Shown here: positions 1 through 64,000 of the stretch, one piece after another
How the letters are laid out: each line of letters opens with the position of its first letter
Position numbering within the stretch: the stretch's first letter is position 1
From: Streptomyces sp. man185
GTDB lineage: Bacteria > Actinomycetota > Actinomycetes > Streptomycetales > Streptomycetaceae
Assembly (NCBI GenBank): GCA_002551355.1
Contig: NTHE01000032.1
Coordinates: 1 to 64,000 of the forward strand
DNA length: 64,000 nt
Reading direction: 5' to 3'
Position numbers and translations under genes: made by a program
Notes under the pieces: model-generated
Databases searched by the model: none
Told to the model about the DNA's origin: nothing
The model's input: the letters and a program-made list of their open reading frames with translations, nothing else

Positions 1-234
1 CCCCGGCCCGGCGGGACTCCCTGGGACGGCGTGCAGCGGCGGGCCGTCGCCGCCTCCCCCGGCGGGGGCCTGGTCGCGGTCAGCCGGGGAGGCCATGGCG
101 AGGTCCACGTCTTCGACGCGGACCGGGCGGCCCTGCTGACGACCCTGACCGTCCCGACACCCCTGGACGACGGGGGTCACCTCGCCCTGATCACGCCCGG
201 GGACGGAGCGGACGCCGACCCGGTCGGCCGCTGA
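1..234 (+). CDS. 3' end of an unidentified gene, possibly beta-propeller-like
   Basis: An open frame runs in from the left edge and stops at 234, so only the last 77 residues are visible. The tail is rich in Gly/Ala/Val, and one stretch ([15 protein letters not shown]) looks like a blade of a WD40 or PQQ-type propeller. This is a weak resemblance from one short segment. No catalytic motif, lipobox or membrane segment is present. It ends about 100 bp before the 3' end of the convergent zinc-free rpsN gene and is probably unrelated to it. The true start lies outside the window. Confidence 0.45.
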
Positions 235-331
235 GACCGGCGTCGCGGTTGGTGCCACGGCGGACCTCGCCGCGCCACCACCCGCCGCCCCGGGCACGCT
301 CAGCCCGGGGCGGCCGGGAAGGCGGCCGGTG

Positions 332-637
332 TCACCAGGAGGACTTGGTCACTCCCGGCAGGAATCCCGCGTGGGCCTGCTCCCGCATCCGGACCCGGGA
401 GAGGCCGAACCTCCGCAGGTACCCGCGGGGCCGGCCGTCGACGCTGTCCCGGTTACGGACCCGGGTGGCGCTGGCGTCGCGCGGTTGACGTCGCAACTCC
501 TCGACGGCAGCCGCACGTTCGCGCTCCGGCGTACCGGGCCGGCGGATGATCTCCTTCAGCTCGGCCCTGCGGGCCGCGTACCGCTCGGCGGTCGCCCGAC
601 GACTGTCGTTCCGCGCGATCTTGCTCTTCTTCGCCAT
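332..637 (-). CDS. rpsN: Zinc-independent 30S ribosomal protein S14 paralogue
   Basis: This 101-residue protein of the small ribosomal subunit starts [10 protein letters not shown] and carries the S14 signature [18 protein letters not shown] near residues 69-86. It ends GVTKSSW. The CxxC...CxxC zinc ribbon of the short zinc-binding form is absent; the length and sequence match the C- form made under zinc limitation so that zinc can be released from ribosomes. Its ATG overlaps the rpmB stop by one base (TGATG), so the two are translationally coupled. The pair is transcribed leftward from the promoter carrying the Zur-type box at 910-930. Confidence 0.95.
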
Positions 638-873
638 CAGACCTTCTCCCCCCGCGCACGGATGCGCGCGACCGCGGCTTCGATGCCGATGCTGTCGACA
701 GTCTTGATCGCCCGGGCACTCAGCGTGAGCCGCACATACCGGCCCTCACCGGGCAGCCAGTACCGCTTGCGCTGGACATTCGGGTCGAACCGGCGGGACG
801 TCCGGCGGTGCGAGTGGGAGATGTTGTTGCCGAATCCCGGCTTCGAGCCGGTCAGTTGGCAGTGGGCGGACAT
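637..873 (-). CDS. rpmB: 50S ribosomal protein L28 paralogue, zinc-free form
   Basis: This is a 78-residue L28-family protein of the large subunit, starting [20 protein letters not shown] and containing the family core [14 protein letters not shown]. The two CxxC pairs of zinc-binding L28 are missing: only one Cys (residue 5) is present. The ATG at 871-873 is chosen because L28 homologues begin MSAxC; an upstream in-frame start would run across the operator. It heads the leftward rpmB-rpsN pair. Divergent rpmG starts 70 bp away, and the box at 910-930 lies between, so both directions are probably repressed together when zinc is plentiful. Confidence 0.94.
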
Positions 874-909
874 GAAGGTTACCTGCCTCTCCTTCGACGC
901 ATCCATTAT

Positions 910-930
910 TGAAAATGGAAACCATTGCCA
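910..930. promoter_or_regulatory. Zur-type operator between rpmB and rpmG
   Basis: An AT-rich 21-bp near-palindrome sits in the 70-bp divergent promoter. Its arms are TGAAAATGG and CCATTGCCA around a central AAA; seven of nine arm positions pair, including outer TG/CA and inner AATGG/CCATT. This fits the general form of Streptomyces Zur boxes (TG-rich arm, A/T core, CA-rich arm). Every flanking gene belongs to the known low-zinc response, which supports the assignment. Binding itself is inferred. Confidence 0.8.
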
Positions 931-943
931 TATAGTAGCGCCC

Positions 944-1108
944 ATGGCTCGCACCGAAGTACGCCCGGTCATCAAGCTCCGCTCCACCGCGGGGACCGGC
1001 TACACCTACGTCACCCGTAAGAACCGGCGGAACGACCCCGACCGGATGGTGCTGCGCAAGTACGACCCGGTCGCCCGTCGCCACGTCGACTTCCGCGAGG
1101 ACCGCTGA
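944..1108 (+). CDS. rpmG: Zinc-independent 50S ribosomal protein L33 paralogue
   Basis: This is a 54-residue L33 of the large subunit, starting [20 protein letters not shown] and ending HVDFREDR. The CxxC pairs found in zinc-binding L33 are absent: the protein has no Cys at all. The ATG at 944 is 14 bp from the Zur-type box, so repressor bound there would sit over the promoter. Downstream come a run of 14-bp repeats and then rpmE, the COG0523 gene and rpsR on the same strand, forming one low-zinc transcription unit. Confidence 0.95.
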
Positions 1109-1132
1109 GGCCCCCCGCACCGCACCCGTCCC

Positions 1133-1188
1133 TGAAGCCCCACCCCTGAGGCCCCACCCCTGAAGCCCCACCCCTGAAGCCCCACCCG
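1133..1188 (+). repeat. Four tandem 14-bp repeats between rpmG and rpmE
   Basis: Copies of TGAAGCCCCACCCC start at 1133, 1147, 1161 and 1175. The second has AGG for AAG, and the last diverges in its final base. They fill most of the 91-bp spacer and end just before the rpmE leader. Since 14 is not a multiple of 3, the TGA in successive copies falls in different frames. No function is known; slippage during replication is the simplest origin. Confidence 0.85.
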
Positions 1189-1199
1189 AGGACACCGTC

Positions 1200-1454
1200 A
1201 TGAAGCCCGGAATCCACCCCTCCTACGGCCCCGTCGTCTTCCGCGACAAGGCCGCCGACTTCGCGTTCCTGACCCGCTCGACCATGACCAGCGACCGCAC
1301 CGTCACCTGGGAGGACGGCAACACCTACCCGGTGGTCGACGTGGAGACCTCCTCCGCGAGCCACCCCTTCTACACCGGCACCGCCCGCGTCCTGGACACC
1401 GCAGGACGCGTCGAGCGCTTCGAGCGCCGCTACGGACGGGGTGAGGCCCGGTGA
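1200..1454 (+). CDS. rpmE: Type B (zinc-independent) 50S ribosomal protein L31
   Basis: This 84-residue L31 of the type B subfamily starts [20 protein letters not shown] and has the diagnostic HPFYTGT segment around residues 55-61. It lacks the CxxC zinc site of type A L31. In the family it displaces the zinc-bearing L31 from the ribosome under zinc starvation. The ATG follows GAGGACACCGTC, a usable ribosome binding site. Its TGA overlaps the GTG of the next gene (GTGA, 1451-1454), so it is translationally coupled to the COG0523 protein. Confidence 0.95.
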
Positions 1455-2605
1455 GCGGGCACCGCACGAAACTCCCCGTCGTCATCGTCTGCGGCCTGCA
1501 CTCCGAGGCGCGCCGCGACGTCGTGGACGGGCTGCTGCGGGACGTGCCGCACAGCGTCGCGCTCCACCACGACCTGTCGACGGCCACCGGCGGGGCGGTC
1601 CGGCGCTCCCTGCGGGACGCCGGCGGCGAGCTGTCCTCCGGCGAAGCGCCGCTGGTGAACGCATGCGCCTGCTGCGCGCTGCGCGAGGACCTCGTCCCGG
1701 AAATCGAACGGCTCGCGGGGGACGGGGTCACCCGGCTCGCCGTCCTGGAGCTCTGGGACTCCGTCGAGCCGAAGTCCACGGCCGAGCTGATCGCCGCGCA
1801 CACCGACGCCGCCGAGGTGACCAACGTGTTCACGGCGATCGATCCCACACTCGTCCTGCCCTGCCTCTCCAACGGCGACGATCTCGCCGAGGCCGGTCTC
1901 GCGGCGGCGCCGACCGACCAGCGGACCATCGGCGACACGTGGGCCCGGCAGGTGGAGTGCGCCCCCGTCCTGGCCGTGGCGCCGAGCCCGGCGGCCGACG
2001 ACGAGGACCGCGCGCTGATCCGGCAGCTGAACCCGACAGCCCGTCGGGTACGAGCCGGATCAGCGGAGTTGGCGCGGCTCGCGTTCGCCGGGTTCGACGT
2101 GGAGGCGGCGGCAGCGGGCCAGCACCCGGCCTGCGCGCTGCTGCCGCAGGAGGCGGAGGAGGCCGGGGTGGGCACGCTCGTCTGGCGGCGGCACCGGCCC
2201 TTCCATCCCGAGCGCCTGCTCGACGCGCTGGAGGACCTGAGTTGCGCGGCCGCCCGCAGCCGGGGCCGGTTCTGGCTCGCGGACCGGCCCGACACCCTGC
2301 TCTCCTGGGATGCCGCGGGCGGCGCGCTCTGTGTGGAGAACACCGGCCCCTGGCTCGCCTCCCTCCCCGACGCCGCCTGGTCCATGGTGCCGCCCTACCG
2401 GCAGGCCGCCGCAGCCCTGGACTGGCACCCCGAGCACGGCGACTGCTGCCAGCACCTGGTCTTCGTCTCCCCCGGCCTCGACCGCGAGGGACTGACCGGC
2501 CTGCTGGACTCCTGCCTGCTCACGGACGAGGAGTACGGGTCGGGCCGGGAGGCGTGGAAGAGCCTTCCCGCCGCGTTCGACGCGCTCCTGGACCCGGTGC
2601 AGTGA
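1451..2605 (+). CDS. COG0523/CobW-like protein of the low-zinc operon, without a P-loop
   Basis: This 384-residue protein belongs to the CobW/COG0523 metallochaperone family, whose members move zinc or other metals with GTP. It keeps the family CxCC metal site (Cys72, Cys74, Cys75 in [11 protein letters not shown]), the ELWDSVEP segment after it, and His/Cys-rich patches in the C-terminal half ([10 protein letters not shown]). However, the usual N-terminal GxxGxGK(S/T) nucleotide loop is not there: residues 9-24 read [19 protein letters not shown] hydrolysis is therefore doubtful. Its place between zinc-free L31 and S18, coupled by GTGA, says it serves zinc homeostasis, probably as a metal carrier or scavenger. 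Confidence 0.85.
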
Positions 2606-2665
2606 CGCCGAGCGGTCCACCCCCCTGACCGGCCCCCTGCCTCCACCGAAATACGAGGAAGTCTC

Positions 2666-2914
2666 ATGGCACGACAGCAGAACGCCCGCACGCCACTCAA
2701 GAACCGGCCGAACCCCCTGGATGCCGCCGGGATCACGTACATCGACTACCAGGACACCGATCTGCTGCGGCGGTTCATCTCCGACCGGGGGAAGATCCGC
2801 AGCCGCCGGGTCACCCGGATCAGCGCCCAGCAGCAGCGCCAGATGGCCACGGCCATCAAGAACGCCCGCGAGATGGCCCTGCTGCCGCACTCCGGGTCCC
2901 CGGGCGGCGAGTAG
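2666..2914 (+). CDS. rpsR: Zinc-independent 30S ribosomal protein S18 paralogue
   Basis: This is an 82-residue S18 of the small subunit. It begins [20 protein letters not shown] and has the core [19 protein letters not shown] followed by [16 protein letters not shown], the family RNA-binding segment. There is no Cys cluster. A good ribosome binding site (GAGGAAG) precedes the ATG. It closes the rightward low-zinc unit rpmG-rpmE-COG0523-rpsR. The set of five ribosomal paralogues in one place is the expected Zur-controlled reserve. Confidence 0.95.
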
Positions 2915-3002
2915 CACGGGATGGGCGGGCCACGACCCCTGCGGCGCCAGGGCCGTGGCGGCTCGGGATGCAGCACGGTGGCGACCCGGTGAACATGGAC
3001 CC

Positions 3003-4619
3003 ATGGGCAGAGACATCCCCGGCAAGGACGCACCGGGTCCGACCTCGTCGGATCGGGGAGCAGCAGGCCGACGGGGCGGCCCGCCGAACCAGAGCCTCGC
3101 GCTCGCCGCCATGCTGTTCGCAGTGTCGATGACGTTCATCGACCAGACCATCGTCGCGATCGCCGCCCCCGACATCATCGACGAACTCGGGCTCACCTCC
3201 TCGCAGATGCAGTGGGTCGTCAACGCCTATCTGCTCACGCTCGCCGCCTTCTTCGCACTGGGCGGGCGGTTGTCCGACATCTTCGGGCACCGCCGCGTGA
3301 TGCTGATCGGCACGCTCGTCTTCGTCATCGCCTCCGCGCTCTGTGGCGCGGTGCCCTCCGGGGACTTCGCGCAGGCCTGGCTGATCGGCTTCCGGGCCGT
3401 CCAGGGCATCGGCGCGGCCCTGATGTTCCCCGCCGCGCTCGCCGTGGTCATCGCCGTGTTCCCGGTGGAGCGGCGGGGTCGGGCACTGGCACTCTTCTTC
3501 GGGATCTCCGGGGCCCTCACCGCGGTCGGACCGCTGCTCGGCGGCTGGCTCACCGCGTGGACCTGGCGGGCGATCTTCTGGGTCAACGTCCCGATCGCCG
3601 TCATCGCGGTCGTACTGGCCCTCATGGCCCGCATCCCGGACCGGGCCCGTCGCGAGCCGCTGGACCTGGCCGGAGCGGCCCTGATCGCCATCGGCATGGG
3701 GCTGACGGTGCTGGGTCTGCAGCAGGCGTCGACCTGGGGCTGGGACTCCGTCGCCACCTGGGCCTGTATCGCGGGCGGGCTGGTGGTGCTGGCGGTCTTC
3801 TGCCGGTTCGAGCTGCGCACCCGCTTCCCGTTGATCAAACTGCGGGTCTTCCGCGACCTGGCGTTCAGTGTCGACAACGCCGTGCTGTTCTTCGCCATGA
3901 TGGCGTTCGTCCCGGTGTTCTTCTTCGCCTCCGTGTACGCGCAGGTCTCGCTGAGCGCGTCGCCGAACCAGGCGGCGCTGTATCTCCTGTACTTCTTCAT
4001 CGGTTTCGGGCTGGCCTCCCAGTGGGGCGGCCGGATCCTCGACAAGCGCGGCGCCCGCCCCGCGATGAAGCTCGGCACGGCGCTCGGCGCGGTCGGGTTC
4101 GCCCTGTGGGCGGGGAAGTTGACCACGCTGTCCATGCACGACCAGTGGCTGTACGCGGCCATGGCGGGCGCGGGTATCGGCCTGCTGCTCGCACCGGCTT
4201 CGACGGACGCGGTGAACCGGGCGATCGACGCCAGTTACGGCGAGGTCACCGGCATCACCCAGACCGTGCGGAACTTCGCGGCCAGCATCGGACTGGCCGT
4301 CTACGGCACCATGCTGACCCATACGACGATCACCAAGGTGGACGAGACCCTGCGGGAGCGGGGCGTACCGGACGGGGCGTCGCAGGATGCCGCCGAGTCC
4401 ATCGCGCAGTCGGTGACCGGTCAGGGGGACTCCCGGGGGCCGTCCGGTTCGGGACCGGTGGCGGAGACCGTACGGGACTCGATGTCGGCGATCCGGATGG
4501 ACTTCGCCGAGGCGAACCAGTGGGTCTTCTACGGGATGGCCATCGCCCTGGGTATCGCGTTCCTGATCTCGCTGCGTCACCCGGGGACCCGGGTGACGGG
4601 GGAGCCTTCCGGCCAGTGA
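3003..4619 (+). CDS. 14-helix MFS exporter (EmrB/QacA, DHA2 type)
   Basis: This 538-residue membrane protein has a hydrophilic N-terminus (about 35 residues) and a long series of hydrophobic helices. Family marks are visible: motif D1 in helix 1 (FIDQTIVAIAAPDI), motif A after helix 2 (GGRLSDIFGHRR), and the antiporter motif C region (GISGALTAVGPLLGG). Length and motifs fit proton-driven multidrug exporters. The ATG at 3003 is chosen because its frame leads straight into the helices. It lies 88 bp after rpsR and is probably a separate unit. No local regulator is present and the substrate cannot be told. Confidence 0.88.
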   Translation: MGRDIPGKDAPGPTSSDRGAAGRRGGPPNQSLALAAMLFAVSMTFIDQTIVAIAAPDIIDELGLTSSQMQWVVNAYLLTLAAFFALGGRLSDIFGHRRVMLIGTLVFVIASALCGAVPSGDFAQAWLIGFRAVQGIGAALMFPAALAVVIAVFPVERRGRALALFFGISGALTAVGPLLGGWLTAWTWRAIFWVNVPIAVIAVVLALMARIPDRARREPLDLAGAALIAIGMGLTVLGLQQASTWGWDSVATWACIAGGLVVLAVFCRFELRTRFPLIKLRVFRDLAFSVDNAVLFFAMMAFVPVFFFASVYAQVSLSASPNQAALYLLYFFIGFGLASQWGGRILDKRGARPAMKLGTALGAVGFALWAGKLTTLSMHDQWLYAAMAGAGIGLLLAPASTDAVNRAIDASYGEVTGITQTVRNFAASIGLAVYGTMLTHTTITKVDETLRERGVPDGASQDAAESIAQSVTGQGDSRGPSGSGPVAETVRDSMSAIRMDFAEANQWVFYGMAIALGIAFLISLRHPGTRVTGEPSGQ

Positions 4620-4643
4620 GCGGTGCCCCCCGGGGCGGGCGGA

Positions 4644-4661
4644 GGTCGGTGACGACCGACC
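4644..4661. terminator. Short hairpin between convergent MFS and SSI genes
   Basis: GGTCGGT and ACCGACC form a perfect 7-bp stem with a GACG loop. It stands in the 214-bp spacer between two convergent genes and so could end transcription from the left. There is no T-run, as is common in high-GC actinomycetes. The rest of the spacer holds no convincing gene. Confidence 0.45.
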
Positions 4662-4833
4662 GGGTCGGGTCGCTGCCGGCCGCGGCGGATACGGCAGGGG
4701 CGACCGCGGGGGTCCCGGTCGTCGTGGACGGGGGCGGCGTGTGCGGGGCACGCCGGGCGGGGCGGGAGGCCGGACGCGGTCGGGCGGGACGGTGTGGTGC
4801 TCCGTCACCCGGACGTCGGCAGGCCCCGGTGGA

Positions 4834-5277
4834 TCAGAAGGCGAAGACGGCGTTGCCGTTCATGCTGCCCGCCATCTCGCAGGCGTTGCCGTACGTGGTG
4901 CTGAACCGGACCGGCTTGCCCTGCCAGACACCGTGGGCGGTCACCACGACCGGGTCCCACTGGCGGGTACAGGTCCGGTTCGACGGGCCGGCAGCGAGTT
5001 CGGCGAACTCCCCCTGGACCGAGGCCAGTTCCTTGCAGGCCGCGGCGGGAGAGGGGTGCGTTCCCACGGCAGTGGGGGCGCAGGCGAGCGTCACGGCCCG
5101 CTCGACGGTGGCGGTCAGCGGGTCCTCGCCCCGGGCCACGGTGAGGACGAGCGCGGAGGGTGCGTAGAGGCTCTCCGCCTTCGCCGGTGCGGCCTGCGCG
5201 GTGGCGGTCGCGAAACCACCGAGCAGAAGGGTGCTCGCCGTGATGGTTGCGAAGATGGCGTGAGGGTTGCGGCGCAT
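4834..5277 (-). CDS. Secreted subtilisin-inhibitor-family (SSI) protease inhibitor
   Basis: This 147-residue precursor has an N-terminal signal (RR, hydrophobic 9-28, cleavage near AQA-AP at 30). Four Cys (66, 81, 103, 133) match the two SSI disulfides. The family pattern is clear: WDPVVVTAHGVWQG after the reactive loop, and the ending NAVFAF. In SSI the reactive bond follows CPM; here the loop is Cys103-Thr-Arg105-Gln106, so P1 should be Arg105 and the target trypsin-like rather than subtilisin. The ATG at 5277 fits the signal peptide and follows AGGAGTTTTCACCA. Such inhibitors control extracellular proteases during development in Streptomyces. Confidence 0.93.
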   Translation of the reverse strand: MRRNPHAIFATITASTLLLGGFATATAQAAPAKAESLYAPSALVLTVARGEDPLTATVERAVTLACAPTAVGTHPSPAAACKELASVQGEFAELAAGPSNRTCTRQWDPVVVTAHGVWQGKPVRFSTTYGNACEMAGSMNGNAVFAF

Positions 5278-5676
5278 TGGTGAAAACTCCTTGATTGAGT
5301 GCCTGATTGCGGTCAGGAGTCTTACGCATGCGGAAAGTAGGCGCACATCGACGGCCAGCTTCCAGCCGCAGACGAGCGTTCGACCCGACCGAATGGTCAT
5401 TCGGGCAGCTCAGAGGCCTCGCGCGAGACGTCCAGCATATGGACAATATTCGGCGGTTCAATCCGAAACGACCGTCTGACCTGCGAATACGCCGGGGCCT
5501 CTCGATGCGCCAAACCGTCGCTTCGGCCGGAAAGTACCGCCGTCCGAGGATTCTCGCGCCACATCCCCGCCCTCGGCCGCCTCCGGCCAGCCTCGCCGGC
5601 GACCACCCGGCGGTCGGCGCACCCTTCGAGGATCACGTGGAGGACACGATTCCGGATCCCTCTTGACCAGGGCGAT
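5278..5676. other. Divergent intergenic region, SSI gene / siderophore operon
   Basis: About 400 bp separate the SSI start from the iron box. The stretch is less GC-rich than the coding DNA around it and contains the SSI ribosome binding site near its left end. Open frames here have no family resemblance or good ribosome binding site, so no gene is called. It should hold the SSI promoter; no single -10/-35 pair is convincing by eye. Confidence 0.6.
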
Positions 5677-5695
5677 TTAGGTTAGGCTAACCTCA
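5677..5695 (+). promoter_or_regulatory. Iron box (DmdR/IdeR-type operator)
   Basis: TTAGGTTAGGCTAACCTCA matches the 19-bp actinobacterial iron box; the arms AGGTTAG and CTAACCT pair perfectly around one G. It lies immediately before the siderophore ABC operon, ending 5 bp before the GTG at 5701. Iron-loaded DmdR would block the promoter, giving induction under iron starvation. Confidence 0.93.
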
Positions 5696-5700
5696 CGGTC

Positions 5701-6654
5701 GTGATCGTTCCTGCCCTCGACCGAGAAGACCCACCGCCGCGTCGGCGCTCCGCGCCCGCTGCCGGTGCCACCGCGGTGCCCGCCGAAGCCGAGCCCGGCC
5801 CGGCCGCGTCCCTCGCGGCCCCCCAACCCGACGCGGGCCTCGACGCCCGCGACATGACGATCGCGTACGACCGTACCGACGTCGTGCACGGTGCCGACCT
5901 CCGGCTGCCGCGCGGCCGCGTCACCGCGCTCATCGGGCCGAACGGCAGCGGGAAGTCCACCCTGTTGCGGGCCGTGGCCCGGCTGCACAAGGCCCGTACC
6001 GGCAGCGTGACCGTCGCGGCCGGGGCCGAGGGCGACGCACCCGTCGACGCCCTCGCCCTGTCGCGCTCCGACTTCGCCCGCCGCGTGACCCTGCTCGCGC
6101 AGAGCCGGAACGCACCGGCCGGGCTCAGCGTGCGCGACGTGGTCGGGTTCGGCCGGCACCCCTACCGGGGCCGGATCCGGGGAACCGACCCGGACGGCGC
6201 CCGGATGGTCGAGCACGCGCTCACCGTCACCAACCTCACCGGCTTCGCCGACCGCGGGGTGGAGAGTCTGTCCGGCGGGCAGTTGCAGCGCGTCTGGTTC
6301 GCCTGCTGCCTGGCCCAGGACACCGACGTGCTCCTCCTCGACGAGCCGACCACCTATCTCGACCTGCGCTACCAGGTCGAGATCCTCGACCTGGTCCGCG
6401 ACCTCGCCGACACCCACGGCGTCACCGTCGGGGTCGTGCTCCACGACCTGGACCAGGCCGCCGCCGTGGCCGACCAGGTCGTCCTCCTCTCGTCCGGACG
6501 GATCGTCGCCGCGGGCACGCCCGCCGAGGTCTACGCCCCCGAGCGGCTCAGCGACGCCTACGGCATCCGCATCGACGTCGAACCCGACTCCTCCACCGGC
6601 ATCCCGCGCACCCGCGCGGTCGGCCGTCACCACCTTCGTTCCGAAAGGCCCTGA
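5701..6654 (+). CDS. Ferric-siderophore ABC importer, ATP-binding protein (FepC/FecE type)
   Basis: This 317-residue ATPase energises iron-siderophore import. It has Walker A GPNGSGKST (79-87), ABC signature LSGGQLQRV, Walker B VLLLDEPTTYLD and the switch His in VVLHDLDQA. The first 50 residues (Pro/Ala-rich) are extra to the family; homology starts at DMTIAYDRTDVVHGAD. Using GTG 5701 puts the start only 5 bp after the iron box with no ribosome binding site, so the message may be leaderless. GTG 5776 is an alternative that removes half of the extension. It is the first gene of the three-gene operon, with the lipoprotein 8 bp downstream. Confidence 0.92.
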   Translation: MIVPALDREDPPPRRRSAPAAGATAVPAEAEPGPAASLAAPQPDAGLDARDMTIAYDRTDVVHGADLRLPRGRVTALIGPNGSGKSTLLRAVARLHKARTGSVTVAAGAEGDAPVDALALSRSDFARRVTLLAQSRNAPAGLSVRDVVGFGRHPYRGRIRGTDPDGARMVEHALTVTNLTGFADRGVESLSGGQLQRVWFACCLAQDTDVLLLDEPTTYLDLRYQVEILDLVRDLADTHGVTVGVVLHDLDQAAAVADQVVLLSSGRIVAAGTPAEVYAPERLSDAYGIRIDVEPDSSTGIPRTRAVGRHHLRSERP

Positions 6655-6662
6655 ACACCCTC

Positions 6663-7637
6663 ATGAAGAACCAGCACCTGACGTGGCCGGTCCTCGCCGT
6701 CGCGGCCGCGCTCGCCCTCACGGCCTGCGGCACCACCGAGGCTCCGAAGAAGGAGTCCGCCGGGGACGACGCGGTGACCATCACCGACTCCCGCGGCAAG
6801 AAGATCACGCTCGACGGGCCGGCCAAGCGCGTCGTCGGCACCGAGTGGAACGTCGTCGAGACCCTGGTGACCCTCGGCGTGCAGCCGGTCGGCGTCGCCG
6901 ACGTCAAGGGCTACACCGCGTACGACACGGCGGCCCCTCTCACCAAGGGCGTCAAGGACATAGGCACCCGTGGCGAGCCCAGCGTCGCCACGGTCGCCGG
7001 CCTCAAGCCCGACCTCATCGTCGCCACCACCGACCTGTCCGACTCGGCCATCGCGCAGCTGTCGAAGGCCGCCCCGGTCGCGGTGGTGCGCTCGGCCGAC
7101 GCGAGCCGGCAGATCGACCAGATGGTCGACACCGTCAACCTCATCGGCCGGGCCACCGGCACCGAGGACAAGGCCGAGTCCGAGATCGACTCCTTCCGCA
7201 AGGCGGTCGCGGACGGCAGGAAGAAGCTCAAGGACGCCGGGCTCGACGGCGAGAAGGTCGCCTTCGCCGACGGCTGGCAGGAGGGCAACCAGGTCTCGGT
7301 GCGCCCGTACGTCAAGGGCTCGCTGCTGTCCGATGTGAACACCGAACTCGGCCTGGTCGACCCGTGGAAGCTGGAGGGCGACAAGGCCTACGGCCTGGCG
7401 GCGACCGACGTCGAGGGCCTCACGAAGATCGGCGACGCGCGGTTCGCCTACATCGCCAACGATTCCGACGGCGGCGACCCGTTCGCCGACGGTCTCAAGG
7501 ACAACGCGGTGTGGAAGTCCCTCCCGTTCGTCAAGAACGACGAGGTCCACCGACTGCCCGACGGCATCTGGATGTTCGGCGGCACCGCGTCGATGCGCGA
7601 GTACATCGACGCCCTCATCGGCGCACTGACCGCCTGA
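6663..7637 (+). CDS. Ferric-siderophore-binding lipoprotein (FepB/FecB type)
   Basis: This 324-residue extracytoplasmic receptor is a lipoprotein: a hydrophobic signal ends in the lipobox LTAC with Cys22. The mature part has the TroA/FecB-type binding fold. It opens with ITDSRGKKITLDGPAKRVV, passes LVTLGVQPVGVADVKGY, and has the central GLKPDLIVATTDLSD that links to the long helix. It hands the ferric siderophore to the permease encoded 2 bp downstream. The ligand cannot be named with confidence; operon order and the fused permease resemble hydroxamate (ferrioxamine-type) importers of Streptomyces. Regulation is through the iron box upstream. Confidence 0.92.
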   Translation: MKNQHLTWPVLAVAAALALTACGTTEAPKKESAGDDAVTITDSRGKKITLDGPAKRVVGTEWNVVETLVTLGVQPVGVADVKGYTAYDTAAPLTKGVKDIGTRGEPSVATVAGLKPDLIVATTDLSDSAIAQLSKAAPVAVVRSADASRQIDQMVDTVNLIGRATGTEDKAESEIDSFRKAVADGRKKLKDAGLDGEKVAFADGWQEGNQVSVRPYVKGSLLSDVNTELGLVDPWKLEGDKAYGLAATDVEGLTKIGDARFAYIANDSDGGDPFADGLKDNAVWKSLPFVKNDEVHRLPDGIWMFGGTASMREYIDALIGALTA

Positions 7638-7639
7638 CG

Positions 7640-9787
7640 ATGAGCACCCGCACCACAACCGCCCCGCCCGCCCCCGTGAAGACGGTGGCGGGCGCGGCCG
7701 GTCCGGCCGGGGCCGTGTCCCCGGCGCCGGCCGGCCCACCGGCCCGCCGCGGCCGGATGTTCCTCCTCGCGCTCGCGGGGATCGTCGCCCTGGCCGCCCT
7801 CGCGCTCACGCACGTGAGCCAGGGCACCGCCGCCGTCGATCTGCACACGCTCTGGCAACTGGCCACCGGGGCCGCGTCCGACCGGACCGCCCACGAGCAG
7901 ACGGCCGCCGTGGTCCTGGACTCCCGGCTGCCCCGGCTGGCCGCGGGGCTCCTCGTCGGCTGCGCGCTCGGCGCGGCGGGCGCGGCCCTCCAGTCGGTGT
8001 CGCGCAACATGCTGGCCTCCCCCGACACGCTCGCCGTGAACGCGGGCGCGTATCTCGCGGTGGTCACCGTCGCCGCGTTCGGCATCTCGCTGCCCGCGCT
8101 GCCGGCCGGGGCCACCGCGTTTCTCGGCGGGCTGCTGGCGGCGGCCGTCGTCCTCGGCCTGTCCCGGGCGGGGGCCGGTCCCATCCGGCTGGTGCTGGCG
8201 GGATCCGCGCTCACTCTCGCCCTGTCCGGGCTGAGCGGGATGCTGCTGCTCCTGCGCTCCCAGCAGACGACCGGGCTGTTCGCATGGGGCAACGGTTCGC
8301 TCGCCCAGATCGGCATGCAGTCCATCGACCGGCTCGCCCCGGTCGCTCTCGTGGCGTTCGCCGGGCTCATGCTGCTGGGCCGGCGCCTGGACATCCTGGC
8401 TCTCGGCGACGACGGTGCGGCGGTCGTGGGGGTGAGCCCCCGGCTGACGCGCAGCATCGCCGTGATCCTCGCGGTGCTGCTGGCGGCGGTGTCGGTGGCG
8501 GTCGCGGGGCCGGTCGGCTTCGTCGGCCTGTGCGCGCCCGCGGTGGTACGGCTGCTCAGCACCTGGATCCCGGGGCTGGTCCGGCACCACGCGTTCATCC
8601 CCGCGTCGGCGCTCGCGGGCGTGCTCGTGGTGCTCGGCGCGGATGTGCTGCTGCGCGCGGTGTTCGGCGCCCAGGCGGGGGCCGAGGTACCCACCGGCAT
8701 CGTCACCACCTCCTTCGGTGCGCTCGTGCTGGTCTTCCTGGCCTACCGGTCGCGCGACATGGGCACGGACAGCGGCTCCACGGCGTTCGCCAGGCTGCGC
8801 AGCCGGCGCGCGTTCGTCCTCACCCTGGTGGCGACGGTCGTGGGGCTGCTCGGCGCGGTGGTGACGGCGACGCTCTTCGGCGACGCGACGCTGCTCCTGG
8901 GCGATGTGGGCAACTGGCTGGCCGGCCGGTCGGGGCAGTTCGTCAGTTACGTCCTGGACACGCGGGTCCCCCGGGTCGCCGCCGCCCTGCTGGCCGGTGC
9001 GGCGCTGGCGGTCGCGGGAGCCGTCGTCCAGGCGGTCTCGCGCAACCCGCTCGCTGAGCCGGGCGTCCTCGGCGTCGTCAGCGGAGCGGGGGTCGGGGCG
9101 GTCGCCGTCCTCACCGTCGTGCCGCTGGCGAGCTTCTGGCTGATCGGCGGCTCGGCGCTGGCCGGTGCGGCGACGGCCGCGGCGCTGGTGTTCGGTCTTG
9201 CGGCACGTCGTGGTCTGGAGCAGAACCGCCTGGTGCTCATCGGCATCGGGGTCCAGGCGGGTGCGGGCGCGTTCGTGAGTCTGCTGATCGTGCTCACCGA
9301 CCCGTACAACGAGACGAAGGCGCTGGCCTGGCTCGGCGGATCGACGTACGGGCGGACGTTCCCCGAGCTGATTCCGGTGCTGGTGGGCCTGGTCGTCGCG
9401 CTGCCCGTCCTCGCGGTGATGCGCCGCGAACTGGACCTGATCGGGCTGGACACCGAGACGCCCGCCCTGCTCGGTGTGCGGATCGGGGCCACCCGGCTGG
9501 GTCTGCTGAGCCTCGCCGTCCTCCTGACGGCGGGAGCGGTGGCGGCGGTCGGCGTGATCGGGTTCGTCGGCCTGGTCGCCCCGCACGCGGCACGCGCCCT
9601 GGTGGGCCGCCGGCACACGCGGGTCATTCCGGTGAGCGCGCTGCTCGGGGCGCTGCTGGTGGTCGTTTCCGACACGGTCGGCCGGACGATCATCGCCCCG
9701 GCGCAGATCCCGGTCGGGCTGCTCACGGCGGTGATCGGCGCCCCGTACTTCATCTGGCTGCTCTGGCGGTCCCGGCGCGAGGGCTGA
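7640..9787 (+). CDS. Fused double permease for ferric siderophore (FecCD/FhuB type)
   Basis: This 715-residue membrane protein joins two FecCD permease domains that are usually separate chains. Each half repeats the same signature: RLPRLAAGLLVGCALGAAGA followed by SVSRNMLASPDTLAVNAGA near residues 95-140, and RVPRVAAALLAGAALAVAGA followed by AVSRNPLAEPGVLGVVSGA near 440-490. Cytoplasmic coupling segments (GPVGFVGLCAPAVVR and GVIGFVGLVAPHAAR) also occur in both halves. One fused chain replaces the heterodimer, as in FhuB. The ATG lies 2 bp after the lipoprotein stop. A strong hairpin follows at 9792-9826. Confidence 0.93.
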   Translation: MSTRTTTAPPAPVKTVAGAAGPAGAVSPAPAGPPARRGRMFLLALAGIVALAALALTHVSQGTAAVDLHTLWQLATGAASDRTAHEQTAAVVLDSRLPRLAAGLLVGCALGAAGAALQSVSRNMLASPDTLAVNAGAYLAVVTVAAFGISLPALPAGATAFLGGLLAAAVVLGLSRAGAGPIRLVLAGSALTLALSGLSGMLLLLRSQQTTGLFAWGNGSLAQIGMQSIDRLAPVALVAFAGLMLLGRRLDILALGDDGAAVVGVSPRLTRSIAVILAVLLAAVSVAVAGPVGFVGLCAPAVVRLLSTWIPGLVRHHAFIPASALAGVLVVLGADVLLRAVFGAQAGAEVPTGIVTTSFGALVLVFLAYRSRDMGTDSGSTAFARLRSRRAFVLTLVATVVGLLGAVVTATLFGDATLLLGDVGNWLAGRSGQFVSYVLDTRVPRVAAALLAGAALAVAGAVVQAVSRNPLAEPGVLGVVSGAGVGAVAVLTVVPLASFWLIGGSALAGAATAAALVFGLAARRGLEQNRLVLIGIGVQAGAGAFVSLLIVLTDPYNETKALAWLGGSTYGRTFPELIPVLVGLVVALPVLAVMRRELDLIGLDTETPALLGVRIGATRLGLLSLAVLLTAGAVAAVGVIGFVGLVAPHAARALVGRRHTRVIPVSALLGALLVVVSDTVGRTIIAPAQIPVGLLTAVIGAPYFIWLLWRSRREG

Positions 9788-9791
9788 CGGG

Positions 9792-9826
9792 CGCCGTACC
9801 GGCGGTGCGTGACCGCCGGTACGGCG
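9792..9826. terminator. Bidirectional terminator hairpin
   Basis: CGCCGTACCGGCGGT and ACCGCCGGTACGGCG form a perfect 15-bp stem with a GCGTG loop. The hairpin stands between the convergent siderophore permease and the GH78 gene, so it can end transcription from both sides. Confidence 0.8.
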
Positions 9827-9847
9827 TACCGCCTCGTCCGGGAGGGC

Positions 9848-12800
9848 TCAGACCGTGAAGCGGTGGTTCCCCGAGCCGATGGCGAAGACCGCGCAGCCGT
9901 CCTCCATCCGCAGGAACCGGGCGCCGGTGTGCGTGACGTCCTCGGCCCGGGCGGCCGGGATCCACGCCTCGGCGGTGGTGTTCACGGGCAGGCCCACGGT
10001 CAGGTGGAAGCGGTCCTTCTCCGCCTCCCAGTCGGTGGTGACCGGACCGTGGAGGGAGGCGAAGCGGCCCCGGGCGCGGGTGATCCCGCCGCCGGGGCGG
10101 GGTCGCACGGTGACCTTGCGGAAGCCGGGGGCCGCGGGGGCGATGCCCGCGATGTGCGCGTACATCCATTCCCCCACCGAGCCGTACGCGTAGTGGTTGA
10201 AGGAGTTCATCCCGGCGTCCTGGAAGCTTCCGTCCGGCTTGATGGAGTCCCAGCGCTCCCACATGGTCGTGGCCCCGCGATCGATCTGGTAGCCCCAGCT
10301 CGGGAAGGTCCGCTGGAGCAGCAGGCGGTACGCCACGTCCGTGTGCCCGGTGTCGGTGAGGACGGGGAGCAGGCGCGGGGTGCCGAGGAAGCCCGTGGAC
10401 AGATGCCAGTCCTTGGCCTCGATGAGGGCGACGAGGCGGTCCGCGGCGGTGGTGCGCTCCGCCGCGCTCAGGAGGTCCATGGAGAGCGCCAGGACGTAGG
10501 CGGTCTGGGTGTCGCCCTTCACCCGGCCGCCGCCGGTGACGTACGCGGTGCGGAAGGCCTCTCGGATCTCCGCGAAGAGTGCGGTGTACGGGGCCGGGTC
10601 CTTGCCCAGGACCCGGGCGGTGCGGGCCACGAGGTCGGCGCTGTGGGCGTAGTAGGCGGTGGCGATGACGTCCTTGGGGGTGTCGTCGGCGATGTTGAGC
10701 CAGTCGCCGTAGCCGGTGGCGGGCCGCAGTCGTCCGGTGCTGTTCTCGTCCAGGTGGTCGAGCCACTTCAGCATCGAGGGCCACGCCCCCTGCAGCACCT
10801 GGGTGTCGCCGTACGCCTGGTAGAGGGCCCAGGGGACGGTGACGCCCGCGTCGCCCCAGCCGGCCGAGCCCGCGCCGAGTCCCTCGACGTGCGGCGCGAC
10901 GTCCGTGAACGCGCCGTCGGAGGTCTGGTCGTCCTGGAGGTCGCTCAGCCACTTGCCGAGGAAGCGCGCCGACTCCATCGCGTACGCGGCGGTGGGCGCG
11001 AACACGTTGATGTCGCCGGTCCAGCCGAGGCGTTCGTCGCGGGCGGGGGTGTCGGTGGGGATGGAGAGGAAGTTGCCACGCAGGCCCCAGGTGATGTTGC
11101 TGTGGAGCTGGTTGAGCATCGGGACGTTCGTCTCGAACTCCATGGTGAGGGGCGCGTCGGTGTGGATCACCCGCCCGACGACGGCGTCGAGGGGCGGCTT
11201 GCCGGGATAGCCGGTCACCTCGACGTAGCGGAAGCCGTGGAAGGTGAAGCGCGGCTCGTACGTCTCGCGGCCGCCGCCCTTGAGGGTGTAGTGGTCGGTC
11301 GCGGCGGCGGTGCGCAGGTTGGTGGTGTAGACGGTGCCGTCGGGGTTCAGTACCTCGGCGTGGCGCAGGCGCACGGTGGTGCCGGCGCGGCCGGTGACGC
11401 GCAGGCGGGGGGTGCCGACCATGTTCTGGCCGAGGTCGAAGACGAAGACGCCGGGCCGGGGTTCGGTGACCTTCCTGGCTTTCAGCTCCTGGATGACGCG
11501 GCAGGGCCCGTCGGGCTCGGCGACCAGTTCGGCGGTGACCTTCTCCTCGGCGGGCACCGCCTTCGCCCAGGCGGTGTCGTCGAAACCGGTGCGCAGCCAG
11601 CCGTCGGTCTCCAGGCGGGCGTCGTAGGTCTCGCCGGTGAGGAGGTCCGCCAGGGTGACGGGGCCGGTGGCGGCCCGCCAGTCGGTGCCGGACAGCACCC
11701 GCTCGGTCGTGCCGTCCCGGTAGGTCACCTCCAACTGGCCCAGGAAGGACGGGTGTTCGCCATACTGATGCGGGCCGAACATGCCGACGTTGCCCGCGTA
11801 CCAACCCGTCGCCAGCTCCACGGCGAGGGTGTTGGCCCCGGAGGTGAGCAACTCGGTGACGTCGTGCGTCTGGTACTGGATCCGCTTGGCGTAGTCGGTC
11901 CAGCCGGGCGCGAGGCGGTCCGTGCCGACACGCTTGCCGTTGAGGTGGGCCTCGTACAGACCGAGGGCCGTGGAGTAGAGCCGCGCCCGCTCGACGGGCT
12001 TGCGGCGGAGCCGGAACTCGCGGCGCAGTTGGGCGACGGGGGCGTAGGCGGGGGCGACCTCTCCCCAGGGGCCTGACCCCCACGGTACGAGAACCTTGGC
12101 GGCGGGCCAGGCGCTGTCGTCGTAGTCCGACGCCCGCCATTCACCGGCGGGTTCGGCATCGGCGGCCTTCCAGCCCTCGCCGGTGGCGATGATGTGCACA
12201 CCGTCGGCGGTGGTCAGCTCCAGGACTCCGAGCAGTCCGGCGGGGCCGGTGACCTCGTTGGTCGCGGCGACGGCGAGGACATGGCGGCCGGGGGCGAGCC
12301 GTTCGGTCACCTCGGTGACCGAGGGGCGGCTCCAGGCCCTGGCAACCTCGTCCGGTTCGGCCCGCGCGACCTCCGCGCCGTCCAGGTGGGCGACGTACCC
12401 GTCGTCGGCGGTGAGCACGAGGCGGGCCCGCGTCACACCGTCCGGCACGTCGAACGCGCCCCGGAACCAACGGGTCGCGGCGGGAGCGCTGCTCGCCGGG
12501 TCGCCCTCGGGGAACCAGATCCAGGAGGCCTCGTCCAGTGCGGGGGCGCCGACGAGGGAGGCGGGCGCCCCGACCCAGTCGGCGGACCAGTCCGAGGCCT
12601 CGGTGAGGCCGGTCTCCCACCAGGCGGGTTCGGACCAGCCGGAGACCTGGCCCCGGTCGTCCCAGACCCGCACGGTCCAGAAATAGCGGGTACGGGAGCG
12701 CAACTCCGGTCCGCCGTACATCACTTGTGTCGAGTCGGCGGACTCGATCTTGCCGCTGTCCCACACGTCGGGCCGCTCCAGGGCGCGTTCGCTCAGCGCG

Positions 12801-13048
12801 ACGCGGACCTGGTAGGCGCTCTGCGTGCGGCCCGGCGCGGTGGCGGTGAGCGGCCAGCCCAGGCGCGGGCGGGCGGCCCCGAGGCCGAGCGGGTTCTTCA
12901 CGTACTCGGCGGTCGAGCCGCCCACCCGGAGGCCCTTGGCCCCTTTCGCGCCGCGTTCCGCGGCCTGTGCAGGTGGCATGGCTCCGGCGATGAGGGTGGT
13001 TCCCAGGGCGGTGGCGGTCGTGCTGAGCAGTCGTCGTCGGCTGATCAC
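9848..13048 (-). CDS. Secreted GH78 alpha-L-rhamnosidase (large, 1066 aa)
   Basis: This 1066-residue enzyme cleaves terminal alpha-L-rhamnose from glycosides. A twin-arginine-type signal (SRRRLLSTTATALG, cleavage near AQA at 28-30) sends it out of the cell. N-terminal beta domains are followed by an (alpha/alpha)6 barrel with the GH78 marks DERLGWTGD (Glu672) and TTMWERWDS (Glu931), the positions used as acid and base in the Streptomyces GH78 structure. About 200 residues longer than the GH78 at 54495; an inserted module (near 175-310, starting SWIWFPEGDPA) accounts for most of it. The start is GTG. It is the last gene of the rhaI operon, 42 bp after rhaB. Confidence 0.93.
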   Translation of the reverse strand: MISRRRLLSTTATALGTTLIAGAMPPAQAAERGAKGAKGLRVGGSTAEYVKNPLGLGAARPRLGWPLTATAPGRTQSAYQVRVALSERALERPDVWDSGKIESADSTQVMYGGPELRSRTRYFWTVRVWDDRGQVSGWSEPAWWETGLTEASDWSADWVGAPASLVGAPALDEASWIWFPEGDPASSAPAATRWFRGAFDVPDGVTRARLVLTADDGYVAHLDGAEVARAEPDEVARAWSRPSVTEVTERLAPGRHVLAVAATNEVTGPAGLLGVLELTTADGVHIIATGEGWKAADAEPAGEWRASDYDDSAWPAAKVLVPWGSGPWGEVAPAYAPVAQLRREFRLRRKPVERARLYSTALGLYEAHLNGKRVGTDRLAPGWTDYAKRIQYQTHDVTELLTSGANTLAVELATGWYAGNVGMFGPHQYGEHPSFLGQLEVTYRDGTTERVLSGTDWRAATGPVTLADLLTGETYDARLETDGWLRTGFDDTAWAKAVPAEEKVTAELVAEPDGPCRVIQELKARKVTEPRPGVFVFDLGQNMVGTPRLRVTGRAGTTVRLRHAEVLNPDGTVYTTNLRTAAATDHYTLKGGGRETYEPRFTFHGFRYVEVTGYPGKPPLDAVVGRVIHTDAPLTMEFETNVPMLNQLHSNITWGLRGNFLSIPTDTPARDERLGWTGDINVFAPTAAYAMESARFLGKWLSDLQDDQTSDGAFTDVAPHVEGLGAGSAGWGDAGVTVPWALYQAYGDTQVLQGAWPSMLKWLDHLDENSTGRLRPATGYGDWLNIADDTPKDVIATAYYAHSADLVARTARVLGKDPAPYTALFAEIREAFRTAYVTGGGRVKGDTQTAYVLALSMDLLSAAERTTAADRLVALIEAKDWHLSTGFLGTPRLLPVLTDTGHTDVAYRLLLQRTFPSWGYQIDRGATTMWERWDSIKPDGSFQDAGMNSFNHYAYGSVGEWMYAHIAGIAPAAPGFRKVTVRPRPGGGITRARGRFASLHGPVTTDWEAEKDRFHLTVGLPVNTTAEAWIPAARAEDVTHTGARFLRMEDGCAVFAIGSGNHRFTV

Positions 13049-13090
13049 ACTCGGCTCCGATTCGGCGAGGGGACAGGGGGTGGAACGGGG

Positions 13091-14560
13091 TCAGGAAGAA
13101 AGGGGGTGCGCGCCTTCGGTGCGGCGCGCCGCCGCCTCCCAGGCCGCCGGGTCACCCGACGGCTCGTAGCGGGTCGAGGACTGTGTGCGGACGATGAGTT
13201 CACGCGCCGAGGCGAGGTCGCCGGGCAGGCCGTGCGCCCGCGCCTGGACGAGGACGTTGCCGAGCGCGGCCGCTTCCGCGGGGCCCGCGACCACCGGCAG
13301 ACCGCAGGCGTCGGCGGTGAGTTGGCAGAGCAGGGCATTGCGCGCCCCACCTCCGACGATGTGCACCACGTCGACCGCGCGGTCGGCCAGGCGCTGCGCC
13401 TGGTGGATAGCCCGCCGGTGGGCGAGGGCCAGCGAGTCGAGGATGCAGCGCGCGATCTCCCCCGGGCTCCGGGGCACCGGCCCGCCGGTCGCCCGGCAGG
13501 CGGCCGCGATGCGTTCGGGCATGTCTCCGGGGGCCAGGAATTCAGGGGCGGCGGCATCCACCACGGACCGCAGGGCGGGCGCGCGGGCGGCCTCGGTGAG
13601 CAGGGGGGTGACGTCCTCCCGGCCCCAGGTGCGCATGCACTCCTGGAGCAGCCACAGGCCCATGACGTTGCGCAGGAACCGCACGGTGCCGTCGATGCCC
13701 AGCTCGTTGGTGAAGTTCGCGGCGCGGCTCGCCTCCGTGGTGACGGGGGCGTCGAGTTCGAGGCCGGCGAGGGACCACGTTCCGGTGCAGAGGTAGGCGA
13801 ACCGCTCTCCCCGTCCGGCCGGGACGGCGGCGACCGCCGAGGCGGTGTCGTGTGAGCCGACGGCCGTCACGGGTACGGGGCCCGGCAGCCCGGTCTGCTC
13901 CTGGACCGCCGGCAGCAGCGCGCCCGCCGGGTCGCCGGGGCGGCGCAGCGGGGCGAAGAGAGCGAGGTCGATACCGAGTCGGTCGGCCAGGTCGTGGTTC
14001 CAGTCGCCCGTGCGCGGGTCGATGAGCTGGGTGGTGGAGGCGTTGGTGAGCTCGGTGCCCTGCTCCCCCGTGAGCCAGTACGCGATCAGGTCGGGGATCA
14101 GCAACAGACGTGCGGCGGACGACAGCTGCGGGGTTTTGCGAGCGGCCACGAGTTGGTAGAGCGTGTTGAACGAGGCGTACTGGATGCCGGTGGCGCGGTA
14201 GAGGTCACCGGGCGGGACAGTGGCCCACACCTGCTCGGGCACCCCCTCGGTGCGGGCGTCCCGGTAGTGGACGGGGTTGCCGAGCAGGGCGCCGTCGGCG
14301 TCGAGGAGGCCGTAGTCCACGGCCCAGCTGTCGATGCCGACGGAGTCGACCGGGCCCGCCGCGCGCAGCCCGTCCAGGATGCCCCCGTACAGGCCGAGGA
14401 TGTCCCAGCGCAGGCCTTCGGGCAGCCGTACGGGCCGGTTGGCGAAGCGATGGGCCTCGGTGAGGTGCAGGGTGTCCGGGCCGACGCGGCCGGCCATGAC
14501 CCGCCCGCTGGACGCGCCGAGGTCGACGGCCGCGAAGGTCTTCGTACCGGCGGCGCTCAT
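13091..14560 (-). CDS. rhaB: Rhamnulokinase (FGGY family)
   Basis: This 489-residue sugar kinase phosphorylates L-rhamnulose at C1 with ATP. FGGY marks: N-terminal phosphate loop AVDLGASSGRV (11-21), substrate region GIDSWAVDYGLLDADG, SHDTASAVAAVP, YLCTGTWSLAGLE, and the C-terminal adenosine segment HIVGGGARNALLCQLTAD with GPAEAAALGN. The DLGASSGR loop and WAVDYGL are typical of RhaB rather than xylulo- or glycerol kinases. Its ATG overlaps the stop of the preceding aldolase fusion (ATGA). Together they carry rhamnulose to rhamnulose 1-phosphate and on to triose and lactaldehyde. Confidence 0.95.
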   Translation of the reverse strand: MSAAGTKTFAAVDLGASSGRVMAGRVGPDTLHLTEAHRFANRPVRLPEGLRWDILGLYGGILDGLRAAGPVDSVGIDSWAVDYGLLDADGALLGNPVHYRDARTEGVPEQVWATVPPGDLYRATGIQYASFNTLYQLVAARKTPQLSSAARLLLIPDLIAYWLTGEQGTELTNASTTQLIDPRTGDWNHDLADRLGIDLALFAPLRRPGDPAGALLPAVQEQTGLPGPVPVTAVGSHDTASAVAAVPAGRGERFAYLCTGTWSLAGLELDAPVTTEASRAANFTNELGIDGTVRFLRNVMGLWLLQECMRTWGREDVTPLLTEAARAPALRSVVDAAAPEFLAPGDMPERIAAACRATGGPVPRSPGEIARCILDSLALAHRRAIHQAQRLADRAVDVVHIVGGGARNALLCQLTADACGLPVVAGPAEAAALGNVLVQARAHGLPGDLASARELIVRTQSSTRYEPSGDPAAWEAAARRTEGAHPLSS

Positions 14561-16596
14561 CGCAGGAAGGCGCCGGCGACCCCGGCGTCGACCGGGATGT
14601 GCAGGCCGGTGGTGTGGGTCAGCTCGCCGCCGGTGAGCGCGAAGACGGCGTTGGCGACGTGTTCGGGCAGCACCTCGCGCTTGAGCAGGGTGCGTTGGGC
14701 GTAGAACTCGCCGAGCTTCTCCTCCTCGATGCCGTAGGTCGCGGCGCGCTGGGCGCCCCAGCCACCGGCGAAGATCCCGGAGCCACGCACCACACCGTCC
14801 GGGTTGACCCCGTTGACGCGAATGCCGTCCTCACCCAGCTCCGCCGCCAGCAGGCGCACTTGGTGAGCCTGGTCGGCCTTGGCGGCTGAGTACGCCACGT
14901 TGTTCGGGCCGGCGAAGACGGCGTTCTTCGAGGCGATGTAGACGAGGTCGCCGCCGAAGCCCTGGGCCCGCATGACGCGGGCCGCCTCGCGGGCGACGAG
15001 GAAGGAGCCCCGGGCCATGATGGCGTGCTGGAGGTCCCAGTCCCGGACCGTGGTCTCGGCCAAGGGCTTGGAGATGGAGATGCCCGCGTTGTTGACCACC
15101 AGGTCGACGCCGCCGAAGGCGAGTGCCGCCGCCGCGAAGGCGCCGGCCACCTGCTCCTCGTCGGTGACGTCGACCGTGACGGCCACCGCCCGGTCGGGAC
15201 CGCCCAGTTCCTCGGCCACGGCGGCCCCGCGCTCCGCGTCCAGGTCCGCGACGACCACGCAGGCGCCCTCCGCGACGAGGCGGCGGGCGATGGCCCTGCC
15301 GATGCCGCTGCCCGCGCCGGTCACCAGGGCGACCCGGGTCGCCAGCGGCTTCGGCTTCGGCATGCGCCGGAGCTTGGCCTCCTCCAGGGCCCAGTACTCG
15401 ATGCGGAACTTCTCCGACTCCTCGATCGGGGCATAGGAGGAGACGGCTTCCGCGCCGCGCATCACGTTGATGGCGTTGAGGTAGAACTCCCCCGCCACAC
15501 GAGCGGTCTGCTTGTCCTTGCCGAAGCTGAACATCCCCACCCCGGGGATCAGCACGATCGCCGGGTCCGCGCCCCGCATCGGCGGCGATCCGGGCTCCGC
15601 GTGGCGCTCGTAGTAGGCGGCGTAATCCTCCCGGTAGGCGGCGTGCAGCTCGCCCAACCGCTCGACGGCGCGGGCCGCATCGGCGGTCGGCGGCAGATCG
15701 AGCACCAGGGGCCTGACCTTGGTGCGCAGGAAGTGGTCCGGGCAGGAGGTGCCCAGGGCGGCGAGCCTCGGGTGTCCGGTGCGGGCGAGGAATTCCAGCA
15801 CCGCTTCGGAGTCGTCGAAGTGTCCCACCTGGGGACGGTCCCGGGAGGCGAGGGCCCGTACGTACGGGGCGAGGGCGGCGGCCCGCGCGCGGCGCCGGTC
15901 CTCGGGCAGCGCCTCGTACCCCTCGATCAGTGGTCCGAACGGCTCGGGCCTGCCGCGCTCGGTCAGGAACGTCTCGGCGGTGCGGATGATGCGGAGCGCG
16001 TTGGCCTCGCACTCCTCGGACGTTCCGCCCCAGGCGGTGATGCCGTGGCCGCCCAGGACGCAGCCGATGGCCTGCGGGTTCGCCTCCTTCACCGCGGCGA
16101 TGTCCAGGCCGAGCTGGAACCCGGGGCGTCGCCACGGGACCCAGGCGACGGTGTCGCCGAAGCAGTCGGCGGTGAGCTTCTCCCCGTCGGCGGCGCACGC
16201 GAGGGCGATCCCGGAGTCGGGGTGCAGGTGGTCGACGTGCGGGGCGTCGACAAGACCGTGCATGGCCGTGTCGATGGAGGGGGCCGCGCCGCCCCTGCCG
16301 TGCAGGCAGTAGTCGAACGCGGCGACCATCTCGTCCTCACGCTCCTCCCCCGCGTAGACGCCGCGCAGTGCGCGCAGCCGGTCGAGGCGGAGCATGGCGA
16401 GGCCTTCGGTGGTGAGGGTGCCGAGGTCGCCGCCGGAGCCCTTCACCCACATCAGCTCGACGTCGTCGCCGGTGACCGGATCGGGCGTGACGCCCTTGGC
16501 GGAGGCGTTGCCGCCTGCGTAGTTCGTGTTGCGGGGGTCGGAGCCGAGCCGGTGGGAGCGGGCCAGAAGCGCTGCGGCTTCGGGGTGGAGTGCCAT
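14557..16596 (-). CDS. rhaEW: Bifunctional rhamnulose-1-phosphate aldolase / lactaldehyde dehydrogenase
   Basis: This is a 679-residue fusion. Residues 1 to about 420 form a class II aldolase domain with the metal-binding segment HVDHLHPDSGIAL, expected to split L-rhamnulose 1-phosphate into DHAP and L-lactaldehyde. About 430-679 form a short-chain dehydrogenase: VALVTGAGSGIGRAIA dinucleotide loop, NNAGISISKPL, and YSAAK with the catalytic Tyr/Lys; it should act on lactaldehyde. This domain order is that of B. subtilis RhaEW (YuxG). The start is set at the ATG at 16596, preceded by GAGGAA; a GTG seven codons upstream has no site. It sits between rhaI (96 bp away) and rhaB. Confidence 0.93.
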   Translation of the reverse strand: MALHPEAAALLARSHRLGSDPRNTNYAGGNASAKGVTPDPVTGDDVELMWVKGSGGDLGTLTTEGLAMLRLDRLRALRGVYAGEEREDEMVAAFDYCLHGRGGAAPSIDTAMHGLVDAPHVDHLHPDSGIALACAADGEKLTADCFGDTVAWVPWRRPGFQLGLDIAAVKEANPQAIGCVLGGHGITAWGGTSEECEANALRIIRTAETFLTERGRPEPFGPLIEGYEALPEDRRRARAAALAPYVRALASRDRPQVGHFDDSEAVLEFLARTGHPRLAALGTSCPDHFLRTKVRPLVLDLPPTADAARAVERLGELHAAYREDYAAYYERHAEPGSPPMRGADPAIVLIPGVGMFSFGKDKQTARVAGEFYLNAINVMRGAEAVSSYAPIEESEKFRIEYWALEEAKLRRMPKPKPLATRVALVTGAGSGIGRAIARRLVAEGACVVVADLDAERGAAVAEELGGPDRAVAVTVDVTDEEQVAGAFAAAALAFGGVDLVVNNAGISISKPLAETTVRDWDLQHAIMARGSFLVAREAARVMRAQGFGGDLVYIASKNAVFAGPNNVAYSAAKADQAHQVRLLAAELGEDGIRVNGVNPDGVVRGSGIFAGGWGAQRAATYGIEEEKLGEFYAQRTLLKREVLPEHVANAVFALTGGELTHTTGLHIPVDAGVAGAFLR

Positions 16597-16692
16597 GGGT
16601 TCCTCGGTGTCCTTCACGAAGGGGCGGCGGAGAGGGGTTCGGGGACGGCGGGGGGTGCGGCGGGTTGGCTCACGATGGGGGCCCGGGAGGGT

Positions 16693-17853
16693 TTACGCTC
16701 CCCAGCCCGCCTGCCGGCCGCCGATCCGCTCCTCGGCGGTCTTCGTCGCCCAGCCGGAGCGCCGGTAGGCGGCCATCGGGTCGCCGTCGAGGCCCTGGTC
16801 CTCGCGGAGCTCGGCGAGCAGGGGGCGTACGTCGGTGTTGTAGGCGTCCATGAGGACGGCGTTGGCCTCCAGGACGTCGCCGGCGCGCTGGGCGGCGGCC
16901 AGGGCCTCGCGGTCCACGAGGAGCGCCTTCGCGGTGGCCTCCTGGACGTTCATCACCGAGCGGATGATCGCGGGGATCTTCTCCTCGATGTTGTGGCACT
17001 GGTCGAGCATGAAGGCGACATCGGCGGTGAGCCCGCCGCCGCGGGCGACCTCGTACATGATGCGGAAGAGCTGGAAGGGGTCGGCCGCCCCGACCATCAG
17101 GTCGTCGTCCGCGTAGAACCGGGAGTTGAAGTCGAAGCCCCCGAGCCGGCCCTCGCGCAGCAGGGTCGCGACGATGAACTCGATGTTGGTGCCGGGCGCG
17201 TGGTGCCCGGTGTCCACGACGACCTGCGCCTTCGGCCCCAGCTTGAGGCAGTGGGCGTAGGCGGTCCCCCAGTCGGGGACGTCCGTCGTGTAGAAGGCGG
17301 GCTCGAACAGTTTGTACTCCAGGAGCATGCGCTGGTCGTCGCCGAGCCGTTCGTGCACGGCGGCCAGCGCCTCGGCGAGCCGGTCCTGCCGCTCGTGGAT
17401 GTCGTCCTGGCCGGGGTAGTTCGTGCCGTCCGCGAACCACAGCTTGAGGTCTCTCGATCCCGTCGCGTCCATGATGTCGACGCAGGCCAGGAGGTGGTCC
17501 AGGGCCTTGCGGCGGACGCTGGGGTCCGGGTGGCAGACGCTCCCGAGCCGGTAGGCGTCGTCCTGGAAGGTGTTGGCGTTGACGGCCCCGAGGGCCAGGC
17601 CCCGGTCGCGGGCGTGCTCGGCGAGGGCCGCGTAGTCGTCGACCGTGTCCCAGGGAATATGGAGGGCGACGGTGGGTGCGGCTCCGGTGAACTCGTGCAC
17701 CTTCGCCGCGTCGTCCAGTTTCTCCTGGGGGGTGCGGGGCACGCCGGGCCGGGCGAAGACCTTGAAGCGGGTCCCCGAATTCCCGTACGCCCAGGAGGGC
17801 GTCTCGATGGCCTGGGACATGAGGGCGGCCTTCACCCTGGCGTGCTCGGTCAC
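16693..17853 (-). CDS. rhaI: L-rhamnose isomerase (actinobacterial, xylose-isomerase-like fold)
   Basis: This 386-residue TIM-barrel enzyme converts L-rhamnose to L-rhamnulose. Segments typical of the family are LHIPWDTVDDYAALAEHARD, GAVNANTFQDDAYRLGSVCH, the metal-ligand region LKLWFADGTNYPGQDDI, LEYKLFEPAFYTTDVPDWG, VVVDTGHHAPGTNIEF and GGFDFNSRFYADDDL. It is the metal-dependent isomerase form found in actinobacteria and Pseudomonas stutzeri, not the E. coli RhaA form. The GTG at 17853 is preceded by GGAGCGACGAA; upstream in-frame codons would cross the operator. It is the first gene of the leftward operon rhaI-rhaEW-rhaB-GH78. Confidence 0.94.
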   Translation of the reverse strand: MTEHARVKAALMSQAIETPSWAYGNSGTRFKVFARPGVPRTPQEKLDDAAKVHEFTGAAPTVALHIPWDTVDDYAALAEHARDRGLALGAVNANTFQDDAYRLGSVCHPDPSVRRKALDHLLACVDIMDATGSRDLKLWFADGTNYPGQDDIHERQDRLAEALAAVHERLGDDQRMLLEYKLFEPAFYTTDVPDWGTAYAHCLKLGPKAQVVVDTGHHAPGTNIEFIVATLLREGRLGGFDFNSRFYADDDLMVGAADPFQLFRIMYEVARGGGLTADVAFMLDQCHNIEEKIPAIIRSVMNVQEATAKALLVDREALAAAQRAGDVLEANAVLMDAYNTDVRPLLAELREDQGLDGDPMAAYRRSGWATKTAEERIGGRQAGWGA

Positions 17854-17886
17854 TTCGTCGCTCCTGTGACGTCGGTGTGAACGCGA

Positions 17887-17906
17887 ATGAATCTGAAACG
17901 ATTCAT
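17887..17906. promoter_or_regulatory. LacI-type operator before rhaI
   Basis: ATGAATCTGAAACGATTCAT has perfect 7-bp outer arms (ATGAATC, GATTCAT). Its inner half, TGAAACGATTCA, has the central CG typical of LacI-family sites. It begins 33 bp upstream of the rhaI GTG in an AT-rich patch of the 260-bp divergent promoter. The LacI gene at 22847 is the likely binder. Confidence 0.75.
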
Positions 17907-18059
17907 GCGGCTTGAAGGTAGGAGCGCCCCCGAGGGCTGTCAACCCTGCCCGCAGACCTGGCGCCGTAGAACCTTGTTATTACACGGAGCAGTTGGGAAA
18001 TTCCGTGCAGCCCCATTGACGCGCCCCGGGGGACCTGCCTAACGTCCCGGCAACTCATT

Positions 18060-18071
18060 TGAAACCTTTCA
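18060..18071. promoter_or_regulatory. Second LacI-type operator, before the rhamnose importer
   Basis: TGAAACCTTTCA is a near-palindrome (TGAAA/TTTCA arms) that shares its left half with the inner part of the rhaI operator. It lies 42 bp before the rhaT ATG and fits control of the rightward operon by the same regulator. The 150 bp between the two operators hold no gene. Confidence 0.65.
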
Positions 18072-18113
18072 CGATGCCGTGAGGACGCCCTCCGCATCGT
18101 CGAGGAGCCACCG

Positions 18114-19631
18114 ATGACCCACCGGTCCGCCAAGGATCCGGCCCCCGTGCTGGCCCTGAGGGACGTCTCCAAGTCCTTCGGCGCCGTGCGCGCCCTGCGG
18201 GACGTGTCCCTCGACCTGTTCCCCGGCGAGGTGCACGCCATCGCCGGCGAGAACGGCGCGGGCAAGTCGACCCTGATCAAGACCCTCGCCGGAGTGCACC
18301 GGCCCGACGCCGGTCAGCTCCTGCTGGACGGCGAGCCGACCGCCTTCCACGGCCCCGCCGACGCCCGCGACGCCGGTATCGCCGTGATCTACCAGGAGCC
18401 CACGCTCTTCCCCGACCTGTCGATCACCGAGAACATCTTCATGGGCCGTCAGCCCCGGCGGGCGCTCGGCCGGATCGACCACCGGGCCACCCGGAACGCC
18501 ACGGCCGCCCTGATGCACCGGCTCGGCGTCGAACTCGACCCCGACCGTCCGGCGCGCGGCCTGTCGATCGCGGACCAGCAGATCGTCGAGATAGCCAAGG
18601 CCCTCTCCTTCGACGCCCGCGTCCTGATCATGGACGAGCCGACGGCCGCCCTGACCGGCAGCGAGGTGGCGCGGCTGTTCGGCGTGGTCCGGGCGCTGCG
18701 CGAGCAGGGGGCCGCCGTGCTGTTCATCTCGCACCGGCTGGAGGAGATCTTCCGCATCTGCGAACGCGTCACGACCCTGCGGGACGGGGCGCTGATCGCC
18801 AGTGAACCGCTGGCCGGGATGACGGAGGAGGACCTGGTCCGGCGGATGGTCGGCCGGGACCTGCACGAGCTGTACCCGAAGCAGGACGTCGAGGCCGGCG
18901 AGGTCGCCCTCAGCGTCCGACGGCTGACCCGCGAGGGCGTGTTCACCGACGTCTCCTTCGATGTGCGGTGCGGCGAGATCGTCGGCATGGCGGGTCTGGT
19001 CGGCGCCGGGCGTACGGAGGTGGCTCGGGCGGTCTTCGGCGTCGACCGGTGGGACGCGGGCGAGGTCGAGGTGGCCGGGCGGGCGCTCGTCAACGGCGCC
19101 CCGTCCACCGCCATGGCCGCGGGCCTCGCCCTGGTCCCCGAGGACCGGCGGGCCCAGGGCCTGGTGATGGGCATGTCCATCGAGCGGAACATCGGGCTGA
19201 CCGGGCTGCGCGCCACCAGGAGGGCGGGGCTGATGGACCGGGGGGCGGAGCGCAGCCGCTCGCTCGACTGGGCGGTCCGGCTCCAGGTGAAGTACGCCCG
19301 CATCGCGGATGCCGTCTCCACCCTGTCCGGCGGCAACCAGCAGAAGGTGGTGCTGGCCAAGTGGCTGGCGACCAAACCTGCCGTGCTGATCGTCGACGAG
19401 CCGACGCGCGGGATCGACGTCGGCACCAAGGCGGAGGTGCACCGGCTGCTGAGCGAGCTGGCGGCCGACGGGGTGGCGGTGCTGATGATCTCCTCCGATC
19501 TGCCCGAGATCCTCGGCATGGCCGACCGGGTGCTGGTGATGCACGAGGGCCGCATGACCGCCGAGATCGCCCGTTCCGACGCCACCGAGGAGACCGTGAT
19601 GGCCGCAGCCACCGGGAGGGCCGCCGCATGA
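18114..19631 (+). CDS. rhaT: Rhamnose ABC importer, tandem ATP-binding protein (CUT2)
   Basis: This 505-residue protein has two fused ATPase domains, as in RbsA/RhaT. Domain 1 has Walker [10 protein letters not shown] (45-53), a divergent signature [15 protein letters not shown] and Walker [13 protein letters not shown]. Domain 2 begins near 265; its first loop is degenerate ([18 protein letters not shown]), as usual in this family, followed by [15 protein letters not shown] and [12 protein letters not shown]. It energises uptake of L-rhamnose through the two permeases that follow. Its stop overlaps the next ATG (ATGA, 19628-19631). Divergent from rhaI across shared operators. Confidence 0.94.
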
Positions 19632-20668
19632 CGGTGACGACGACCGAACCGGCGCCCGTCGCGCCGATACCCGCCTCCAGCAGCACCCGGCTGGTGGACC
19701 GCGTCTTCAAGATGCGTGAGCTGGCGATCCTGCTCGTGCTGTTGGTGATGCTGGTCCTGACCCAGCTCGGCAACAGCGCGTTCCTCTCCGAGCAGGGCAT
19801 CAAGGACCTGTTGCTGAACGCCACCATCCTGGTGCTGGTCGCCACCGGCCAGTCGCTGGTCGTCATCACGCGCAACGTCGACCTGTCGGTCGGCTCGACG
19901 CTCGGCATCAGCGCCTTCGCCGCCGGTACGTATCTCCAGGGCGGCGGGCACCCGGTGGTGGCCGTGGCCCTGGCCGTGCTGCTCGGCGTCGGCTTCGGGC
20001 TGCTGAACGGGCTGCTCGTGAGCCTCGGCCAGGTGCCCGCCCTGGTCGTGACCCTCGGCACGCTCTACATCATCCGGGGCATCGACTCCATCTGGGTCGG
20101 CTCGCGGCAGATCACGGCGGCCGATCTCCCGGGCGGCTTCGTGGACTTCGGCTCCGGCGGACTCTCCGCGGTGCCCTGGCCGGCGATGATCGCGCTGGCT
20201 CTGCTGGTGTCGACGGCGTATTACCTCAAGCACTTCGGCAGCGGGCGCGAGCTGTACGCGCTGGGCTCGAACCCGGAGGCCGCGCGGTTGGCCGGGATTC
20301 CCGTACGCCGGCGGATCCTGCTCGCCTACACCTTCTGCGGGGCGCTGGCCGGTCTCGCCGGCGCGCTGTATCTGGCGCGCTTCGGGAACGTCGACTCGGG
20401 CACCGGAACGGGCTACGAACTCACCGTGGTCAGCGCGGTCGTGGTCGGCGGCGTGATCTTCACCGGGGGCTCCGGGACGGTCTACGGCGCGGCTCTCGGC
20501 GCGCTGCTGCTGACCTCGGTCAACAGCGTGCTGCCCGCGCTCGGCGTCAGCTCCGTGTGGGTGCTCGCGATCAACGGATTCCTGCTCATCCTCGCCATCG
20601 CGGTCGACCGGATCGTGGCCCTGCGCGTGGCGTCCGCCCTGAAGAAGAGGAACGCCCGCCATGGCTGA
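19628..20668 (+). CDS. rhaP: Rhamnose ABC importer permease 1 (CUT2, RbsC type)
   Basis: This 346-residue inner-membrane protein has about 8-10 hydrophobic helices after a 30-residue cytoplasmic N-terminus. The CUT2 permease signature [18 protein letters not shown] (near 80) and the coupling segment [21 protein letters not shown] are clear. It forms the channel with the second permease. It overlaps rhaT by 4 bp and the next gene by 8 bp, so equal expression is expected. Assignment to rhamnose rests on the locus; the family also carries ribose and autoinducer-2. Confidence 0.92.
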
Positions 20669-21653
20669 CTCCGCACTCGCGCGCGCCGTCCGCTGGGACA
20701 CGGTCGTCGGCGCCCTTCTCATCGTGGTGCTGCTGCTGTCCTTCGGCTTCGTCGACGGTTTCGGCAACGCGCTCAACCTGTCGTTCCTGATCGGCAACAC
20801 CCTGCCCATCGCGCTGATCGCGCTGCCGATGACCCTGTTGGTGGTCTCCGGCGAGATCGACCTGTCGGTGGCGTCCACGGCCGGCCTCTCGGGTGCGGTG
20901 ATGGGGGCGCTGTGGAACCAGGGACTGCCGATCGAGGCGATCATCCCGCTCTGCCTGCTGCTCGGCGTGGTCTGCGGGCTGGTCAACGGGCTGCTCGTCA
21001 CCCGGCTCGGACTGCCGTCGCTGGCGGTCACCATCGGAACGCTGGCCGCCTACCGAGGCATCGCGCAGATCGTGCTGGGCTCGGACGCCGTCACCGACTT
21101 CCCTTCTCCCTACCTGGACTTCGCCGCCGGACGGATCGGCGACACGTTCGTTCCGTACGCCCTCCTGCCGTTCCTGGCGCTGCTCGCCGTCGCCGTACTC
21201 GCTCTGCACGCGACGCCGTTCGGACGTTCCCTGTTCGCGACGGGCGCCAACGAGGAGGCGGCCAGGTTCGCGGGCGTGCGGGTGAAGCGGCAGAAGCTGA
21301 TCCTGTTCACCGTGACCGGCCTGATGGCTTCCCTCACCGGCGTGTTCTGGGCGCTGCACTACGCCAGCGCCCGCTTCGACAACGCCACCGGCCTCGAACT
21401 GTCCGTCGTAGCGGCCGTGTTGCTCGGCGGCATCGACTTCGACGGCGGCAAGGGCACGCTCGGCGGCGCGATCGCCGGCGTGTTCCTGCTCGGCGCGCTG
21501 CAGAACGTGATGAGCCTGGGCGACGTCTCCGCGCAGTCACAGATCGTCGTCACCGGCGTGCTGCTCGTCCTCTCCGTGCTCGGCCCGCGCGTCGGGCGGC
21601 AGCTCTCCGTCGCGAGGGCGGGGCGACGAGCCGCCTCGGCCCCGACTCCGTAA
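20661..21653 (+). CDS. rhaQ: Rhamnose ABC importer permease 2 (CUT2, RbsC type)
   Basis: This is a 330-residue inner-membrane partner of RhaP. The first helix starts near residue 15. The signature LLVVSGEIDLSVASTAGLSG and the coupling segment SLFATGANEEAARFAGVRVKR match CUT2 permeases. It begins inside the last codons of rhaP (8-bp overlap), showing tight coupling. Its stop is 49 bp before the binding-protein gene, the usual place for extra expression of the receptor. Confidence 0.92.
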   Translation: MADSALARAVRWDTVVGALLIVVLLLSFGFVDGFGNALNLSFLIGNTLPIALIALPMTLLVVSGEIDLSVASTAGLSGAVMGALWNQGLPIEAIIPLCLLLGVVCGLVNGLLVTRLGLPSLAVTIGTLAAYRGIAQIVLGSDAVTDFPSPYLDFAAGRIGDTFVPYALLPFLALLAVAVLALHATPFGRSLFATGANEEAARFAGVRVKRQKLILFTVTGLMASLTGVFWALHYASARFDNATGLELSVVAAVLLGGIDFDGGKGTLGGAIAGVFLLGALQNVMSLGDVSAQSQIVVTGVLLVLSVLGPRVGRQLSVARAGRRAASAPTP

Positions 21654-21702
21654 CCACGTCCCCGGCGCCGTCATCCGACCTTCTTCCGCAAAGGACCCTG
21701 CC

Positions 21703-22785
21703 ATGCGTACGTCATCGATCCGCCGCACCTGTGCGGCCCTCGCGGCCGTCACCTCCCTCGCGCTCGCCGTCACGGCGTGCGGGGGCACCACCAAGAGCGA
21801 TGTGAAGAAGGAGAGCGGTTCGGCCGCATCGGCGGGTGAGGCGGACCCGGACGCGCCCACCAAGAAGGGCCTGACCATCGGCTTCCTGCCCAAGCAGGTC
21901 AACAACCCCTACTTCACCACCGCCGACAAGGGCGGGCAGAAGGCCGTCGAGGCGCTGGGGTCCACGTTCAAGGAGGTCGGCCCGACCAGCGCCACCGACA
22001 CCTCGGGGCAGGTCTCCTACGTCAACACCCTCACCCAGCAGCAGGTGGACGCGATCGCCGTGTCCGCGCAGGACCCGGGGGCGCTGTGCACCGCGCTCAA
22101 GCAGGCCATGAGGAGCGGCGTCAAGGTCGTGACGTACGACTCCGACACCAAGACCGACTGCCGCAACGTGTTCGTGTCCCAGGCGGGGGCGGAGGACCTG
22201 GGCCGCACCCAGGTCCAGCTGCTCGCCGAACAGATCGGCTACAAGGGCGAGATCGCGGTCCTGTCCGCCGCCCAGACCGCGACGAACCAGAACCTGTGGA
22301 TCGACTACATGAAGGACGAGCTGAAGGACCCGAAGTACAAGGACATCAAGCTGGTGAAGGTGGCGTACGGCAACGACGACGCCCAGCAGTCCTTCCAGCA
22401 GACGCAGGGGCTGCTCCAGGAGTACCCGAAGCTCGCCGGGATCGTCTCGCCGACCACCGTCGGCATCAAGGCGGCGGCGCAGTACCTGTCGGGGTCGAAG
22501 TACCGGGGCAAGGTGAAGCTGTCCGGCCTCGGCACCCCCAACGACCTGCGCTCGTACGTGAAGAACGGCACGGTCGAGGCGTTCGAGCTGTGGGACCCCG
22601 CGAAGCTCGGCGAGCTGGCCGGCCACGTCGCGGTCGCCCTGGCGTCCGGGCAGATCACCGGCAAGGAGGGCCAGACCTTCGAGGCGGGCGAGCTGGGCAC
22701 GTACACGATCGGGAGGGACGGGGTGGTCGACCTCGGCAAGCCGACGGTGTTCGACAAGGACAACATCGACGACTTCGACTTCTGA
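21703..22785 (+). CDS. rhaS: Rhamnose-binding lipoprotein (CUT2, RbsB/RhaS type)
   Basis: This 360-residue extracytoplasmic receptor has a signal ending in lipobox VTAC followed by GGTT. The mature part is a two-lobe periplasmic binding protein of the RbsB type: LTIGFLPKQVNNPYFTTADKG, VDAIAVSAQDPGALCTALKQA, VVTYDSDTKTDCRNVFVSQA and a C-terminal YTIGRDGVVDLGKPTVFDKDNIDDF. It closes the importer operon, followed 61 bp later by the LacI gene. Rhamnose as ligand is inferred from the locus and from similarity to RhaS-type receptors. Confidence 0.92.
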   Translation: MRTSSIRRTCAALAAVTSLALAVTACGGTTKSDVKKESGSAASAGEADPDAPTKKGLTIGFLPKQVNNPYFTTADKGGQKAVEALGSTFKEVGPTSATDTSGQVSYVNTLTQQQVDAIAVSAQDPGALCTALKQAMRSGVKVVTYDSDTKTDCRNVFVSQAGAEDLGRTQVQLLAEQIGYKGEIAVLSAAQTATNQNLWIDYMKDELKDPKYKDIKLVKVAYGNDDAQQSFQQTQGLLQEYPKLAGIVSPTTVGIKAAAQYLSGSKYRGKVKLSGLGTPNDLRSYVKNGTVEAFELWDPAKLGELAGHVAVALASGQITGKEGQTFEAGELGTYTIGRDGVVDLGKPTVFDKDNIDDFDF

Positions 22786-22846
22786 TGCACGCGGATAGGC
22801 TGAGGGTTCGTCCCGCGTCCCTCGCCCCTCTGGAGGTCTCCGCCTG

Positions 22847-23872
22847 ATGGCCCAGTCGGTGGGTATCAAGGACGTGGCCCGGGTCGCCGGAGTATCGGTG
22901 GGCACGGTCTCCAACGTCATCAACCGCCCGGACACGGTCGGTCCCGACACCCGGGCCCGCGTCCTGTCCGCGATCGACCGTCTCGGTTACGTCCGCAGCG
23001 AGTCGGCGCGGCAGTTGCGGGCGGGGCGCAGTCGGATCATGGGGCTGCTGGTCCTCGACATGGGCAACCCGTTCTTCGTGGACGTGGCGCGCGGGGCTGA
23101 GCGGGCCGCTCGCGAGGCGGGGCTCGGCGTCATGGTCTGCAACAGCGCGCAGAGCCCCGGCGAGGAGGCGGAGTATCTGGCGCTCTTCGCGGAACAGCGG
23201 GTCCGGGGTGTGCTGCTCACCCCCGCCGACGCGACCGGGCGCAACATCGAGGCGTTCCGGCGGCACGACATCCCGTTCGTCCTCGTCGACCGGGTCGCCG
23301 AGGGCACGACGGAGTGCTCGGTGTCGGTCGACGACGTGGCGGGCGGGGCGCTGGCGGTGCGGCATCTGCTGGACGCCGGGCACCGCTCCATAGCGTACGT
23401 GAGCGGGCCGCCCGGCTTCAATCAGGTCCGGGACCGGCGTACGGGGGCGCTCGCCGCGCTCGCGGAGGCGGGGCTCGGCCCGGGGGCCCTGCGCGAGCTG
23501 CCCACGGAACGGCTCGACGTGACGGCGGGCCGGGACGCGGGGGCCCGGCTGCTGGGGCTCTCCGACCGCCCGACCGCCGTGTTCTGCGCCAACGACCTGC
23601 TCGCCCTGGGCGTCCTGCAGTCACTGTTCGCCGCCGGGGTCTCCGTTCCCGGTGATCTGGCCCTGGTGGGTTATGACGACATCGAGTTCGCGGCGGCGGC
23701 GGCCGTGCCGCTGACCTCCGTACGGCAGCCGGCGGCGACGATGGGGGCGCTGGCGGCCGGGCTGCTCCTGGAGGAGACGGGGGCGGGGGCGTCGGCGGGG
23801 GCGCACGAGCACCGCCGGGTGGTGCTGCAGCCTGAGCTGGTGGTGCGGCGCTCCAGTCTCGCCGCCCGCTGA
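22847..23872 (+). CDS. LacI-family regulator of the rhamnose locus
   Basis: This 341-residue repressor has an N-terminal helix-turn-helix IKDVARVAGVSVGTVSNVINRPDTV (6-30), the hinge helix SARQLRAGRS, and a sugar-binding core (MGLLVLDMGNPFFVDVARG, then SVDDVAGGALAVRHLLDAGH and FCANDLLALGVLQ). It lies 61 bp after rhaS on the same strand, so it may be part of the importer transcript and autoregulated. Its expected sites are the CG-centred palindromes at 17894-17905 and 18060-18071. Rhamnose or a pathway intermediate should relieve repression; which one is unknown. Confidence 0.9.
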   Translation: MAQSVGIKDVARVAGVSVGTVSNVINRPDTVGPDTRARVLSAIDRLGYVRSESARQLRAGRSRIMGLLVLDMGNPFFVDVARGAERAAREAGLGVMVCNSAQSPGEEAEYLALFAEQRVRGVLLTPADATGRNIEAFRRHDIPFVLVDRVAEGTTECSVSVDDVAGGALAVRHLLDAGHRSIAYVSGPPGFNQVRDRRTGALAALAEAGLGPGALRELPTERLDVTAGRDAGARLLGLSDRPTAVFCANDLLALGVLQSLFAAGVSVPGDLALVGYDDIEFAAAAAVPLTSVRQPAATMGALAAGLLLEETGAGASAGAHEHRRVVLQPELVVRRSSLAAR

Positions 23873-23885
23873 GACCGGGTGCGGG

Positions 23886-23903
23886 CCGGGGGCATGGCCC
23901 CGG
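23886..23903. terminator. Hairpin between convergent LacI and TOPRIM genes
   Basis: CCGGGG and CCCCGG flank GCATGG, giving a 6-bp all-GC stem in the 34-bp gap between the stops of two convergent genes. It is small but well placed. Confidence 0.45.
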
Positions 23904-23906
23904 TGG

Positions 23907-24572
23907 TCAGAGGTGGGCGAGGAGTCCGTGCAGCGGGCGGGGCAGGCGGGTGAGGTCGAGGGCCTCGGCCAGCGCGCGGGCGTAGTGCTCCTTGCGGCCG
24001 CCGATGGTACCCATGAAGCGCCGCAGCTGCGCCTCGACGGCCCGCTCCCGCTGGGCGGGCTGCCGTTGGAAGATCCGGAAGGTGCGCAGGTCGCCCTGGT
24101 CGTCGATGACCTGCTGGACGCCGTCGGCGCCGAGCGCCCGGATCAGCTCGTCCTCCAGGTCGGCGTGGCAGGTGAAGAAGCCCAGCGTTTCCAGGTCCTC
24201 GGGGACGAGAGCGGTGCCGAAACCGGTGCGCTCCAGGCCCTGGAGGAAGAAGCGCTGTTCCGCAGCGTCGCAGAGACCGGCGGGCCGGACGTCGAGGACG
24301 TCAGGACCGAGGAGGCGCAGGAAACGGGTGATGCTGGTGGCGCCCCCGAGCGGCACGACCACGACGCCCTCTGCGGTCAGGGTGCGCCCCTGGCGTTCGG
24401 CGAGCGCCTCGACCGCCGCCCGGTCGCTGACGCCCTCGACGAGCACCACCGTGCGCAGGCCCAGGCCGGCCGCCAGGTCGCGGGCGGCCCCGGCCTCCGC
24501 GGGCGCCGGCGTGTCCTCGTCGCCCGCGGCCCAGGAGATGACCGTCTGCCTCAAGCGCGTCGCTGTGTCCAC
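23907..24572 (-). CDS. TOPRIM-domain protein, OLD-nuclease-like
   Basis: This is a 221-residue protein. LRTVVLVEGVSDRAAVEALAERQGRTL (about 36-62) is the first TOPRIM strand with its conserved Glu; GVVVVPLGGATSITRFLRLLG and the later LCDAAEQRFF provide the acidic Asp segment. This arrangement resembles the nuclease half of OLD-family proteins, without the ATPase half, so it is a stand-alone TOPRIM. Streptomyces chromosomes carry such genes, usually annotated as ATP-dependent endonuclease. The GTG at 24572 is chosen because upstream codons give low-complexity sequence. No partner gene is evident, so a defence role is not supported. Confidence 0.75.
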   Translation of the reverse strand: MDTATRLRQTVISWAAGDEDTPAPAEAGAARDLAAGLGLRTVVLVEGVSDRAAVEALAERQGRTLTAEGVVVVPLGGATSITRFLRLLGPDVLDVRPAGLCDAAEQRFFLQGLERTGFGTALVPEDLETLGFFTCHADLEDELIRALGADGVQQVIDDQGDLRTFRIFQRQPAQRERAVEAQLRRFMGTIGGRKEHYARALAEALDLTRLPRPLHGLLAHL

Positions 24573-24640
24573 CGGGCCAGTCTCGCACCATGATCGGCGG
24601 GTACGGCAGGGGTTTTCGCCTCTGCGGCTGAGGTCCTGGG

Positions 24641-25858
24641 TCAGCGGGCTGCGGGAGGTCTGCGCGCCAGGTACAGGCCGACGCCCAGAGCCAGCGCCAG
24701 CACACAGCCGGAGAAGGTCAGTCCGGCGTTCCTGAGTCCGATGCCGAGGGTGAGGGCGCCGACGCCGACGACGGGCAGGGAGATGCCCAGGTAGGCGATG
24801 ACGAAGAACGCGGAGACGGTCGCGGCCCGGTGCTCGGGCGGTGCCGCCGCGCTGATCGCCGTCACCGCGCCGCGGAACGCCAGCCCCTGGCCCAGGCCGC
24901 CGCACAGCGCCCCGGCGACCAGCAGGGGCAGGGAGGCGAACAGCAGCGAGGCGCCCACCAGCAGAAGTCCGGCGACCAGGACGAAGCAGCCGCCCGGCAG
25001 GGCGCGGCGCTCGCCGACCCGCCCCATGAGCGCCTGCCCGGCCGTCGAGGCGAGGAAGACGGAGAAGACGACGAGCCCGGTCAGGGCCAGGTTGTGCACG
25101 TCGAGAGTCTCGGCGACGAACGCGGGGGCGACCGCCGTGAAGAGGCCGAGCAGGGAGAACCCGGCGAAGGCGGCCAGCGCCGAGGTGGTGAACACGCCGC
25201 GCATCGCGGGCGGGACGGCGATCCCCTGGGGCCGCAGCCGGAAACCGCGGACGCGGGAGGTGACCGTCTCCGGCAGGAACCAGGTCAGCACGGCGGCCAC
25301 GGCGATCAGCGCCAGGTGCACGACGAAGGGCAGCCGCAGGGGCTCAGGGGCGTATTCGGCGAGCAGCCCGGACAGCAGCGGGCCGCACCCCAGGCCGCCC
25401 ATGTTCGCGGCGGTCGCGGCCAGCCCGGCCCGTGCCGCGCGTCCCGGCGGGGCCAGCTCCATCACCGTGACCGTCGCGGCGCCGCTCAGCAGTCCGGCGG
25501 CGAACCCGGAGAGGAGCCGGCCGGCGAACAGGGCGGGCAGCCCGCCCTCGTAGAGGAAGCAGAACGCGCTGGCCGCCGAGAAGCCCAGGGCTGCAAGGAG
25601 AACAGGCCGCCGCCCCGCCTCGTCGGAGACGTTCCCGGCGAGCAGCAGGGTGGCGATCACGCCGAGGGCGTAGACGGCGAAGACCACCGTCACCATCAGC
25701 TCGGAGAAGCCGAGCTGTTCCCGGTAGAGGCCGTAGAGCGGGGTGGGCAGCGTGGTGCCCGCCATCCCGATGGCGAAGACGACCGCGGCGGCCGGGTAGC
25801 CGAGGCGCTTCTTCCGAGGGGCGGTGCCGTTCGTCGGGCTCTCGTTCGTTCGGCTCAT
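24641..25858 (-). CDS. 12-helix MFS exporter
   Basis: This 405-residue membrane protein has twelve predicted helices. Motif A-like NVSDEAGRRPVLL follows helix 2, RLLSGFAAGLLSGAA marks helix 4, and NMGGLGCGPLLSGLLAEYAPEP matches the helix 5 antiporter region. It resembles drug or metabolite exporters; the substrate is unknown. The ATG at 25858 overlaps the stop of the SnoaL-like gene (ATGA), so the two are co-translated. Confidence 0.87.
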   Translation of the reverse strand: MSRTNESPTNGTAPRKKRLGYPAAAVVFAIGMAGTTLPTPLYGLYREQLGFSELMVTVVFAVYALGVIATLLLAGNVSDEAGRRPVLLAALGFSAASAFCFLYEGGLPALFAGRLLSGFAAGLLSGAATVTVMELAPPGRAARAGLAATAANMGGLGCGPLLSGLLAEYAPEPLRLPFVVHLALIAVAAVLTWFLPETVTSRVRGFRLRPQGIAVPPAMRGVFTTSALAAFAGFSLLGLFTAVAPAFVAETLDVHNLALTGLVVFSVFLASTAGQALMGRVGERRALPGGCFVLVAGLLLVGASLLFASLPLLVAGALCGGLGQGLAFRGAVTAISAAAPPEHRAATVSAFFVIAYLGISLPVVGVGALTLGIGLRNAGLTFSGCVLALALGVGLYLARRPPAAR

Positions 25859-26304
25859 GCGTCGGGCGGCGGGTCCGTCGGGGCGGCGGGCGTGATGTGG
25901 CTGAGCACGCACCGCCAGCGGCCGTCCCGCCGGACGAAGACGTCCGTGGTCCATTCGTCGGCGTCGAAACGGCGGCCTCCGTAGTGGGCCGTGTTCGTGA
26001 TCCGGACGGTGACCGTCGCGGTGTCCCCGTGGACCCGGATTCTCGGCTGGGTGACGGCTTCCATCGCCGAGTGGGTCAGGTCGCCGGACGTGACGTAGGC
26101 GAGGAACGCCTCCCGGTCCGTGATGCCGGACTCGGAGACGATGACCCATTCGTCGGCCATGAAGTCGGCGATCCGTGCCGCGTCGTTCGCGACGATCGCG
26201 GCGGCCCAGGCGTCGACGATCGCGGCGAGCCGGGCGTGGTCGTCGTCGGGGGCTCCCCGGTCCGCGGCCGACTCGGCGGTCTCGTGTTCTCCGCTCTCTC
26301 CCAT
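25855..26304 (-). CDS. SnoaL/NTF2-like protein (DUF4440 type)
   Basis: This 149-residue cytosolic protein has an alpha+beta cone fold pattern. Helix ARLAAIVDAWAAAIVANDAARIADFMADEWVIV leads into the sheet, with TVRITNTAHYGGRRF and WTTDVFVRRDGRWRCVLSHITP at the end, as in DUF4440/SnoaL-like proteins. Such proteins can be small isomerases, hydrolases or ligand carriers, and the exact role cannot be read from sequence. The ATG at 26304 follows a strongly acidic region start; earlier in-frame codons give Arg-rich nonsense. Coupled to the downstream MFS gene by ATGA. Confidence 0.82.
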   Translation of the reverse strand: MGESGEHETAESAADRGAPDDDHARLAAIVDAWAAAIVANDAARIADFMADEWVIVSESGITDREAFLAYVTSGDLTHSAMEAVTQPRIRVHGDTATVTVRITNTAHYGGRRFDADEWTTDVFVRRDGRWRCVLSHITPAAPTDPPPDA

Positions 26305-26457
26305 GCGGCGAGCGTAGCCGTGGGCCGCGGAGACCGCGCGTCGTACCTGGGGGGGGCGGGGCCTCCGCGGCCCGGCGTGGGCGAGACCGTACGCGGCCCG
26401 TGGGTACCGGGTACGGTCCCGCCCCCTGGTCATCGGCGGGTCAGCGGTGTCGCGGGA

Positions 26458-26712
26458 TCAGCGCGCTCCGCCCTGCCGGCGTTCGTCTTCGCTCGTGGTG
26501 CCGCGGAGTTGCGGGGTGAGGATCGCACCGATGGGCCCCTGGTAGACCGAGCCGTACGCGTGGCCGCCGGCCCATTCGTACACCGGGCAGACGTTGAGGA
26601 AGGCCGAGCAGCGGATGCAGCGCAGAGCCTGCCGTCCCACCTCGTCGGCCAGGGTGTCGGCCCGGCCGTTGTCCAGGAGGACGAGGTGAAAGCCCGCGGG
26701 CACTTCCCGAAC
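26458..26712 (-). pseudogene. Remnant of lutB (Fe-S lactate-utilisation protein)
   Basis: The frame reads [21 protein letters not shown], then [21 protein letters not shown] and [13 protein letters not shown]. This is the middle of LutB, subunit of the LutABC L-lactate oxidation complex. The intact protein is about 480 residues; here only about 85 remain. The N-terminal LUD part is cut by the IS fragment at about 26712. The C-terminal second Cys cluster is lost, and the third Cys of the first 4Fe-4S motif is Phe. Both ends are broken, so it is dead. Confidence 0.8.
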
Positions 26713-26904
26713 GAGCAGGCCGCTTTGAAGTGCGTCTACATGGCGATCATGTCGCTGGACCCGACCGGCAAGGGCCAGGCCCCCTGGACCATGCGCTGGA
26801 AGACCGCCCTGAACGCCTTCGACATCACCTTCGACGGCCGACTCGCCGTAGCACGCCAGTAACTCCAACAACCCGAGTTACACCGCTTGTTTGACAGACC
26901 CCGA
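26713..26904 (+). mobile_element. 3' remnant of an IS256-family insertion sequence
   Basis: From about 26713 the plus strand encodes the tail of a mutator-type (IS256-family) transposase: [38 protein letters not shown], stop at 26860-26862. About 40 bp further, GAGTTACACCGCTTGTTTGACAGACCCC-like sequence resembles the right terminal repeat of these elements. Only about 50 of the usual 400 codons remain; the left end is missing. Its border coincides with the break in lutB, so insertion followed by deletion is likely. Confidence 0.78.
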
Positions 26905-26969
26905 CAGTGCAGTTGCCGCGACTCTGCGGGTGGTGGCTGGCACGGCCTCGAACCGTGCCCGGTCGGCGG

Positions 26970-28493
26970 TCAGGAGGCGAGCAGATCGGGCGATGCCGGT
27001 GCAGCGCTGGTAGGTGTGCCGGAGGCGAGGGCTGTGGCGATGGCTTCGCTGCGCCAGACGAGCATCGGTATGCCGGAGATGTAGTAGTGGGTGCCGCTCG
27101 TGAGGTAGCCCAGGGCGTGGAGTGATTGCTGGGGTCTGCCGCCCTGGTCGAGGAGTCGTCCCGATTCCGGTTCCACGCGTAGTCCACCGTCGGGGTGCTG
27201 CTGCGCGCATCCGTTGCGGATCAGTGAGTCCGTCAGCTCCTGGGCACCGGCGGGCGCGGCCGGACGGGCCGCCGATGACGCTGTCGCCGCACAGATCACG
27301 ACGTCGGCCTCCATCGTGCGGTCGTGTGCCCTGATGACGAATCCTTGCTTGGCGGGTGTGACGTCCTCAAGTCCGCGCAGGATGTGGAGCTGGCCGCTGT
27401 CGGCCAGCTCCAGGAGTGTTTGGGCGGTCGCGGCGGGCATGGGGGAGGTGAAGCTGGCCCACAGCCGGTGGCAGCGGCGGAAGAACTCGGTGCGGTCGCC
27501 AGGGGTTAGGGCGGGCCACCAGTCGTGCACGGTGGTGATCAGGGCCCAGGTGGTGACCTGGAGCCAGTCGACGTCTTGTATATGTTCCCGGTCGGTGAGT
27601 TGCCGGCGTAGTCGTCCCACCCCCCAGTCCGAGAGGGACAGCTCGGCGGCGACCTGCCTCGGTGTGGCCCCGGCGAGAAGTGCTTCCTTTCTGGCCATGG
27701 CGGCTACCTCCTGCCAGCGCAGGGGTGGTGTCGGGTTCTTGAGGCGCTTCCGGACAGCGTGGGGGGTCAGCACCGCGGGCTGGCCGGCCTGCTGGGGGCG
27801 GCGTACGGCGGCCAGGATTCCGTCCCGGGAGAGCAGGGTGATGGGCCCCTGGTGCCGTTGGGCCCGTAAGCCCAGGACAGCGTCGACGGCGGTGAGACCG
27901 CAGCCGATGACGGCCACGGACGCGGCGGGGTGAACGCCGCCCAGAGCTGACGCTACGGGGTAGGGGCTGGGAAGGTAGGACGGATGGCCGGCGAGTTCAT
28001 AGGGGTCGTAGCGGGAGGGGTTCCCGACGCACAGCACTGCGTGGTCGCAGCGGATGCTGCCCCCGCCGTCCAGGCCCACCACCGCCTTGTCACCGTCGGA
28101 CGCGGCGCTCACCGCGCGTCGGCGCAGCCATGTCACGTGCCAGCCGGCGGCCGTCAGACCGTCCAGGGTCTGGGAGAGGCTCTCCTCAAGATAGCGCCCG
28201 TAGGCGTGCCGAGGTGGGAAGACTTCCTGCGTCCACGAATGGCGAGCACCGCTGCCGTCCTCGCGGGCGAGCCACCGCTGCGCGTGCCCGGGATCGTCGG
28301 GGACCAGCGTCATCATGGCGGCCGGGGCGTTCACCACGATCTCGTCACGGTCCATCCGGTAGGCGCTGCCGCGCCACAGCCGGTCCGAGGGCTCCACGAT
28401 CACGAGGTCGACGTCGCGTGAGCCGAACGCGCGGGCGAGGGCCATGACGAGACAGGCCGCGGCCGTACCCCCGCCCACCAGGCAGATACGCAT
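26970..28493 (-). CDS. FAD/NAD(P)-binding oxidoreductase (NAD_binding_9 type)
   Basis: This 507-residue flavoprotein has the N-terminal Rossmann loop MRICLVGGGTAAACLVMALA, the family block WRGSAYRMDRDEIVVNAPA with ATMM-like continuation to DDPGHAQRWL, and a second dinucleotide loop SVAVIGCGLTAVDAVLGL near 200. The family includes poorly described flavin enzymes and is distantly related to N-hydroxylating monooxygenases; the reaction here is unknown. ATG 28493 is chosen because the FAD loop starts at once; it is 7 bp after the methyltransferase stop, so the two are co-transcribed with the ATP-grasp gene. It is the last gene of this small operon. Confidence 0.8.
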   Translation of the reverse strand: MRICLVGGGTAAACLVMALARAFGSRDVDLVIVEPSDRLWRGSAYRMDRDEIVVNAPAAMMTLVPDDPGHAQRWLAREDGSGARHSWTQEVFPPRHAYGRYLEESLSQTLDGLTAAGWHVTWLRRRAVSAASDGDKAVVGLDGGGSIRCDHAVLCVGNPSRYDPYELAGHPSYLPSPYPVASALGGVHPAASVAVIGCGLTAVDAVLGLRAQRHQGPITLLSRDGILAAVRRPQQAGQPAVLTPHAVRKRLKNPTPPLRWQEVAAMARKEALLAGATPRQVAAELSLSDWGVGRLRRQLTDREHIQDVDWLQVTTWALITTVHDWWPALTPGDRTEFFRRCHRLWASFTSPMPAATAQTLLELADSGQLHILRGLEDVTPAKQGFVIRAHDRTMEADVVICAATASSAARPAAPAGAQELTDSLIRNGCAQQHPDGGLRVEPESGRLLDQGGRPQQSLHALGYLTSGTHYYISGIPMLVWRSEAIATALASGTPTSAAPASPDLLAS

Positions 28494-28500
28494 CGCAGCC

Positions 28501-29325
28501 CTACGCTCCGGTCGCATGGTGGGCCGTCGGGTGCTTACGGGCCAGCGCGAAGCGATAGGTGATGCTCCCGACGAAGCCCTCCTCGTGTGCCCTGCGCCGC
28601 GCCTCGTCCTTCAGCGAGCGGGCTAGGTCCTTACCGATCGTCCCGCTGTCGAGCATGGTGTCCACGCCGCGGTCGATGATGGTGTAGGCGTAGGCCGAGT
28701 GCGCGGCGGTGTAAGTGTGGGCACCGGACTGCTTGAGGTGGAATCCTTCCGCCTGCAGCAGCCGCGGCAGGGACCGCAGTGCGTGAGTGTTGAGGACGTA
28801 GTGCGCGCGCCAGGCGGCCACGCAGGCGTTCAGCGGATCGTTCTCGCCCAGCGAGAAGTCCGCCGATGCGTAGTCGCCGTCCAGTACGGCGACCTGCCCT
28901 CCCCGGCGGCACACCCGGTGAGCCTCGCGGAGCACCGACGGGATGTCCGGGGTGTGACTGAGTAACGTGTACATGAGGACCGTCTGGAACGTCTCGGCGC
29001 CGAACGGCAGCCGGTGTGCGTCGGCCGCCAGGAGGCTGAGGTTCGCCGGTGCCGACTGGGCCTGGCGGGCTGTCTTCAACAGGTCGAGGCTGTGGTCGAT
29101 GCCGACGACGGTGGCGGTACCCGCCCGGTCGCAGAGGTCGGTGAGGAGTTCACCGGAACCACAGCCGATCTCCAGCAGCGGTCCGCCGGTCACATCGAGG
29201 GCCGTGAGGAAACGCTGCAGCATCCGGTGCTGCTCCGGGTCCTGTTTGCGGGAGTGCAGCACCGACGCGATCTGCTGCGTGGTCTCGCGGCCGCTCGTGG
29301 CCAGCGAGGAGAACACGTCGCTCAC
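28501..29325 (-). CDS. Class I SAM-dependent methyltransferase
   Basis: This 274-residue methyltransferase has motif I LLEIGCGSGELLTDL (50-64), the acidic end of strand 2 in VVGIDHSLDLLKTA, motif II-like LLAADAHRLPFGAETFQTVL and motif III RVCRRGGQVAVLDGD. The acceptor is unknown; the C-terminal half (TYTAAHSAYAYTIIDRGVDTM) matches UbiE-like small-molecule enzymes more than rRNA or DNA enzymes. Its ATG overlaps the stop of the ATP-grasp gene (29322-29325, ATGA), and the FAD enzyme follows after 7 bp. Context suggests methylation of a product made by the ligase. Confidence 0.85.
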   Translation of the reverse strand: MSDVFSSLATSGRETTQQIASVLHSRKQDPEQHRMLQRFLTALDVTGGPLLEIGCGSGELLTDLCDRAGTATVVGIDHSLDLLKTARQAQSAPANLSLLAADAHRLPFGAETFQTVLMYTLLSHTPDIPSVLREAHRVCRRGGQVAVLDGDYASADFSLGENDPLNACVAAWRAHYVLNTHALRSLPRLLQAEGFHLKQSGAHTYTAAHSAYAYTIIDRGVDTMLDSGTIGKDLARSLKDEARRRAHEEGFVGSITYRFALARKHPTAHHATGA

Positions 29326-30571
29326 GGGCGGCTGCTTCCCGTGGCAGGGGCAGCAGCGACACGGAAGAGGGCTCCTTGGTCCTCAAGCCTGTTGAGTGCC
29401 TTCAGGGACTCCCGGACCACGGCCTCCTGGGGGTGGACGAAGTAGACGATCCCCGTCCTGCCTTTGGTCAGGGTGTTCTTGCGGACCGGTTGTCCGACGT
29501 GCGGCAGTCCCCGCACGCTGTGGAAGCCCGGGAGCCGGCGCACGGACGACAGGCCGGGCACCGCCGTGAGGACACCGGAATCCCAACAGCGCACGAATGC
29601 CTTGCCCATCACCTGCGGCGGGGCATAGGGCTGACGGACGCGGGCCGCGAACGAAGCGGGGTCCTCGATGCTCTCCGCCAGAACGTGCTGCTGACTGTCA
29701 CCGAACGCGGCGAAGTACGGATCGGGGTGGAGCACCGGCCCCAGGATGCGCGCGTTGACCTCGATGAGGCGCGGACCCTCACCGGTGAATCGCACATCCG
29801 CATTGGCCGCGCCGTGACGCACCCCCAGAGCGTTCAGGCAGTCCAGGGTGTAGGACACCACTTCTTGCTCGTCTGCCCCGAGGCTCTGGCAGCTGACGTT
29901 GTACCGGCGCACCGGAAGGCCGTCGAGCTCCTCGATGACCGTTCGTGCCACTTCGCACACCACATGCCGACCGTCCAGGCTCACCGTCGTCACCACGTAC
30001 TGCTCGCCGTGGAGGTACTCCTGCACGTAAACCTCGTCGTTCGCCAGGCCCACGAGGTTCATCTGCCGGTGAATGTCCCGAAAGTGATTCACCGCCTCCG
30101 CTTCCGACCAGCACACCCTGCAGCCGTCACTGCCGGAGCTCTGGCCGGGCTTCACGACGACCGGAAGCCCAAGACGCCGCACCGCCTGGTCAGCTCCTCC
30201 ACCGTTGCCACCGAAGCCTGCCCAGCACAGGGCACACCGGCCCTCCCCAGAACTTCCCCCATCAGCGCCTTGTCCCGCCGGGCAGCCGCCGTCTCGTCCT
30301 CATTACGCGCCAGACCCAGAGCCGCAGCAAGCTCATGGGCCAACGCGACCCCGAACTCACTGCCGGGAATCACATGCCGGACCCCCCGGCGGCGCAGCGC
30401 GGCCACCGTCTCCGCCGTATCTCCGCTGACAATCAGTACAGGCGCGCTCGCGTCACTCCTGGCCGCACCCGAGAAGCGTTCCTCGTACACGTGGAGAAGG
30501 CCCTGGCCGCATTCTCTGAGGGCGGAGGAGAGGAATACGCCACTGGAGAGGGGGTCGACCAGAGCGATCAT
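29322..30571 (-). pseudogene. ATP-grasp ligase with a single-base frameshift
   Basis: Two frames together give a full ATP-grasp ligase of about 415 residues. The first, from ATG 30571 (site AGGACC), holds the pre-ATP-grasp domain through ARRDKALMGEVLGRAGVPCA and stops at 30152. The second starts inside it and carries VVVKPGQSSGSDG (ATP loop), VYVQEYLHGEQYVV and the metal-binding GPRLIEVNARILG. Adding one G near 30185 restores EELTRAVRRLGLPVVVKP, so a one-base deletion or a sequencing error is likely. The type resembles L-amino-acid ligases and carnosine-synthase-like enzymes making amide bonds. The second part could be made alone from GTG 30182 but would lack the N-terminal lobe. Confidence 0.75.
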
Positions 30572-31034
30572 GATGGTCCTCTTGCTCACAAGGGGCAATG
30601 GAAGCTCTGTTCGCCTCCGCGCAGCTGCCCGGACGGGATGTACGGACATTCCGTGACAAGGCGCCCGGCACCTCGGCTACACGGCGTCAGCCAACTGGTC
30701 TAAGGCATGAAGCGCTTCAGGGCGTGAACCACACACCCGACACCGGACCCCGCGCCGCCCGCTCCCATATCAGTGCACCCCCCGGGGTCGTGACGCTCCA
30801 TGACCGAGCGACATCGGTCGGCTACAGGCTAGGCGTCAGAGAGGCAGAAGAGCTGGCAGAGCTTCCAACCGGCCATGGAAGGAGCTGGAAAGGCTCCCTT
30901 GACGTCCGGTCCAGGCCCTGCCGCAACGGCCGGTACCGCGAGCCGGCGCTACGCCGCGCACCTGTCCGCCGTGAGAAGCGGGCGCGCAGGGGAGCAGAAG
31001 CACCCCGCGCCGAACACCACCGCACCACCCGGCC
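30572..31034. other. Upstream region of the ATP-grasp operon, no gene seen
   Basis: About 460 bp between the ATP-grasp start and the nitrilase fragment. Open frames on either strand are short or Arg-rich shadows without family resemblance. It presumably holds the promoter of the leftward three-gene operon. No small precursor-peptide gene with a good ribosome binding site was found. Confidence 0.55.
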
Positions 31035-31190
31035 ATGGCCTTCTTCCCTCGGATCGAAGCGTCGCACGCCGCCGTGCAGGAAAACCTGCAGCGTCTGGAG
31101 GAGGTCACAGCTCTGGCCGCCTCCTGCGGCGTCCAGGTGTGTGTCTTCCCGGAGAAGTTCCCCACCGGCTACGCGATCGATGCCGAGCAG
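31035..31190 (+). pseudogene. 5' fragment of a nitrilase-superfamily (C-N hydrolase) gene
   Basis: The translation AVQENLQRLEEVTALAASCG followed by VQVCVFPEKFPTGYAID matches the N-terminal end of carbon-nitrogen hydrolases, including the conserved Glu of the PE(M/L)F(L)TGY motif, here PEKFPTGYAI. After about 50 codons the similarity ends abruptly and tectonin-like sequence begins. The Lys and Cys triad residues are absent. This is a truncated remnant joined to another broken gene. Confidence 0.65.
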
Positions 31191-31195
31191 CCTCC

Positions 31196-31414
31196 CGGGA
31201 GGCCTCAGCGATCTCGGCACGGGCGCCGACGGCACCGTGTGGGGGCAACGGCGGCAACCAGGTCTTCCGGTACGCCGAGGACCAGGACGCCTCCACCCCG
31301 TGGACCAGCGTCAACGTGAGCCTCAAGCGCATCGCGGTCGGCTCCCGGACCAACGTCTGGGGCATCGACCCCACTGGCGGCATCTACCGGTACACCGGCG
31401 ACCAGCCGAGCTAA
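31196..31414 (+). pseudogene. Frameshifted 3' fragment of a tectonin-repeat protein
   Basis: One frame gives LSDLGTGADGTVWG and the next gives GNGGNQVFRYAEDQDASTPW, then VNVSLKRIAVGSRTNVWGID and IYRYTGDQPS with a stop at 31414. These are two blades of a tectonin/beta-propeller protein. One G too many in the run at 31241-31245 explains the frame change. No start or N-terminal part exists. Such proteins are usually secreted sugar-binding or structural proteins in actinomycetes. Confidence 0.7.
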
Positions 31415-31490
31415 CGCGCAGCACCACTCACCGTGCGGGTCCCGACAACCAGCCGGGGCCCGCACCGGGTGGCTGGTACGCAAGGCACTC

Positions 31491-31946
31491 CTACGCTTCT
31501 GTGGCTTTCTCGGATTTCATGTGCGCAGGTGCACAGCTCGCGTGTGCCTGTCGTGGACTCTCGGCTCGTAGGGCCTCGATTTCGCCTCGTAGTTCGTTCA
31601 GCTCCCGGTGCAGTGCCTGGATGGCGACGATGGCCACCCCGTTGGCGTCGGTGCAGCAGATCGTCCGGTCGTTCTCACCGACTCCGAACGCTTTCCACCA
31701 ATCCTGCGCCATGGGGCCCAGGTGGCGTACGTGTGGCGGTTCCCAGTGGTATCGCCACGTGCTGACGGGTAGCTGCAGCACCTGTTCGAGTACCTGGTAA
31801 CCGTTGACCGAATCGCTACCGCATACCGCACCCGACACAGCACCGGATGCCAGACCAGCCGCAGAAGCATTCCGCCGCAGGCACATCCTGACCAGGGACG
31901 ACGTCCGCATCCTGGCCAGGGCACCTTTCAACCGCCGGTAGCTCAT
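31491..31946 (-). pseudogene. S74 (tail-fibre chaperone) domain, second half of a split gene
   Basis: This 151-codon frame encodes GYQVLEQVLQLPVSTWRYHW, EPPHVRHLGPMAQDWWKAFG and DRTICCTDANGVAIVAIQAL, then a helical end (LHRELNELRGEIEALR). That is the intramolecular chaperone domain (peptidase S74) known from phage tail spikes and also found in secreted actinomycete proteins. The first about 47 residues (Arg/Ala/Ser-rich) do not belong to the domain. Its ATG overlaps the stop of the next entry (ATGA). The preceding frame ends with the start of the same domain, so the gene is probably broken rather than naturally two-part. Confidence 0.65.
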
Positions 31947-32257
31947 CGCTCCCAGACCACTGCGGTGACGTCGGTCTTCAGTGCACGGTCCGAGAAGAGC
32001 AGGCTGCCTCCGCCACCGCGGCTCTGCGGGCTGTTCACCGGAAGCTGGACCAGACCACTGCCCACCCCGCTGCTGTAGGTCGTCATCCCGACCGCCGTGA
32101 TCTCACGGTCTTTGTTGATCATCGTGGTGTCGTAAGCGGCGTTCCCGACCGCCAGGATGTTCGTGCTCGCGACGGCCGGACCGCTCAACGAGCCCGTACC
32201 GGCGGCCGCCGTGGCTGTCAGTACCAGCAGGCGGCGGGCAACGCGCTTCGTGGACAT
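31943..32257 (-). CDS. Secreted protein ending in the S74 cleavage motif, first half of split gene
   Basis: This 104-residue product has a signal peptide (MSTKRVARRLLVLTATAAAG, cleavage near AVAS at about 29) and a beta-rich passage. It ends with LLFSDRALKTDVTAVVWER. SDxxLK is the S74 self-cleavage motif, and the missing chaperone part follows in another, overlapping frame. A very good ribosome binding site (GGAGGGA, 6 bp before ATG) shows that the 5' end is intact. In related secreted proteins VVWER-like sequence leads directly to YxVLxxVLxLPVSTW, so an insertion of roughly 130 bp plus frame change is likely. Expression of this truncated half is possible. Confidence 0.6.
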   Translation of the reverse strand: MSTKRVARRLLVLTATAAAGTGSLSGPAVASTNILAVGNAAYDTTMINKDREITAVGMTTYSSGVGSGLVQLPVNSPQSRGGGGSLLFSDRALKTDVTAVVWER

Positions 32258-32389
32258 CAAACATCCCTCCGTTCGGGACGCCAACTGCGTCCGCGACACC
32301 CCTAACGGCCTAGTGCCCCCAAAGGGCACGTGGATTTCGCCAACTGACGACCACCCCTACGGTTGGACGGCCCGGAGGCTCTGGTCGGA

Positions 32390-32680
32390 TCAGAGGGACA
32401 GGTGGGCGCTGTGGGCGGTGTTGAGGAGGTGGCGCAGGCGCAGGCCGTCGGGGGCGATGGCGGTGATGAGCGCCGCGGGGCCCGCGAGGGGGGTGAGAAC
32501 CGCCAGTCCGTCCTGCGAGGTGTCGGTCAGGACCTGGAAGGTGGGTGGTTCCGCGTCGAAGTCACCGGCAGCAGCCCGTCGTACGCAGTCTCGTCGACCG
32601 GCAGGAACCCCGCCCACCTCTCGTCCCCTGAACCACCCCTCGGGCAGCTCCTTCGCCACCCGCCGCGCCTCAGCCCACAA
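32390..32680 (-). CDS. Hypothetical protein, possibly a remnant
   Basis: The 96-codon frame ends PDGLRLRHLLNTAHSAHLSL and contains FQVLTDTSQDGLAVLTPLAG. The C-terminal two thirds read like real protein with balanced composition; the N-terminal third is Arg/Gly-rich. No family is recognised, and no ribosome binding site is evident. It lies among pseudogenes and IS remnants and may be the 3' part of a larger lost gene. Confidence 0.3.
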   Translation of the reverse strand: MWAEARRVAKELPEGWFRGREVGGVPAGRRDCVRRAAAGDFDAEPPTFQVLTDTSQDGLAVLTPLAGPAALITAIAPDGLRLRHLLNTAHSAHLSL

Positions 32681-32718
32681 CGGCCATCGGCCCGAACAGA
32701 GGTTGGATCAACTGGGAG

Positions 32719-32955
32719 ATGTTGCGCTGGCCGGACGCGCCCGAGGTGGGCTTCAACGGCGAGTCCAAGCACGCCGAGGTGACGCTTCTCCTCAACACTC
32801 CCACCCGCGAACTCGACGAACACGCTGACGACCACACCGTCCTCGTCCACGTCCGTAGCGTCTGTGTCGACAACCGTGAGATCCGAGAGCCGTACGCGCA
32901 CTGGCTTGCCGAGCAGGTGGGACTCACGGTCATCGGGTCCGGGCAGCGGTGGTGA
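32719..32955 (+). CDS. Hypothetical short open frame, possibly a remnant
   Basis: The 78-codon frame starts MLRWPDAPEVGFNGESKHAE and continues to LVHVRSVCVDNREIREPYAH. It has plausible composition, but no family, membrane segment or signal is recognised. GGAG precedes the ATG-proximal region only loosely. It faces the 32390 frame divergently inside the scarred region, so decay products are as likely as genes. Confidence 0.25.
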   Translation: MLRWPDAPEVGFNGESKHAEVTLLLNTPTRELDEHADDHTVLVHVRSVCVDNREIREPYAHWLAEQVGLTVIGSGQRW

Positions 32956-33026
32956 AGCCGGCCCAACCGCACCGATGCAGTTGGGTGCTGGGGCCGGTAT
33001 CTGGTCGTGATCAATCTGTGGGAGCA

Positions 33027-33058
33027 CCCACGTCTCGTGGCGCGATCTGGTAGATCGT
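33027..33058 (+). repeat. Copy A of a 32-bp imperfect direct repeat
   Basis: CCCACGTCTCGTGGCGCGAT continuing to CTGGTAGATCGT matches the copy at 33382-33413 with 3 mismatches in 32. The inner GATCTGGTAGATC is almost palindromic. It stands just before a small hypothetical gene, with copy B just after that gene. Confidence 0.8.
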
Positions 33059-33364
33059 GTGTGTATGGCCTGGAGGGGACACCCTGCGGAACGAACGGCG
33101 GGAACAGCAGTGGACGAGGCAACAGAAGACATTCGTAAGCTGGCGGCCGATGGTGCCGGTCTGCTTGCGACGATCGAGGCGCTCAGAGGCAACGAGGGCT
33201 TCACTCTCACGCCGCTGCGTCTGCTGCTGGCCCTTGACAAGGCTTTCGGGATCCCTTGGACGGAAGCCCGGGACCTCCTCGTCCTCCTTGACCCGGACCT
33301 GCGTCCGATCGGCCCGGCCGGGGACGTGGAGAAGCGGTTCACGGCGCTGCTGCGGCGGTCGTGA
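33059..33364 (+). CDS. Small hypothetical helical protein framed by direct repeats
   Basis: The frame codes for up to 101 residues; the likely mature reading begins at GTG 33110 (VDEATEDIRKLAADGAGLLA) and gives about 84. The product looks mainly helical, with LTPLRLLLALDKAFGIPWTE and LVLLDPDLRPIGPAGDVEKR, and has no Cys, signal or membrane helix. The family is not recognised. It fits exactly between the two 32-bp repeats, so it may have arrived as cargo or been trapped between IS ends. Confidence 0.45.
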   Translation: MCMAWRGHPAERTAGTAVDEATEDIRKLAADGAGLLATIEALRGNEGFTLTPLRLLLALDKAFGIPWTEARDLLVLLDPDLRPIGPAGDVEKRFTALLRRS

Positions 33365-33381
33365 TGAATTGAGGGACTCGC

Positions 33382-33413
33382 CCCACGTCCCGTGGCGTGA
33401 TCTGGCAGATCGT
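33382..33413 (+). repeat. Copy B of the 32-bp imperfect direct repeat
   Basis: CCCACGTCCCGTGGCGTGAT continuing to CTGGCAGATCGT; GATCTGGCAGATC here is a perfect 6-1-6 palindrome. It leads directly into an IS5-family transposase fragment, so the repeat is probably the left terminal region of that element and copy A a second, orphaned end. Confidence 0.75.
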
Positions 33414-33430
33414 TATGCACGACACGGGTG

Positions 33431-33560
33431 CAACTGACGTACAAGGCATGGGCGTTCATCGAGCCATACCTGCCGATCGGCGCGTACGGCCCGTATCCCG
33501 AGCGGTAGCAGTTCGAGGGCGTGATCCGGCGCTTCAAGGCAGGGGGCAGCGGTGGGAGGG
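33431..33560 (+). pseudogene. 5' fragment of an IS5-family transposase
   Basis: The translation LTYKAWAFIEPYLPIGAYGP then YPER, a TAG stop, QFEGVIRRFKAGG matches the N-terminus of IS5-family transposases (WxxIxPxLP...GxxWRDxP type). It breaks at about 33560, where an IS3-type terminal sequence begins. Only about 40 of about 270 codons remain and one is a stop, so it is inactive. Confidence 0.65.
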
Positions 33561-33562
33561 CC

Positions 33563-33791
33563 TTGACCCCGGATTTTGGACACCGGAGACACTTGGATCT
33601 TGATGGTCCAGGAGAACGGAGTCCCCGTGGGGATGAAGCATTACCCCGCCGAGTTCAAGGCGGACGCCGTCGCGTTGTACCGGTCGAGGCCGGGAGCGAC
33701 GATCAAGTCGGTCGCCGGTGATCTCGGGGTGAACACCGAGACGCTGCGGAACTGGATCCGGGCCGCCGACGGCCGTGGGTCTGCTGCTTGA
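33563..33791 (+). mobile_element. Left end of an IS3-family element with truncated orfA
   Basis: TTGACCCCGGATTTTGGACA at 33563 is a typical IS3-group terminal repeat. From ATG 33633 the frame MKHYPAEFKADAVALYRSRP followed by VAGDLGVNTETLRNWIRAAD is the helix-turn-helix start of OrfA (HTH_Tnp_1). After about 48 codons it runs out into unrelated sequence at about 33777; the rest of orfA, orfB and the right end are missing. It interrupts the IS5 fragment, showing nested insertion. Confidence 0.75.
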
Positions 33792-33811
33792 AGCCGCGCC
33801 TGGGCCCACGG

Positions 33812-34320
33812 TCACAACGCCGTGTCGGGAGGGCCCAGCCGGGCCAGTGCGGTGGCGCTCGGGCTGTGGGGATCTGCGGTGTAGAGCACCAGCCGCAGGC
33901 TGGTGCCGGGCATGAGCAGGGTTTGACGTTCCAGTTCCAGCTCGCCGAGTTCGGGATGATGCAGGCGTTTGCGCAGCATCGGACGGGGGTGGACGTCGTG
34001 GCTGCGCCAGCCGGCGACGAAGTCCGGGTTGCGCGCGGCGTACTCGTTGACCAGCTCGCCCAGCGCACGGTCCGCCGGGTGGCGGGCGCCGGCCGCGCGC
34101 ACAGGTGGGCGGCGGACTGCCGGGCGAAGTCCCCTTCCGCGCCGACGGGTGCCGAGCAGAGGGTGCCGCCCAGCCGGATGGCGAGGCGCACGGCCTGTTG
34201 GAGGAGGTACCCCGGCTGCCTGCAGGTGTGCTGACCGATGAGTTCGCGTGCGAGTTGATCGAGCTGGGTCAGGTAGTTCTCGACGGACAGGGCCTGCACC
34301 TGTGGTTTCTCGGGGACTGA
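33812..34320 (-). pseudogene. Remnant of an XRE/MmyB-type transcription regulator
   Basis: The leftmost frame reads ALGELVNEYAARNPDFVAGW, RSHDVHPRPMLRKRLHHPEL and LVLYTADPHSPSATALARLG. This is the C-terminal ligand-binding domain (MmyB_LBD) of actinobacterial helix-turn-helix regulators. Near 34100 the reading changes frame to FARQSAAHL, preceded by ENYLTQLDQLARELIGQHTC, which I do not recognise and which may come from another gene. The helix-turn-helix itself is absent. Remnant only. Confidence 0.6.
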
Positions 34321-34334
34321 GGTTGCAGGCTGGC

Positions 34335-35215
34335 TCAGCCCCGGAGCCATAGCCGGACAGCCGCGGTGGTGACGGTGCCGTGGAAGACGTAGGCCCTCTT
34401 GTCGTAGCGGCTGGCGACGGCCCAGGAGTTCTTGAGCCGGTTGATCGTCCGCTCGACCTCGTTGCGGCGTTTGTAGATCTCGCTGTCGAAGCCAGTGGGC
34501 CGGCCGCCCCCACTGCCGCGTCGCTTGCGGTTGGCCCGCTGGTCCTTCGGTTCCGGGATGGTGTGCTTGATCTGGCGTCTTCGCAGGTAGCGCCGGTTCC
34601 GACGTGAGCTGTACGCCTTGTCGCCGCCCAAGTGGTCCGGCCGGGTGCGGGGGCGACCGCCCTGGGGCCGGGGGACGCGGATCCGTTCGAGGACCTCGAT
34701 CATCTGCGGCGCGTCACCCCACTGGCCCGGCGTGATCAGGAAGGCCAGCAGCCGGCAGCCACCTTCGCCCGCAAGGTGGATTTTGCAGGTCAGACCGCCC
34801 CGGGACCGTCCGAGTCCTTCATCGCAACGGTGGTGCCGGGGCGTCGTCCTTTTTTCGGGACGCGCGGCTTCTCCTCCCGGGCCCCGGCCGCGTGCTGATG
34901 GGCCCGGCAGAACGTCGAATCGACGCTGACCATGCTCCAGTCGATCCGGCGCGCGAAGTCGGCGTCGGCCTGGACGGCACGCAGGATCCGGTCCCACGTA
35001 CCGTCCGCCGACCAACGCCGATGGCGTCCATAGACAGACTTCCACCTGCCGAAACGCTCGGGAAGGTCCCGCCACGGTATGCCCGTTCGGACCCGGAACA
35101 GGATCCCGTTGATCACCCTGCAGTGGTCGTTCCACCGTCCGCCACGAAGTTCGCACGGTGGCAGATGTGGCTCCAATCGGCTCCACTCGGCCTTCGTCAG
35201 ATCACCCCGCCCCAT
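34335..35215 (-). mobile_element. IS5-family transposase, two frames needing a frameshift
   Basis: The first frame (ATG 35215, MGRGDLTKAEWSRLEPHLPP) holds the N-terminal domain, ILFRVRTGIPWRDLPERFG and WSMVSVDSTFCRAHQHAAG with the first catalytic Asp. It stops at 34790. The second, ending at 34335, has LGRSRGGLTCKIHLAGEGG, DKAYSSRRNRRYL (second Asp), and the Glu-bearing KRRNEVERTINRLKNSWAVA. A -1 shift between them gives one DDE enzyme of about 285 residues. A run of six A on the coding strand (34850-34855) lies in the overlap and may be the slip site, as in other IS elements. Terminal repeats were not fixed; GGCACTGTCCGGCGGATCAT (35272 leftward) may be one. Confidence 0.8.
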
Positions 35216-35308
35216 GCCAGACACAACGAGCACGCAGTCCGACAGTCACATGATCCGCCGGACAGTGCCTAACTGTGGATGGTCGCAGCGGGGGCTCCAG
35301 TCCGCGCG

Positions 35309-35342
35309 CGGTACCGAGCCACCGCCTTCTGGCTCGGTACCG
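35309..35342. terminator. Terminator hairpin of the aromatic operon
   Basis: CGGTACCGAGCC and GGCTCGGTACCG form a perfect 12-bp stem around ACCGCCTTCT. It lies 20 bp past the stop of the last gene of the leftward 12-gene operon and also separates it from the IS5-family element. Confidence 0.75.
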
Positions 35343-35361
35343 GCCCGACCGCATGGCCGGC

Positions 35362-36225
35362 TCAGCTGCGGCGGTCACCCGGCCTGGAGGCGTAGGAGGT
35401 GGCCTGGGAGCCGTCGACGGACACCTCAAGCCGTCCGATCCTCTCGATCTCCACGACGACGCGGTCCCCGTGGGCGAGCGGGCCGACCCCGGCCGGCGTG
35501 CCCGTCGCGATCACGTCGCCCGGGTACAGAGTCATCACCGAGGAGGCGTAGGCGATCAGTTCACGGACTCCGAATATGAGGTCGGCGGTGTTGGTGCGCT
35601 GCCGGGTCTCCCCCGCCACGTCGCAGCGCAGATCGAGCCGGCCGGGATCGGGAATGCCGTCGGCGGTGACCACCCACGGTCCGATGGGGGTGAAGGTGTC
35701 GAAGGACTTGCGGGTGGACCGGTCCTCACCGGACCTCACGGTGATGTCGAGCAGGCAGGTGTAGCCGAAGACGTGGTCCAGTGCGTCCTCGGCGCTCACT
35801 CGCGACGCGGTGCGGCCGATGACGACGCCCAGTTCGCCTTCCTGGTCGGTGCGCTGGTCGGAGTAGGGCAGGACGATGGCCTGACCGGGGCCGATCACCG
35901 ATGAGTTGGCTTTCAGGAAGACGCCCAGGTCGGCGATGGACGTGGGGTAGTCCATCTCGGCCTTGTGATCGAGGTAGTTGACCGGGGCACCGATGATCTT
36001 TCCGGGGCGGGGCAGTGGCGCTTCGAGCGTCACCTCCGACAGCGGCGCCCGGCGGCCGCGTGACGGCATCAGTACCGGACCGGTTCCCTCGGCCAGCGTC
36101 TCGATGTAGTGGTGGAGTGCACCGGCCGCGCCGGTGGAGGGAGAACCGACCTGGTCGGTCACGTCGATGATCGTGTCGCCGTCGACGACACCGAACCGTC
36201 CCTGGTTGAAAAGGGCCAGACGCAT
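35362..36225 (-). CDS. FAH-family hydrolase (likely fumarylpyruvate/acylpyruvate hydrolase)
   Basis: This 287-residue member of the fumarylacetoacetate-hydrolase family splits C-C bonds of acylpyruvates with a divalent metal. The family core is clear: IIGAPVNYLDHKAEM, DQEGELGVVIGRTASRVSAE (metal-binding Glu residues), GYTCLLDITVRSGEDRS, TFTPIGPWVV and GDVIATGTPAGVGPL. It is last in the operon, next to the gentisate dioxygenase, so hydrolysis of maleyl- or fumarylpyruvate to pyruvate plus a C4 acid is the natural guess. A very good site (AAGGAGG) precedes the ATG at 36225. Confidence 0.9.
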   Translation of the reverse strand: MRLALFNQGRFGVVDGDTIIDVTDQVGSPSTGAAGALHHYIETLAEGTGPVLMPSRGRRAPLSEVTLEAPLPRPGKIIGAPVNYLDHKAEMDYPTSIADLGVFLKANSSVIGPGQAIVLPYSDQRTDQEGELGVVIGRTASRVSAEDALDHVFGYTCLLDITVRSGEDRSTRKSFDTFTPIGPWVVTADGIPDPGRLDLRCDVAGETRQRTNTADLIFGVRELIAYASSVMTLYPGDVIATGTPAGVGPLAHGDRVVVEIERIGRLEVSVDGSQATSYASRPGDRRS

Positions 36226-36261
36226 CGTGGCCTCCTTGGGGGTGTCAGAGGGGTGGGGTGG

Positions 36262-37299
36262 TCAGGCGCCGGGGTCGGCGCTCTCGGTGCGGTAGAGGCC
36301 CAGGGAGCGCATGACGGGCTCGTCGCTGTAGGAGAACAGGACCGCGTCGCTGGACGTGGAGGTGTTCAGGTGCCGGTAGGAGGCCCAGCCGGGTATGGCG
36401 AAAGTGTCGTTCTCGGTCCAGTCGAGGCGCTTGCCGTCGACGATGGTGGCGCCTTCGCCGCGGATGACATTGAAGATGGTCGATACGGTCTGGCGGCGGC
36501 CGGCTCCGTCGAAGCCCGGGCGCAGCCTCTGGACACGGCAGCCGATGGTGGGCATGACGGGCCCGCCGGTCCAGGGGTTGGTGTACTCCAGGACGATGCC
36601 GTCGACGTCGCTGCCTTCGGCTGTGTCCGCGATGGCTTCCAGTGCCCGGTCGGTCTCCTGCCAGGTGTAGCGGGTGACAGGAGAGTTGGGTCCCTGCGGA
36701 GTGATCCACGCCGGAGTCAGGCGGCCGTGGAGGAACTGACGGGACCCGGCGTCGTCGGGCCGGGTCACGGGCTGGAGGCGTTGAGGATACTTCTCGTAGA
36801 ACCCTGCCTCCAGGGCGTTGACGAGGGGGTAGTCCAGGGCGTCGAGCCAGATCATCGGCACGTCGCCCTCGTGTGTGTGGTCGTGCCAGTGCCATCCGGG
36901 GGTGAGCAGGAGGTCGCCGGGGGCCATGAAGACGCGTTCACCGTTGACGGTGGTCCAGGCGCCGTCGCCCTCCAGGATGAAGCGGAAGGCGTTGGAGGTG
37001 TGCCGGTGTGCTTGGGCCGTTTCACCGGGGAGAATGATCTGCAGCCCCGCGTAGAGGGTGTTGACGGTGGCCGGTGGATCGGTCAGGCCGGGATTGACGA
37101 GCATGAGGACCCGTCGTTCGGCCTCCTCCAGGGACAGCGTCTGGGAGAAGTGCAGCAGGTGGGGCCGCAACTCCTCCCAGCTCCACCGGTGGGGCACGGC
37201 CCGGCTGCGGGGCTGGGCGGGGAACAGGTTTCCGTAGAAGCGCCACAGCGGGGCGGCTCCGAGGCCGTCGAGGGCCTTGTAGGCGGGGTCGTCGGTCAT
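36262..37299 (-). CDS. Gentisate 1,2-dioxygenase-like bicupin
   Basis: This 345-residue protein has two cupin domains. The first has the iron-binding HxH in GETAQAHRHTSNAFRFILEG (about 107-126), and GERVFMAPGDLLLTPGWHWH adds the later His; the second has FDGAGRRQTVSTIFNVIRGE and TENDTFAIPGWASYRHLN. This matches gentisate 1,2-dioxygenases, which open gentisate to maleylpyruvate. Salicylate or 1-hydroxy-2-naphthoate dioxygenases are close relatives and not excluded. The start at 37299 has GAGGAG upstream. Its neighbours, an upstream 3-hydroxybenzoate-type hydroxylase and a downstream FAH hydrolase, make gentisate the best substrate. Confidence 0.9.
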   Translation of the reverse strand: MTDDPAYKALDGLGAAPLWRFYGNLFPAQPRSRAVPHRWSWEELRPHLLHFSQTLSLEEAERRVLMLVNPGLTDPPATVNTLYAGLQIILPGETAQAHRHTSNAFRFILEGDGAWTTVNGERVFMAPGDLLLTPGWHWHDHTHEGDVPMIWLDALDYPLVNALEAGFYEKYPQRLQPVTRPDDAGSRQFLHGRLTPAWITPQGPNSPVTRYTWQETDRALEAIADTAEGSDVDGIVLEYTNPWTGGPVMPTIGCRVQRLRPGFDGAGRRQTVSTIFNVIRGEGATIVDGKRLDWTENDTFAIPGWASYRHLNTSTSSDAVLFSYSDEPVMRSLGLYRTESADPGA

Positions 37300-37321
37300 T
37301 TCGTCTCCTCGCGGTGGTCGC

Positions 37322-38542
37322 TCACCGGGTGGTCGATGCCTCGGGTTCGGTGGTCGGGGTCCACACCCAGGCGATGTCGTCGAAGTCGTCGGGGGCGCGG
37401 GTGGCCAGGAGCTGATTGCGCATGAGGGCTCCCATGCCGTCCAGGTGGCAGATGTCACCGAACCGCCGGGCGTTGGTCTGGATGCCTGTGGCTCGTTCAC
37501 TGCGCAGGCCGACGTAGGAGGTGAAGGCATCTGCCGGGTCGGTGTGCTCGCGCAGAGACCTTCCCAGGGCCACCGCGTCCTCCAGGGCCTGGCAGGCGCC
37601 CTGAGCCAGGTACTGCAGCATCGGGTGTGCGGCGTCGCCCAGCAGCACGATCCGTCCGTGGACCCAGTCGGCGACCGGCAGCCGGTCGAACAGGGGCCAG
37701 CGTCGGTCCCGCGCGACCAGAAGCAGGGCGTCGCGCACCGTACTGCACGCTCCGGCGAACCGCTCCTCCAGCTCCGCCTCGGTGCCCCAGTCGTCGGAGT
37801 CGGGGGTGTAGTGGTCGCTCTCGAAGACCGCGACCTGGTTGTAGAGCTCGCCGCGCCGTACGGGGTACTGCACCAGATGCATCCGCGGACCGGCCCACAC
37901 GATCACCGATTCCGACGACGCGTGCTGGGACATGGATCCGCTCATGCTGCTGACCGGCAGGGCTCCTCGGTAGGCCACGTAGCGGGAGCAGACAGGGTCG
38001 CCGTCACCCACGAGGAGCTGTCGCAGACGCGAGTGGAGGCCGTCCGCCGCCACCACCGCGTCCGCCGTCAGCCGCTCGGGCGTCTCGGCGAAGTCCAGGC
38101 GCACCTCGTGCGGTGTCTGTTCCGCGCCGGTGACGGTGTGTCCGGTGCGCAGACTGATCGAGGGGTGCTCCTGGCAGGCTGCCAGGAGTGCCTGGTGCAG
38201 GTCGGTGCGGTGGGTGACGAGGTAGGGATGCTTGAAGCGGCTGCGGTAGGCGTTGCTTCGCAGGTCGAGGGCGGCTATCTGCCCGCCGCTGAGTGCGTCC
38301 ATCATGACGAGTCGCGGCGGCGCGACGGCCGAACGTTGCACGGCGTCGAGAACGCCGAGTTCCTCAAGAGCGAGCGAGGCGTTCGGGGCCAGCTGGAGGC
38401 CGGCTCCGATCTCTCCGAAGCGTGCGGCTCGCTCCACCAGTGTCACTCGGTGGCCGGCCCGGGCGACCGCGAGGGCCGCGGCCAGCCCACCGATGCCGCC
38501 TCCGACGACGGCGATGTGCAGGGGCGGAGAAGTCATAGGCAC
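37322..38542 (-). CDS. FAD-dependent aromatic hydroxylase (3-hydroxybenzoate 6-hydroxylase type)
   Basis: This 406-residue class A flavin monooxygenase has the dinucleotide loop IAVVGGGIGGLAAALAVARA (9-28), the FAD/NAD(P)H-linking DG motif VVAADGLHSRLRQ, and the second FAD motif GRIVLLGDAAHPMLQYLAQG. AGLQLAPNASLALEELGV is typical of salicylate and 3-hydroxybenzoate hydroxylases. The following gentisate dioxygenase favours 3-hydroxybenzoate to gentisate. The start is GTG 38542, 5 bp after AAGGAGG; an ATG two codons later is 11 bp away. No Cys-rich or reductase domain. Confidence 0.88.
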   Translation of the reverse strand: MPMTSPPLHIAVVGGGIGGLAAALAVARAGHRVTLVERAARFGEIGAGLQLAPNASLALEELGVLDAVQRSAVAPPRLVMMDALSGGQIAALDLRSNAYRSRFKHPYLVTHRTDLHQALLAACQEHPSISLRTGHTVTGAEQTPHEVRLDFAETPERLTADAVVAADGLHSRLRQLLVGDGDPVCSRYVAYRGALPVSSMSGSMSQHASSESVIVWAGPRMHLVQYPVRRGELYNQVAVFESDHYTPDSDDWGTEAELEERFAGACSTVRDALLLVARDRRWPLFDRLPVADWVHGRIVLLGDAAHPMLQYLAQGACQALEDAVALGRSLREHTDPADAFTSYVGLRSERATGIQTNARRFGDICHLDGMGALMRNQLLATRAPDDFDDIAWVWTPTTEPEASTTR

Positions 38543-38669
38543 CAGGGCCTCCTTGGAGGGGATCGGTCCGCATCCATTGCGGTCGCTGTGTCGGGATCGC
38601 TGTCATGCGGACCATCAGGGTGGAAAGAGCGGCAGGTTGCTGCGGGTCCTCGGGGTGACCCGCGGAGGC

Positions 38670-39320
38670 TCAGCAGGCGGCAGCCACGCTGTCGACGTGC
38701 ACGGGTGCACCGGTGTGGGCGCGGATGTCTTCGACGGTGACTCCGGGCGCGGTCTCCACCAGGGCCAGACCGCGGTCGGTGACGTCCAGGACGCCGAGAT
38801 CGGTGATGATCCGGCCGACGCAGAGGCGGCCGGTCAGCGGCAGGGTGCAGTCCTGGACGATCTTCGGAGAGCCGTCCTTGGCGGTGTGCTCCATCAGCGC
38901 GATGACTCGGCGCGCGCCGTGGACGAGGTCCATGGCGCCACCCATGCCCTTGACCATCTTGCCGGGGACCATCCAGTTCGCCAGGTCGCCCCGGTGCGAG
39001 ACCTGCATGGCTCCCAGTACGGCGGTGTCGATGTGACCGCCGCGGATCATCCCGAACGACAGGGCCGAGTCGAAGAAGGACGCGCCCGGAAGGACGGTGA
39101 CGGTCTCCTTGCCCGCGTTGATCAGATCGGAGTCGACCTCGTCCTCGGTGGGGTAGGGCCCTGTGCCCAGGATGCCGTTCTCCGAGTGCAGCACGACGTG
39201 CACACCGGTGGGTACGAATGCCGGGATGAGGGTGGGCAGACCGATGCCGAGATTGACGTACGAACCGTCGGTCAGCTCGGTGGCGGCCCGCGCGGCCATC
39301 TGGTCGCGGTTCCAGGCCAT
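38670..39320 (-). CDS. 3-oxoacid CoA-transferase, subunit B
   Basis: This 216-residue beta subunit moves CoA from succinyl-CoA to a 3-oxoacid. It carries the catalytic Glu47 in [11 protein letters not shown] and the family segments [32 protein letters not shown] and [17 protein letters not shown]. It starts one base inside the alpha-subunit stop (TGATG), typical of a two-subunit enzyme. In aromatic pathways this step activates 3-oxoadipate (PcaIJ) or acetoacetate (ScoAB); which applies here is not fixed by sequence. Confidence 0.93.
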
Positions 39321-40075
39321 CAGTGGCGCACCGTCCTCTTCTCTATCTGCTTGTCGGCCGCCTGGGCGGGGGTGAGGGGCACGACGCGCTGGACGAAGAC
39401 GCCCGGCAGATGCACGTGGTCCGGGTCGAGGTCGCCCGGCTCGACGAGCTCCTCGACTTCGGCGATCGTGATGCGGCCGGCCATGGCGGCCAGTGGATTG
39501 AAGTTGGCTGCGGCGTGGCGGAAGACGAGGTTGCCGTGCCGGTCGCCCCGCCGGGCGCGCACGAGAGCGAAGTCAGCGGTGATGCCGCGTTCGAGGACGT
39601 GGGTCCGGCCGTCGTACTCCCGGGTCTCCTTGGGCGGGGAGGCGAGGGCCACAGCGCCGTCGGGCGCATACCGCCAGGGCAGTCCGCCGTCGGCGATCTG
39701 GGTGCCTACGCCGGCGGGTGTGTAGAAGGCGGGGATGCCGCAGCCTCCGGCACGCAGCCGTTCTGCGAGGGTTCCCTGGGGTACGAGCTCGACTTCGAGT
39801 TCGCCGCCGAGGTACTGCCGGGCGAACTCCTTGTTCTCGCCGACGTAGGAGCCGGTGACCCGGGAGATGCGTCCGGCCGACAGCAGGATCCCGAGCCCTC
39901 GGCCGTCAGTGCCGCAGTTGTTGGACACGACCTTGAGGTCGGTGGTGTCCTGGCTGTGCAGGGCTCGTATCAGGGTCTCGGGTATGCCACTGAGGCCGAA
40001 CCCGCCGACCGCGATCGATGCGCCGTGAGGGATGTCGGCGACGGCATCGTTGGCTTCATGGATGACCTTGTCCAC
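39320..40075 (-). CDS. 3-oxoacid CoA-transferase, subunit A
   Basis: This is the 251-residue alpha subunit. Marks: [20 protein letters not shown] (CoA-binding Gly-rich loop), [40 protein letters not shown], and [20 protein letters not shown] with FYTPAGVGT. All are classic for family I CoA-transferases of the PcaI/ScoA kind. It starts with GTG 40075 after GAAAGGAA and ends one base inside the subunit B start. It indicates that the operon feeds a 3-oxo acid towards acetyl- and succinyl-CoA, a fate seldom needed for gentisate alone. Confidence 0.93.
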
Positions 40076-40200
40076 GGTTCCAGGTTCCTTTCAGGTCAGT
40101 GGGCTGGGCAGCACGGCCGACCACCAGCCACAGGCGACGGCCCGGCCGGTGCCACGGGCCGTGCCGGAGATCAGGTCGGCTTTCCCTTCGTGCGCTCCCA

Positions 40201-40944
40201 TCAGCCGGCCTCGGTGCGCAGTGCGTCGGACACCGACTTCACACCGCCGTGCGAGATGAGGCCCCCGTCCACCGGTATGTCGGCGCCGGTGATGAAGGAC
40301 GACTCTTCCGAGAGGAGGAACACCACCAGCGGGGTGACCTCCTCGACTCGTCCGACGCGGCCCAGCGGTGTTTCCGCGATGTTCGCTTTACGGAATGCCG
40401 GTGCCGCTGAAGCCGTCATCTCTGTTTCGATGAAACCGGGGTGGATCGTGTTCACACGGATTCCGCGCGGTCCGAGCTCAAGTGCAGCGGTCTTCGACAG
40501 GCCCCGCAGCGCCCACTTGCTCGTGGTGTAGGCAACGGGGTAGTGCGCTGTGATCGCGGCCGAGGAGCCGACGTTCACGACCGACGCCCCAGGGGGCATC
40601 AGCGGAGCAAGGTGCTGCATACCCAGCAGTGGTCCGTGGACGTTGACGGCGTGGACGCGGCTCATGTCCTCGGTGGTGACCTCGTCCAGCCGGGCACGCC
40701 AGGTGATGCCGGCGTTGTTGACCAGGCCGTTGACCGTCCCGTAGGTCTCGCGCAGGTAGCTGGCGAGGTCGGCCCAGTCCTCGGCCCGGGTGACATCGAG
40801 CCGACGTACGTTCTCGCCGCCACGCACATCGGTGGCGACGACCGTGGCGCCCTCGCGCGCCAAGGCCGCAGCCTCGGCAGCTCCCTGCCCCCGTGCCGCT
40901 CCGGTGACGACGATGACCTTTCCTGCAAGCCTTCCGCTGCTCAC
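40201..40944 (-). CDS. Short-chain dehydrogenase/reductase
   Basis: This 247-residue classical SDR has the cofactor loop VIVVTGAARGQGAAEAAALA, NNAGITWRAR, the Ser of VVNVGSSAAITAHYPV, and catalytic YTTSK with Tyr and Lys. The Asp of VVATDVRGG at strand 2 suggests NAD preference. The ending ADIPVDGGLISHGGV resembles hydroxysteroid- or dihydrodiol-type dehydrogenases. The substrate is probably an alcohol or ketone from ring cleavage. GTG 40944 overlaps the stop of the upstream FAH gene (GTGA) and follows GGGAG. Confidence 0.88.
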   Translation of the reverse strand: MSSGRLAGKVIVVTGAARGQGAAEAAALAREGATVVATDVRGGENVRRLDVTRAEDWADLASYLRETYGTVNGLVNNAGITWRARLDEVTTEDMSRVHAVNVHGPLLGMQHLAPLMPPGASVVNVGSSAAITAHYPVAYTTSKWALRGLSKTAALELGPRGIRVNTIHPGFIETEMTASAAPAFRKANIAETPLGRVGRVEEVTPLVVFLLSEESSFITGADIPVDGGLISHGGVKSVSDALRTEAG

Positions 40945-41912
40945 GGCCGCTCCCGGTTGCGGCGCCGCGCGCGGGGCAGCTGGACCGGAGCCACGCCGGG
41001 CGTGATGCGGGTGGTGAGCGACCCGAGACCTTCCACGGTCAGGGTGACCGTGTCGCCAGGCCTCAGTGGCGACGGGCTCTGTTCGCCGGAACGGCCCCAT
41101 AGTTCGGCCAGACAGCCGCCGTTGCCGCAGGTGCCCGACCCCAGGACGTCGCCGGCGACGATGCGGGTGCCGCGCGAGGCGTAGGCGGCCATCTCCTCGA
41201 AAGTCCAGCTCATGTTGGACAGGAGGTCGTTGCCGACCTTTGCACCGTTGATCTCGGCGGTCAGCGCGAGGCGCAGAAAGCCTTCGCTGTCCCGGTGGGG
41301 CTCCAGCTCGTCGGCGGTCACCAGGTAGGGGCCGAGAGTGGAGGCGGTGTCCTTTCCCTTGCACGGTCCGAGACCCACCTGCATCTCTGCCGACTGCAGG
41401 TCCCGCGCGGACCAGTCGTTGAAGATCGTGTAGCCGACGATGTGGTCCTGCGCCTGTGCCGGGGTCAGGTCACGACCGTCCCGTCCGATGACGGCTGCCA
41501 CCTCCAGTTCGAAGTCGAGTACGGAGGATCCGGGAGGCATGGGAACGTCGTCGTGGGGGCCGAACACCGCGTGCGGGTTGGTGAAATAGAAGGTGGGTGC
41601 CTCGTACCACTGCTCGGGGACGCCTGCTTCGCCGCTCACGGACCGGCGTACGCCTTCCACATGTTCTTCGAAGGTGACGAAGTCCCTCACGGACGACGGC
41701 TGCAGGGGTGCCAGGAGCCGCACCTGGGAGACGTGCGGGCCGGGCGGCACGTCCTGGGCCACCGCCGCGGCGGCGAGCAGGCCGGCCAAGCCACCGGTTT
41801 CACGAATCAGGTCGGTCAGCGAGGTGACGCCCGGCAGGGGGAAGAGTGTGCCGTCGTCTTCCACTACGGCGACACGGGGGCGGTGGCGGTACTCGAAAGC
41901 GGCGAAGCGCAT
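40941..41912 (-). CDS. FAH-family hydrolase, long form
   Basis: This 323-residue member of the fumarylacetoacetate-hydrolase family differs from the other two in the operon. It has a longer N-terminal domain and segments VRDFVTFEEHVEGVRRSVSG, EAPTFYFTNPHAVFGPHDDV, VLDFELEVAAVIGRDGRDL (metal Glu), TIFNDWSARDLQSAEMQVGL and GDVLGSGTCGNGGCLAELWG. The last is near that of true fumarylacetoacetases, so it probably hydrolyses a larger diketo acid made by the extradiol dioxygenase encoded upstream. The start is the ATG at 41912 with GGAG in front. Coupled to the SDR by GTGA. Confidence 0.88.
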   Translation of the reverse strand: MRFAAFEYRHRPRVAVVEDDGTLFPLPGVTSLTDLIRETGGLAGLLAAAAVAQDVPPGPHVSQVRLLAPLQPSSVRDFVTFEEHVEGVRRSVSGEAGVPEQWYEAPTFYFTNPHAVFGPHDDVPMPPGSSVLDFELEVAAVIGRDGRDLTPAQAQDHIVGYTIFNDWSARDLQSAEMQVGLGPCKGKDTASTLGPYLVTADELEPHRDSEGFLRLALTAEINGAKVGNDLLSNMSWTFEEMAAYASRGTRIVAGDVLGSGTCGNGGCLAELWGRSGEQSPSPLRPGDTVTLTVEGLGSLTTRITPGVAPVQLPRARRRNRERP

Positions 41913-42094
41913 GATGCGGCTCCAGGAGGGAGGGGAAACGAGGTCGAATACACGACGCGCCGTCCTGGACACGCCAGGCGAGTGGCGGGCCTACGGGGCG
42001 GGCTCAGGGCCGGACGCCCTCGGCCGGGAGCGCGGAGGCAGGAGTCGGAGCGGGACACCGCCCCCGCGTTCCCGGAGACAACACAGGCCGGAGG

Positions 42095-43036
42095 CTAGAC
42101 CGGTGGGGCGACGAAGCTGCCGCGGTCGGGGTCGTTGAAGGACTCCTTGGCGACGAGCTCGTTCATCGGGTTCGCCGTGCCCCACTGGTCGGCGACCTCG
42201 GGCTGGGAGAAGTCGTAGACGTGGGGGTGCCAGGTGTCCTCGTCGAGTTCCTCCAGTTCGGTGGTGTACTCGACGGTGTTGCCGTGGGGGTCGAGGAAGT
42301 AGGTGAACGTGTTGTCACCGGCCGTGTGCCGGCCCGGGCCCCAGATCTTGGTGAATCCGGCCCGGGTCACTCGCCCTGAGCCGCGCATGTACTCGTCGAT
42401 GCCACGCATCTCGAAGGAGATGTGGTGGAGCGATGTGTGCGGCCCCTTGGCCAGTGCCATGGAGTGGTGCTGGCTGCTGATGCGCATGAAGTGCATGACG
42501 TCGCCCATGTGGGGTGAACTGAGCGTGTCGGAGAGCCGGAAGCCGAGGTGCTGCTCGTACCAGGTCCGGGTGCGCTCCAGGTCGGGCGAGTTGAGCACGA
42601 CGTGCGACAGCTTGACCGGGATCGCCTCCTTCTCCTCGATCTTGCGGTGCCGCCGGACCTCGACCTCCGCGGAGACCTCGATGGTCCGTCCGTCGACGTC
42701 GAAGAAGCGGAAGCCGTAGCCCCCTCCAGGGGTGCTGACGGTGCCCGGCTGCGAGATCAGTTTCACGCCCGTGGACAGGAGCTGTTCGGCGAGCGTGTCG
42801 ACGTCCGCCGGAGTGGCGGCGCCGTAGGAGACGAGGTCCAGGCGCTTCTCGTCCGCCTTGCGCAGCCGGACCACGTACTGCTCCGGGCTGCCCTCGGCGG
42901 CGAGGAAGGAGATGCCGGAATCCTCGGCGACCTTGGTGAGTCCCCAGACACCGGCGTAGAAGTCGAGCTGTTTGTCGTAGTCGGGCACGGCGAGGTCCAC
43001 GTGCCGAAGGTGGGTCAGCAGGCGGCTTGTGCTCAT
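42095..43036 (-). CDS. Extradiol ring-cleavage dioxygenase (VOC family, type I)
   Basis: This 313-residue protein has two vicinal-oxygen-chelate modules, as in catechol 2,3-dioxygenases and BphC. Candidate iron ligands in the C-terminal module are His145 (KLSHVVLNSPDLERT), His204/205 (SLHHISFEMRGID) and Glu257 (PHGNTVEYTTELEEL). The first module (LRHVDLAVPDYDKQLDFYAG) keeps the fold but not the full site. It should open a catechol-type ring next to the diol. A consensus site (AGGAGG) precedes ATG 43036. Together with the flavin hydroxylase upstream it makes a second ring-opening route beside the gentisate one. Confidence 0.9.
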   Translation of the reverse strand: MSTSRLLTHLRHVDLAVPDYDKQLDFYAGVWGLTKVAEDSGISFLAAEGSPEQYVVRLRKADEKRLDLVSYGAATPADVDTLAEQLLSTGVKLISQPGTVSTPGGGYGFRFFDVDGRTIEVSAEVEVRRHRKIEEKEAIPVKLSHVVLNSPDLERTRTWYEQHLGFRLSDTLSSPHMGDVMHFMRISSQHHSMALAKGPHTSLHHISFEMRGIDEYMRGSGRVTRAGFTKIWGPGRHTAGDNTFTYFLDPHGNTVEYTTELEELDEDTWHPHVYDFSQPEVADQWGTANPMNELVAKESFNDPDRGSFVAPPV

Positions 43037-43049
43037 GCGGGTTGCCTCC

Positions 43050-44054
43050 TCAGGCGGGAGAAATGTTGAGCAGTGCGGCGGCGTTGCGGCCGCGGATGAC
43101 GTCGAGATCGGCCTCGTCCAGTCCGGCGGACCGCAGGGCGGCGACGGGGTCGGCCGCACCCATGTCGAAGGGGAAGTCGGAACCGAGCAGCACCCGGTCG
43201 GCTCCTGCGGCTCGCACCAGTGCCCGGAGCACCTGCGGGTCGTGCACCAGGGAGTCGAAGTACAGCCGCCGCAGATAGCTGCTCGGAGGCTGGGCGCAGT
43301 CGACGGACGCGTCGGTCCGGGCGCGCCAGGCGTGGTCGCTGCGCCCGATATGGGTCGGCAGGTAGCCACCGCCGTGCGCCGCGATGATCTTCAGTCCGGG
43401 ATGCCGGTCCAGGACCCCGGAGAAGATCAGGTGGGACAGGGCGACGGCGTTCTCGGTGGGCTGGCCCACGGTGTTGGACAGGTACCAATGGTCAAGACGC
43501 TCGTCGAGCGTGCATCCGAAGGGGTGCAGGAAGATGACGGCGCCCGTCTCCTCGGCACGCGTCCACAAGGAGTGGTAGGCGGGATCGGACAGTTCCCGAC
43601 CCGGGGCGTGGCTGGAGATCTCCACCCCGGCCAGGCCCTGTTCGAGGGCGTGATCCAGTGCCGCGACGGTCTGCTCGGGGTGCTGGAGGGGTACCAGGCC
43701 GAGGCCGCGGAGCCGGTCCGGTGCCTGGGCGCAGTGGGCTGCTGTGGCCTCGTTGGCGAGTCGGTAGACCTTCTCGGCCGTCGGGGCGTCGGTCCAGTAG
43801 TGGTAGTGCGAGGGTGAGGGGCTGACCAGCTGGACGTCGACGCCCTGCGCGTCCATAGCGGCCAGGCGTTCCGTCACCTCGGTCAGACGGGGCAGACGGT
43901 CGCGGACCATCGGACCGCTGACCGCGAGAGCGGCGGGACCGTTGCGCCGGGCGTCGAGCTCCTTGGACAGCGCGTACCCGGGCTGATCGACCAGGAGAGC
44001 CTCGACCTGGGGAAGCAGGACGTGGGCGTGCACGTCCACGGTGGGGGCGGTCAC
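43050..44054 (-). CDS. Amidohydrolase-2 family protein (ACMSD-like decarboxylase or hydrolase)
   Basis: This 334-residue metal-dependent TIM barrel has the N-terminal metal pair HxH (His9, His11 in TVDVHAHVLLP), a second His in VIFLHPFGC, the metal His in KIIAAHGGGYLPTHIGR, and the catalytic Asp in LLGSDFPFDMG. This set is that of amidohydrolase family 2, including ACMSD and gamma-resorcylate decarboxylase. Removal of a ring or side-chain carboxylate is the best guess; hydrolysis cannot be excluded. GTG 44054 overlaps the stop of the flavin monooxygenase (GTGA); 13 bp to the dioxygenase. Confidence 0.88.
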   Translation of the reverse strand: MTAPTVDVHAHVLLPQVEALLVDQPGYALSKELDARRNGPAALAVSGPMVRDRLPRLTEVTERLAAMDAQGVDVQLVSPSPSHYHYWTDAPTAEKVYRLANEATAAHCAQAPDRLRGLGLVPLQHPEQTVAALDHALEQGLAGVEISSHAPGRELSDPAYHSLWTRAEETGAVIFLHPFGCTLDERLDHWYLSNTVGQPTENAVALSHLIFSGVLDRHPGLKIIAAHGGGYLPTHIGRSDHAWRARTDASVDCAQPPSSYLRRLYFDSLVHDPQVLRALVRAAGADRVLLGSDFPFDMGAADPVAALRSAGLDEADLDVIRGRNAAALLNISPA

Positions 44055-45181
44055 GGCAGCTCCCTGAGCATCGTCATCGTGCGGGCCATCAGCCCCGGCA
44101 CGTCGGCGTCCCGGACGTGATCGAGCTGCCACTGGCCGATCTGGACGGACGCCTCGACGACGGGGCGAACCCTACTGATCCGCCGCTCGTAGTAGGCCTG
44201 CAGCAGTTCCCCGTCCCAGACTTCGGCCTCGGTCAGCAGTTCTGCGAGCACCCACGCGTCCTCCAGCGACAGCGCGGCGCCCTGCGCGAGGGTGGGCGGG
44301 CAGCAGTGGGCTGCGTCGCCGACGAGGACGACGCGGCCGCGGTGCCACGAACCCTCGACCAGCAGTCGGTCGAACCAGGTGTAGTTGACCTTGGACGGTT
44401 CGGTGATCGAGGCAGTGATGGCCGGCCAGGCGCCCCCGTACGTGGAGGCGATCTTCCGCATCTCCTGCGCGTACGACTCGGGCGGTATGGAGGCGCGGTC
44501 CCGGTTCCTCTCCACCACGTACGCGTACAGGGTGGTGTCACTGGTGGGGCAGTAGCCGGCGATGAAGGCCGCGCCGCCGTAGGCGAGGTCGGTGCGCTCG
44601 ACTCCGGCGGGTCTCGGGGCGGCCGCACGCCAGATGGCCATGCCGGTCGGTTCCGGCTTGTCCGTGATGCCGATCTGTGCGCGCGTGGCCGAGCCCAGTC
44701 CGTCGGCGGCGACGACCAGGTCGTAGCGGTGCTTACTGCCGTCGCTCAGGCGGACGGAGACGCCGGTGTCGTCCTGGTTCTCGATGGTGGCGGTGGTACC
44801 CAGCCGGACGGTCGCGCCGCTTGCACGGACAGCCTCGATGAGGATGTGCTGCAAACGTGGGCGCTGCATGCCCACGGTTGCCGGAAGGTCGTCGCCGCCG
44901 GTGCGCAGGTCGCGCTGGACGTGCAGGACGGTGCCGTCGGGGGCGGTGATCCCGACCGACCCGAACGCGAACCCGGAGGCCTTGACCTCCTCCCAGACGC
45001 CCAGTTCGCGCAGCACCCGCAGGGCGTTTCCCTGGAGAGTGATGCCGGATCCGGCAGTGGCGTTCCAGTCGTCCTTCGCTTCGACGAGGTCGACCTCGAT
45101 TCCGGCGCGGCGCAGCAGGATGGTGACGGTGTTGCCGGCAGCTCCGCCTCCGACGACCAGGACCTTGCGAGGTGTGCTCAT
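44051..45181 (-). CDS. FAD-dependent monooxygenase (second aromatic hydroxylase)
   Basis: This 376-residue class A flavoprotein has KVLVVGGGAAGNTVTILLRR (6-25), then an acidic end of strand 2 at VDLVEAK, the DG motif VVAADGLGSATRAQIG and GRVVLLGDAAHCC-like GRVVLVGDAAHCCPPTLAQG. GSGITLQGNALRVLRELGVW is typical of aromatic ring hydroxylases. It differs clearly from the hydroxylase at 37322, so two different ring hydroxylations are expected. The start ATG 45181 follows GGGAG at 6 bp. Coupled downstream to the amidohydrolase; 38 bp after the cyclase gene. Confidence 0.88.
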   Translation of the reverse strand: MSTPRKVLVVGGGAAGNTVTILLRRAGIEVDLVEAKDDWNATAGSGITLQGNALRVLRELGVWEEVKASGFAFGSVGITAPDGTVLHVQRDLRTGGDDLPATVGMQRPRLQHILIEAVRASGATVRLGTTATIENQDDTGVSVRLSDGSKHRYDLVVAADGLGSATRAQIGITDKPEPTGMAIWRAAAPRPAGVERTDLAYGGAAFIAGYCPTSDTTLYAYVVERNRDRASIPPESYAQEMRKIASTYGGAWPAITASITEPSKVNYTWFDRLLVEGSWHRGRVVLVGDAAHCCPPTLAQGAALSLEDAWVLAELLTEAEVWDGELLQAYYERRISRVRPVVEASVQIGQWQLDHVRDADVPGLMARTMTMLRELP

Positions 45182-45219
45182 GGGGAACTCCCTTGTTCCT
45201 CGGGCTGTGGGCCCCGGGA

Positions 45220-46176
45220 CTACTTGACGGCGACGGGGTTGACGGGTGACCCGACGGCGCCGGTGATGGGCAGGGGTGCGGCAGTGAGCCAGAACTCGTA
45301 GACGCCGTCGGCCGCGCAGTCCTCGGCGAGAGCCTCCAGGTCCCACATCTCGCCGATGAGCAGGCCGATGTGGGGGATGACGACTTGGTGCAGTGGCTGG
45401 AAGGCGTGGTCGAACTCGTTGGGCCGTACCTCGAAGCCCCAGGTGTCGGTGGCGATCGCGGCGATCTCGCTGCCGTGGAGCCAGGGCGCGGTGGTGAAGG
45501 AGAGCCCCGGGGCAGCGCCGCCGGCGTAGTCGCCCCAGCCGTCCCGGCGCACCCGGGCGAGCTGCCCGGTTCGGACGAGGACGATGTCGCCGCGGCCGAC
45601 CGTCACCGCGTGGGCTTCGGCGGCGGCCACCAGGTGCTCCTCGGTGATGGCGAACCCGTCGGGGAGTTCACCGTCCTCTCCGGCCGTCCGGCCGACGTCC
45701 AGCAGCACGGCTCGCCCGGCGATGTGTGGCGCCATGTGCTCGATGCCGGTGACCTGGTCGCCGTCGGAGGTGACGACCTGCTCGGCCGGCCGGCCGTTCC
45801 ACGCCTTCCCGTGGTCGAAGATGTGACCCAGGCCGTCCCACTGGGTGGAGCACTGCAGCGGCATCGCGATCACGTCGTCGGCGCCGCCGATGCCGTGGGG
45901 AAGTCCCTGGTTGCCCAGGGCCGCGTCCGTGCCGGTGTCGAGCATCGTGTGGACCGGATTGGTCCGCCGCCGCCAGCCCTTCTGCGGGCCGTTGATGTCG
46001 AAACGCTGGGACAGGGAGAAGCTGACGCCTCGCCGTATCAGGGCCGCGCCTTCACGGCGCTTGGCCTCGTCGAGGTAGTTCACGGTGCCGAGGCGGTCGT
46101 CCTCGCCCCAACGGCCCCAGTTGGAGCACTGCTCGGCCGCTTGAGCGACCGCGCCCGCGGGATCGGTGCGGTTCAT
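45220..46176 (-). CDS. Cyclase-family metal-dependent hydrolase
   Basis: This 318-residue protein of the cyclase/kynurenine-formamidase-like family has the metal-binding region QCSTQWDGLGHIFDHGKAWN, then GIEHMAPHIAGRAVLLDVGR, VRTGQLARVRRDGWGDYAGG, IAAIATDTWGFEVRPNEFDH and FQPLHQVVIPHIGLLIGEMW. Members hydrolyse amides, lactones or isatin-type rings in aromatic pathways. Here a lactone or cyclic amide upstream of the ring hydroxylation may be opened. ATG 46176 overlaps the upstream FAH stop (ATGA) and has GGAGGGG in front. Confidence 0.87.
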   Translation of the reverse strand: MNRTDPAGAVAQAAEQCSNWGRWGEDDRLGTVNYLDEAKRREGAALIRRGVSFSLSQRFDINGPQKGWRRRTNPVHTMLDTGTDAALGNQGLPHGIGGADDVIAMPLQCSTQWDGLGHIFDHGKAWNGRPAEQVVTSDGDQVTGIEHMAPHIAGRAVLLDVGRTAGEDGELPDGFAITEEHLVAAAEAHAVTVGRGDIVLVRTGQLARVRRDGWGDYAGGAAPGLSFTTAPWLHGSEIAAIATDTWGFEVRPNEFDHAFQPLHQVVIPHIGLLIGEMWDLEALAEDCAADGVYEFWLTAAPLPITGAVGSPVNPVAVK

Positions 46177-47171
46177 TTCCCCTCCGCGACACATCGGGTG
46201 CGCTGGGCGCCCAGTCCGGAGATGGAGGCGTCCATGACGTCGCCGTCGCGCAGCAGGCGCCCCCAATGCATGCCATTGCCGGCCGGCGACCCGGTGAGTA
46301 CAAGGTCGCCGGGGAGCAGGCGCGCGCTCTGGGAGGCGTACGCGACCATGCGCGCCACGTCGAAGATCATGTCCTTGGTGGACTCGTCCTGCATGACCTC
46401 GCCGTTCAGCTTCAAGGTGAGCTGCAGGTCGCCGGTGTCGCCGATCGATTCGGCGGGCACGATCCACGGCCCCAGGGGGGTGAACCCGGGAGCGTTCTTG
46501 CTGCGCAGCCAGTCCGTTCCGATCTGTGGCATGTCCCTGCGGAAGACGGTGGCGCGGTCAGTGAGGTCGTTGGCGATCGTGTAGCCGGCCACGTAGTCCA
46601 GCGCCTCCTGGGGGCAAACCTGGTAGGCGGGTCGGGCGATCACCGCAGCCAACTCCAGTTCCCAGTCCGGCTTTGCCGCCCACCCCGGCAGCGTGACGTC
46701 GTCGTGAGGGCCGGAGATGGAGCTGGGCAGGCCGATGAACATGTACGGAAGATCGTCGGCGGCCCGCCGGTCCATGATCTCGGCCGCTTCGGCGCGCGCC
46801 TCCTCCTCGGAGCGCCCGTCGGACGGATCGCGGTGTGCGACGTGCAGGTCGATGACGTGCTGACGGTAATTGGCACCCGACTGGAAGATCTGCCGCGGTT
46901 CCACAGGAGCGAGGACACGGAAGTCGGACAGAGGGCGGCGTGGCAGCCCCTCCTCGGCGGCGAGATCACGCAGCAGCGGGAGAGCGGTCGGCCACTGCTC
47001 CAGCAGGCCCCGCATGGTCAGCACCGGGTCGACCAGGGCCGTACGCAGGTCGAGAACCTGACTGTCGCGGTCGACAAGAGCGGGGAAGGCAGGGCCGTCA
47101 GAGGCCGAGAGGGTGCCCAGGGCGAAAGGCCCGGCAAATGAGTCAGAAGCGGATCGAGGTTTCACCGGCAT
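46173..47171 (-). CDS. FAH-family hydrolase, first gene of the aromatic operon
   Basis: This 332-residue FAH-family protein shows IFQSGANYRQHVIDLHVAHR, YMFIGLPSSISGPHDDVTLP, DWELELAAVIARPAYQVCPQ (metal Glu), GYTIANDLTDRATVFRRDMP, GFTPLGPWIV and PGDLVLTGSPAGNGM. It is one of three paralogues in the operon and less like the other two than a recent duplication would be. ATG 47171 lies only 2 bp after AGGAGG, whereas GTG two codons later is 8 bp away, so the latter may be the true start. It is the promoter-proximal gene, divergent from the LysR regulator. Confidence 0.87.
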   Translation of the reverse strand: MPVKPRSASDSFAGPFALGTLSASDGPAFPALVDRDSQVLDLRTALVDPVLTMRGLLEQWPTALPLLRDLAAEEGLPRRPLSDFRVLAPVEPRQIFQSGANYRQHVIDLHVAHRDPSDGRSEEEARAEAAEIMDRRAADDLPYMFIGLPSSISGPHDDVTLPGWAAKPDWELELAAVIARPAYQVCPQEALDYVAGYTIANDLTDRATVFRRDMPQIGTDWLRSKNAPGFTPLGPWIVPAESIGDTGDLQLTLKLNGEVMQDESTKDMIFDVARMVAYASQSARLLPGDLVLTGSPAGNGMHWGRLLRDGDVMDASISGLGAQRTRCVAEGK

Positions 47172-47229
47172 GTCCTCCTGGTTGCGGTGGGACTAATCTG
47201 GACCCGCTTCCAGCAATCAGGGAAATCGA

Positions 47230-47263
47230 TTATCTGGATTACTATCATTCACCAGACAGATAA
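47230..47263. promoter_or_regulatory. Inverted repeat, likely LysR-regulator binding region
   Basis: TTATCTG (47230-47236) and CAGATAA (47257-47263) are perfect inverted arms 20 bp apart; TCTGG and CCAGA just inside also pair. The AT-rich repeat lies in the 128-bp divergent spacer between the operon and the LysR gene, where such regulators bind. Its direct effect is inferred. Confidence 0.6.
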
Positions 47264-47299
47264 CCTCTGGTGGCACCGCACGTGAAGGGAAGCCGTACC

Positions 47300-48214
47300 G
47301 TGAATCTGGCCCGTCTCGACCTCAACCTCGTCGTGGCCCTCCGCGCCCTCCTCGAAGAACGCAACGTCACCAAGGCAGGGCAGCGTGTAGGGCTCAGCCA
47401 GCCCGCGATGAGTGCCGCGCTGGGCCGGCTGCGGCGGCACTTCGGCGACGAGCTCCTGTCCCGCGTCGGGAGCCAGTACGAACTCACCGCGCTCGGCCAG
47501 GTCCTCCTGGACCGCACCGCCACCGCGTATGACGTCATCGAACGGCTCTTCGCCAGCCAGGCAGTCTTCGACCCGTCCACGGAGACCCGCGAGTTCCGCC
47601 TCGTGGCCTCCGACTACGCCGTCGACGTCTTCGGCGTCGAACTGGCCCGCGTCATCCACGAGGAGGCCCCGGGAATCCGGCTGCGCTTCACCCGCACCCC
47701 CATCACCGTCGTCGATGACACTTCGAGTCTGCTCAGCGCCACCGACGGGCTGCTGATGCCCCACGGCGTCATCAGCGACTTCCCCGCCACCGATCTGTAC
47801 GACGACCGTTGGGTCTTCGTCGTCGCCGACGACCACCCCAGCGTCGAGGACCGGTTGACCCGCCAGGACCTTGCCCGGCTGCCCTGGGTCACCTACCAGC
47901 GCACCTATGACGCCCCCGCCGTACGCCAGCTCGGCATGCTCGGCATCGAACCGCGCGTCGAGGTCTCCGTCGACAGCTTCCACGCCCTTCCCGCCCTCGT
48001 CGCCGGGACCCGCCGCATCGCACTCGTCCAAGCCCGCCTCGCCCGCCTGCTCGCCCCTGTCGCGGCCGTACGCGTACTCGATCCTCCTTACGAGGCGGTG
48101 CCGCTGCGCGAAGCGCTGTGGTGGCACCCGGTCCACACGCATGACGCCGCCCACATCTGGCTCCGCGAGACCGCGGCCAGGGTCGGCCGACGCGTCGCCG
48201 ATGCGGAGATCTGA
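47300..48214 (+). CDS. LysR-family regulator of the aromatic operon
   Basis: This 304-residue regulator has an N-terminal winged helix MNLARLDLNLVVALRALLEE continuing NVTKAGQRVGLSQPAMSAAL (about 1-60) and a two-lobed effector domain (EFRLVASDYAVDVFGVELAR onward). It belongs to the NodD-like group with Leu-Asp-Leu-Asn at the start. GTG 47300 is preferred because homologues begin MN.LxxLDLNLL; in-frame GTGs at 47270 and 47282 are possible. It is transcribed away from the 12-gene operon across the inverted repeat at 47230-47263. An aromatic intermediate is the expected effector. Confidence 0.9.
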   Translation: MNLARLDLNLVVALRALLEERNVTKAGQRVGLSQPAMSAALGRLRRHFGDELLSRVGSQYELTALGQVLLDRTATAYDVIERLFASQAVFDPSTETREFRLVASDYAVDVFGVELARVIHEEAPGIRLRFTRTPITVVDDTSSLLSATDGLLMPHGVISDFPATDLYDDRWVFVVADDHPSVEDRLTRQDLARLPWVTYQRTYDAPAVRQLGMLGIEPRVEVSVDSFHALPALVAGTRRIALVQARLARLLAPVAAVRVLDPPYEAVPLREALWWHPVHTHDAAHIWLRETAARVGRRVADAEI

Positions 48215-48266
48215 TCCCGTCGCCTCTCACGAGTGGCCGGCAAGGCGCAAGAACGTCACTCAGACG

Positions 48267-48285
48267 CCATCCATCTGGTGGATGG
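48267..48285. terminator. Small hairpin after the LysR gene
   Basis: CCATCCA and TGGATGG form a 7-bp stem with loop TCTGG, 53 bp after the LysR stop. It may be a terminator or, with its LacI-like symmetry, an operator for the next gene. The surrounding 229-bp gap holds nothing else that I can support. Confidence 0.4.
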
Positions 48286-48443
48286 AACACATCGTGAACA
48301 CAGATGCCGCAAGGGGTGGGCAGCGCGTTCACCGGCACGCATAGTCGAGGGCACCTCCGCCCCTCGTTCCACGCCGCCCCGGCCAGACGGGCGGCAGGAC
48401 CAGGCGCAGCCCTCTCCCCCTTCGCGCGCTCTGGAGTGCCGCC

Positions 48444-49602
48444 ATGCCAGCGTCCCTCGCCCCGCCGTCATCCGACCATGCCGCAGCACCCGTCGGCCGT
48501 CTTCCAGCCGCTGTGCTCATGGCCGGCAGCTGCCTGCCCGTCCTCGGGGCGGTACTTCTTGCCCCCGTACTGCCGCGTATACAGGAGCACTTCGACCACG
48601 TCCCCGGTAGCGCGGCCCTGGTCCCTGTCGTCCTGACCGTCCCCGCGCTCGCGCTTGCCCTACTCGCCCCGTTCGCCGGCGTCATCGTCGACCGGCTCGG
48701 GCGCAAGCGGCTCCTCGTCATCGCCACGGCGTTCTACGCGGTGTTCGGAACCGCCCCGCTCTGGCTGGAGTCGCTCCACGCCATCGTCGTCAGCCGCGTA
48801 CTGGTCGGCGTCACCGAAGCGGCCATCATGACCGCCTGCACCACTCTGATCGGCGGTCTTCTTCGCCCTCGGCGGGGTGCTGGGAGCGGCTGACTGGCGT
48901 GCTCCGTTCTGGCTGTACGCGGCGGGTTTGCTCGTCGCTCCGGTGATGGCCCGCGTCTTACCGAAGCCTGCCCTCCCGCAGAAGGAACAGGGGGCATCCA
49001 CCCGGTCGGTCCAGCACCCCTTCCCGGTGCACCGCATGGCCGGGATCTGCCTTCTCACGGTCTTCGGCGCCATGGTCTTCTACACGGTCCCCGTGGAGAT
49101 GGCCTATCTCCTGGATGATCTCGGCATCGACTGCACCAGCACCATCGGTGTCGTCACCGCGGTGGCCAGCGCCGCCACCGTCCTCGGTTCCGTCATCTTC
49201 GCCCGGCTACCCCAGCACCGACGTCTCCGGCTCCCCGCACTGTTCGCCTGGTGCGCTGTCGGCTTCCTCCTCATGGGCCTGGCCGACAGCCTCCCGCTGC
49301 TGATCACCGGAGCCGTCATCAACTGCGTGGGCACCGGCATGCTTCTGCCGTCGCTGGTGACCCGCGCCATGTCCAGGCTCGGATTCGCCGACCGCGGCCG
49401 CGGCATGGGTCTCTGGACTGCCGCCTTCTTCCTCGGTCAGTTCCTCTGCCCCCTGGTCCTGTTGGCCGGCAAGGGCGCCGTAGGCACCCTTGCCGTCGCC
49501 GTCGCCGCTCTCGGTGCCGTCACCGCCATCACCGCCGCCCTGCTCCTCCCGGCAGCACGCCGGAACTCCGCGGACGCAGAAGTGACGACGGGCGACCGGT
49601 GA
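48444..49602 (+). pseudogene. MFS transporter with internal deletion
   Basis: Frame one (48444-48893) encodes helices 1-4: VLLAPVLPRIQEHF, motif A PFAGVIVDRLGRKRLLV and VLVGVTEAAIMTACTTLIG. It then runs out at LLRPRRGAGSG. Frame two resumes inside the next loop and helix (VFFALGGVLGAADWRAPFWL) and runs to 49602 with the remaining helices. Relatives have about 25 residues (RRRERYLALQ-type loop) between these parts, so about 75 bp and the frame were lost near 48855. GGAG precedes the ATG. It probably imported the aromatic substrate; now it should be inactive unless re-initiation at 48877 makes a partial protein. Confidence 0.78.
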
Positions 49603-49958
49603 GCGACGCCATCAGCCAACAGCGATGTCGACACGCTCCGGGCATGGCACCGTACGTCCACGCCGGTCGTCAGCACCCCGTGAACATCGACGTGAGCCGT
49701 TCCTTGGGCCGTCTGCTCGGTGAGCAGGCGGCCCCCAGGCATGTCCGCGGGACGTCTGCCGGCCCTCTGTACAGCATGGGCGTCAGCGGCCGCACCTCAC
49801 TGGCTGACCGAAGCACCGCAGCGGATCAACGGCTAGGGGACGGGCCCGCGTTCGCGCCGCGTGCGGAATCGCCCCGCGCCCCTGACGGCAGGTACGGCCG
49901 GCAAGGCCCGAACCGGTGCAGGGCGGTGCAGGGGGCGGCGACCTCTTGGGCGCTGCTC
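49603..49958. other. Intergenic region, convergent MFS remnant / LacI gene
   Basis: About 355 bp with no supportable gene. Open frames lack family resemblance and ribosome binding sites. No strong hairpin stands out. It separates the aromatic region from the second glycoside locus. Confidence 0.6.
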
Positions 49959-51008
49959 CTACGGGAGACTCGGTGCCGCCGTGCTGCGCCGCACCACCAG
50001 CCGCGGGGTCATCGTGGTCTGCATGGCCCGGTCACGTCGGCCTTCCACCCGCTCGATCAGCATCCGCGCGGCGGCCAGGCCCATGGTGTGCCCTGCCTGG
50101 TCGACGCTGGTCAGCTGGACAGGGGCGAGCGAGGCGATCGCGGTGTTGTTGTAGCCGACGAGCGAGATGTCCCCGGGGATCGACAGACCGAGGTCGGCGG
50201 CGGCTCGGTAGATGCCGAGGGCTGCTACGTCAGCTCCGGCCAGGATCGCGGTGGGCCGCTGCGCACCGGACAGAAGTGCGAGGCCGGCTGCGTGGCCGCC
50301 GTCGTCGGAGTAAGCGGAGTGGTGCACCCGCGCGCGGTCGGCCAGCCCGTGCCGGTCCATCGCCTGGAGGAATCCGTCGGCCAGAGCGATCTCCGGAGGT
50401 CGCCGCCAGCATCCACTCCTGCTGCCGGGCGCCGACACGAGGGCGATGTCACGGTGGCCGAGTTCGACAAGATGTTCCACCACCAACCCCGCCCCGACAT
50501 CGTCCGCGTCAATGACGGAATCGTGCACGTCAGAGCTGTCGTGGTGTCCGATGACCACGGTAGGCGTCGTTGCCGCCATGTTCAGAACCTCGGAACGCGG
50601 GGTTCCTGGAGCGATGAGGACCAGACCGTCCATCTGGCGGTCCACCATGGCACGGATGGTCCGGGACTGCTCGTCCGCACCGAAGCCTGCCGCGCCGATC
50701 AGCACCGTGTACTCGCTGTCGCTCAGCTCCTCGCGGATGCCGTCGAGGACGTCGGCGAAGAACGCGTTGCGAACGTTGTCGAGCAGGACACCGATCGTGT
50801 ACGTACGTCCTCGCATACCGCGGGCGGCCGCGTGGGGGCGGTACTCCAACTCGGCCATGGCGGCCCGGACCCGCTCCTGCATGCCCGGGCTCACGCCGTA
50901 GGCGTTACGCATGACCTTGGATACGGCGGCGGTGGACACGCCTGCATGACGGGCGACATCCGTGATCGTCACCCGCTTCGTGTCTCTGGGCGAGCTGTCC
51001 GCAGCCAC
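49959..51008 (-). CDS. LacI-family regulator of the second glycoside locus
   Basis: This 349-residue repressor has helix-turn-helix TITDVARHAGVSTAAVSKVM (14-33) with hinge AAARGMRGRTYTIGVLLDN, and a sugar-binding core: DDVGAGLVVEHLVELGHRDI, ILAGADVAALGIYRAAADLG, DISLVGYNNTAIASLAPVQL. GTG 51008 is chosen with GAGG 6 bp upstream; the 26 residues before it are unlike the family. Divergent from the CUT1 importer operon. The palindromes at 51034-51049 and 51157-51166 are its probable sites. Differs clearly from the regulator at 22847, so the two loci probably sense different ligands. Confidence 0.9.
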   Translation of the reverse strand: MAADSSPRDTKRVTITDVARHAGVSTAAVSKVMRNAYGVSPGMQERVRAAMAELEYRPHAAARGMRGRTYTIGVLLDNVRNAFFADVLDGIREELSDSEYTVLIGAAGFGADEQSRTIRAMVDRQMDGLVLIAPGTPRSEVLNMAATTPTVVIGHHDSSDVHDSVIDADDVGAGLVVEHLVELGHRDIALVSAPGSRSGCWRRPPEIALADGFLQAMDRHGLADRARVHHSAYSDDGGHAAGLALLSGAQRPTAILAGADVAALGIYRAAADLGLSIPGDISLVGYNNTAIASLAPVQLTSVDQAGHTMGLAAARMLIERVEGRRDRAMQTTMTPRLVVRRSTAAPSLP

Positions 51009-51033
51009 AAGAACCTCGTTTTCCTGACAGTTG

Positions 51034-51049
51034 GTGTAACGGTCTACAC
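51034..51049. promoter_or_regulatory. Inverted repeat near the LacI start
   Basis: GTGTAACGGTCTACAC has perfect GTGTA/TACAC arms around ACGGTC. It lies 25 bp before the LacI GTG, suggesting autoregulation and control of the divergent importer. Confidence 0.6.
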
Positions 51050-51156
51050 GCGCGGCCACAGGGGGCCAGGCCACTCGGCCACGCAAAGCCGATGTTACGC
51101 GCCTGTGTCTTGACGACGCCAGAGAGATGGCGTCATGGTGTGACCACCTCGAATGG

Positions 51157-51166
51157 AGAACGTTCT
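51157..51166. promoter_or_regulatory. CG-centred LacI-type operator before the binding-protein gene
   Basis: AGAACGTTCT is a perfect palindrome; TGGAGAACGTTCTACA around it keeps outer TG/CA. It lies 88 bp upstream of the GTG at 51255 in the divergent promoter and shows the central CG typical of LacI-family operators. Confidence 0.6.
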
Positions 51167-51254
51167 ACACGACTCCGTTCTCTCAGCGGCCGCCCCACCG
51201 CCGCCCTGCGCCTGCTCGGCGCCCCCTCTCCTTCACGATCCCTGGGAGTCACCA

Positions 51255-52565
51255 GTGCCCCATCGCATGATCCGCGCCCGCCGTACTCGTCTGACCTTCT
51301 TCTCTGCCGGCGTCACCTCCCTGGCCCTTCTCGCTTCCGCTTGCGGCGGCGGTGGCACCTCCGCGGCACCCAAGGAGTTCAAGTACCTCAGCGTCACCGA
51401 GAACACGACCACCAGAACGGCACTGATGAAGCTCTCCAAGGGCTCCTGCAAGGCCGAGAACGACGCCCTGCCGCTGAAGGTCGAAACCGTGCCTCAGGCG
51501 AGTCTGGACCAGAAGCTCCAGCTGCTCGCGGGCCAGGACGCGCTGCCCGCCCAGTTCGCCGCCGGCAATGCGCCCGCGCTCACCAAGCAGCTGGCCGAGT
51601 CCGGCAAGGTGGCCAACCTGGATCTCGAACTCGAGCGGCTCGGCGTCTTCGACGATCTCGAGCCCGCTGCCGTCTCCACCATCAAGGCCCTGTACGACGG
51701 CAAGGTGCAGACGCTGCCCTACGAGTACAACATCGAGGGAATCTTCTACAACAAGAAGATTTTCAAGGAGAAGGGTATCGAGGTCCCCGGCACCTGGGAC
51801 GAATTGATCGCGGCCTCGGACAAGCTCAACAACAAGGGCGTCCAGCCCTTCGCCGCCTCCGGCCAGCAGGGCTGGCCGATCACCCGCCTCATCAGCGGGT
51901 ACCTCTACCGGAGCCTTGGCCCCGGCGCCCTGGACGACGTCAACACCGGCCTCGCCCAGCTGACCGAGCCCGAGTACGTCAAGGCCGCCGAGGAGATCGC
52001 TGCCCTCGGCAAGAAGGGCTACTTCGGCAAGGGTGTCGGCTCCATCGACTACGACACGGCGATGAACCAGTTCCTCACCGGCAAGTCCGCCATGTTCTAC
52101 ATGGGCAGCTGGGCCCTGGCCAACATCTCCGACCCCAAGCAGAACAAGGTCGGCGCCGACAACGTCGGCTTCATGCCTTTCCCCGCCGTCACCGGCGGCG
52201 CCGGCTCCGCCGACCAGTACCCCTCCAACGTGGGCCTGGCCGTCACCCTCGGCTCGAAGAACTTCGACAAGAAGACCGACGCCTGGGTGCGCTGCATCGC
52301 CAAGAACTACGGCAGCACCGCGCTCAAAAACCACGGCTCCATCTCCGGCTTCAAGGTCAACACGCCGGTCAAGGACGCCAACGAGGTCACGACCACCGTA
52401 CGCAAGACGATCAGCTCCTCCCAGCAGAACGTCCTGTGGTTCGAAGCGCTCTTCAGCACCAAGGCGACCACGGCCAGCCAGACCAACGCCGCCGGACTCG
52501 TCACCGGCAGCGTGAGCCCCAAGCAGTTCATGGAGACCGTCCAGAGCGCACTCAAGAGCAAGTAG
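51255..52565 (+). CDS. CUT1 sugar-binding lipoprotein
   Basis: This 436-residue extracytoplasmic receptor has a signal ending in lipobox LASAC-GGGG. The mature protein is a large two-lobe binding protein of the CUT1 class: LAGQDALPAQFAAGNAPALT, LPYEYNIEGIFYNKKIFKEK, VPGTWDELIAASDKLNNKGV, MGSWALANISDPKQNKVGAD. The family binds oligosaccharides or glycosides rather than free pentoses. GTG 51255 (GGGAG 6 bp upstream) is preferred; ATG 51267 is possible. Followed after 92 bp by two permeases. Ligand probably a rhamnose-containing glycoside, by neighbourhood. Confidence 0.92.
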   Translation: MPHRMIRARRTRLTFFSAGVTSLALLASACGGGGTSAAPKEFKYLSVTENTTTRTALMKLSKGSCKAENDALPLKVETVPQASLDQKLQLLAGQDALPAQFAAGNAPALTKQLAESGKVANLDLELERLGVFDDLEPAAVSTIKALYDGKVQTLPYEYNIEGIFYNKKIFKEKGIEVPGTWDELIAASDKLNNKGVQPFAASGQQGWPITRLISGYLYRSLGPGALDDVNTGLAQLTEPEYVKAAEEIAALGKKGYFGKGVGSIDYDTAMNQFLTGKSAMFYMGSWALANISDPKQNKVGADNVGFMPFPAVTGGAGSADQYPSNVGLAVTLGSKNFDKKTDAWVRCIAKNYGSTALKNHGSISGFKVNTPVKDANEVTTTVRKTISSSQQNVLWFEALFSTKATTASQTNAAGLVTGSVSPKQFMETVQSALKSK

Positions 52566-52657
52566 AGCCCGGCCGACGGGCGGCTCGCCACCCGGCGGGC
52601 GAGCCGTCCCCCCGATGCCTGGCCGGCCCTCCACCTGAAACGAAGTGGACACCACTC

Positions 52658-53542
52658 ATGCACCGCGTACTCGGTGACCGCAGGGCGATCATGATCCTGC
52701 TCGGTCCCGCACTCCTCGTCTACACCCTGATCATGCTCGTCCCCACGGTGTGGTCGCTCGGGTACTCCTTCACCAAGGGCAACTCCATCGACGGCTTCAC
52801 CGGCAACGGTCTGGCCAACTTCACCAGGCTCTTCTCCGACCAAGCCGTCCACGACGCCCTCTGGTTCACCGTGAAGTACGCGGTCCTCGTCACCGTCGGC
52901 CAGGTCATCGCCGGCTACCTCCTGGCTCTGCTCTACGTCTTCTTCCTCAAGAAGGCGTCCGCGCTCATCCGCACCCTGGTCTTCTTCCCGGTCGTCCTGC
53001 CCACCGTCGCCGTCGGCCTGCTCTTCCAGAAGTTCTTCCAGGTCGCCCCCCAGACCGGCCCCGTCAACTCCCTGCTCAACACCTTCGGCCTGGAGTCCGT
53101 CGACTTCTTCGGCAGCGCGGGAAGCGCCTTCTGGGTGCTGGTCAGCATGGACATCTGGCGCTCCATGGGATTCTACGCCGTACTCCTGTTCGCCGGCCTC
53201 GTCGACATCCCCGACGAGGTCCTCGAATCAGCCCGCCTCGACGGCGCTTCCGGCCTTCGCCTCATTCGCCATATCGTCCTGCCGCTCTCCCTGCCGGTCC
53301 TCATGTCCTCCTTGATCTTCAGCATCAACGGCACCCTGAAAGTCTTCGACTCCGTCGTCGCCCTCACCAACGGCGGCCCCGGAACCGGCACCACCCCGCT
53401 GACCCTGTACATGTTCCAGACGTCGTTCACCTACAGCGAGTACGGCTACGGCAGCACCATCGCGCTGCTCCTCACCGTCGTCTGCCTTCTGGTGAGCCTG
53501 ACGGTCTACCGCGTCTCTCGACGCGACATCACGGAGGGCTGA
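52658..53542 (+). CDS. CUT1 sugar ABC permease 1 (MalF type)
   Basis: This 294-residue permease has six hydrophobic segments. The first, IMILLGPALLVYTLIMLVP, is at 11-29; NGLANFTRLFSDQAVHDALW marks the periplasmic start; the EAA loop is EVLESARLDGASGLRLIRHI (about 187-206), where it docks on the ATPase. The ending LTVVCLLVSLTVYRVSRRD is typical. No ATPase gene is in the locus, so a shared MsiK-type ATPase elsewhere is expected, as usual in Streptomyces. It is 5 bp before the second permease. Confidence 0.92.
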   Translation: MHRVLGDRRAIMILLGPALLVYTLIMLVPTVWSLGYSFTKGNSIDGFTGNGLANFTRLFSDQAVHDALWFTVKYAVLVTVGQVIAGYLLALLYVFFLKKASALIRTLVFFPVVLPTVAVGLLFQKFFQVAPQTGPVNSLLNTFGLESVDFFGSAGSAFWVLVSMDIWRSMGFYAVLLFAGLVDIPDEVLESARLDGASGLRLIRHIVLPLSLPVLMSSLIFSINGTLKVFDSVVALTNGGPGTGTTPLTLYMFQTSFTYSEYGYGSTIALLLTVVCLLVSLTVYRVSRRDITEG

Positions 53543-53547
53543 GCGTC

Positions 53548-54450
53548 ATGGCCATCGAAACCGCCCTCAAGCCCGCTTCGCCCGAACACAGGCGCACCAG
53601 ACTCCAGAACCGCAACTCCGTCCGCAAGGCGGGCGGCCGTCTCTGGATCAAGATCGCCGTAACCTTCCTGCTGGTCATCGAGGTCTACCCACTGATCTGG
53701 ATGTTCCTCACCTCGCTGAAGTCCAACAGCGACTACCTCAACAACTCCACCTGGAGCCTTCCCACCACCTGGGAATGGGGCAACTACACCGAAGCGTGGA
53801 CCACAGGAAACATCGGTCTCTATGTCCAGAACAGTCTGCTGGCCGTCGTCCCCGCCCTGGCCCTCATCCTGCTTCTTGGCACCGCGGCCGGATTCGCCCT
53901 GCAGATCATGGTCTGGAAGGGCCGAAGCCTGACCCTCCTGGTCTTTCTCGCAGGAATGATGGTTCCGCCGCAGATGATTCTGCTGCCCCTGTTCACCGTC
54001 TATTTCCAGGCCGGTCTCTCCGGGACCCTGTGGCCGCTCATCCTCACCTACACGGGCACGGGCCTCCCGTTGACCGTATTCATGATGGCCACCTATTACC
54101 GAACCGTGCCCCGAGAGCTGTTCGAAGCGGCAACTCTCGACGGGGCCGGGATCCTGCGTGCCTTCTGGACCATCAGCGTGCCGATGGTCCGCAACGCACT
54201 GCTCACGGTCGGGCTGGTGCAGTTCTTCTTCATCTGGAACGACCTCCTCATCGCCCTCACCTTCACCAACAGCCAGGATCTGCGCACCATCCAGGTCGGC
54301 CTGCTGAACTTCACCGGCGACTTCGGCGCCACCCAGTACGGCCCGCTGTTCGCGGCCATCTGCATCAACGTTTTCGGCACACTAGTGATCTACCTCTTCC
54401 TCAACCAGAAGGTCATGAAGGGCCTCACTTCAGGAGCGGTCAAGGGCTGA
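53548..54450 (+). CDS. CUT1 sugar ABC permease 2 (MalG type)
   Basis: This 300-residue partner permease has a 36-residue cytoplasmic N-terminus, six helices and the MalG-type EAA loop ELFEAATLDGAGILRAFWTI (about 190-209). VEVYPLIWMFLTSLKSNS is the first helix. Its ending FLNQKVMKGLTSGAVKG is classic for CUT1 MalG-like proteins. The GH78 gene follows after 44 bp on the same strand, so the transported glycoside is probably split inside the cell. Confidence 0.92.
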   Translation: MAIETALKPASPEHRRTRLQNRNSVRKAGGRLWIKIAVTFLLVIEVYPLIWMFLTSLKSNSDYLNNSTWSLPTTWEWGNYTEAWTTGNIGLYVQNSLLAVVPALALILLLGTAAGFALQIMVWKGRSLTLLVFLAGMMVPPQMILLPLFTVYFQAGLSGTLWPLILTYTGTGLPLTVFMMATYYRTVPRELFEAATLDGAGILRAFWTISVPMVRNALLTVGLVQFFFIWNDLLIALTFTNSQDLRTIQVGLLNFTGDFGATQYGPLFAAICINVFGTLVIYLFLNQKVMKGLTSGAVKG

Positions 54451-54494
54451 ATCACCCCTTCTCCTCACTCCCGAGCACACGAAAGGTCCCTTCC

Positions 54495-57071
54495 TTGCAG
54501 TCCCTCCAGCCTTCCCCGGTGCGCTTCGAGCATCTGCCGGACGGCCTCGGCATCGGTACCAGCTCGCCCCGCCTGTCCTGGACCTCCGCGCCCGAAGCCG
54601 GAGACCAGCACGCCTACGAAGTCGAGCTTCGCCGCGACGACCGGCTCCGCCGCACGGGCCGTATCACCGCACCCGACCACCTGCTCGTTCCTTGGCCCGA
54701 CGAACCGCTCAGCTCACGCGAGCGCGCCGCCGTGCGCGTGCGCACCTGGTCGACGGAAGGCGGCGCTCCCTCGCCGTGGAGTCGGCCCGCTGTCGTCGAG
54801 GCCGGCCTGTTCGAGCCGGGTGACTGGACCGCTCTCCCCGTCGGTGCCGCCTGGCAGGAGGACCCTGCAGCCGAACGCCGCCCGGCCCGCGTCCGTAAGC
54901 ACTTCCGGGCGGACGACAAGCCGGTCGAGCGCGCCCGGCTCTACATCACCGCCCATGGTCTGTACGAGGCGGAGATCAACGGGACCCGAGTCGGTGACGA
55001 AACCCTGGCACCCGGCTGGACCGTCTATCAACATCGTCTGCGCTACCGCACCTACGACGTCACCTCCCTCCTCACCTGCGGCACCAACACCATCGGCGCC
55101 TGGCTCGCGGACGGTTGGTACCGCGGCAAATACGGCTTCGACGGCGGCACACGCAACATCTACGGCACCGACCAGTCCCTCATAGCCCAACTCGAGATCA
55201 CCTACACCGACGGAACCAGCACGGTGGTCGCCACCGACCACACCTGGCACGCCGCCTTCGGCCCCATCCTGACCAGCGGCCTGTACGAAGGCGAGACGTT
55301 CGATGCCCGGCTGGACGACCCGCACTGGGCCACTCCGAGCGCGCCCCAGGACAGCTGGACACCCGTACGCGTCGGAAGCCGAGACCCCAGGACACTGGTC
55401 GCGCCCGAAGGTCCCCCGGTTCGGTGCACCCAGGAAATCGCCCCGGTGTCCGTCACCCGCACCTCCGACGGCCGGCACCTGCTCGACTTCGGGCAGAACC
55501 TGGTGGGCCGTCTACGGATCACCACCGATGGACCGGCCGGCGCCATCCTCACCTTCCGGCACGCAGAGGTCCTCCAGAGCGGAGAACTCGCCATCCTCCC
55601 CCTGCGCGAAGCACACTCCACGGACACCCTCGTCCTGCCGGGCAACGGTCCCTATACGTGGGAACCTCGCTTCACCCTCCACGGCTTTCGCTATGCCGAG
55701 ATAAGCGGCTGGCCCGGCGAGCTCGCCCCGCATGCCGTGACCGCGCGCGTCCACCACACGGACATGCGTCGCACGGGCTGGTTCGAGTGCAGCGATCCCC
55801 TGGTCAACCGCCTCCACGAGAACGTCCTGTGGAGCATGCGAGGCAACTTCGTCGACATCCCGACCGACTGCCCTCAGCGCGATGAGCGCCTTGGCTGGAC
55901 CGGAGACATCCAGGTCTTCACCCCCACCGCGAGCTTTCTCTACGACTGCGCCGGCATGCTCAACTCCTGGCTCACCGACGTGGGCAAGGAACAGCTGCCG
56001 GACGGCACCATTCCCTGGTACGTGCCGGTCATACCCGGCAATCCGATGTGGACCCCGATCCAGCCGGGAGCCGCCTGGGGGGACGTCGCCACCCTCACCC
56101 CCTGGGCCCTGTACCAGCGCTTCGGTGATCTCGAACTTCTACGGCGTCACTACCCCATGGCCAAGGCGTGGGTCGACCTCGTCGAGAAGCTCGCCGGCCC
56201 CGAGCGGCTCTGGAACACCGGTTTCCAACTAGGGGACTGGCTCGACCCGGCCGCCCCACCGGATGACCCCGCCGCCGGCCGCACCGACCGCCACCTCGTC
56301 GCCACCGCCTACTTCGCCCACTCCACCCGGCACCTCGCCCGTGCCGCCCAAGCGCTGGGTCGTACAGGCGAAACAGATCGGTACGACACACTCGCCGACG
56401 AAGTCACCACGGCGTTCCGACGACGCTACGCCCAACCCGACGGCCGCCTGTCGAGCGACAGCCCCACCGCGTACGCCATCGCCATCGTGTTCAACCTTCT
56501 TGAGACCCCACAGCGTGTGGTGGCAGGCGACCGTCTTGCCGAGCTCGTCCGCCAGGACGACGCGCGCATCGCCACAGGCTTCGTCGGGACCCCTCTCATC
56601 TGCGACGCCCTGACGGATACCGGCCACCTCGACAGCGCCTACCGTCTGCTCCTGCAGACCGAATGCCCGTCGTGGCTCTACCCCGTCACCATGGGCGCCA
56701 CCACCATCTGGGAACGCTGGGACAGTCTCCGCCCGGACGGAACCCTCAACCCAGGCGGCATGACCTCCTTCAATCACTACGCTCTCGGTGCGGTCGCCGA
56801 CTGGCTCCACCGAGTCGTCGGAGGCATCGAGGTCACAGCGCCGGGCGCTGCCACACTTGCCTTCCGACCCCGCCCCGGCGGCGGCATCACGTGGGCCCGC
56901 ACCCGCCATGAGACGCCCCACGGAACCGCCGCGATCTCCTGGCAAACCACTCCGGCCGGCATCAAGGCCCAGATCACCGTGCCCCCGAACTGCACAGCAC
57001 TCGCCGAGCTGCCGGGCTACGAAGCCCAAACCCTCGGGCCCGGCACGCACATATTTCCTTCAAGGAGATAG
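54495..57071 (+). CDS. Cytoplasmic GH78 alpha-L-rhamnosidase (858 aa)
   Basis: This 858-residue rhamnosidase has no signal peptide, in contrast to the secreted one at 9848. N-terminal beta domains (PVRFEHLPDGLGIGTSSPRL) lead to RARLYITAHGLYEAEINGTR, LDFGQNLVGRLRITTDGPAG, and the catalytic barrel with DERLGWTGD (Glu464) and TTIWERWDS (Glu740). The start is judged to be TTG 54495, since AAAGG lies 8 bp ahead; GTG 54519 lacks a site. It follows the importer by 44 bp and should act on imported rhamnosides. A hairpin follows at 57120. Confidence 0.92.
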   Translation: MQSLQPSPVRFEHLPDGLGIGTSSPRLSWTSAPEAGDQHAYEVELRRDDRLRRTGRITAPDHLLVPWPDEPLSSRERAAVRVRTWSTEGGAPSPWSRPAVVEAGLFEPGDWTALPVGAAWQEDPAAERRPARVRKHFRADDKPVERARLYITAHGLYEAEINGTRVGDETLAPGWTVYQHRLRYRTYDVTSLLTCGTNTIGAWLADGWYRGKYGFDGGTRNIYGTDQSLIAQLEITYTDGTSTVVATDHTWHAAFGPILTSGLYEGETFDARLDDPHWATPSAPQDSWTPVRVGSRDPRTLVAPEGPPVRCTQEIAPVSVTRTSDGRHLLDFGQNLVGRLRITTDGPAGAILTFRHAEVLQSGELAILPLREAHSTDTLVLPGNGPYTWEPRFTLHGFRYAEISGWPGELAPHAVTARVHHTDMRRTGWFECSDPLVNRLHENVLWSMRGNFVDIPTDCPQRDERLGWTGDIQVFTPTASFLYDCAGMLNSWLTDVGKEQLPDGTIPWYVPVIPGNPMWTPIQPGAAWGDVATLTPWALYQRFGDLELLRRHYPMAKAWVDLVEKLAGPERLWNTGFQLGDWLDPAAPPDDPAAGRTDRHLVATAYFAHSTRHLARAAQALGRTGETDRYDTLADEVTTAFRRRYAQPDGRLSSDSPTAYAIAIVFNLLETPQRVVAGDRLAELVRQDDARIATGFVGTPLICDALTDTGHLDSAYRLLLQTECPSWLYPVTMGATTIWERWDSLRPDGTLNPGGMTSFNHYALGAVADWLHRVVGGIEVTAPGAATLAFRPRPGGGITWARTRHETPHGTAAISWQTTPAGIKAQITVPPNCTALAELPGYEAQTLGPGTHIFPSRR

Positions 57072-57539
57072 CAGACTCGACTGAGCAGGCGCCGCAAAAG
57101 TTCCAGGCACCCTTGCTCGTGCCCGGCATGACTCCACCTTTCATGCCGGGCATTTGCGTGCCTTGAAAGGGTCACCTGCATCCATGAGGCGGATGGCCGT
57201 CATCTAAATTTCGTATGGATGCTTCACCAAAGCGTCAGCCAAGCAGTTGAGAAATTCCTCACCCTGCCGAAATTTTGAACATCCGCGCAGATCAGGGACG
57301 GCTCAGTGAATTCGCAATGCCTGAGGGGTTGACCAGAAACACTGAGAGCCATAGCTTTCCGAATCACACAAGGCGCCCAACCGTCGAGCCCTTGAAAAGT
57401 CCTCGGTAAGGGTCGCGGGACGCACAGACCCGCCCAGGACAGTAATTCGGATAAATCCTGACCGGCGAATTATCCGCCGGATGGCAACACCGACGTCGAC
57501 GGGTCCCCACCCCGCCGCCCCACTCCTCGGAGAGCCGCC
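57072..57539. other. Intergenic region before the GH3 gene
   Basis: 468 bp without a gene. It starts with the terminator at 57120-57152 and is notably richer in A/T than its surroundings. TGAGAAATTCCTCA (57248-57261) is a near-palindrome (12 of 14 positions) and could be an operator for GH3. The end carries the GH3 ribosome binding site GGAGAG. Confidence 0.6.
57120..57152 (+). terminator. Terminator after the importer-GH78 operon
   Basis: TGCCCGGCATG and CATGCCGGGCA form a perfect 11-bp stem with an 11-nt loop, followed by TTTG. It lies 49 bp after the GH78 stop and makes the GH3 gene a separate transcription unit. Confidence 0.8.
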
Positions 57540-60014
57540 GTGAACCGACGCACCTTCCTGTCCTCCGCCATCGCCACCGCACTCGCCGTCAGCATGGTCC
57601 CCACCGCCAACGGTCAGGCCATCGCCGCGACCGATCCCCGCGCCTTCGACCGCGCTGACGCTCTTCTCGCCCGGATGTCCGCTGCCGACAAGGACGCCCT
57701 CATCCGGTGCGACTTCGCCGCCCTCAGCCACCTCGGTATCCCCGCCCTCACCATGGTCGACGCCTCCGCCGGGCTGCGTGGCGAACAGAACGTCACCGCG
57801 TTCCCGGTCCCCCTCGCCCAGGCCGCCACCTTCGACGAGGACCTGACGCGCCGTATCGGGGTCGCCATCGGCACCGAGGGACGCGCCAAGGGGTACAACA
57901 GCCTTCTCGGGCCGACCATCGATCTGACGCGGACCTGGCACTTCGGGCGCCAGGCCGAGAGCCTGGGAGAAGACCCGCTCCTCGCGGGCCGCCTCGGCGC
58001 CGCCCTCACCACCGGCATGCAGAGCCGTCAGGTCACGGCCACGGTCAAGCACTTCGCGGCCTACACCCAGGAAGTGAACCGCTTCTTCAGCGACACCCTG
58101 GTGTCCGACCGCGCGATGCACGAGATCTACCAAGCGCCCTTCCGCCGCGTCATCGCCGCCGCGCCCACCACCTCGGTCATGATGGCCTATCCCAAGATCA
58201 ACGGGACCTTCGCCACCCAGAGCCCCACCCTCTTCAACGACGTCAAGTCCCGCCTCGGCCTTCAGGGTTACACCGTCCCTGACTTCTGGGCCGGCGACGA
58301 CCAGGTAGCCGCCGCCAAGGCGGGCATGGACCTCGCGGGGCTCGGCCCCGGCGGCGTCAAGCTCGTACCCGGCGAGGTCGCTCGCAGCGTGTCCACCGCA
58401 CGGCTCGACGATGCCGCACGCCGCATCCTCGTCACCATGTTCGCCAACGGCCTCGTGGACAACCCGGTCCCGGCACCGGCTCAAGACGTCAGCACCGCCG
58501 AACACAAGAGCCTCGCCCACGAAGCAGCCCTCGCCTCCACCGTGCTGCTGGCCAACCGTTCCTCAGCCCTGCCTCTGCCCACCAGGCTCAGGTCGCTCGC
58601 CGTCATCGGGCCCGCCGGAACCGACGCGCTCACCGGCGTCGCCGGCTCCACCTACGTCGACCCCGGCACCTGGACCACTCCCCTGCAGGCCATCAAGACC
58701 CGTGCAGGCAGCGGCATCACCGTCACCCACGCCCAAGGCACCACCGGCGACGTCCCCCTCAGCACCGTTCCCTCCAGCGTGCTGCACACCACCGGTAGAG
58801 CCCCCGGCCTCACCGGCCGCTACTACGCCTCCCCCGAGCCCACCGGCACACCCCTCACCACCCGCACCGACAGCGTCATCGACTTCACCAGCACTCCGGT
58901 CGACACCCTTCCCGCAGTCTGGTCCGCGACCTGGTCAGGCACGCTGACACCGACGCACAGCGGCCTGCACCGCTTCTCCCTCCTGGCCGCGGGCACCGCC
59001 ACCCTGAAGATCAACGGCGTCACCGTAGTCACCGGATCCCGTGGCACACGGCGCTTCTTCCTCGGCACTTACGACTATCCCCTCCAGGGCGCCATCGACC
59101 TGGCCGCGGGCAGAACCGTGTCAGTCGACCTCACCTACAGCAACGCCACCGCCGACCCCGGCACCAGCGGCCTCACCCTCGGCTGGCAGCCCGGCTCCCT
59201 GATACCGGCCGCCGTCCAGGCCGCCACCAAGGCCGAGGCCGCCGTCGTCTTCGTCAACCGCATCGCCGGTGAAGCCATGGACCACGAACAGCTCACCCTC
59301 CCCGCAGACCAGAACCAGCTCATCACCGCCGTCGCCGCCGCGAACTCCCGCACCATCGTCGTCCTGAACACGGACGGCCCCATCGCGATGCCCTGGCTGA
59401 ACGACGTCGAGGCCGTCATACAGACCTGGTACGGAGGCCGCGGCATGGGCACCGCCCTCGCGGCCGTCCTGTTCGGCGACAGCGACCCCTCGGGCAGGCT
59501 GCCCCTCACCTTCCCCACCGACGCCTCTCAAGGCCCCGGCACCACGGCGGCGACATACCCGGGCAAGAACGGCACCGTCTCCTACGACGAGGGAACCGCC
59601 ATCGGCTACCGCTACTACGACGCCAAGGGGCAGCAACCTCAGTTCCCCTTCGGGCACGGCCTCTCCTACACGACCTTCGCCCACGGCTCCCCAGAAGCCT
59701 CCTACAGCGCCGCCAGCAGGACCGTGACTCTCTCCGTCACCGTCACCAACAGCGGTACCCGCCCGGGCACCGAGGTCGTCCAGATCTACGCCACCCTCCC
59801 CACGACTGCGGCTGCCGAGGCGCGCCGACTCGTCGCTTTCCGTAAGACGACTCTCGCTCCCGGAGCCAGCCGGCGCCTCACCTTCACCATCCCCACCGAC
59901 GACCTCACCGTCTGGACATCCGGAACGTGGGCCTTGGTCCCCGGCCTCTACACCTTCGCGAGCGCCCGCAACTCCCGAGCTGTCACCGCGCAGAGAAACC
60001 TCACCATCGGCTGA
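57540..60014 (+). CDS. Secreted GH3 beta-glucosidase with PA14 insert
   Basis: This 824-residue glycosidase has a Tat-like signal MNRRTFLSSAIATALAVSMV ending near AIA-AT at about 30. The GH3 N-domain has SLGEDPLLAGRLGAALTTGM, VKHFAAYTQEVNRFFSDTLV and the nucleophile Asp248 in YTVPDFWAGDDQ. The second domain starts after 300; a PA14-like module (about 421-560, GLTGRYYASPEPTG onward) is inserted, as in GH3 enzymes acting on flavonoid or plant glucosides. A fibronectin-like end (VTVTNSGTRPGTEVVQIYA) closes it. GTG 57540 follows GGAGAG. It should remove glucose outside the cell. Confidence 0.92.
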   Translation: MNRRTFLSSAIATALAVSMVPTANGQAIAATDPRAFDRADALLARMSAADKDALIRCDFAALSHLGIPALTMVDASAGLRGEQNVTAFPVPLAQAATFDEDLTRRIGVAIGTEGRAKGYNSLLGPTIDLTRTWHFGRQAESLGEDPLLAGRLGAALTTGMQSRQVTATVKHFAAYTQEVNRFFSDTLVSDRAMHEIYQAPFRRVIAAAPTTSVMMAYPKINGTFATQSPTLFNDVKSRLGLQGYTVPDFWAGDDQVAAAKAGMDLAGLGPGGVKLVPGEVARSVSTARLDDAARRILVTMFANGLVDNPVPAPAQDVSTAEHKSLAHEAALASTVLLANRSSALPLPTRLRSLAVIGPAGTDALTGVAGSTYVDPGTWTTPLQAIKTRAGSGITVTHAQGTTGDVPLSTVPSSVLHTTGRAPGLTGRYYASPEPTGTPLTTRTDSVIDFTSTPVDTLPAVWSATWSGTLTPTHSGLHRFSLLAAGTATLKINGVTVVTGSRGTRRFFLGTYDYPLQGAIDLAAGRTVSVDLTYSNATADPGTSGLTLGWQPGSLIPAAVQAATKAEAAVVFVNRIAGEAMDHEQLTLPADQNQLITAVAAANSRTIVVLNTDGPIAMPWLNDVEAVIQTWYGGRGMGTALAAVLFGDSDPSGRLPLTFPTDASQGPGTTAATYPGKNGTVSYDEGTAIGYRYYDAKGQQPQFPFGHGLSYTTFAHGSPEASYSAASRTVTLSVTVTNSGTRPGTEVVQIYATLPTTAAAEARRLVAFRKTTLAPGASRRLTFTIPTDDLTVWTSGTWALVPGLYTFASARNSRAVTAQRNLTIG

Positions 60015-60907
60015 ACTGGCGGGAGAGTGACGGGCAGGCAGCAGGGGGCGAGCCGACAGGCCATGCTTTCGTCTGCGGTCCCATCAGCCCCCGTGGAACG
60101 TCACGAGACGACCATGGGGGCAGCCCCGTGGCCTACAAGCCTCTCCCGCGGCTTTTGGTGCATTCCTCCGCTGCGAGAGCGTCGTCCAGGACCGCGACGG
60201 AGGTCTGCGGCGGTGTTGACTCCGGCGTTCTGGGGCCGCAGCCGCCCGGACATGCCCCGGTGTTGGCCAGGTAGCCCGCGCCAGCGGGAGGTGCCCGAAA
60301 CCGTTTAGCTCACCCGTGAGTAGTCCGTCATCTTGCGCTGCCGAGGCCGCCACAGCTTCGCGCACTCCTCAACCGTCTGCCGCCCCGAGCCGCGCCCGGC
60401 TCGGGGCGGCGACGATGGACAACACGCGCCGTCAGCCACCTCGTCTTCGCCTGCTCGTGGTGGAGGCCGCCGCCCTCGGGATCGTTGGAGTCGGTCCTCC
60501 GGTCTTCTCCAGTGCTCGTGGACCGTGAGTCGCTCGTGGCCCTCGTCATGCCGTTCGCCGGTCGATGCCTTTCCGGCTCGGCAGGGTGGCTCAGCGGTCA
60601 GCCGGACGAGCCCGACGCCCGGGTTCTGGAGCACCCGTGACGCTTCAGCGACTTCGTCCGGGACTGGTTCCCGGCACCCGGGCAGCAGATGGCTACCATC
60701 GCCTGACTGGCAATCAGGAAAGTCAGCAAGAGGTCAGCATCGATCCGATCGAACCCTGACACACAAGCTCAAACACGAGACTCGACGCGCCTCCTCTCAC
60801 ACCCAATAGACCCCCGAGCACCCTGCACCAGGACGGAAGGCGGATCGGGGCCCAGCATCGCGGTCGCCAGTGGAAGCACGACCAGACCGTCTATAGATTT
60901 CCGCAGG
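60015..60907. other. 893-bp stretch without a supportable gene
   Basis: Between the GH3 stop and the 3' end of the pirin gene there is no frame with family resemblance, ribosome binding site and normal composition. Several short open frames on both strands are Arg/Pro-rich shadows. The stretch could hold the decayed remains of a gene or a small RNA, but nothing in it shows this. Confidence 0.55.
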
Positions 60908-61873
60908 TCAGCGCACTCGTCCACGTGGCTTCAGCGGGGTCGTGGGCAGTTCCGGGGCGGGCAGGCGGGCACCGTCGTAGCCCTGCACCTCGCCGAACCG
61001 CGAGCCCTTCTCCCAGTCGTTTCGCGCCTGTACGATCTCCTCACCGGATCGGGCGATGAAGTTCCAGAACATGACGAGCTCCTCTTCGAACGGCTCGCCG
61101 CCCAGGAGCATCAGCCCGGCGTCGGATGCGGCGCGCAGCGGGAGTTCGGTGCGGCCGCAGCCGAGGTAGAGCATCGAGCCGGGCAGCACGGGTACGCCGT
61201 CGACCTCGGCCTCGCCCGACATGGACAGGACCGCGTACTCGAAGTCGGGGTTCAGGGGGAGGCGGGCCTCTGCGCCACCGGTCAGGGACACGTCGGCGCC
61301 GATGATCGGGGTGTACGTGGTGCCGGGCGAGGCCACCCCGTCCAGTTCGCCCAGGATGACGGTGGCGGCCAGGCCGGGGGCGGTGACGACGGGCAGGTCC
61401 GTGTGGTGCTGGAAGTGCGGCTCGACGTTGCGGTGGGCTTCCGGGAGGGCCACCCAGAGCTGCGCCCCGTGCAGGAGCCGGGCGTGTTCTTTCGGGCTCT
61501 CCTCGGAGTGGCTGATGGCGCGGCCCGAGGTCATCAGGCCCAGCTCGCGGGGGCGTACGGTCTGCAGACTGCCGAGGCTGTCCCGGTGGAGCACCTCCCC
61601 GTCGTGGAGCCAGCTGACGGTCTGGAGACCCATGTGCGGGTGCGGCGGGACCTGCATGCCCGGCTCGTCGGCGATGTCGTCCGGCCCGTAGTGGTCCACG
61701 AAGGCCCACGCTCCCACCATGCGCCGGCCGAGGTTGGGCAGGAGGCGGCGGACCTCGGTGCCCTCGCCCAGCTGAACGCGGCGGGGGGCCAGAAGCTCAC
61801 GGACGGGCTCGGCGACGACGAAACCCCGTCCTCCGCAGACGGAGGGCGCGGCCTGGCGATCGAGATTGCTCAT
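60908..61873 (-). CDS. Pirin-family protein
   Basis: This 321-residue bicupin has the metal-binding cluster WAFVDHYGPDDIADEPGMQV followed by PPHPHMGLQTVSWLHDGEVL and later ISHSEESPKEHARLLHGAQL. These give the His/Glu set of pirins; the C-domain (FEEELVMFWNFIARSGEEI) is complete. Bacterial pirins such as YhhW can oxidise quercetin, while others modulate enzymes. The ATG at 61873 is chosen because MSNLDRQ starts similar proteins. An unusually A/T-rich patch (about 61921-61950) lies upstream. Confidence 0.9.
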   Translation of the reverse strand: MSNLDRQAAPSVCGGRGFVVAEPVRELLAPRRVQLGEGTEVRRLLPNLGRRMVGAWAFVDHYGPDDIADEPGMQVPPHPHMGLQTVSWLHDGEVLHRDSLGSLQTVRPRELGLMTSGRAISHSEESPKEHARLLHGAQLWVALPEAHRNVEPHFQHHTDLPVVTAPGLAATVILGELDGVASPGTTYTPIIGADVSLTGGAEARLPLNPDFEYAVLSMSGEAEVDGVPVLPGSMLYLGCGRTELPLRAASDAGLMLLGGEPFEEELVMFWNFIARSGEEIVQARNDWEKGSRFGEVQGYDGARLPAPELPTTPLKPRGRVR

Positions 61874-62020
61874 GGCGCTCAACCTATTCCCGTAGGGGCG
61901 TGGAGCACCGGGTCCCACGCCAAAATTTTAGTGGAATGTTCAACCATTGTGCGGTGTTGTCATGGCTGAACGTACGGCGGGGCGGTCCGGGAAGGGCCCG
62001 CACCACACGAAGGAGGACAC

Positions 62021-62386
62021 GTGAGCGAGACCGAGACCTACTACGAGTTCGGCACCGCCGCCGACCGGTGGGACCGGGCGCAGATGTTCTTCGAGGCCAA
62101 GGAGTACCTGACGGCCGCGCGGATCCTGGGCGGACTCGTCGAGGAGGCGCCGGAGCAGGTCGCGCCGCGGCTGCTGCTGGCCCGCTCCTACTACCACTCC
62201 GCCCGGCTGGGAAAGGCCGAGGAGGAGCTGCGGAGGGTGCTGGAGCTCGACCCGGTGGAGACGTACGCGCACCTCATGCTGGGCCGGACCCTGGAGCGCC
62301 AGGGACGGAACGCCGACGCGGCACCGCACCTTCGGATGGCCGCCGTCCTGACCGGCGACTTCGGCCCCGGAGCCGCGCGCTCCTGA
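62021..62386 (+). CDS. Small tetratricopeptide-repeat protein
   Basis: This 121-residue cytosolic helical protein carries about three TPR units: DRAQMFFEAKEYLTAARILG, ARLGKAEEELRRVLELDPVE and YAHLMLGRTLERQGRNADAA. It likely serves as a binding platform. The start is GTG after GGAGGA. Divergent from the pirin gene. No catalytic residues. Confidence 0.85.
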   Translation: MSETETYYEFGTAADRWDRAQMFFEAKEYLTAARILGGLVEEAPEQVAPRLLLARSYYHSARLGKAEEELRRVLELDPVETYAHLMLGRTLERQGRNADAAPHLRMAAVLTGDFGPGAARS

Positions 62387-62498
62387 GCCGCCGCCGCGCA
62401 TCACCGGCCGGGCCCGCATCCTTCGGTGCGGGCCCGGTCTCCTTTACCCGTCGGTACGAGCGTCGGACAATGTGATTCCCAGGACGAAGGGGTGGGAG

Positions 62499-63185
62499 AT
62501 GCACGGATCCAGGAGCGCCGGGTTACGTCCGGCGCGGTCGGCCGCGCTACGCCGGGCGCGGTCGGCCGCGCTCATCGGGCTGGCGTTGGCGGCCTCGGCC
62601 GGCTGCTCCGGCAGCGACGGCGGGCGGGGAGGGGAGGCGGCGGAGCAGACCGCTCGCCCGCCGGGTACCCACAGCTGGACCGGCAGACCGTGCGACCTCC
62701 TCGCGGGCGCGGCGCCCGCCCAGGGCTTCAGCCTCGGCAGCACCACCGACTCCGCCTCCCCCGACGCCCGGGAGGACATCGGCGAGAACGGCACGCGGCC
62801 GCTCTACCGGCAGACCGGCTGTCTCGCTGACCTGAAGGCCGCGGACGGAGAGTTCTGGAAGCTCAGCACCACGGCCTCGGTGTACGAGGACCCCGAGGCC
62901 GCCCGTCACGCGTACCGCGTCAAGGAGGATCTCGACCGCGCTCACGGGCGCGGGCCCCAGAAGGTGCACGACGCCGCCTACGCGATACCGGCCGACGACC
63001 AGGGCCGCCCCGGCCGCACCCTCCTCCTGTGGAACGGCGACCTCGTGCTCACGGTCTCCGCGTACGCACCGCACGGGAGCACGGAACACGAGGTGCGCAA
63101 GGACCTCGAACGGATCGTCGGGAACGCGGCACGCCGCACGGAGGACGGCCTGCGCGATCACGCCGCCTCCTCCCCCGCCCCCTGA
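62499..63185 (+). CDS. Secreted lipoprotein, DUF3558-like
   Basis: This 228-residue protein has a basic start and a hydrophobic stretch ending in lipobox ASAGC. The mature part has HSWTGRPCDLLAGAAPAQGF, LYRQTGCLADLKAADGEFWK and a C-terminal helix EVRKDLERIVGNAA, similar to DUF3558-type lipoproteins (Cys pair, PC-D-LL). Function unknown. ATG 62499 lies after AAGGGG; an earlier in-frame ATG at 62472 lacks a site. A strong terminator follows at 63251. Confidence 0.78.
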   Translation: MHGSRSAGLRPARSAALRRARSAALIGLALAASAGCSGSDGGRGGEAAEQTARPPGTHSWTGRPCDLLAGAAPAQGFSLGSTTDSASPDAREDIGENGTRPLYRQTGCLADLKAADGEFWKLSTTASVYEDPEAARHAYRVKEDLDRAHGRGPQKVHDAAYAIPADDQGRPGRTLLLWNGDLVLTVSAYAPHGSTEHEVRKDLERIVGNAARRTEDGLRDHAASSPAP

Positions 63186-63250
63186 CACCCCGGCCGCTTG
63201 CGAGAACGCAGCGATGCCCCTCGTCATCGCCGCCCGCCATCAGCCCCGCC

Positions 63251-63301
63251 CGCACGCGACAGCACCCGCCGGATACCTCCCGGCGGGTGCTGTCGCGTGC
63301 G
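63251..63301. terminator. Very strong bidirectional terminator hairpin
   Basis: A perfect 22-bp inverted repeat: left arm 63251-63272 (starts CGCACGCGACAGCACCC), loop ATACCTC, right arm 63280-63301. It lies between the convergent lipoprotein and cbtA genes and should stop transcription from both sides. Confidence 0.88.
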
Positions 63302-63337
63302 TGTCCTGTGCGTCAGTGCATGCGCGTGCGGCTGGGC

Positions 63338-64000
63338 TCAGCTCACCGCACTCGCGGCGCGAGGTGTCGCCACACGTGCGCCGGGCGTCAGCAGCCGTTC
63401 GGTGAGATGACCGAAGACGATGCCGAAGGTGCTCCACAGCGTCGCCTGGACCGCCAGCGTCGACAGCCGGAACTCCCACAGCAGACCGGCCGGGAAGTCC
63501 TTGCCCACCTCGTCGAAGGAGGGCAGGAAGGCATAGGCCAGGCCGATCAGCAGGACGAAGCCGGCGGCGGCCGCGATGCTCGCGTTCCAGTTGCCCAGGC
63601 GCGGGGCGAGCCGCTTGCCGATGATGACGGCGGCGACGGCCAGCAGCACGCTGAGGGCGACCATCAGGAAGAACAGAGCGGTGCGCTTGCCGATGGTGTC
63701 GGGGTTGCCGACGGCAGGCGGGTTCGCCGGGTACTTGAGGAACGGCACGACGTAGACGGTGAGCAGGGCGGCGCCCGCGATCAGCGCCGCTGTGGCCCGG
63801 GGGCCGAAGTCGCCGATGCGGCCCAGGGCGTAACAGAACACCAGGGCGGCGATCCCGCCCACGGCGACGCCGAAGACCAGGACGCCGGTGGCGAGTCCAC
63901 CGGTGGCCTGCATGGTGCGGCTGACCAGCTCCTCGCCGCCGCCGTGGTCATGGCTGTGGGCCTCTTCGAGGGCGATGGCCGCGTCCACCTGGGACTCGCC
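63338..64000 (-). CDS. cbtA: CbtA-family cobalt transporter subunit, 5' end outside window
   Basis: About 220 C-terminal residues are visible; the frame stays open to the right edge (GESQVDAAIALEEAHSHDHG). That Glu/His-rich segment after helix 1 is characteristic of CbtA. Several membrane helices follow (GVLVFGVAVGGIAALVFCYA, ALIAGAALLTVYVVPFLKYP, ALFFLMVALSVLLAVAAVII, AAAAGFVLLIGLAYAFLPSF). CbtA works with CbtB in cobalt uptake, often under cobalamin riboswitch control; both would lie beyond the edge. Confidence 0.85.
   Translation of the reverse strand, partial: GESQVDAAIALEEAHSHDHGGGEELVSRTMQATGGLATGVLVFGVAVGGIAALVFCYALGRIGDFGPRATAALIAGAALLTVYVVPFLKYPANPPAVGNPDTIGKRTALFFLMVALSVLLAVAAVIIGKRLAPRLGNWNASIAAAAGFVLLIGLAYAFLPSFDEVGKDFPAGLLWEFRLSTLAVQATLWSTFGIVFGHLTERLLTPGARVATPRAASAVS

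Follow-up and report, generated by a model that had tools for sequence, protein, structure and literature searches.

A Streptomyces rhamnoside import cassette and its co-inherited aromatic operon as a candidate island for rhamnosylated aromatic compounds

Plants contain abundant flavonoid rhamnoglucosides, rutin and naringin among them. Among the described systems closest to the locus considered here, the fde cluster has a LysR regulator (FdeR), as this locus does, and the β-l-arabinobiosidase system of Bifidobacterium longum includes an intracellular cleavage step. In fde of Herbaspirillum seropedicae, which acts on naringenin, and ifc of Variovorax, which acts on isoflavones, the ring is opened by an FAD monooxygenase and a VOC/glyoxalase-type dioxygenase, as far as set out in PMC11069340 and PMC8552027, and the same two kinds of gene occur here. 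In the B. longum system, a single cluster serves the extracellular enzyme and ABC import (in the account of PMC7263609), again as in this locus. The GH3 β-glucosidases with a PA14 domain include BcpE2, KmBglI, and DesR; BcpE2 is described as active on many plant heterosides (PMC9426481, in part), and the only GH3 rutinosidase named in the portion of PMC10591481 considered is Acremonium αR-βG II.

We analyzed a window of 64,000 nucleotides from the soil bacterium Streptomyces sp. man185 (assembly GCA_002551355.1, contig NTHE01000032.1) in which a rhamnoside import cassette lies beside an aromatic operon. Because the two sets of genes are adjacent and inherited together, they probably form one degradation island for plant compounds. 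Among the titles and abstract openings listed in literature searches, whose scope excluded most subscription journals, none described such an island.

The importer cassette, its regulator, and its two glycoside hydrolases

The cassette begins with LacI2 (49959 to 51008, minus strand), a LacI-family regulator of the importer operon with domains PF00356 and PF13377 (LacI and Peripla_BP_3). Its open reading frame opens at 51086 on the minus strand, upstream of the GTG at 51008 that is probably the true, conserved start; the alignment of the most distant orthologues begins only at residues 31 to 37, and that of G123 at residue 14. On the plus strand follow a CUT1 solute-binding lipoprotein (SBP; 51267 to 52565) and two permeases (52658 to 53542 and 53545 to 54450), recognized by the Pfam domains SBP_bac_1 and BPD_transp_1, respectively. 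The SBP has the lipobox LASAC, as judged by eye, and its best two PDB matches are chitin-oligosaccharide-binding proteins. The operon has no ATPase gene; two OB_MalK-type ATPases encoded at other sites in the genome are candidate partners only.

The next gene (54495 to 57071, plus strand, TTG start) encodes a GH78 enzyme with five GH78-type Pfam domains (PF17389, with an E value of 1.7e-126, PF08531, PF05592, PF25788, and PF17390) and, as judged by eye, no signal peptide. Its best PDB match is 6gsz (E = 3.8e-236), and its RDERLGWTGD and WERWDS stretches, which we take to be the GH78 motifs holding the conserved catalytic carboxylates, both align with 6gsz and 3w5m. Domains and motifs thus agree on a predicted cytoplasmic α-l-rhamnoside hydrolase. 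A GH78 gene from an Arthrobacter plasmid was rejected as an orthologue, with only 47% identity. Since GH78 adjoins the SBP orthologue in all 11 genomes compared, and rhaI and rhaD are both present in 9 of the 26 islands in which cassette and aromatic operon are linked (versus 0 of 17 unlinked core operons), comparative data support the original prediction that the importer is part of a rhamnoside system.

The last gene (57540 to 60014, plus strand) encodes a GH3 enzyme with the Pfam order GH3 N, PA14, GH3 C, and Fn3 and with a Tat-type motif, RRTFL, in its leader. Coordinates, Pfam domains, and motifs all agree with the gene order originally proposed: LacI, CUT1 importer, cytoplasmic GH78, and secreted PA14-type GH3, for which the Tat-type leader is the present evidence. 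Domain order and the catalytic Asp and Glu (D248 and E578, retained in 9/9 orthologues) are shared with BcpE2, KmBglI, and DesR, from which the enzyme differs in its Tat-type leader. The predicted −1 glucose pocket, in contrast, is altered, with F249 (the position of Trp240 in BcpE2), P218, Y175, and H582 in all nine orthologues, none of which has the canonical pocket (Trp after the nucleophile, AYN, KHFxxN, and EGxDR). The canonical residues at the AYN, KHFxxN, DGP, and EGxDR positions are lost in 9/9 orthologues but kept in 19 to 21 of 21 paralogues, taken from 35 paralogue rows. By its sequence, the enzyme is still a GH3 family member despite the altered pocket. An AlphaFold model built from the nine-sequence alignment was set aside (mean pLDDT, 49).

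By analogy with αR-βG II, which is GH3 but fungal and is likened here by family, such an enzyme would free rutinose from flavonoid rutinosides. The rutinosidase of Actinoplanes missouriensis was dropped as a GH3 precedent because the part of the review considered (PMC10591481) assigns it to GH55, and the fungal case was used instead. We tentatively suggest, with considerable doubt, that the window enzyme may be a bacterial rhamnosyl-glucosidase (diglycosidase) with a remodelled glucose pocket that frees rutinose or a similar sugar outside the cell, for dedicated CUT1 import and splitting by GH78 inside; the island might then be self-contained, dealing with the sugar part of flavonoid rhamnoglucosides and with their two rings as well.

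Two operators lie in the LacI2-SBP spacer: O1 (TGTAACGGTCTACAC, 51035 to 51049, plus strand), scoring 24.5 in the window, and O2 (GAGAACGTTCTACAC, 51156 to 51170, plus strand), scoring 26.9. Both are kept in 11/11 genomes, O1 in the same spacer and with single-base variants. Apart from O1 and the reverse reading of O2 itself, no site in the window scores above 13.3, and the O2 core GAACGTTNTACA has a single occurrence genome-wide. The original prediction placed the importer and both hydrolases under their own LacI; conserved operators support this for the importer operon only, and no LacI2 operator was found upstream of GH3. An alignment of the GH3 upstream regions gave no shared operator, and the sole conserved stretch resembles a ribosome-binding site.

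The aromatic operon and its linkage to the cassette

The adjacent aromatic operon (35,362 to 47,171), the strongest co-inherited partner of the cassette, had gone unused in the original prediction. It is divergent from a LysR regulator (47270 to 48214, plus strand; HTH_1 and LysR_substrate), and its genes, all on the minus strand, are, from the LysR end, FAHc of the fumarylacetoacetate-hydrolase family (46173 to 47171; PF01557); a putative cyclase/hydrolase (45220 to 46467; PF04199) and the FAD monooxygenase FMOb (44051 to 45346; FAD_binding_3), both of which probably start farther downstream; an amidohydrolase-2 family hydrolase or decarboxylase (43050 to 44132; PF04909); a VOC extradiol dioxygenase (42095 to 43048, start estimated) with two stretches of the glyoxalase domain PF00903; and FAHb (40941 to 41972; PF01557). 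FMOb scores 455 bits against NCBIfam NF005313, over the cutoff of 372, and the VOC dioxygenase matches PDB 3b59 with an E value of 4.5e-75. There follow an SDR oxidoreductase (40201 to 40932, start estimated, the PF13561 domain part of open reading frame 40201 to 41364) and 3-oxoacid CoA-transferase subunits A and B (38670 to 40075; above the cutoffs of TIGR02429 and TIGR02428).

At the far end lies a gentisate-type module, both assignments of which fall below their NCBIfam cutoffs, a point against the reading preferred below. FMOa (37322 to 38542) is nearest to 3-hydroxybenzoate 6-monooxygenase (NF006021; 395 bits, cutoff 459), and a bicupin (36262 to 37530, start probably downstream) is nearest to gentisate 1,2-dioxygenase (TIGR02272; 348 bits, cutoff 442). 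The bicupin matches PDB 2d40 (E = 9.5e-83), and gentisate dioxygenases, one of them named putative, make up its top six PDB matches. FAHa (35362 to 36225; PF01557) is probably a fumarylpyruvate hydrolase, judging from its position. A 3-hydroxybenzoate hydroxylase would not be expected for the typical 4′-hydroxy flavonoid B-ring, which counts against a flavonoid substrate.

Between LysR and the cassette lies an MFS transporter remnant (48877 to 49602, plus strand) of 241 amino acids versus 409 in three close relatives; approximately 70 bp is missing relative to G115, and the frame is lost. The rhaBDI set found in the islands of relatives is also replaced in the window strain, whose island thus looks partly decayed.

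Among 392 genomes of the same genus, an SBP orthologue (at least 72%) was found in 31 and a GH3 orthologue (at least 66%) in 27, all 27 being among the 31. The two share a contig, at most 20 kb apart, in 25 of the 27 and are on different contigs in G390 and G364. The LysR gene is present in 29/31 cassette genomes versus 88/361 cassette-free genomes. In 26 of the 31 it is no more than 20 kb from SBP, the other 5 cassettes have no such link, and this linkage follows GH3 (26/27 genomes with GH3 and 0/4 without; Fisher P = 1.6e-4, or 2.8e-4 once the window's clade is collapsed), P values that are only indicative because the genomes are related. The one exception, G406, has GH3 with the LysR gene 2.1 Mb away. 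Linkage is kept across layouts, with the operon beside LacI2, downstream of GH3 (G053), or between GH3 and GH78 (G123 and G259) and with G229 listed as a further layout. The gentisate-type module is present in 20/26 linked islands versus 0/17 unlinked core operons, the latter represented by regions of approximately 40 kb at 17 of 20 LysR loci off the cassette (G077, G104, and G007 were left out). A family-wide search for the GH3 (E threshold, 1e-150) matched 2 of 61 genomes, both from the window's genus, and none of the 51 genomes from 16 other genera. The island is borne by a minority of the genus's species, and Streptomyces sp. NBC_01237 has it on a 1.6-Mb linear plasmid.

A proposed route and its alternatives

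On the observations above, from the genes present and their leader motifs to the conserved operators, co-inheritance, and linkage, we lean toward a single catabolic island (approximately 35.4 to 60.0 kb) in which the cassette is the half that handles sugar. Its substrate would be a phenolic with two rings and a rhamnosyl group, a flavonoid rhamnoglucoside being the likeliest candidate. The GH3, presumably exported by Tat, would free the aglycone outside the cell by cutting its glycosidic bond; the SBP and permeases, served by a shared MalK/MsiK-type ATPase, would bring in the rhamnose-bearing sugar; and the cytoplasmic GH78 would split off l-rhamnose for consumption by RhaI, RhaB, and RhaD. 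As long as the imported sugar (or rhamnose) is absent, LacI2 presumably acts through the two operators to keep the importer operon repressed. The LysR-governed operon would open the aglycone, with the FAD monooxygenase and extradiol dioxygenase acting on one ring and the 3-hydroxybenzoate-hydroxylase-like, gentisate-dioxygenase-like, and FAH module on the other, in this presumed order. The rhamnosyl-glucoside substrate of the original prediction is kept as a fair guess. Counting against the reading are the failure to find a LacI2 operator before GH3, the exceptions G406, G390, and G364, the negative search for the GH3 in other genera, and the signs of decay in the window strain.

That prediction had also paired the cassette with a second locus, and the locus itself is real. 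It lies 26 kb from the cassette and contains a secreted GH78 (9848 to 13048, minus strand) with a Tat-type leader and a score above the NCBIfam rhamnosid_Stmyc cutoff, one of two GH78 catalytic domains found in the genome by a PF17389 search; RhaD-ADH, RhaI, and RhaS exceed their NCBIfam equivalog cutoffs, and RhaB is a best match yet under its cutoff. The secreted GH78 could trim rhamnose outside, GH3 could then remove glucose, and the RhaS importer could take up the rhamnose, with CUT1 and the cytoplasmic GH78 as an additional path for these compounds. The conserved GH78 domains of both enzymes and the nearness of these rha genes in a strain whose island has lost its rhaBDI set favor this arrangement. 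We nevertheless consider it unlikely, as none of the other genomes compared shares the 26-kb spacing of the window strain. A secreted-GH78 orthologue (67 to 74% identity) and the cassette are on one contig in three relatives, where the distances are 0.2 Mb (G109), 2.1 Mb (G052), and 7.9 Mb (G065), and no rha genes were found in the 20 kb examined around those orthologues. Four of nine GH3-positive cassette genomes (G019, G056, G053, and G070) had no secreted-GH78 match among six candidates scored per genome. The two rhamnose-locus operators (TGAANSSNTTCA, 17894 to 17905 and 18060 to 18071), which lie outside the island, also differ from those of the importer, cross-matches being one-mismatch only and near chance level. 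Moreover, the cytoplasmic GH78 would free rhamnose inside the cell and would therefore need RhaI, RhaB, and RhaD rather than a rhamnose importer. Comparative genomics thus supports the LysR-governed operon, and not the rhamnose locus, as the likely partner of the cassette.

The cassette might instead serve a rhamnoside that has nothing to do with the aromatic operon, such as a saponin or other terpenoid glycoside, with both as co-travelling accessory genes for plant compounds. In favor of this are the LysR gene's presence in many cassette-free genomes and the five cassettes unlinked to it. That spread of the LysR gene, with VOC-family members in further aromatic clusters, in Corynebacterium and Rhodococcus, also means that the substrate of the core operon need not be a flavonoid. 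We regard the unrelated-rhamnoside reading as rather improbable, given that linkage survives several layouts, that GH3 is confined to cassette genomes and tied to linkage, and that the gentisate module accompanies linked operons and is missing around the 17 unlinked ones. The importer might also take up plant cell wall rhamno-oligosaccharides (RG-I side products), to be trimmed inside by GH78, in line with oligosaccharides as common CUT1 cargo and with the chitin-oligosaccharide-binding PDB matches of the SBP; we consider this very improbable, since the 40 window open reading frames scanned include no pectin lyase or unsaturated-glucuronyl hydrolase and the co-inherited partners are GH3 and aromatic genes.

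If the whole-island reading is true, soil actinomycetes would have, in one island whose parts answer to separate regulators, a concrete genetic basis for using the entire molecule, from capture and import of the glycoside through rhamnose use to two ring-cleavage modules. The island would mark species able to use whole rhamnoglucosides, its GH3 enzyme would be a candidate bacterial diglycosidase, and its SBP would be a candidate for disaccharide binding.

Comparison with known aromatic and glycoside systems

FMOb and VOC are homologous, with orthology unproven, to an FMO-VOC pair that occurs mostly in sphingomonads. In a profile search of genome contigs, for which PDB 3b59 headed the query alignment, an FMOb homologue was present in 75 of 80 VOC loci (the best 80 of 523 relatives), and no record among these 80 was named Herbaspirillum or Variovorax. 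After VOC in the single locus of this type that was annotated come genes for an alpha/beta hydrolase and a cupin, two sorts of gene that PMC11069340, in the part considered, also describes in the breakdown of isoflavones by Variovorax.

The window operon resembles fde and ifc, by gene kind, in that a single LysR-governed operon contains both members of the A-ring type of pair, FAD monooxygenase and VOC dioxygenase, here with the amidohydrolase gene between the two. The alpha/beta hydrolase and cupin partners of ifc are absent from the operon, whose sole cupin is gentisate-dioxygenase-like; they are replaced by the amidohydrolase, the PF04199 hydrolase, and three FAH proteins. No FdeD-like Rieske protein was found among the operon open reading frames scanned. 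The B. longum system handles another sugar with other enzyme families and, as far as described (PMC7263609), has no aglycone catabolism attached. Unlike fde and ifc, the island has both a gentisate-type module and a rhamnoside import cassette attached.

The rhamnoside cassette and its predicted operators

The genes originally predicted at the importer locus are present as claimed, with support from Pfam and NCBIfam. They encode the LacI-type regulator LacI2 (49959-51086, with a start probably at 51008), a CUT1 lipoprotein (the binding protein, SBP) with two permeases (51267-54450), a GH78 protein that starts at a TTG codon and has no signal peptide discernible by eye (54495-57071), and a GH3 protein with PA14 and Fn3 domains and the twin-arginine leader MNRRTFLSS (57540-60014). 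The first rhamnose locus, 26 kb away, was also confirmed to be real, and a PF17389 search recovered two GH78 catalytic domains in the genome. Downstream of GH3 is a pirin-family gene (60908-61918), for which G115, a close relative, gave the only match among the relatives compared; quercetinase activity is known for some pirins.

The view that this locus is under its own LacI regulator is supported for the importer operon, which is preceded by two putative LacI2 operators in the LacI2-SBP spacer, O1 (51035-51049) and O2 (51156-51170), conserved in 11 of 11 genomes with a single change in O1 in G115. It does not extend to GH3, as neither a LacI2-type nor a rhamnose-locus-type site was found between GH78 and GH3, and GH3 is therefore either read through from GH78 or under its own control. 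Leaving aside an overlapping reverse reading of O2 (20.5), the next best operator score in the window was 13.3, at 51737 within the SBP gene, and the best other matches in relatives scored 17.1 (G123), 15.2 (G065), and 14.6 (G052), all at unrelated places. The O2 core GAACGTTNTACA has no second copy anywhere in the genome; the looser one-mismatch pattern is also found at 22900, inside the regulator gene of the first locus (LacI1), and at 61553 (3 matches in total versus 0.8 expected). The first locus has a palindrome of its own, TGAANSSNTTCA, at 17894 and 18060, with one-mismatch matches inside the second permease gene (54416) and the GH3 gene (58075) (9 in total versus 2.2 expected). An exact match at 30708-30719, away from the rhamnose genes, could be due to chance.

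Co-inheritance with an aromatic operon

Upstream of the cassette, a LysR gene (47270-48214) is divergent from a minus-strand operon whose products include hydrolases of the fumarylacetoacetate-hydrolase (FAH) family, a PF04199 protein, and an FAD monooxygenase, together with an amidohydrolase, an extradiol dioxygenase of the VOC type, and an SDR. The same operon also encodes a pair of 3-oxoacid CoA-transferase proteins, a second FAD monooxygenase most similar to 3-hydroxybenzoate 6-hydroxylase, a bicupin whose closest match is gentisate dioxygenase, and one more FAH-family protein. The original prediction made no use of this operon, whose LysR gene lies within 20 kb of SBP in 26 of the 31 cassette genomes described below (exceptions: G406, G415, G109, G087, and G421).

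Among 150 same-genus genomes, including that of the window, an SBP orthologue (at least 74%) was found in 11, always adjoined by a GH78 orthologue (at least 72%). A GH3 orthologue (at least 69%) was present in nine of these 11 and in none of the others, the next matches being at most 42%. In a draw of 392 genomes, SBP (at least 72%) was found in 31 and GH3 (at least 66%) in 27, every one within the 31; scoring in these searches was confined to a few top candidates in each genome (4 and 2), such that a second copy could go unseen, and the counts exclude six genomes (seven matches) with SBP matches of 56 to 58% and G415, in which a 48% GH3 adjoins the importer. GH3 lies within 20 kb of SBP on the same contig in 25 of the 27 and on a separate contig in G390 and G364. 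The excluded 56 to 58% matches represent a paralogue of the CUT1 SBP and come from G347, G273, G228, G285, G313, and G304, all six without a GH3 orthologue.

LysR linkage was observed in 26 of the 27 cassette genomes with GH3 and in 0 of the 4 without it, and LysR itself (E value, 1e-120) was present in 29/31 cassette genomes versus 88/361 others. Because the genomes are related, P values for this linkage are indicative; the existence of several island layouts (those of G053, G123, G259, G229, and the window type) speaks against the inheritance of a single fixed block by simple descent. GH3 adjoins LysR in G123, and the linked operon is partial in G070 and G364, with several core genes not found beside LysR. 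The gentisate module is present in 20 of the 26 linked islands and was not seen in those of G272, G390, G259, and G053; in G256 and G437 the contigs end where it would be expected, and the G364 contig stops before the FAH-family gene FAHa. Both rhaI and rhaD lie inside the island in 9 of the 26 (G115, G019, G056, G254, G321, G422, G397, G272, and G229), with the stretches read varying in length. Around 17 unlinked core operons, including that of G109, whose cassette sits elsewhere, the core genes were present, but neither the gentisate module nor RhaI/RhaD, GH78, or GH3 was detected in about 40 kb around each (0/17 for each; tblastn E value, 1e-15). In G229 (locus L253, 13046) and G390 (locus L251, 15481), a second, more distant GH78 (54 to 56%) lies close to the cassette or to the core operon.

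The sugar operon, ordinary in appearance, is half of a co-inherited island, which probably serves a rhamnosylated aromatic compound. Two different ring-cleaving dioxygenases with one rhamnoside cassette would suit a two-ring aglycone, for example, a flavonoid.

State and mobility of the island

From about 35.27 kb on, where there is a break, the window aligns with both G254 and G115 at 97 to 98%; the match with G115 extends to 60.1 kb, and the G254 stretch read stops earlier. A 225-bp stretch (26478-26701) has its counterpart on the far side of rhaBDI in both genomes, and the intervening 8.6 kb (26701-35268) has no match there in either, with one 204-bp match elsewhere in G254. This replacement stands where G254 and G115 have a LacI1-like gene and rhaIDB, and it carries unrelated genes for an FAD-NAD(P)-binding protein, a methyltransferase, and an ATP-grasp protein (26970-30182) and an ORF with a DDE transposase domain (34335-35186). 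The MFS gene beside LysR (48214-49602 region) is truncated (241 versus 409 amino acids in three close relatives), having lost about 70 bp and its frame, and the island may therefore be decaying in this strain. The island copy of rhaBDI has probably been lost from this strain. The predicted cooperation between the two loci retains one sense, namely, that this strain may now depend on the first locus for rhamnose breakdown.

In the relative Streptomyces sp. NBC_01237, an intact copy of the island appears to lie on a 1.6-Mb linear plasmid (NZ_CP108509.1) typed as non-mobilizable. A conjugative plasmid of Arthrobacter sp. NicSoilB11 (locus L212, 5936-18899) carries GH3 and GH78 beside GMC oxidoreductase, DUF6379, and sugar isomerase genes, a set resembling those for 3-oxo-type glycoside deglycosylation.

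GH3 specificity and likeness to flavonoid degradation clusters

All GH3 orthologues (9/9) retain the catalytic residues D248 and E578, as well as D74, R137, K170, H171, R181, and Y217 in the pocket. In BcpE2 (PMC9426481), the catalytic residues are Asp239 and Glu582, and the active site includes Asp59, Arg127, Tyr207, and Trp240. The position after the nucleophile is Phe in 9/9 orthologues and W in 20 of 21 paralogues (those with loci among 35 paralogue rows). All nine orthologues likewise have AYP for AYN (N in 20/21 paralogues), KHFxxY for KHFxxN (N in 19/21), DAS for DGP (GP in 21/21), and His for the Arg of EGxDR (R in 20/21). Since rhamnose caps the glucose of a rutinoside, an exo-glucosidase alone could not attack it; a diglycosidase, together with the importer and the inner GH78, could, and that this GH3 may be such an enzyme is the boldest interpretation. 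A GH3 rutinosidase is known, according to PMC10591481, only from a fungus.

The VOC dioxygenase is 44% identical to PDB 3b59. Its family also occurs in other aromatic clusters (Corynebacterium and Rhodococcus plasmids), which counts against a flavonoid link. Among the best 80 of 523 VOC relatives in a scan with an alignment led by 3b59, mostly from sphingomonads, homologues of the operon's FAD monooxygenase FMOb, FAH-family protein FAHb, and LysR were found at 75, 63, and 60 loci, respectively. The one such locus that was annotated (L141) has the order FMO, VOC, alpha/beta hydrolase, cupin, epimerase, and FAH, and these gene kinds match those of the Variovorax isoflavone cluster (PMC11069340). 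In PMC11303751 and PMC8552027, FdeE is described as the flavonoid A-ring hydroxylase.
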